From contig WELB01000063.1 of NCBI GenBank assembly GCA_009602725.1, positions 349,510 through 375,219 of the forward strand: a stretch of DNA of 25,710 nt. The letters are read 5' to 3'. Below the pieces are notes generated by a model. That model was given only the letters and a program-made list of their open reading frames with translations, had not been told where the DNA came from and did no database searches. The translations under genes were made by a program, and so were the position numbers. Of this stretch, positions 1 through 25,710 are shown piece by piece; the stretch's first letter is position 1, and every line of letters starts with the position of its first letter. This DNA comes from Spirogloea muscicola (Eukaryota; Streptophyta; Zygnematophyceae; Spirogloeales; Spirogloeaceae).

Positions 1-2120
1 GGCCCGGCGTCGGCGGCGCCGCCCGCCGCTGCCGCGGCCTTTGTTGGCTCGGCGCCGCCGTGGGTGGCCGGTGACGACGCCGCGAACCTCATGGCCACGC
101 GCCCGGCGCAGGCGCTGCTGTGGCGGCTGAACCACCCGCCGGACTGTGCCGCTCCGGGCCTGAAGTTTGCCATCGCCGCCTTCCCAAAGGTCTACCGCAA
201 GGGCACCGGCTGCCAGCTCCACATCATGTCCATGCTCATGGCCCTCGCCGCCGCGTCGCACCGCGTCCTCGTCCTCGCGCCGCGCACCTTCGCCCGCGCC
301 GACCACCCCGGCTGCGCCGGCGCCCGTGCCTCCCTCGCCTGCTACTTCCGCCCGCCCTCGCCGCCGGCCTGCGAGGCGCGCGCCCTGGAGCTCTTCGCCG
401 CGCAGGGCAACGCCTCAGCGCTGGAGCCCGGAGAGGACGTCTGGCGCGTCGAGCTGAGCAACCTGCCTCTTGACTTCCGGGTGGGCCCCAAGAAGGCCTT
501 CCTCCGCCCCGACGTCTGCCCCGGCCTCTTCTGCTTCAACGTCACGGAGGCGCAGCTGTCGCTGACCGACGAGTACGGCGGCCGGCTGCGTAACCACAAG
601 CTGGACTGGTTCCGTGCGCAGTCCATGCGCTACCTGCTCCGCTACCCCACAGGTCAGCCACCAGACCTTTTCGCTGTCGGCCGGTGACCCAAATTCCTCT
701 ATTGATCAGGATTTACTCCTGTGCGACGATCGTAAGCACCACGACTGCAGGACGAGTTGGGTTTTCCATGGCTTGTGCTTGTGCTTGTGGTGTCCTCATT
801 CACGTCAACCTGCGACAGACCGAGCTACTGACGCATGCCGGTTCCCCTGACCTACACGCCGTCTGGTGCAGAGTACTTGTGCCACGTGGAGAATCGGGCG
901 CGGCATGCATCGTACGGGCACTGGATGGCGCGCAACGCGCTGCGGTGGGACGCCAAGCTGCAGGAGCTCAAGGCACAGGATGGCACAGACCCGACGGACT
1001 TCGTGCACACGAGTGCGGCCACAGGGCAGCTGGAGCAAAAGCTTTGGCCGGCCGACGCCGTCGTCGCGCCGCGGCCGTACATCTCCATGCACGTGCGCGA
1101 GGGCGCCAAAGGCCGCGAGATGACGCTCTACCCGCTCCGCGTCTACATGGAGCAGGTGAGCAGCTTGCCCTCATAGCAGCTCACCATGACAGCCAGAGTG
1201 CAAAGTAAACAATTGCCTTGGAGGACTAGGTTGTCTTTGTTCCTGTCGGGCTCTCGCAGGAACAATGTGGCTGTCACTTCTTTATGACAAAGCCTGACGG
1301 CTCTGGATGAGCACCTGCCACTTGATGTTACCTGCGCAGGCTGAGCGAGTGCGGCGGTACGACCCGAGCGTGCATCGCATCTGGATCGCCACCATGCTTA
1401 CAAGTGTCCTTGACAAGGCGCATGAGATGTATGCTGCTGACTGGTCATTCTACTTCACCAAACAGCGAAGGTTGCAGGTGAGAGCCTGCTGATTTAAGTG
1501 AGCTGGCCTTACTGTTATTGCAAATACTTTTGCTTCCCTCTCTGTCAGCTAGCAGAACACGCTTGCGTTCATATAAGTCATGCTCAGGAGGGGCTTCACA
1601 TGCTTGTCGGGGGGGTGTGATGTACGCCTCACATGAGTAGACTGTGGCAGTAGTAAAGGTGAGGAAGGACCTCGCTGGGAGCAGGGCCTCAATTCCTTTA
1701 AGTGGCTGCTAGGAGCATAGGGAGGCCTGTTCCCGGCCGCATCTCTCTGCATAGAAGATCGTGGGTACTAAGCACTGCATCAATTTCCCCTCTTTCTTGG
1801 AACTGAATCACTGAGGCAAACTCAATTTCAAGAGCTTGACATCCTCGCTGGTCTGCTGCTATCAGGGCGATGAGGAGGGGGGCGACTTTGATGACATTCC
1901 ACCATCATTGGAGCTGACTCCGGAGCAAGCCGTTGAGGAAGCCAAGTGGGCACTCAAGACGTCTGTGGACATGTCTTTTGTGAACCTGCTGGTCCAATCC
2001 CAGGCGGACTATTTCATTGGCACGCTGGGGTCCAATTGGGATCGTCTGATTGATGAGATGCGGAAGACCAATGGTCGACTGCGCAGGGGATACATTAGCC
2101 TAAACTATGCGCAAACCTGA
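1..2120 (+). CDS. GT23 (FUT8-like) fucosyltransferase, 5' partial, four exons
   Basis: Likely a Golgi GDP-fucose-dependent fucosyltransferase of family GT23. Reconstructed exons: 1-652 (open to the window edge), 872-1155, 1340-1477 and 1866-2120 (TGA); all introns are GT-AG and phases match, giving 442 residues. Visible GT23 landmarks, compared with FUT8 from memory: GTGCQLH (residues 68-74; FUT8 has GFGCQLHH), YISMHVREG followed by YPLRVYM (about 288-310; FUT8 HVRRTDK...FHPIEEYM), RIWIAT (FUT8 FLATDD) and SQADYFIGTLGS (403-414; FUT8 SQADFLVCTFSS). There is no SH3-like domain after the catalytic part, unlike animal FUT8. The first Arg of the HVRR motif is kept, but the second is Glu and the Asp is missing, so donor use may differ. 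Any signal anchor would lie upstream of the window. An in-frame GTG at 64 is not a start; the frame is open before it. Family call fairly sure, exact acceptor unknown. Confidence 0.78.
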
Positions 2121-2238
2121 TCTAGCTGTGGACCTCTCCCATGTTGTGAGAGCTACGTGGTTCCCAGTACACCTTGTTGCTGTATTTGGCTGCAGATTGA
2201 GGTGCTTTTAGCGATGTATACTACCAAACCAGGTGTTC

Positions 2239-2243
2239 TGTAA
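2239..2243 (+). terminator. TGTAA polyadenylation-type signal of the GT23 gene
   Basis: TGTAA lies about 120 nt after the TGA stop. TGTAA is the usual nuclear polyadenylation signal of chlorophyte algae. The placement is normal for a short 3' UTR, but the motif is short and could be chance. Confidence 0.5.
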
Positions 2244-2249
2244 ATTATT

Positions 2250-4273
2250 GACTTCATGATAAGGTGAATAACAGGTGAACTATCAGGTTCTTATAATACC
2301 GGAGCTGTTCTACATGAATCTCTAAATGCAATGTCGTCGCTGACAGAGCCTCATGGGCAAGCGACAAGATTTTGTTCTTATGGCAATAGGTTTCTGTCAG
2401 AACAAGCTGTACGACAAGGACATGCATAACCCAGAGCTGGCCATATCACACGGTAGACGCTCAGTTAGAGGCCTGAGAAGTGACTTTGCAAAGCGATGCC
2501 ATAATGTCTTTCGTCTGTTCTACGAAGCACAGAAACATGTGGAGAAAAAAACCTGTGTACATGTTGACTGTACAGACGTGAGGGGGAAGCAGATCTGTCC
2601 TTGGAGATCAGAGTTAAGAATTCATATAGAAGCATAGTCCTCTCAGAAGCCCAGGCATCTCCGTCAAGAGGGGCTGTACTCCCTGTTCAGTAGCAGGTAT
2701 GCTTTCAAAGTAGAACGCCATCGTTTAGTCACAGCATGTGAAATTGGGTGAATCCACTTCTCTTTCGGTGTTACTAGCTAAAGTCACACCTGTCGATTGT
2801 ACTTGCTAAAGCCACACCTGTGCAAAGAACTTGGTTGTCGGCATATAGTATGTCTTGTGCAAGGATTCATTTGAGAATGCGTTGTTGCATGCACGTGCTT
2901 CTGATAGAGTACATAGTCAGCCTCCAAAGAGAAGTTGCACAGCACTTTGATTGCAAGGAGTTTGAAAAGCAAGTCAGCCCACAGTAATAGGCACTTAGTT
3001 GAAAGGTTGTCATGGTGCATCATACCGGTGCATACCTTATCAACTGTATCCATATGCTTACCTTCTTTCACTTATACGTATCGTTGATTTCAATTTAATG
3101 TGAGCACGCAGTTGATTTGACGAAGTACAAAATATGCCTGAATACATTGGCAGTTGTGATTCTCCATTGTTCGTATGATGTCGCCCATATAATGTGACGA
3201 TTTAAGCTTGAGTCCTATGTCGTTCGTCAGATGTCCACAATTTGGACGAAAGTCGACTTCAGATGCAAGACTGAGCATGACCGAAGCTGCTCAATTTTGT
3301 GCAGTATCACTTGGTACGCGGCGACTTCGTCAAGGGGTTGGGAGAAGGATGAGAGTACTTTGCTGAGGCCAGATCCTGCATGCATGTGCACAGTAATGGG
3401 GCAATTGAGGCATAGTTGATAATATTCCATGATGCAGTATCTTACAGACAGTAAGAGGTTGCTGCTCGTGCAATGACATTATACGTGTGCTGCTGTTGAC
3501 CATTCTAGTGTCAAGGTCAGACCACGTTCTTCTTTAGTGAATGCCTTTGAGCTTGGGTTCGACGATGCACAGATACGCTACTGGTGCATACATTGCTTGC
3601 AGCAAGAAGCTTATGACTATCTTCGCTACACAGTCCATCCTTGAGAAGTGCAGCTAACAATCTAGTGATAAATTGGTATTACATTGGCAGATTCTTGACT
3701 AAGGACAGGCCTTGCCTTCAGGTCAGCTGTCTTCAACCTGACTGCTCATTCACATCCACTGTCCCTTTACAAGCAGGCAACGTCCGTCCAAGACCCCGGA
3801 CTGTGGCCCAACATGTCTTCTATACCTTTCGAGTCCTTGTGATGATTATGCAAGACTGTTGGGCATTGCGGTAGCCCATGGCACCAGGTGTGCTGCTAAG
3901 CTGGCGGCAGAAGGCCTGTATGCTACTGTAGCTGTGGCGTCGTATAACGAAAAACATCGAGCCCACCCATAATGACAGGATGCCCATTAGCAATGCTTGC
4001 CTCTCAGACCTACACCGTTCACGGCCGACATGGCGTGGTGAAGGCAAGGCAAATATTAATCTTCGGCAGCTGCAGCCTCCGATGCATCCCCCACATCCCT
4101 AATATTCTCACGATATAGCGCTCGTCCCCCTGAGTAGAGGGCATTTGAGTACAAAAGTGCTCAGATCAGAGTGGCCCACTTTATGCCGACGAGCGTGAAG
4201 GACTGATCACACAAAGAAGTAGCTCTTTCATACGCGCCAAGCGCTTGAAGGGGTAGCAGCTTATTTTGAAGGG
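2250..4273. other. Intergenic stretch, no gene recognised
   Basis: About 2 kb of AT-richer sequence. Only short ORFs (at most about 95 codons) on both strands, with no recognisable domain, splice pattern or RNA gene. The ORF at 2353-2637 (+) starts with ATG but resembles nothing I know. I see no repeat here. Confidence 0.6.
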
Positions 4274-4310
4274 ATGCGAGGGCTGTGAAAGACCAGCCAC
4301 TTAAAGGAAT
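4274..4310 (-). repeat. Isolated LINE-tail hairpin copy
   Basis: On the minus strand this reads GTGGCTGGTCTTTCACAGCC followed by CTCGCATCCC, a diverged copy of the hairpin tail family (core GGGCTGGC...CACAGCC). A 17-bp word just before it (ATTCCTTTAAGTGGCTG) recurs exactly at 1692-1708 inside intron 3 of the GT23 gene. Confidence 0.55.
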
Positions 4311-5339
4311 AGCAAGGAGCCATCAAACATGGAGATACAGAAGAGGTGCCTGCTTGTGTAGAGCTAGCCCAGAAAGGTAAGGAATTAAGTGAAGAGAGAT
4401 CGGGATCAAAAGATTGAACAAGAAAGGAGGTCCAGTGGAGCCTCAGTCTGACCGCATGGGGGCTGAAGCGATGACGGATAATGGTGACGGGGCGTTGATC
4501 GGGACACCTCGCCAAATGCATGGGCAAGGCAGCATGGATGCGGATCAGACAACCGTTCCACTATTTTGCTCTTCCGTTCAGGACGGCCGAAAAGTCCGCT
4601 GCCCGCCCACGACGGCCAAATCAAAGTTGATTATGTGATTTCTCCTGGGCTCGGCGCGACCACCCCGCTTACGTGTTCCCGCCTGATCCCGGCCGCGCAC
4701 ACCGTGGAGGGCACGTGGCAGGCGCGAGGGGCACACGCGGCGCCATGCCGCCCGCCACGCGGCACCTGCACAAAAGCACTCAAATCCAACCTCCCGCTCA
4801 TGGCCATTAGCAGTTCAAAGAGTGGGGCGGTAGTGCATGATCAGAACCGTCACCGAATGCGTGCCGACGCGGCGCACGAGACAACGTGGCCGAAGCGTGG
4901 CAGATGCTTTTTGGTACTACCGGCGCGCCGTTCCGCCGAAGATTTAGCGGCTGGCCAGAGGGCCGCAGATCGGACGGCTTGCATCGACGTGCTTAAGCGG
5001 CGCTTGGGGCCAGCAGCGCGCCATCCGACGGGGGGGGCGCGCCCGGGCTACCGGGCACCAGGCGAGCAAGCGAGAGCCAATGGGAGCAATCTGGAGCAAT
5101 CTCGCGGACCAATAGAGCGCGGCGAGCCGCCTCCCTGGCGGGGGTGGGCCCAGCGGACCGGCCGCCCCCCCTCACCGGGCGCCGCTCCCGGCACTGTGTG
5201 GGAGCCTCGCCCCGGAGCAGACCCCTCCCTCCCTCCTCCTGACAACTGGGAGCCACCCCCCCTCCCTCTCTCCCGATAGGCTCCCCTTCAGAAGCCACGC
5301 CCCAGTTCCAGTTCCAACAGTAGAACGCTTGATTGTAGA
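4311..5339. other. GC-rich 5' flank of the LHCII gene
   Basis: Base composition rises sharply from about 4560. A 237-codon plus-strand ORF (4566-5279) has low-complexity Pro/Arg/Gly-rich content and no domain, so I take it as a chance ORF of GC-rich DNA. Two CCAAT words (5078-5082, 5109-5113) flank a repeated GAGCAATCT. No clear TATA box. It is probably the distal promoter region of the downstream gene, although a retroelement copy lies between. Confidence 0.5.
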
Positions 5340-5350
5340 ACGCTTGATCG
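5321..5350. repeat. 15-bp tandem duplication
   Basis: TAGAACGCTTGAT occurs at 5321-5333 and again at 5336-5348. It lies next to the inferred 3' end of the minus-strand retroelement tail, so it may be part of the insertion scar or of the tail itself. Confidence 0.6.
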
Positions 5351-5535
5351 AGAGAAGTGCGCGCCCATAGAAAAGAGGGGCTGGCAAAGCCAGCCCCAAA
5401 AAAAATAAATAGACAATGTCCAAAGCCAAAGAAAGAGGAGCCGGAGAAGGACTACACTACAAAACACTGCAGAACACAGAAACGATGCAGAGGAAAGCTC
5501 AGTACCCACGAGTGAGCAACATCAGGTCTGAGTAG
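5340..5535 (-). mobile_element. Severely 5'-truncated LINE copy upstream of LHCII
   Basis: Read on the minus strand, the segment begins with the last codons of the LINE ORF (YSDLMLLTRGY then TGA at 5499-5501). A 3' UTR follows, sharing words with the copy at 22395-22480, then the tail with a 9-bp perfect hairpin (GGGGCTGGC, loop TTT, GCCAGCCCC; 5377-5397) and a CTATGGGCG end. The same ORF end (LLTRNY/LLTRGY) terminates the pieces at 8097, 11560 and 23999. It is therefore a nearly complete 3' UTR with only about 35 nt of coding sequence. It ends about 105 bp before the LHCII start codon. An A-rich AATAAATAG word inside it (about 5403-5413) is TATA-like on the plus strand. Confidence 0.75.
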
Positions 5536-5641
5536 CTCGCTGCAGGGAAAGAGGCACTCCGCCGAGACCCGGAGGCGGCTTCATCTCACTTTCCCGCTCC
5601 CCCCTCGTCGCTTCTCCTTTTCCCCGCCGTACTCCGCCGCT

Positions 5642-7092
5642 ATGGCCGCCCTCACCGCCGCCGCCGTCGTCGCCCCGTCCACCTTCGTCGGCCAGACCGC
5701 CGAGCTCGCCAAGCAGGTGCTCACCGCCGCCGCCATTGCCATCTATCGTCGCACTGCAGTTAGCCTGCCCGTAGCGGGCTTATATATCCAATCATTGCGG
5801 CCTGCAGCTGGATTTGCCTCGCATCCGTGAGATTCTTGAGGCCACTTGTTAGTGTCCTCGCGACTTGTGACTGATTGCCATACCGTTCCTGTCACAGGTT
5901 GGCAATGTCGAGGCTCGCGTCACCATGAGGAGCGCCCGCCGGGCTGTCAGCTCTGGCAGCTCCACCTGGTCAGCGGCTTGAGGAAGCAAATGTCTACAGC
6001 GCTATTTAGCACGAAATATTTATTTTGGATATTAATTACAACGGTGTAGCAGCAATGGATGACTAATTCAACTCGACCATTTACCACTGCTGTTAGTCAT
6101 TGCAGTCTTTGAAGGTCAGATTGTCTTCAATTGCAGGTATGGCCCTGACCGTCCCCTGTTCTTGGGCCCACTGACTGGCTCTCCTCCCTCGTACCTGAAT
6201 GGCGAGTACCCCGGCGACTACGGCTGGGACACCGCTGGCTTATCTGCCGACCCTGAGACCTTCGCCAGGAACAGGGAGCTTGAGGTGCAGGCCCTTCTTT
6301 TACATCTCGATGTTGTCCACAAGCATAGAAGGATTCAATACTTTGATTGCTTCTAATGCAAGAGTTTGAATCACAAGACATAGACCGACGATATGATTTG
6401 GCCTGCGCAGGTCATCCACGCTCGCTGGGCCATGCTTGGCGCCCTTGGCTCCCTCACCCCAGAGCTTCTGGCCAAGAGCGGCACCTCCTTCGGGGAGCCC
6501 GTTTGGTGGAAGGCTGGCTCCCAGATCTTCGCCCCGGGCGGCCTAGACTACCTTGGCAACTCCAGCCTGGTTCACGCCCAGTCTATCCTCGCTACCCTTG
6601 GCGTCCAGGTCATCCTCATGGGTGCTGTTGAGGGCTACCGCGTTGCTGGCGGCCCCCTGGGCGAGGTTCAGTTCTCTCTCTCAGTCTGGGCTTCAAAGCA
6701 TTGGCTGTATCATATCTTGATCACAATGATGCCTCCATATTACCATGAAGGAGGAATTGGTTGGAAATCTAGGGTTGCAGACTTATCTCCTGATTAGACG
6801 CAATTTATCTTAATTACGCCATTCTACCACTTCTGGCTTCCAGGTCACCGACCCCATCTACCCGGGCGGCAGTTTCGATCCCCTCGGCCTTGCCGATGAC
6901 CCCGAGTCTTTCGCTGAGCTCAAGGTGAAGGAGATCAAGAATGGCCGCCTTGCCATGTTCTCCATGTTCGGCTTCTTCGTTCAGGCCATTGTCACTGGCA
7001 AGGGCCCTCTGGAGAACCTGGATGACCACCTTTCTGCCCCGTTCCAGAACAACGCCTGGGCCTATGCCACCGCCTTCACCCCCGGCCAGTAA
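5642..7092 (+). CDS. LHCII chlorophyll a/b-binding protein (LHCBM type), five exons
   Basis: Major light-harvesting antenna protein of photosystem II, nuclear-encoded and plastid-targeted. Exons: 5642-5716, 5898-5968, 6137-6284, 6411-6665, 6844-7092 (TAA), all GT-AG with matching phases; 265 aa, a normal length. Residues 1 to about 40 form an Ala/Val/Ser/Arg-rich transit peptide. WYGPDR (49-54) is the LHCII trimerisation motif. Helix B has E98-VIH-AR103 (ligands E98, H101, R103), helix C has Q155 and E172, helix A has [10 protein letters not shown] (E213, N216, R218), then Q230 and H245. All expected chlorophyll-ligand residues are present. The ATG follows a pyrimidine-rich leader and opens the transit peptide. 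I cannot tell which LHCBM paralogue it is. Nothing suggests a pseudogene. Confidence 0.96.
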
Positions 7093-7201
7093 GAATGTGA
7101 TCTTGCATGCCGTACAACAGCTATTAAGAACTAGGCAATGGGGCTTGTTAGCATGGTAACATAGCAGGCAGGTTAGCACAGACACAGGACCTAAAGTGAG
7201 G

Positions 7202-7225
7202 TGTAAAGACAGAGTTGCACTGTAA
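7202..7225 (+). terminator. Two TGTAA signals in the LHCII 3' UTR
   Basis: TGTAA at 7202-7206 and 7221-7225, about 110-130 nt after the TAA stop. This is the usual green-algal polyadenylation signal, and two close copies strengthen the placement. Confidence 0.6.
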
Positions 7226-8049
7226 TTGATACTGTCAATTATGTGATGTGCTGGGCCCAATATTCGAAGACCACAATATGCAAATGCTCTAATGATCTGA
7301 TGTTTTGATGTCTGATACTCTGATTACTTTGTGCTGATCTGAAGCTATGCCGTGACGTGAATATGAAAGGGTTTTGCATCTCTGCATTTCATCATCTGTG
7401 AGCTTGCTTGAAGCTGAAGCTTCATGCTATTGCATCTCGCCTGTTTCAATTACGAACGACTTTGAATAAGCTGACATCAAGAAAGCTTGTAAAGGCTGAA
7501 GCCATTTTTCAGAAGTATGTCAACATTGTGCAATGGCCAATACCTAACCACTTCCGGTTTGTGATGAAAAAAGACAAAATGCGACTACAGTATTCAAAAG
7601 TGATGCATATGCTTCTTAACATAATAGACAACCGTAGTAAGCAATCAATTACAGGTGATTGTAAAATACTGACAACGAAGTTGTCAAACTTCTGACTAAG
7701 TCACTTTCAGAACATTTCAAATGTTGAAAGCTGACATTTTTTATTGATGACACTGAAAATATGAAGATGCCGAAATCAATTCGGTGTATGACTACCTCCC
7801 TGTGCGTGGCGGTGAGAAGTCTCTGTCAAATTCTGCATAAGTAGCATTATCGTGCCATACGTATCCCATTTAATCGACTGCCAGTCGACTGTACTAGTCT
7901 GCAGACGGGGGACAGTAATCCTAGACGGTATTGACAGCTACAAGTTTCTCTCGAGTAAGCTTCATATGAAAGTACGCGTCAGAAGACTTCCTCATCACAT
8001 GTCAATTCAAGTACGCACGCAAATGCTTCCAGTTGTTCAGACAGCCCTA
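7226..8049. other. Intergenic stretch, no gene recognised
   Basis: AT-richer sequence with ORFs shorter than 100 codons and no recognisable product (for example 7408-7695 +). No RNA gene or repeat seen. It is simply the gap between the LHCII gene and the first retroelement piece. Confidence 0.6.
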
Positions 8050-8096
8050 AGATGGGCTTGCCAGGCTACACACGCATGCAGATCTGTTCCCGGCTG

Positions 8097-8380
8097 AGAT
8101 GGGCTTGCCAGCTGCATATCTGTCGTTCTTGCGACGACGAGTTTTGGCCTGTTTGCAGCGTGCCCAGGCTAAAGCTTTGCACCAGAAAGCTGGGCGAGCT
8201 CTAGTTGGTGGCAGAAGGGCTTCGTATCTGCCATCTAGTATTCAGGCATCGATTAGCAACTTTTATATTTTGACCCGTGGTTACTGAGCGGGTCAATCTG
8301 CTGTAGGCTATGTAGGTCTTCAGATGTGCTTGCCTTTGTACTTGGCCATTTGGCCTTCGTTTGTTTTAAATACACGAACT
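8097..8380 (+). mobile_element. LINE 3' end, family 1 (5'-truncated)
   Basis: The last about 62 codons (8099-8285, TGA) closely match the C-terminus of the long minus-strand piece at 23999-25549: MGLPAAYLSFLRRRV against MGMPAAYLSFLRRRV, and QKAGRAL and LTRG in common. Similarity continues into the 3' UTR: GAGCGGGTCA and TGCTTGCCTTTGTACTTGG (8327-8345) occur in both. The shared non-coding part shows these are two copies of one element. The copy is open, but only the tail end of an ORF. A 15-bp direct repeat (AGATGGGCTTGCCAG at 8050-8064 and 8097-8111) marks its left boundary. Confidence 0.85.
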
Positions 8381-9720
8381 TCCCCTGAGACAGCCGAGGC
8401 TGGAGGATGACGACTACACATGTTGTTGATGATTTGATAGTGGCCATGTGGAACGCGCTGGCCTTGTGTAATCGTGCAGGTCGACTCACAACGCAGCATC
8501 ACTCTGTGCAAAAGTATGAGCAGTGCTCACTTTTGCTAACCCTGCTGCTCTTTAAACAGTTTCAGGACTTCCAGAACAAATGGGCATACTTGCTGCAGTG
8601 ATACCGCAGGAGTCATCGCATGTTCAATGATGAAATCCAGGTGTGACAGATGCATGAGACGTGCATAAACTGATATCAGACTGTAGCCTTCAATCAATAG
8701 TATCCGATACGGGCTTTGTCGAGCAAAAGTTGCAGCTGACCTTTACTTGGGGCGTTGTCTACAGTGACACGTGTATGTATGTTATGTTTTGAACTTCCTT
8801 CACTTGTAGTAAGATTGGAATTGCTGCAGGGCATCACATGTGTGGGAGTCGCTGGCCATGAGCAATAAGCGAGCACAAGGCTGCTTTTAATTGCGGACCT
8901 TGCTTATGACAAAGTTGTTGCCCTGCGAGCTGGAAGTTGCACTCTAGCAGGACATGCACTTCGCCGTACGAATTGCCAGGTCAAAGTTGCATTGCTCACC
9001 ATGGCTTCTGTCTTAAAAGCACTAAAAAGCACGAAATGTTCGGGAGGTCTGCTAAACATCTTAAAGATGACATGTGGCCTCTCATCGTATGCAGTGCAGG
9101 CCTCGGAGTCATATGACTCGAAGGTCGATGGCCACTAGGGGACAGGCCGAAAGCCCAGGCCTACAGAGGCCAACTTCTAAGTGGTTGATATACAGGTGCA
9201 GCAATCTTCGTAACCCAAGCAGTTCATCAATGCTCCAGACTGTCCTGTTGCATTGCCTCTGACACGATTTGACGTTCTCCTCATGCCAGCTTCTCAGTGA
9301 CTTCGACTTGCTACATAGTCAAATTTTCCTGAAAGCTTACCTTGCAAAGAGCAAGCCCATATAGGAATTCTGTCTACGATGATGCAGGGCCTTGTCATAC
9401 AGGCGAGAATATTCCTCCCAGGAGATTTGGTGCAGTATGCCACTAGAATCGACCAAGAGGGCTGCATGCTTGCGAGGGGCAACGATTGCTGATGTGGTAG
9501 GAGACGGGAGTTTGCATCCAAGTATTCGACAACCTTGCTCATCGTGCCTGACATGTAAGTATTGCAAGCGAGTGTCAAGCAGACATCGCATTGCGATGCC
9601 CAATCAAGCATTGCAACGATTCTCCAGCAAAGGAGAGGCATGAGCAAGGTCCAACTCATTGGGATGTAGTCGAACTGCTTGTCGTCAAAGCAAACCCTAA
9701 GGCTTGTTACAACAAGAAAA
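8381..9720. other. Stretch without a recognised gene
   Basis: Two overlapping minus-strand ORFs (9294-9800, 168 codons; 9337-9603, 88 codons) are the longest readings. Their translations show no motif I can place, and the first runs through a retroelement tail at its start, so neither is called as a gene. The rest shows no feature. Confidence 0.5.
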
Positions 9721-9770
9721 GACGCTTCCAGGAGAGGGCAGTGGCTGTGAGAGGCCGGCCCAGGAAATAG
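9721..9770 (-). repeat. LINE-tail hairpin copy
   Basis: On the minus strand: GGGCCGGCCTCTCACAGCC, then ACTGCCCTCTCCTGGAAGCG. The same words follow the hairpin at 20539-20581, so this is a good copy of the CCTCTC subtype including its 3' end. Confidence 0.75.
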
Positions 9771-10149
9771 TATGTACAAAGCAACAAAACAAGGACGCAA
9801 TCAGTGCACTCTGAAGATAAATTGCTTTCACCGAACAGCTCAAAGAGGACTCTCCACACTGTTGGGGAGAGCACCCGGCTGTGCAAGCATCAAATGTCGA
9901 CATTGCTGAGCAACATACTTTGATACACGGATCAGAATCTTTCAAAGTCTCGGATGGCGCAGTCCTATGCTGGGCAGAGTTGCAGTGTGGCAGTCAGATA
10001 AGGGTGTGATGTAACTCGGTGTATCTGCCGCCATGAGCGGGCTGCGTCTATATCGCCGAGACGATTGAGACCCGCTAGTCCTGTGGAGGTCATCCACATC
10101 CACGGGGCATTCGAGACTAAACGGCACGGCGAGCACTGAACTCGCGTCA
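9771..10149. other. No gene recognised
   Basis: Short overlapping minus-strand ORFs (64-82 codons) without recognisable content, and no repeat seen. It separates an isolated tail from the next LINE piece. Confidence 0.5.
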
Positions 10150-10440
10150 AGGGCGAGCAGGGCGGCCTCAGTACCCGCGGGCCGCTCAGAAGGGTTGACT
10201 TATGCTCCTCTCCATGTGCTCCAGGCGTTTGCGGTGCACTTGCGAGCAGGCGGTTCCGTCTCTGGCTTTAGCGTGCAGATGTCTCTCTAGCTGCTAGCTA
10301 CCCTGACATGCGGCTGTTGGTCTGTTGAGCACTCACTCGTGGTTGCTATTTGTATATTTGCGTACTTCAGTACTCGGCTCTTTAAGCCTTGTCCATTCTT
10401 TGTGGGTCGGCCTCTCACGGCCATCTGCTCGCCGTGAAAG
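10150..10440 (+). mobile_element. Decayed LINE 3' end with tail
   Basis: The DNA follows the better-preserved copy at 22160-22480. Shared landmarks in order are CGGGCCGCTCAG, a GCGGTGCACTTGCG block, a CTGACATGCGGCTG block (22370 has CCGACTTGCGGCTG), CTTGTCCATTCTTT, and the hairpin core at 10403-10420 (GGGTCGGCCTCTCACGGCC). The reading frame is broken by stops and indels. It is the last about 80 codons plus 3' UTR of a LINE. Confidence 0.65.
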
Positions 10441-10550
10441 CTGCTTCTCCGCAGGGAGGGGCAGAAGTCCAGCTGAGGACAGGGAGTGCGGACGAGAAGC
10501 GACGGCTGTTGAAGACGAAGAAGCAGCTCTTCCAGAAGTAAGCTCTTCTT

Positions 10551-10588
10551 AAGGGCCGAGGGTAGTGATGAAGGGCCGAGGGTAGTGA
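10551..10588. repeat. 20-bp tandem duplication
   Basis: AAGGGCCGAGGGTAGTGATG at 10551-10570 is followed directly by a second copy lacking the end (10571-10588). It abuts a partial minus-strand hairpin tail (GTGAAAGCCAGCCCAC). Confidence 0.8.
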
Positions 10589-11060
10589 AAGCCAGCCCAC
10601 AAATGATACCGGAGGAGTCGGAAAGGAGTCGGAATGCGTACAGACCATTAAGGATGCCTGCTCAGAAAAAACCCCCCCAAGAGGCGGCTCTTACAGACAG
10701 AAGATAGGGGTGGGCCATCCAAATGGGGCGAGAGCTGTGAAAAGCCAGCCCACGAAAGATAAGCGATTGCGATTGCGATTGCAATTGCGTATCTGCGAAG
10801 AAAGAAACGGCTCGTTCAGTGTAAGGCAGTGGCTGTGAAAGGTCAGCCCCAGAATGAAGAAATACTCGACATCTCTCTAAGAGGTGCACATCCCGAGTAG
10901 CCAGGTCGAGGAAAGAGAAAGAGACAAACAGCACTCTTGTAAGGCAATCGCTGTGAGAGGCCAGCCCCAAGTACGGAACACTCGTTGCCTGGGCTCGCCA
11001 GTCACAGCCATCGCCCTCAACTGGAAAGATTTTCCTTCCTTGTGCTGGCCTCTCACAGCA
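10585..11060. repeat. Cluster of six LINE-tail hairpins
   Basis: Hairpin cores at 10585-10600 (-), 10733-10752 (-), 10830-10850 (-), 10950-10968 (-), 10991-11025 (+) and 11043-11059 (+), roughly 40-150 bp apart. Each has the GGGCTGGC...CACAGC core or its complement, and several carry the following GCCCTC...TGGAA. No LINE coding sequence is seen between them. A short (GCGATT)3 run lies at 10763-10780. It looks like repeated insertion of minimal tails, or later local duplication. Confidence 0.75.
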
Positions 11061-11160
11061 TTGACTTACATTTGGAAAAACTTGAACAAGGCTGTCGTGC
11101 TATATCCTGTCGACTGCCTATTTGTGTCGATCTGACTAGGACAGCTGACTTGGCTTAATA

Positions 11161-11400
11161 CGTGGCCTCCTAGGCTGACTCATCCACTTTCGTGTGTGAT
11201 TCACGCTAAGGATGGAGGACCACTTTTCTCTCTCCGTGGCTTCCTAGGCTGGGTCATACAAGTTTGTGTGCGATTCGCGCTAAAAATGGAGGACCACTTC
11301 TCTCCCTCTCTCTCACTCTTCCTTCCTTTCTATCTCTGGCTTCCTAGGCTTGATTCAAGCTAAGGATGGAGGACCACTTCTCTCTCTCTCTCTCTCTCTC
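11161..11400 (+). repeat. Degenerate tandem repeat, three units of about 40-100 bp
   Basis: Three units begin at about 11161, 11233 and 11336. Each has TCCTAGGCT near its start, then a CGTGTGTGATTC-like block in the first two, then GCTAA..ATGGAGGACCACTT and a CT-rich end. The third unit lacks the middle. CT expansion of the last unit makes the microsatellite that follows. Confidence 0.8.
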
Positions 11401-11420
11401 TTTTCCCCTCTCTCTCTCTC
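11378..11420 (+). repeat. CT microsatellite
   Basis: Nearly pure CT dinucleotides interrupted by TTTTCCCC. It grows out of the CT-rich end of the tandem repeat to its left and runs directly into the minisatellite to its right. Confidence 0.9.
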
Positions 11421-11424
11421 GCGG

Positions 11425-11550
11425 CGACCGCTCATTAAATGCGGACAACAGCGACCGCTCCTCCAATGCGGACAACAACAACAACGACCGCTCATCAAAT
11501 GCGGACACCAGAAACAACGACCGCTCATCAAAGGCGGACGACAACAACAA
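11425..11550 (+). repeat. 33-bp minisatellite, four units
   Basis: Units of 27, 33, 33 and 33 bp start at 11425, 11452, 11485 and 11518, each beginning CGACCGCTC and containing GCGGAC and a CAA-rich end. Unit lengths are multiples of three and in one frame encode 11-residue DRSSNADNNNN-like repeats. The start resembles GTCGACCGCTCCAA of the LINE copy at 22560-23136 (residues VDRSN), so the repeat may have grown from LINE coding sequence. Confidence 0.85.
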
Positions 11551-11555
11551 TGGAG

Positions 11556-11860
11556 CGACTACAAGGCCGATTGTGGATCGTACTTCAACGCCGCTGGCTC
11601 GTGGGCTCAGGTATATCGTATGCGCTTGTCCGTCTCCCTCCAGCGGTCCATGGCCCACGCCTTGCATCTGCGTGCTGGCCGTGCCCTCGCTGCGGCCTTC
11701 GGCTTTCGTCAGGGGGATAGTTTTCCGGCAGCTAGTCTGTCGGATGTGAGGCTCCTCACTCGTAACTACTGAGTGGTCCATCCTCCCCCGTTCTGCCATT
11801 TCTTCTTCAGGCCCCGCAGTCGCTGCTTAGCTCGTAGTTTGGCCCCTTCGAACCTTGTCA
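11556..11860 (+). mobile_element. LINE 3' end, family 2
   Basis: The ORF end (to TGA at 11770-11772) reads YFNAAGSWAQVYRMRLSVSL, then AHALHLRAGRALAAAFGF and LLTRNY. It matches the piece at 19500-19715 (DFNAAVSLAQVYRMRLS, AHALHLCAGRALAAASGS) and more distantly family 1 (AHALHQKAGRALAGG). The 3' UTR words GTGGTCCATCCT and TTTGGCCCCTT.AACCTTG (11838-11860) are shared with 19720-19795. The hairpin expected next is missing, so the copy is 3'-truncated or interrupted. The coding part is still open, but far too short to act. Confidence 0.85.
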
Positions 11861-12009
11861 ATTCTTTCAGATCGTGGAACGGACGGCTGAAGATGACCAT
11901 CTTACGGTTGAGTCGGCCACTGAGACAGGCCCACGACAGCCGGCCATCCAGCTTAGCCAACCAGCATAGCCAACGGCCGAACCGGGCCTATCAGGCAGTA
12001 GTCCTTTTT

Positions 12010-12100
12010 CCGGCTCCTCTTTCTTTGGCTTTGGACATTGTCCATTCTTTTTTGGGCTGGCTTTGCCAGCCCCTCTTCTCTATGGGCGAGCACTTCCTTT
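12010..12100 (+). repeat. LINE-tail copy with perfect 8-bp hairpin
   Basis: CTTTGGACATTGTCCATTC is followed by GGGCTGGC-TTT-GCCAGCCC (12054-12072), an exact 8-bp inverted repeat with a 3-nt loop, then CTCTATGGGCGAGCACTTCC. The same arrangement occurs on the minus strand at 5352-5450 and, with one mismatch, at 20285-20358. No LINE coding sequence is attached. Confidence 0.8.
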
Positions 12101-13384
12101 TCTATCAGGCAGCGCTAGGATCTTCGCCGCGCCCGGCCCAAGTCGTAGCGAGCGGCCCTTGCAAAGCAGTCGGCTTTGCAAGTCTTACCCTCTTGCCACG
12201 AGCCACGCCTGCGCCAACGCCGCGCCATAGAAGCGTAGAGCCTAGGGCAGGAGCCGCAGCAGCTAGTAAACCTTCGCACGGACCCGCTGCGCGACTGCAA
12301 GAAGTCGTGGTGATTCTGTGGTGAGCAGCATTGAGTATTGTGCTGCGTATCGCAAGCTCCACACTACATCGAGCACTAGTTCTCAGATCGCATCAGTCAA
12401 GGCTGTGCATTGAGGCCTAGTAGCATCATCATCGATTGGCATTCACTGACCTTGCACAAGTGGTCATATTGTGGACAAGGTACTGCATATATGCTCGTGT
12501 GTACGCTCTTTCATATTTCTCGCATTTCAAGATACACTTGTATGCTTGCATCGCACCGGTGAACCAGTAGACAGTGGCCATGAGTCACTCAGTTCAGGAT
12601 ACTAGATACAACTGCTCAGTAGTTCATCGTCCCTTAGTTTGGGAAGCTACGAATTCTACTTCGGACTGTTCTTACCTTTCTTCATATGTTGTGAGACTAT
12701 TAACGATTCTCAATGTTGGCCTCTCGTCGGACTGTTTTCTTTCAGCCTGGCCAACGGGATTGACAAATCCATTCGATATTTTACATGTGTAGACTAGCAC
12801 GTCAGTATTTGTCGTTATCTAGACTAATCGACGTCATTAGGCAATTGACGCCTTCTCGCATGACAAGGCCTACAAGGGCCGGAAGGTGCAGATTTTACAA
12901 GCTACTACTTTTGGTCCTTCATCGAAACTTCGGAAACCCAACAGACCCGAGACGCTCGCAAGCTTGTGGCCCACCAGGTCGGCCAAGCCGCTGACATCAG
13001 ACCGCCTCGAGCACGTGCAGGCAATATGCCACGCGTCGGCTCCGAAGAGTCCTGCAGGCCTTACACGTGTCGTGCTTGTGCGCATCCGGGTGGGGGACTA
13101 GATGGGCAGCCGCAGAACGTTTCTCCTGCTGCCCCTAGGGAATGTAGGAGTCATCAACGCCCCCAGCTGAGCCATCTGGCCCAATCGGCTCGACGGGGCC
13201 GACCCTTGACCCCCGAAGCCCCGCTGCCCGCCCGTCGCGGGCAGCGGCTACGGAGGTCGCGCCAGCGTTGCGCCACGTGGCGCGCACGTGCAGTCAGCGG
13301 CGCCCCACTCGAGACAGCGGTTGAGTCGATGAGTCGTTACTAGTCGTCCATCTCAGCCCACCGCCGCGGCCGCCGCCCGCCGCG
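12101..13384. other. Stretch without a recognised gene
   Basis: Overlapping short plus-strand ORFs (12785-12994, 12886-13101, 12966-13343) have codon-like content but no domain I recognise. They may be remains of a retroelement 5' part or the distal 5' flank of the next gene. 12101-12780 shows nothing. Confidence 0.45.
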
Positions 13385-13408
13385 GCCGCCGCCGCCGCCG
13401 CCGCCGCC
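13385..13408 (+). repeat. (GCC)8 trinucleotide run
   Basis: Eight pure GCC units inside a longer GC-only block (about 13360-13412). It lies about 420 bp upstream of the start codon of the membrane-protein gene, within its GC-rich 5' flank. Confidence 0.95.
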
Positions 13409-13791
13409 GCGGGTCGCGGAGCTCGGTCTCCGAGGGGCTCAGGCGCAACGCTCGCGGGGCTGTGCCTGCTTCCATGGGCCGGCAAGGCACGCTGACCCTT
13501 CCGTTGGCGTGACGGTCGCGGGCCGCCCTCAGCGCCGCGCCGAGGAACGCGAGACACAGTGTTCCGCCCGTGCTGCCGCCGTCGCGGCAGACGACCTTGC
13601 CGCCTCGCAGCGCAGGCCCTGCAGCGTGGCCATGGTCCGGCGCGGCGGCCGGCACGGGCCCCCGAGCCGCCTCCAGGCCACGGAACGGAGCCGGGCTCAC
13701 GGCAAGGAGCGGCTGCGGGGCTGGCTGCGCGTGGGCTGATGCTCGGCAGCCTCTAGCTCGGAAGCTCGCGGCTCCTCCGTGCCGGGAGGTC
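13409..13791. other. GC-rich 5' flank of the membrane-protein gene
   Basis: High-GC sequence with long Arg/Ala-rich ORFs on both strands (for example 13353-13826 minus, 157 codons). Their content is trinucleotide-repeat translation and GC-biased codons, without a domain. I read it as promoter and 5' UTR of the downstream gene. Confidence 0.5.
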
Positions 13792-13818
13792 CGGCGGCGG
13801 CGGCGGCGGCGGCGGCGG
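13792..13818 (+). repeat. (CGG)9 run in the probable 5' UTR
   Basis: Nine pure CGG units end 10 bp before the ATG at 13829, so they probably lie in the 5' UTR of the membrane-protein gene. They are complementary to the (GCC)8 run at 13385-13408. Confidence 0.95.
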
Positions 13819-13828
13819 CGCAGCAAGG

Positions 13829-16800
13829 ATGTCGGCGTTCTCGAGCTGCTGGTTCCCGCCGACGTGCCTCAGCCTTACCGTTGTCGGCCTCGTCAAAGGT
13901 GAGTCGTCCCGACGCGGTAGACCAGGCTGCGATGCATGGGGCTGTCCGAGACCTCTCAGCCATGCTTTGGCTGGGGCTCCGCCGGTCATTATCACTGCCT
14001 GCGGTGCACCGCCGGAATGCTTGAACATTTTGTTGAGGGCTGGCGGCCAGGCCGCCTGTCTGCTAACCTGCTGACTGCGGGAAGCTGTGGCGCTGCCTCG
14101 TTGAGCTGCCAGGCCTGCTCATCTTCCCGCTCGCACTTGTCATCCTCGTCGTCGGCAACACTCTTGTCGCGCTCGGCCTCCTGCCGCTCACCTTCGCCAT
14201 GACCCTCTACTCAGTCGCCTTGTGAGCTCACACCTGATTCCCACCTCTGCTTTTGCATCAGCCCTCGTAGCACGTGCATGGCGGACAGTCTCGGCGGACA
14301 GCCCAGGCAGGTCCATGCAATGGTTGCAAGGCAATTGCTGCTGGAATACACTCATGGCCACAGCAGCATTGTGCGCCAAGTAGCGTAGGTGTAGGCTACA
14401 AGCACTGCCAGGTTCAGGGCGCCTGCATGCCCAACACAAACCAAGCATCAGTGCGAACAAATTTTGGCCTGTCGTCTGTCAATAATTGCAGCAAAGCCGA
14501 CGATACCTGTCAGGCACTGAGTTTTGACGCTGAGGCACTTTCTCTTCCAGGACGAAGCAGCTGAGGATGGTCCAAAAGGCGGGAGCTCTTATCTGCCTGC
14601 CAGTTCTGATTCTTCTCTGGCCAGTCGTCGTCCTTGTCGGCAGCTTGTTTGTCAGTGTCATGTATGGCTTCTTCGTGCCCCAGATTGCCACATTCAAGGC
14701 CGTTGGCGAGAACCGGGAAGACAAGCTGCACCACGTCCTCCGAGTGAGCACTTTGCCAGCCAGTTAAAGGCTTTTGCCACTGCATGCCAGTCCCCTACAG
14801 CTACAGTCGGTCCCACTCCACACCACACAGGAGGCATGCCGCGCAACATCGTCAGAGATGTTGGGGGCACCTCTTAATCACAAATCCGAGGCGCCTTTCC
14901 ACAGGATGGGTTTGTGGGCCAGGTCGGCGTTTGCGTGTCCGTTGTGAAGGACTTTGCCGATTACAGCTACAACAGCTACCCATGGTACCTAAAGAACCTT
15001 CGCACCAAGGAGGCAAAGGTGGAGAGCGTCTCGAGCATGATCAAGTGAGCGGCACTGTTCAGTTGTGGGGCAAACTGTGTCTCCCTGGCTGGCTGTGCCT
15101 AACAATACCACAATTCACTGTTCACACACTTAAGGTGGTGCTGAGCTTTGAGTAGGTCAACTGTCCTTTCTCAATGGACCTTGAGTCATTTGAAGTCTGT
15201 GCCTAGTAAGCAAAGCATCTGAGATGACAAACAGGCACAAATTTGTGGGCTTCTGCATGCTTGTGCCCTGCACCAGGCAATGATTGTGCAAATCAATGCT
15301 GTACTTGCAATCATCTCATCTGAGTTTATTGTTTGCTTTGTCAGGATCAAGGTATTGCCGGGGTGCCTCCTTGTCTGTGTGTGCGGGCTCCTCGCTGACA
15401 CAGTCCTCCTCACTGCCATTGCAATTGCCAAGAGCCCAGTGCTGCTGTGGCGTGGCTGGCAGCGGCTGTTTGAGTCGGCGATTGAACGCCAGGGGCTATG
15501 CCTCGAGGCCACCTGCCTGCCGTGCTCCTTGCTCGTGCTCCTCCTCTGGCCTATCGCTGTGCTTCTATCCATACTCGGCGCTTTCATGCTCAGCCCCTTT
15601 GTGGGGATGTATGCCGCGGCTATCGCATACCAGGTGCTCCACTGTGCACATGGCCAGCTCTTCGCGAAATCCAATCAGCCTTTGATACAGTGCCCCTCTC
15701 AGGCTGAGATTGAATTACACAATTGCCACAGGGTATCAAAAGCCTATTGCATACCCACTTGTCTGAAGCTTGTATGAACTTGTCTTTGGCAGGAAAACTC
15801 AACAAAGATGGGGTTTGCTTACATCATGACCGTGGTAGCGGAGTTTGATGAGTACACAAACGAGCTGCTGGACATGAATGAAGGGACAGTTTTCCCCAAG
15901 TGAGCACAGCTTGCTCTGAGGACTGCATGCCTAATTGCTCTTGTGTATTCTGATTGCATGGTCAATTGCCTCAGCAGGATATGGTGTGTCTGTCATCTTG
16001 CAGGTATGGGTACCGGCAGGATGCAGGGTCATCTTCACAGTCCTCCTCTGAGGCCGCCTCGGAGCAGGGTGCCAAAGTTGCTGCATCGGAGGAGCAAGAC
16101 AAGGTGGTGGAGCAGCCAGTCAACCGTCAGTCACTGGAGCTGACGCAGCAGCAGCTGGGGCAGGTGCCAGTTGCGATGCCGCTTGATGGTGACCAGTCCA
16201 GGACCAGCATATGGCAGGCCATTGAGAAGCAGGCAGCGGGAGGCGGGACGCCAGGTCGGTTGCCTCAGCGGCAGCGGTCGACATCGTTGTCGTCGAGGCT
16301 CTCGGGCCTTGAAAGGCAACGCTCGGGGCCAGCCGTCATACTCCACCGACTTGCCCGCACTGCCGCCGGCAAGCCAAGGCCAGCACAGCATTTGGCCATG
16401 AAGCAGGTACCTGCTAAGCTACAAGTCTCGTATAGAGCAAAATTGGCATTGTGAATTTGCAACGGCACCTTGAGTTGCAGTATGAGTAATCCGCATTCTG
16501 CGGCATACTCATGTGTCAATGCTTTGTCGAAGCTGACAGCCATATCTGACATAGTGGAGGAGAAATTTGTTTGGCAGCTGTGGAGCAGCTTGCTGGGGAC
16601 GTGCAAGATGATAGGGCACGAGCTGGTGGATTGTGGTGTAATTGGACCGAGGGAGATGCAACGGTGGACACTTGAGTGGGCAGGCCCGAATATGCGGAAT
16701 GGCTCAGTGGGCATCCCGGCCCTCTGCCTGCTTCGCACGCTGCTCCAGTCCTACAAGCGCAACTCGGCAGGCCTGGTTTTCTGTAAGTCCTTTTCTCGCA

Positions 16801-17673
16801 GAGCATTGATGAGCTTGACTATGCTACGCACACACAGCTTTTAGAAAGTTGCGCAGTCTTCCATTTGCTGATAGCTACTGCTGCCACTTGCTGGACCTCT
16901 CCATGCTTTGTCCACAGGCAAGTCCCTTGTAAGATGTATTGCCTGTCTAGGTCTACCTTTAGCAGGCGCCTTTGTTTCTATGTACCACTTCTTAAGGCCT
17001 CTTCATTCGCTCATGTGACATCTCTGTATTGCGCCGTGACCTATCGTCCCTACAGGTGATGGCCACGAGCTGCTGGCCAGCAACAAGCCGGACCATCGGG
17101 TGGTAGAGTGGTTCTTCAATCCGCTCATGGTGATCAAAGCTCAGCTGCAAGCGGACCAGCTTTCGCCACGAGAAGAGCGCTACTTTGAAGGGCTTGTCCT
17201 CTCGATGGGCGATGAGACAGTCTTGGAGAGGTGGCTTCAGGACAAGGATGCAGCCCCCCCTACTGAAGCTGCTCGTAGCAGCGAGCTCCAGGGATTTGCT
17301 CGCAGGTGAGAGAACCTGTCTGTAGATTCGTGTCATAACTGGGGTTGTCCAGATGTATAACCGAACGTTGGACATGCTACATTTTGCGTTTACGTTTACT
17401 AAAAGCTGTCAAGCCTGACTCGTCGCTCCTGCCTCCTAGCAGAGCCATGAAGTTGAGGTGAAATTTTAAGGTCAATTAGGCAGCCACCTCACATGGCAAG
17501 TGAGACTTGTACATGCTTTCAGGTTGCAAGGCATTGCTACCACCTTGGCAACATTCCCCACATTCCGACGGCGATTCCACGGGCTTGTTGAGGAGTTGGG
17601 TCCCTATGCTCGGGCCCAAAGATTGCATCGAGCAACAAGCGTGCCAGCGAATGTAGACAACCTGCCAGTATGA
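13829..17673 (+). CDS. Conserved plant/algal multi-pass membrane protein of unknown function, ten exons
   Basis: Reconstructed exons: 13829-13898, 14113-14221, 14551-14743, 14905-15044, 15345-15633, 15793-15899, 16004-16406, 16533-16782, 17056-17305, 17523-17673 (TGA); 653 aa with consistent phases and GT-AG introns. Similar to an uncharacterised land-plant membrane protein family as I recall it. Family-like blocks are VVGNTLVALGLLP, MYGFFVPQIATFKAVGE, LPGCLLVCVCGLLADTVLLTA, LLLWPIAVLLSILGAF, MGFAYIMTVVAEFDEYTNELL and, near the C-terminus, WFFNPLMVIKAQL and FPTFRRRFHGLVEELG. About four to six hydrophobic segments lie within residues 24-267. Residues 303-437 (exon 7) are a Gln/Ser-rich linker without obvious family similarity. 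The soluble C-terminal part (438-653) follows. The exon 8 acceptor (TCGAAG at 16532) was chosen because it keeps phase; it is the weakest junction. Function unknown. Confidence 0.82.
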
Positions 17674-19149
17674 TCCAGAGCTCAAGTGTGTGCAATTATA
17701 CTTCAGGAGCACTGGATATCACTAATTAGTGCTGCAGATGGTGGCTGCAGCATGCTGATCGCACAACTCCAGTCCAAGTCTTGTGTTAGCGCACGTCTCA
17801 TCCAGGATTTGGCGAACTCTATAAGCCCCCAATCCCCCCCTCACCCCCACCAACAACTCCTCCTTTTTACTGTTAACCACCGTGCCGCCTCGGCTCTTAG
17901 TTTGCACCTTGACAAGCCACGCTGGCCGCTTTCCACCATGATCTGTTTGTAGCAGTGATGAGTCAATTGCGGATGCTTGTCTGTGATTAGTAAAGTAGAG
18001 GGCATTCCGTGTTTGGCAAATGTTGCCAAGGATTGCTAGTAGCAGTCTTGGTTGAATCTCCCAGCATTTGTGGGGGCCTACAGGTCCATTACAAGCTGGC
18101 AGCAATGCAGTACAACAAGCGAATGGGCGGAGCCTTTTAGACACGACGCCCTCCCCATGCCTAAATGGCACCTTTAATTGCTAGATATCTGACACACTAC
18201 ACTTATGTGCAGCCTTTTGCACCGTCTATGCTGCCTACCGTGCTTTTCTGTCGCCTCAGCACCTTAATCTATGTTACTATGCTGACTCTCCACGAATATA
18301 TTGCGCAGACTGCTTGACAAGGGGCCTTTATCTTCTTGCGCTTCTCTGCGCAGCTTGTAATTTGATCTCCTTCCAAGCTGGCACCAGGCAGTGGGGGAGG
18401 TTTACGGTGTTCATGGAGTGGAGGTTGTGTCCGTGGAGTCGTTCGTCTCATAACTGGGCCTCACGTGCACCTATGCAATCATGTCTTTCCACTTCAATTT
18501 AGAAGTCTCTCAGAGATGATGGCAAAGCCAACCAGCAGTCCTCATCAAGCTCAAGCAGGGGTGCCAGTGCCTCACGGCTGTGCACCTTGGGCTCTCAAGT
18601 GGCAGCGGTGACTTGCCATGGCCACAGAGATGAGTCATAGCACCCTCACAAAATCAGAGTGCGCCAGAAATTTTGCTACTGCAGGTGCACATCAGTTGCG
18701 CCCACTTTCACTGAATTGTCCAGACCCTCAGAATATGAGGCCTCCCACCAGTGCACACCAGTGCCACAATTGCTAAGGAAGCCAAAAAGCGGGCGTTTTA
18801 GCGGCAGGCACGAGAAAAGTAGTTAGGAAAATTGAAAACATGGAATTGATGCAGTGCAGCCGAGAGGGGCATGCTTGTGTACGAATACGTGAGCCAGCAA
18901 GGCCCGCATACTTGGACTGTGGCGGCTCATCCTGCCAAGCTGTTGCCCAAGGATGGATTGCGAGCTCAGTTAACCCTGACCTCTGCAACTTTTGGCACGC
19001 GTGACTCCACCGTTGTGGCCGGTGAAACAGGATTAATGTCGTCGAAACATACAAGCGTGGATTTCCAGGACTCGTAGTCTGCCTTCGGTCGTCATAAGCT
19101 CAACATGGAGAGCCTGTTGGTGACATTTCTGTTCTTTAACTATTCCATT
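17674..19149. other. 3' flank and intergenic stretch, no gene recognised
   Basis: ORFs are short (longest 149 codons, minus, 17722-18171) and without recognisable content. The first TGTAA after the membrane-protein stop is at 18356-18360, about 680 nt away; whether it is used is unclear. No RNA gene or repeat seen. Confidence 0.5.
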
Positions 19150-19279
19150 GACCTTCACAGCCGTCTCATCATGGAGTCAACGTGGCCCGCGCCTGCAAGG
19201 CTGCATTCCTGGGCAGCTGGGCACAGGTCGCCGCTCCCCTGTCCCAGCTGTCCTGGCTGGCTGTGCCCTCGGCCCCTTA
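19150..19279 (+). mobile_element. LINE fragment, region after the reverse transcriptase
   Basis: Reads HGVNVARACKAAFLGSWAQV and then APLSQLSWLAVPSAP, matching VGGLGCRSREQTAQAAFLGC and then WHQVASPLPLRFPCLAGPP in the piece at 23999-25549. This segment follows the RT thumb in many LINEs. It is cut off at about 19275 by a tail element. Confidence 0.75.
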
Positions 19280-19345
19280 CATTCTTTTGGGCTGGCCTCT
19301 CACAGCCACCAGTCAATTTGGAAGTGTTGTTCCTTGCCCCCTTAG
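19272..19345 (+). repeat. LINE-tail hairpin inserted in LINE coding sequence
   Basis: CCTTACATTCTTTT, then GGGCTGGCCTCTCACAGCC at 19289-19307, then a diverged tail. It directly follows recognisable LINE coding sequence, whose continuation is missing, so it marks an insertion or recombination breakpoint. Confidence 0.75.
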
Positions 19346-19439
19346 GAAGAGCCACTTGCTTCTTTCTTTAATAGCCGCTCTTTTGTATCAGCAACCGCAT
19401 TCTTTCCTAGCGCTTCCTCGTGCACGGCAGTCGCGCCCT

Positions 19440-19830
19440 GGAGCAGGCGGCAGCTGATGTTGAGACCGGCCCGCTGCCTTTCCATGGCTTGCGCGGCGCG
19501 CTGTGTCCCGCAGGCGAGGTGAGCAGGCTGACTTCAATGCCGCTGTCTCGTTGGCCCAGGTCTACCGCATGCGCCTGTCAATCTTCCTGCAGCGGTCCAT
19601 GGCCCACGCCTTGCATCTGTGTGCTGGCCGTGCTCTTGCTGCAGCCTCTGGCTCTCGTCAGGGGAATTGTTTCCGGCAGCTAGTCTGTCGGATTAGAGAG
19701 TCCTCACAGGTAAGTTCTGAGTGGTCCATCCTACACCCGTTCTGAGATAGCGTTTTAGGCCCCTTCGTACTTTGGCCCCTTTCAACCTTGCAATTCTTCT
19801 CGGGCTGGCTTATCACAGCCCTTGCCCCCC
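19440..19830 (+). mobile_element. LINE 3' end, family 2, with tail
   Basis: From about 19490: LARRAVSRRRGEQADFNAAV, then SLAQVYRMRLSIFLQRSMAHA and LHLCAGRALAAASGS; the frame then drifts before the LLTR end. The 3' UTR (GAGTGGTCCATCCT, GGCCCCTT.AACCTTG) and the hairpin (GGGCTGGCTTATCACAGCC, 19802-19820) follow in the order expected. This copy best shows that the hairpin belongs to the LINE 3' UTR. Confidence 0.85.
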
Positions 19831-20183
19831 TTTGGAGAGCCAATTCTTCTTCCATGGGCCCCCATTGGGAGAGCCACTCCTTCCTTCCCATGGGCGAGCA
19901 ATTTCCAGGCGGCCCTCCGCTCAGCCCGCGATGTGCTGCTGGCGGCCCACACCGACCTGACGGTGCTCAGACGCGATATATAGAAGAAGTGGCTCTCCCA
20001 ATGCGAGAGACGTAGCGTCGGTGGAGAAGGCGGCTATTGACCAGGCGGTGGCGCTCCTTCCCCAGGACGACTTTCCCCGAGCTCTTGTCGGCCTCCTCCC
20101 CACGGGCGCAGCGTGGCTGACAGCGCTCCCCATCTGACGCTGCGCTGACCATGCCGGACGCTGTCTTCCGGACGGCTGTCTAA

Positions 20184-20358
20184 TGCCTCTCTGGTTACTC
20201 AGACTTGCTGCTGCTCACCTGTGGGTACTGAGCTTTCCTTTGCGTCGTCTCGTGTCTAGCTGTGTAGCTTTTCTTTTCGGCACCTTCTTTGGCTCTTTGG
20301 ATTTTGTCTATTCGTTTTGGGCTGGCTTTGCCAGGCCCCTCTACACTATGGGCGAGTA
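20184..20358 (+). mobile_element. About 175-bp LINE insertion nested in LINE coding sequence
   Basis: Starts with the diverged last codons of the LINE ORF (ACTCAGACTTGCTGCTGCTC), then the 3' UTR (GGTACTGAGCTTTCC, AGCTGTGTA), then the hairpin (GGGCTGGC-TTT-GCCAGGCCC, about 20319-20337) and the CTATGGGCGAG end. It separates FRTAV from the HPLC...CKCG part, which are nearly contiguous in the copy at 20747-21780. Confidence 0.75.
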
Positions 20359-20524
20359 ATTCTCTCTGGTCCTTCACCCGCTCTGCTTCGCTGATGTGGT
20401 GCAGTGCAAGTGCGGAGCACGTCATGCCAACGCTGCGGAGTTGGCTGCGCACATGCTTCGCTGCGCGCACGGGGGAGAGCCGACCGGGTCTCACAACCTC
20501 CTGCAAGATGGCATAGTTGGCGTG

Positions 20525-20584
20525 TTCATTCCTTTTTCTGGGCTGGCTTCTCCTAGCCACCGCCCTCTCCTGGAAGCGTCGTTC
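20525..20584 (+). mobile_element. 60-bp minimal tail insertion
   Basis: Hairpin tail (TCTGGGCTGGCTTCTCCTAG, then CCGCCCTCTCCTGGAAGCG) lying between GIVGVF and KAGYTV; the copy at 22565 has GIFQEGGYTV without a gap. The frame is kept through 20 extra codons. GTTC with a TTCCT-like run occurs at both ends (about 20524 and 20580), a possible target-site duplication. Confidence 0.78.
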
Positions 20585-20746
20585 TTCCTGAAGGCCGGCT
20601 ACACCGTGGGCTCGGAAAACACGTCTGTCATGCCTTAGTATAGCTGGGGTTTGACGGTCGTCTCCATTACGCGACGCGCTGACCTGTTCGCCATCCCGCC
20701 CGGAGGTGGGTCCCCGCATCATCACCAGCAATAGCTGGAGTGGCAG

Positions 20747-21780
20747 ATGGGATGCCCTTTCACCTCCCTCTCTGACGTTCGCAGAGACCTTCTCCGCACC
20801 TTCCCATCACTTGCGGCAGATCAGGTCGACTTTGCGGCGTGGGCAAGATGCTCTGACCTGAAGGCTCAAGCTCGTTTAACGCGCGCAGCCAATGAGCAAG
20901 CCGTAAGCCACCTCCAAGCTCTGCTCAAGGAGGATGGGCGTGGGCTCTCCCGTCTTAATCCATCAGCTCTCTGGGGGCGTCGGAGTGGCTCAACGCTTTG
21001 CCGATTAGCGAATCCCTCCGGCTCTCCGACGACCTCTTCCGGACGGCTGTCCACTACCATTTCGGCCTCCCTCCACTATGTTTGGATGGCATTCGACAGT
21101 GTGAATGTGGTCATCGTTCGGAGGATGAGATCTCTTTGGCAGCTCACATACTTCGATGTGTTGAGGGAAGTGAACTTTATGCCTCCCACAATCTCCTCAG
21201 AGACGCTATGTATGGCGTGGTACGTGAGGCAGGTTACCATGCGACCATGGAGGTGCCGGGCATCATGCCGGTACTCCAGAAGCGCGGCAGACCCTACATC
21301 AGGCTTCTGGTTGTGGTTGTGACTCCCCGGAGCGGTGGGCCGCGTCTCTTTGATGTCGTTCTCATCGACGCATTCCAACCAGGGGCACCCACACCGTCCG
21401 TGCCAGGTTGAGCGACACATCATGCGGAGAGGAAGAAGGAGAGGCACTAAACAATGACCACCCCCGGGGCGACCACTTCTTCCCATGCGCCATTGTCATA
21501 TACACCGGCTTCGGAACAAAATGGTCTTCCCTCCTCCATCGCCTGGATGCTGCTCTGCATGTCGATGCCCGCCGATGTAGTCGGGCGGGTAGCCTAAGGC
21601 ATTCTAGCGTCCCGCAAGCCATCATTGCATGCTAAAGAATGCGGTATCATTGAGTTTACAGTGCTCCCAGGCACTTGCGAAACACCAGCGTGCTGGGCGT
21701 GCATTAGCCCAGGCTAATGGCTTTTGTGGTGGTGATTTGGCTCCTCCGCTTAGCTTGTTAGATATGCATGTGCTCGGGGA
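20747..21780 (+). pseudogene. LINE C-terminal half, second-longest copy
   Basis: Begins DVRRDLLRTFPSLAADQVDF (aligning with SIRDSAICSFPSLLSIL of the minus-strand copy), continues through QARLTRAANEQAVSHLQALL, shifts frame near 20970, then EWLNALPISESLRLSDDLFR, LPPLCLDGIRQCECGHR, the zinc motif C-x-C-x12-H-x3-C (AAHILRC, complete), HNLLRDAMYGVVREAGYHAT and PRSGGPRLFDVVLIDAF. After a stop at 21409-21411 it resumes with HPRGDHFFPCAIVIYTGFGT and ends near AKHQRAGRALAQANGF. The Arg/Asp pair of the nuclease motif is lost (IRLLV). Clearly decayed. Confidence 0.85.
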
Positions 21781-21871
21781 TAGCAGTGTCCCCCTTAGCT
21801 AGCTCATTACCCCGTAACAGGACTCTTGTAAGGCTAGAGTTGGCCTCCCTTTCAGTATCATGCGCACTGCG

Positions 21872-21932
<61 letters not shown>
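21872..21932 (+). repeat. CT microsatellite
   Basis: About 60 bp of CT dinucleotides with one CCC interruption. Its right edge touches the left end of the next LINE piece. Confidence 0.95.
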
Positions 21933-21935
<3 letters not shown>

Positions 21936-22490
21936 TCGCGGCCGTGGTAACTACCGACTCCGTCAACTCCCCATCCCCACCAAGTCGGCAACTTAAGCAG
22001 TGCACAAAGTTGGCAAGCTGCTAGCGGAAAAAAGCGCAAACACGCGGATCACCCTGCCGGTGATGAGTCTGTGGTGCTGGCAGTAGACGTGCACGGGCGT
22101 TTGGCAGTCGGTGGCTGGACTCCTGCAGCGGCTGGCACGGCGGGCCATCGATTGTCGGCAGGGACAGCAAGGTGAGCTGCCAGGCTTCAACGCCACCGGG
22201 CCGCTCAGGGCGCGCCTTTCTCCCGCTTGCCCAGATGTTCCGCATGCGGCTGTCCGTCTCCTTCCAACGTTCCCAGGCTCACGCGGTGCACTTGCGGGCA
22301 GGCCGTGCTTTGATCGTCACTTCTGGGTTTCTCATTGGGTGCCTCATTTGCAGCCGCAATTCTCCGACTTGCGGCTGCTGACTCGGGTTACTAAGCTCCC
22401 ATTTGCTGTAGTCTCTTGCATAGCTGTGTGCTTTTGGCCCTTAAGACCTTGTCGATTTTTTTGGGGCTGGCATTTCACAGACCCCGCCCC
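21933..22490 (+). pseudogene. LINE C-terminal piece, 5' end at a CT tract
   Basis: Immediately after the CT run the sequence reads IIAAVVTTDSV (copy at 22565: VIADVVTTDVV), then in another frame KHADHPAGDESVVLAVDVHG (other copy: KHADHPAADEFVPLAVDCTG), LLQRLARRAI, GFNA, FRMRLSVSFQRSQAHAVHLR, AGRAL and SDLRLLTR. The 3' UTR and hairpin (22464-22480) complete it. Several frameshifts and an internal stop are present. It ends next to the start of the following copy, suggesting nested insertion. Confidence 0.83.
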
Positions 22491-22564
22491 TTCGACTGTT
22501 TCGAATTTACGAAACCTTTTTGGAAGGCATATTTTTCTGGAGAAGCCCCCTACTCTTTGCCATG

Positions 22565-23136
22565 TGAACTCTTCCGGACGGCCACCCATCGCCTGTTGGG
22601 TCTCCCCCCGCCGTCTGCTTGGCGTGCTGCAGTGTGTGTGGGGAGCGGTCGACGGACCCGGCGGAGCTGGCGGCGCATATCCTCCGCTGCGCCACTGGAG
22701 GCGAACGTACAGCTGCTCACGACCTCTTCCGAGACGCAATGTTCGGCATTTTCCAGGAGGGCGGATACACGGTTGCGGTGGAGAATACGACTGTCATGCC
22801 AATCCTCCACGGACTCCACACGCGCGTCGACCTGGTGGCGTCCACGCCGGGCGGCGGCGCGCGCGTGATTGCTGATGTGGTCACCACTGACGTGGTCGAC
22901 CGCTCCAACCCGGGGCTCTCTATGGGCGAACCCTTCCACTATGCCTCGCGGGCTGGCCACGCTGCGGCGAAGGCCGCTCGCAGCAAGGCGGCCAAACATG
23001 CCGACCACCCGGCTGCAGATGAGTTCGTACCCCTGGCCGTGGACTGCACGGGACTCTCGGGACCCAGTGGCTCGACCCGCTGGCCAGGCTTGCGCGGCGC
23101 GCTGTGTTTCGCAGGCAAGCGCGGCCGGATTAACTG
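22565..23136 (+). pseudogene. LINE zinc-motif and nuclease-like region, well preserved
   Basis: Starts CELFRTATHRLLGLPPP; after a frameshift, CSVCGERSTDPAELAAHILR plus C (C-x2-C-x12-H-x3-C), HDLFRDAMFGIFQEGGYTVA, then RVDLVASTPGGGARVIADVV (Arg-Asp, then Asp 15 residues later), SRAGHAAAKAARSKAAKHAD and DEFVPLAVDCTG. This matches the REL-endonuclease pattern (K/R)PD-x(12-14)-D/E preceded by a CCHC motif, as known from R2-like elements. It ends at LARRAVFRRQARP, where a minus-strand tail is inserted. Confidence 0.85.
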
Positions 23137-23760
23137 GTGGCTAGGAGAGGCCAGCCCGTGTTTCAAAGTGGGCCGGAATTTGTGAGAAGCCTGCCCTAAA
23201 AGGATGGACAAAATCCAAGACTCTTCCAGTAAAAGGCGATGGTGCTGTGATTTGCCAGCCCAGACCTTGTGCATTCTTTTGGGCCGGCCTCTCACAGCCA
23301 TTGCCTAGCTTCGGCCCCTTTGAACCTTGTAAATACTCAGGCTGGCTGTTCACAGCCCTCGCGCATTCTGGGATTGCCACTTTGTTTCACGGCCCCCGGC
23401 CCCCTTCGTGAGAGAGAGACGCTCTGGGAGAGCTCACTATTCTGTTCTATTATTTGGAAGAGCTGTTTCTTCTGAAAAGATGCACAAGGTCAAGAAGAGC
23501 CGGAAGACAATAAGTCGGAGAATTGCAGGAGAAACAAGGCAATGTCAGGCAATGGCTTTGAGAGGCCAGCCAAATGTACAAGGTCTGAAATGGCCGGAAT
23601 GTGCAACAAGCACAGGACGAGAGAGACTCTACTTGACAGAGGCCGATGGCCTCAGTCGGCCAGCCTACAAATATGACCAAAGTTCGAAGGGGCCAGAAAA
23701 GAAGTGAGTACTTCTAAGATAAAAGACTCTTCCAGTAGAGGGCGATGGCTGTGATTCGCT
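23137..23760. repeat. Cluster of seven LINE-tail hairpins in both orientations
   Basis: Cores at 23137-23156 (-), 23240-23262 (-), 23279-23300 (+), 23339-23356 (+), 23549-23572 (-), 23647-23668 (-, diverged) and 23740-23755 (-, partial). Several keep neighbouring words of the tail: CTTGTGCATTC before the core or ACTCTTCCAGTA..GG(C)GATGG in the complement. No coding sequence lies between them. Confidence 0.75.
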
Positions 23761-23904
23761 TTCGACTTTGGTCTAAGAGTTCAGTTACTTAGCACCCCCC
23801 CCCTATCCTCTGTGGTAGTTATTGAAAGAAAGTGGGGGCAAGTGTGGTTTTCACTGTGCCTCACATGTCATGCGTCAATTTGGATGCTCTGAAGAAGAAG
23901 GAAA

Positions 23905-23998
23905 TGGAGTGTATTGTAAGAGATGGAGGGCCTGTGTGGCCAAGTACAAAGGCAAGCACACAGACAAATGTGCATCACCTGCTGCTAAGCTGACCCGC
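23905..23998 (-). mobile_element. 3' UTR of the long minus-strand LINE copy
   Basis: On the minus strand GAGCGGGTCAGC follows the stop codon, and TGCTTGCCTTTGTACTTGG (within 23937-23958) lies some 40 nt further on. Both words, in the same order and spacing, follow the ORF end of the copy at 8097-8285. Similarity fades before about 23905. No hairpin of the GGGCTGGC type is seen here, so family 1 has a different tail. Confidence 0.75.
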
Positions 23999-25549
23999 TC
24001 AGCGACCACGAGTCAGCACATAGAGGTCGCTAACTGATGCCCAAATACTGGACGGCAGTCGACAAACTCTTGTGCCACCAGCTAAGGCTCGACCAGCTTT
24101 CTGGTGCAACGCATGAGCTTGAGCTCGCTGCAGACAAGCTGACACTCGACGTCGCAAGAATGACAAGTAGGCTGCCGGCATGCCCATCTGAGCTGGAAGC
24201 ATATCCTCACGTCGAGCATATCCCAGACTTGCAATTTTCTCCAGTAGGGTATGGAAGCGAGGACCCATGCAGCCGAAAGTGTCAATCGCGGCTGGTAGGA
24301 GGTGGTCACTGCGGGGGTAGTCAGAGTAGTGTAGGAGCTTTCTCTGCTCTGCACCTCCCACTGCGTGGCCAGCAATGTGAGTTGATGCGGAACTCTTGTA
24401 CGCCTCCGTCACAACCACGTCAACCAAGGCTCGTGCGCCTCCGCCAGGATGTACACCCACAATGTCCAGGGTGCGACGGTGATGGCGTCCCTGAGCATCC
24501 GTGGTGATGGGCATTATATTCACTTCCACAATGGCGCGGTAGCCGGCGTCGCGCATGAGGTCCGCCAGGGCGTCCCGTAGGAGATTGTGAACTCCCACCA
24601 CTTCAGGGCCTGTGGGCCACCGCAGCATGTGGGTAGCGAGGTCTCCACCCTCCGCGCGGAAGCCGCACTCACACTGATTTACTCCGATCAGGCAGGTCGG
24701 GGGCAGGCCAAGGAACAGCTGGAGAAGCGTCCGGAATGCTTCGGGGCTGATTTTGAAAGCGTTGTGGATGGCGTGTGTTGTGAGCCAGTCTGTTGCCCCA
24801 GGTGTTGCGAGCGATGTGAGACGTGCCAGACTCCTTGGATTGGTCCTGACATCTGGCATCGTCCTCAACGACTTGCGACGCTCGTTCTCAACTGCAGCAA
24901 CGAGTCTGGCCTGTGCCGCTTTGTCTAGTGCTTGGGCAAGCGCTGAGAAGGGGGTGAGAATGGATAGTAGGGAGGGGAAGGAGCAGATTGCTGAGTCGCG
25001 GATGCTCCTCAGTTGCACTTGGAAGGCGAAGGAGCCTTCCTCCACCTCGGCTGGAGGGCCAGCCAGACAAGGGAAGCGCAAGGGAAGAGGGGAGGCAACC
25101 TGGTGCCAGCAACCAAGAAAGGCTGCCTGCGCCGTCTGTTCACGTGACCGGCAGCCCAGGCCGCCCACTCGTGTGGGAAGGGATGCCTGCAGGGAGGATG
25201 AAGGTGAGGGGAAGGATGGGCGATGAATTAGGGGAGCCAGCGTTTGCAGCAGGGAGGTGTCGAAGTCCTTGTACAGCTCGCCCACTATGTCCGTTGGGGC
25301 GACTGTCCGCTGCAGGTAGCCCGCCCGTTGGCTAATGCAGCGAGTCAGAACTGCCAGCGCCAGCTGCGGATCTCCAAGGAGAGGAAGGGAGGGAAGGGGA
25401 GCAAGGTGTTGCTGCAGACGTTCACGTAAGTCCTCCGCTACGTGGGATGGTGTGCCAAGGGGAACTTTTCGAACAGCCAGCCCGTTGGCAGGGGTCTGGC
25501 AGCCTGGTGGGAGCTGGAGGTTGGTGGGGAGGCCCTGCTCTGAGGGGCC
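23999..25549 (-). CDS. Non-LTR retrotransposon ORF, C-terminal part (RT thumb, zinc motif, REL-like nuclease), 5' truncated
   Basis: Open for 516 codons from just after a stop (25550-25552) to TGA; no start codon is needed because the 5' part is missing. Order: post-RT thumb region GLAVRKVPLGTPSHV, LLGDPQLALAVLTRCISQRA and GYLQRTVAP; GGLGCRSREQTAQAAFLGCW; a charged spacer; TDWLTTHAIHNAFKISPEAF; a zinc motif C-E-C-x11-H-x3 where the last Cys is Trp; HNLLRDALADLMRDAGYRA; RRTLDI then 14 residues to DVVVTEA; RKLLHY; HLLPAAIDTFG; and a basic tail ending LTRGR. The RT palm with its catalytic motif is absent. Arrangement resembles the C-terminus of R2-like REL elements. The long frame suggests recent arrival, but the copy is incomplete and presumably immobile. 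Confidence 0.85.
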   Translation of the reverse strand, partial: GPSEQGLPTNLQLPPGCQTPANGLAVRKVPLGTPSHVAEDLRERLQQHLAPLPSLPLLGDPQLALAVLTRCISQRAGYLQRTVAPTDIVGELYKDFDTSLLQTLAPLIHRPSFPSPSSSLQASLPTRVGGLGCRSREQTAQAAFLGCWHQVASPLPLRFPCLAGPPAEVEEGSFAFQVQLRSIRDSAICSFPSLLSILTPFSALAQALDKAAQARLVAAVENERRKSLRTMPDVRTNPRSLARLTSLATPGATDWLTTHAIHNAFKISPEAFRTLLQLFLGLPPTCLIGVNQCECGFRAEGGDLATHMLRWPTGPEVVGVHNLLRDALADLMRDAGYRAIVEVNIMPITTDAQGRHHRRTLDIVGVHPGGGARALVDVVVTEAYKSSASTHIAGHAVGGAEQRKLLHYSDYPRSDHLLPAAIDTFGCMGPRFHTLLEKIASLGYARREDMLPAQMGMPAAYLSFLRRRVSACLQRAQAHALHQKAGRALAGGTRVCRLPSSIWASVSDLYVLTRGR

Positions 25550-25710
25550 TCATTCCTCCCCTCCCCCCTCCGGCCGGCTCCCCCCGTTCCTCCCAACGGC
25601 TCCCTAGCTCGCCGCCGGCGCCGCCGCCCCCCCGGGCGCCGCGGCGCCTTGCCAACCCCCCGGGGCGCTCGAGCGCCTGAGCGCCGCCGGGCGCGCATGC
25701 CGCCGCCTGC
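25550..25710. other. GC-rich end of window, not recognised
   Basis: Very GC-rich, Arg/Gly/Ala-rich in translation on the minus strand. The reverse transcriptase sequence expected upstream of the LINE piece is not seen, so the element is broken near 25550. Could be foreign flank or a low-complexity host sequence. Confidence 0.4.

Follow-up and report, generated by a model that had tools for sequence, protein, structure and literature searches.

A short hairpin that recurs along a 25,710-nt stretch of the Spirogloea muscicola genome (here called the window) belongs to the 3' ends of several LINE families that are related to one another; in at least six of them, or 3'-end types, it sits within the final ~50 nt. 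Very probably, the whole pattern reflects a 3'-end hairpin of related LINEs that insert by target priming and whose isolated copies are 5'-truncated insertions. This accounts for a repeat that occurs about once per 6 kb, its copies being LINE 3' ends or what is left of them, and copies explained in this way need no annotation as new SINEs, MITEs or introns.

The original prediction of about 20 hairpin copies in the window proved to be real. With up to three mismatches to either of two cores, 18 places were found (0.01 expected per pattern), 15 for core 1 and three for core 2 (5378, 12054 and 20319), the shuffle mean being 0.01 for each core; two of the three core 2 places were listed on both strands because this core is nearly palindromic. 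A search with four core variants added 23339 at up to three mismatches and 10580 and 23243 at up to four, giving 21 places, and fainter copies occur at 23166 and 23725–23754. Throughout the 153 Mb assembly the two cores matched 16,330 and 8,611 sites with at most one mismatch, while reversed-pattern controls yielded no matches; with 24,941 such near-exact matches over 153.1 Mb, the mean is one per ~6 kb. One comparison took 84 copies from a set of sequences that holds 116 at up to three mismatches.

That the hairpin follows the end of a LINE open reading frame, as had also been claimed, is true of the places at 5378 (motif search) and at 19802, 20319 and 22464 (these three by eye). The first belongs to a family E2 end on the reverse strand (5354–5501; core and motif searches) in which ..SDLMLLTRGY and a stop codon are followed by 102 nt, the hairpin at 5378–5396 and the family end CTCTTTTCTATGGGCGCGCAC. 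On the forward strand, a degenerate family D C-terminus continues through its 3' UTR to a hairpin at 19802–19820 and the family end (19539–19843), an E2-type end at 20188–20361 (..YSDLLLLTCGY, stop codon at 20229–20231 by eye) carries the hairpin at 20319–20337 before the family end, and a LINE C-terminus with ..SDLRLLTR.. is separated by ~70 nt from the hairpin at 22464–22482 (22214–22500). A forward hairpin at 10404–10422 (core search) lies ~75 nt past a degenerate LINE C-terminus (..PDMRLLVC and stop, by eye). Also on the forward strand, core searches located a family E2 3' end at 12022–12096 (hairpin 12054–12072) and a family A 3' end at 19257–19327, whose hairpin (19289–19307) has no mismatches. 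Family B copies are present at 9719–9793 on the reverse strand (hairpin 9743–9761; core search) and, within what appears by eye to be an older LINE coding remnant, at 20508–20582 on the forward strand (hairpin 20540–20558).

The remaining hairpins are mostly clustered. Core searches revealed reverse-strand copies at 10733–10751 (D-like), 10831–10849 (downstream sequence B2-like by eye) and 10949–10967 (downstream sequence B2-like), together with forward copies at 10991–11009 and 11042–11060, with downstream sequences that are, by eye, B-like and B2-like, respectively; a weak reverse copy with four mismatches at 10580–10598 came from the core-variant search. Downstream of these, a family D LINE C-terminus at 11590–11772 (+; ..SDVRLLTRNY and stop) has a 3' UTR that stops near 11866, short of its own hairpin. 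Further along the window, a short family A copy on the reverse strand begins at the base of its hairpin (23139–23157), and is followed by a weak reverse copy with four mismatches at 23243–23261 (core-variant search), forward copies at 23281–23299 (core search) and 23339–23357 (D-like, core-variant search) and a B2-like reverse copy at 23554–23572 (core search). A family B-like reverse copy at 23725–23754 begins within the hairpin loop (TCACAGCC..) and retains the 3' arm alone, and an old reverse copy with three mismatches and D-like sequence downstream stands apart at 4281–4299 (core search). Not every LINE in the window is marked by the hairpin: one exception is family F, a related LINE with a 516-codon open frame at 23999–25549 on the reverse strand. 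A link between the hairpin and this frame was considered and rejected, as family F bears another 3' hairpin (GGCC..GGCC).

The open frames of the hairpin-bearing families share the terminal motif "SDL..[TS]R..*", and their 3' ends follow a common order of stop codon, 64–112 nt, hairpin, 20–23 nt of family-specific sequence and a pyrimidine run. Of 40 family D ends that were fetched, 30 have the hairpin starting 90–112 nt past the stop and eight have none in the expected range. Motif searches gave stop-to-hairpin distances of 64–70 nt for family A (2 of 2 ends), 71–112 nt for E (9 of 11), 84–103 nt for E2 (8 of 11), and 80 nt for B (one end) and 80–82 nt for B2 (two ends), few stop-reaching ends lying behind these last two figures. 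The 3' UTRs of the 3'-end types are 44–68% identical in global alignments and their last 20–23 nt differ, while the stem is constant. Of 38 family F ends, 35 carry that family's own, different hairpin at a comparable position, and the first eight positions past the family end are pyrimidine-rich in all seven sets compared, F included, the E and E2 sets overlapping. Like stringent-type LINE 3' ends, the ends examined hold a conserved hairpin at a set position within the 3' UTR, and these elements are new instances of that known kind.

A reverse transcriptase is encoded among the hairpin-bearing LINEs. One copy has an 833-codon frame that matches Pfam RVT_1 (E 7e-18), with the hairpin 97 nt past its stop, and a family F frame, L043, matches the same domain (E 7e-19); a further locus, L145, gave no Pfam match. 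A profile built from four proteins like that of the hairpin-bearing copy found R2 proteins as its best match among solved structures (E 1.1e-8). A C-terminal CxC..HxxxC motif follows the reverse transcriptase, and the structure model of the C-terminus, with a pLDDT of 38, is unusable for judging the endonuclease fold.

Out of 142 candidate insertions, those considered had a possible duplication of 2–25 nt and an insert of at most 300 nt, many of them spurious because the tails repeat. Eight clear cases, 23–181 nt long, were compared with uninterrupted relatives and showed the common family 3' end and differing starts. Seven of the eight have exact target duplications of 6–12 bp, that of L030 being imperfect, and this rate is not unbiased because the eight were chosen by eye. 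Six of the inserts hold the core and run beyond it to the LINE end, and two consist solely of sequence downstream of the hairpin; insertions as short as 23 and 28 nt bear duplications of 11–12 bp. The L031 insert contains two tails and may represent two events.

Left ends are also graded among 153 tails picked without regard to a hairpin, a count that excludes 74 locus-selecting tails and the window-overlapping locus L041, and in which some scores of 22–30 nt are longer copies differing in T-tract length and some of 0–13 nt are, by eye, decayed or chance matches. Start points fall in the 3' arm or loop in 20 of these tail-anchored copies, about seven of which look to the eye like decayed or chance matches, as against four in the 5' arm, and long copies extend into LINE coding sequence. 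Two LINE traits, a fixed 3' end with variable 5' truncation and target-site duplications of variable length, are therefore present, and together with the position at the LINE 3' end, the graded 5' end and the pyrimidine-rich junction they form a pattern that fits target-primed insertion with 5' truncation. The proposal that the hairpin is a LINE 3' tail, and its isolated copies extreme 5'-truncated insertions, is supported by the stop spacing, the graded truncation and the duplications in seven of eight cases. The scattered copies number in the thousands, and many of them resemble very small remnants of front-truncated LINE insertions.

If most isolated copies were SINEs carrying a borrowed LINE tail and moved in trans by the LINE enzyme, the very high copy number, and the many copies that share less than 60 nt of sequence, would be readily accommodated; yet no common 5' end, and no fixed 5' head of the SINE type, was found in the sample, which shows a gradation of left ends and long copies that enter LINE coding sequence. 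Moreover, ARAGORN (bacterial setting) detected no tRNA in the window or in loci L001–L040, and Rfam gave no match in the window at gathering cut-offs, so that we regard SINEs as a quite improbable source. A MITE, or another DNA transposon with hairpin ends, is suggested by the near-palindromic core 2 and conflicts with the single fixed end, with the reverse transcriptase coding sequence into which copies run on, and with the eight resolved inserts, in which no inverted terminal repeats were visible by eye and the exact duplications vary from 6 to 12 bp; the idea is refuted for these eight insertions and is hardly credible for the remainder. Fixed ends on both sides with inverted terminal repeats, which the original prediction had named as the pattern that would contradict it, are absent from these inserts, and their ends lie away from the core. 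The latter result also bears on an introner-like, intron-making unit with a TCACAG or GCCAG acceptor. The core does hold such acceptor-like words, but it is internal, with the LINE end lying beyond it in the six core-holding inserts, and by eye none of the eight spans GT to AG; with insert ends, judged on DNA, away from splice sites in all eight, we give this possibility almost no weight.

What the hairpin itself contributes is a separate matter. As predicted, stem letters are near-constant and loop letters vary in 38 hand-picked aligned copies, and this part of the claim stands; the accompanying reading as a structured RNA gained nothing from covariation, none of the five consensus stem pairs having changed on both sides in the 38 copies. 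RNA structure is consequently unproven by this route. Copy L098 has A-U in place of G-C at the pair just outside these five. Folding was clearly better than that of shuffled sequences for E and E2 only (z -4.1 and -4.6), with z of -0.6 to -1.1 for A, B, B2 and D and of -1.7 and -1.9 for two F ends. When E and E2 ends were folded, a helix enclosing the hairpin seemed strong, but it failed as a general feature and showed no co-evolution: of 720 matchings of 5' and 3' strands between families, 655 pair as well as the true one; compared with 200 shuffled 5' strands, none was as good for E and E2, as against 200 for D, 134 for A, 200 for B and 38 for B2.

Alternatively, the hairpin could persist through common descent, or be conserved for its sequence alone, with no recognition role, the T/C tail alone directing priming. 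A stem sequence constant without compensatory changes, and a pyrimidine-rich junction common to all seven sets, would be expected on such grounds, but the stem has remained constant among the 3'-end types despite the divergence of their 3' UTRs and terminal 20–23 nt described above, and family F maintains its own hairpin at a comparable position; we consider the absence of a recognition role unlikely. The constant stem may reflect RNA structure and not sequence alone.

Under the favoured explanation, target-primed insertion of LINEs with a 3'-end hairpin, the LINE protein would most likely bind the hairpin region of the element RNA and then cut a pyrimidine-rich target, with target-primed reverse transcription starting at the T/C tail or immediately past it. 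That the reverse transcriptase recognises the hairpin is suggested by analogy, and the T/C tail is the probable priming site. Frequent early stops in copying would leave the 3' end alone, at times less than the hairpin, as an isolated copy. More speculatively, and with perhaps a modest chance of being correct, the single stem could be a common recognition code for a guild of LINEs whose enzymes accept each other's RNA while the terminal 20–23 nt diverge, the pyrimidine loop being a hot spot for the end of reverse transcription and for joining to the pyrimidine-rich target, in line with the preference noted above for start points in the 3' arm or loop. The T/C runs of older copies may also receive new insertions and generate clusters, and self-seeding of this kind is a guess. 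Neighbouring tails lie on the same strand in 35 of 51 cases within 60 nt, above one half (p 0.011), in 52 of 72 within 100 nt and in 100 of 153 within 800 nt. Because element length bars divergent pairs at short range, the expected share is two thirds, and relative to this there is no excess at 60, 100 or 800 nt (p 0.88, 0.38 and 0.73), which leaves self-seeding unsupported.

These elements offer natural variation with which to address a long-standing question, namely what feature of the LINE 3' end is recognised by the enzyme: several 3'-end types preserve the stem while much of the surrounding sequence has changed. The insertions of 23 and 28 nt reveal that copying can be limited to a very small portion of an element. 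Among green algal LINEs, Zepp of Chlorella and Coccomyxa has copies nested within one another. Its tail is given as (A)n, among green algal L1 elements (PMC3747384), whereas the tail here is T/C-rich. In Chlamydomonas, the RandI/Dualen LINEs and the SINEX elements are described as LINE/SINE pairs that have their 3' ends in common and bear short repeat tails, (CTTT)n among them (PMC3747384); the Spirogloea elements resemble them in these features and differ in that the sample contained no SINE partner. Among solved structures, the reverse transcriptase profile is closest to R2, an element described as binding a small core of its own 3' UTR (PMC10499050), although, unlike R2-like LINEs, no single target site was seen and insertion occurs at pyrimidine-rich sites. 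The putative zinc knuckle, CxC..HxxxC, has a spacing unlike the CX2-3CX7-8HX4C described for restriction-like-endonuclease LINEs (PMC5678591). As in the Spirogloea LINEs, a 3' UTR stem-loop lies near the 3' end of UnaL2, ZfL2, SART1 and R2, followed in UnaL2 by a short repeat, and in these four elements the stem-loop is reported to be essential for retrotransposition (PMC5135761). Unlike them, the Spirogloea LINEs have one stem, GGCTG..CAGCC, common to at least six 3'-end types with differing terminal 20–23 nt, and it is by analogy with these systems that a comparable function is proposed here.

The hairpin occurs in two versions, core 1 (GGGCTGGCYTYTCACAGCC) and core 2 (GGGCTGGCTTTKCCAGCCC), which were found in the window at 15 and three places, respectively, with up to three mismatches, compared with a mean of 0.01 in shuffled sequence for each, while four core variants with up to four mismatches located 21 places. 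In the 153.1 Mb assembly, comprising 471 contigs, core 1 yielded 8,158 + 8,172 matches, and core 2 4,280 + 4,331, at no more than one mismatch, and reversed core patterns, employed as a genome-wide control, yielded 0. The repeat noted in the original prediction is real and very abundant.

For 84 of the 116 copies present in 40 fetched loci and the window, shared sequence extended about 25–30 nt downstream of the core and ended there; upstream, similarity faded gradually. The sequence following the core sorts the copies into types that we named A, B, B2, D, E and E2, with core 1 in the first four and core 2 variants in E and E2; all six share the stem GGCTG/CAGCC.

These types were linked to LINE coding sequence using a 60-residue LINE C-terminus (11590–11769) as a query, which gave 150 scored matches of 93–100% identity among 17,360 first-look candidates. 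When 600 bp around the end were fetched for 40 matches, the hairpin of these type D ends started 90–112 nt past the stop codon in 30, was interrupted, displaced or absent there in eight, and was masked by N in two. Next to this C-terminus, a 74-nt unit is tandemly repeated in 2 copies and a 33-nt unit in about 3 (11148–11550). Frames ending SDL..[TS]R..* were then sought by motif across the loci fetched by that stage and grouped into types by hand, and the stop-to-hairpin distances were 64–70 nt for type A (2/2 ends), 80 nt for B (one end), 80–82 nt for B2 (two ends), 71–112 nt for E (9/11) and 84–103 nt for E2 (8/11). The protein C-termini of the types are related: D and E, for example, agree at 43/60 residues, and E and B at 32/48; the 3' UTRs, from stop to hairpin, show 44–68% identity between types in global alignments. 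An 833-codon frame at locus L146, ending SDLRLLTRTY with a hairpin 97 nt downstream, matches reverse transcriptase RVT_1 (Pfam, E 7e-18), and a Pfam search with L145 gave no match. Some of the long open frames reported in the LINE searches may be N runs, as in L144 (G000:C131:228900-233420), which is mostly N between two LINE pieces, either an assembly gap or a withheld stretch.

Insertions were exposed by comparing loci with relatives elsewhere that lack the insert. Eight, chosen by eye as clear and then measured for length and exact duplication, were of 181 nt with 8 bp duplicated (L102), 120 nt with 7 bp (L031, holding two tails, the family-specific 3' ends downstream of the hairpin), 85 nt with 6 bp (L036), 67 nt with 7 bp (L059), 52 nt with 8 bp (L082), 28 nt with 12 bp (L069), 23 nt with 11 bp (L105) and 43 nt with no exact duplication, TTCTTG and ACG being shared with a gap (L030). 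All eight end at a family 3' end and their starts vary; that of L030 lies exactly at the hairpin base and those of L069 and L105 downstream of the hairpin. Among 153 tails not selected for their hairpin, extents upstream of the tail anchor were at least 31 nt for 76, 22–30 nt for 21 (some being longer copies with a different T-tract length), 19–21 nt, the hairpin base, for five, 14–18 nt, the 5' arm, for four, 7–13 nt, the 3' arm and loop, for 20, and 0–6 nt for 27, some in the last two classes being decayed or chance matches by eye; no pile-up at a single preferred 5' end was seen. The LINE stop-hairpin layout, the insertions ending at family 3' ends and the graded starts bear out the main reading of the prediction, which had also named a SINE, MITE or introner as rivals, that the hairpin belongs to a LINE 3' tail and isolated copies are 5'-truncated insertions.

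The eight positions that follow the family end are 75–100% pyrimidine in all seven sets, including family F (E and E2 overlap), except for one position in A (61%), and composition then returns to background. This T/C run is part element tail and part target, the boundary not being separable in these data. Neighbouring tails at most 60 nt apart comprised 35 same-strand, 16 convergent and 0 divergent pairs, an excess of same-strand pairs over one half (p 0.011) but not over two thirds (p 0.88); since divergent pairs within 60 nt are barred by element length, the idea that new copies insert into older tails is still no more than a guess.

Family F, a related LINE with a different 3' hairpin (47% identity between L146 and L043 over 749 aligned positions), is represented in the window by a 516-codon frame (23999–25549, reverse strand). 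GGCC..GGCC occurs in 35 of 38 stop-anchored F ends, and two of the 38 have a GGGCTGG hairpin within 130 nt, such that a hairpin is kept in a similar place though its sequence differs. Recent activity of the family (23999–25549; L043–L058) is suggested by a 1,267-codon open frame in 9 of 88 listed matches and by 12 listed matches sharing a bit score of 1022.8 against the window copy. At L050, an E hairpin lies 123 nt past the F stop, the F LINE apparently being nested in the 3' UTR of an E-type element. Two 215-nt segments (8081–8295 and 23991–24205) lie in inverted orientation with 76% complementarity, the one at 8.1 kb perhaps being a second F 3' part. Elsewhere in the window, a chlorophyll a/b-binding protein exon (6384–6797; Pfam E 3.8e-13) matches many chlorophyll a/b-binding chains of plants and algae, which indicates a green-lineage source.

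RNAalifold analysis of 38 copies yielded a 5-bp stem of near-constant sequence in which no pair was altered on both sides, and a wider enclosing helix, tested as a feature common to all types, was unsupported. For E and E2 only, a second predicted helix encloses the hairpin (z -4.1 and -4.6), with 0/200 shuffles as good (e.g., 12022–12096 and 5354–5428). A CCG run (13361–13410) and a CGG run (13792–13820), about 400 nt apart, could also pair. Given a stem without paired changes and no support for the wider helix, the case for the enzyme recognising the hairpin rests on analogy with SART1, UnaL2, ZfL2 and R2, for which 3' UTR stem-loops are reported to be essential (PMC5135761), R2 reportedly binding a small core of its own 3' UTR (PMC10499050).

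No description of these elements was found in capped lists of titles and abstract openings, most subscription journals lying outside this search, and novelty is not thereby established. When solved structures were searched with a profile of four of these LINE proteins, the best match was to R2 proteins (E 1.1e-8), ahead of LINE-1 ORF2 (E 0.009). From green algae, pairs of a LINE and a SINE that have their 3' ends in common have been described (PMC3747384). The repeat is ordinary in kind, consisting of LINE 3' ends and 5'-truncated debris; its density, the shortness of some insertions and the use of one stem in several 3'-end types are unusual.
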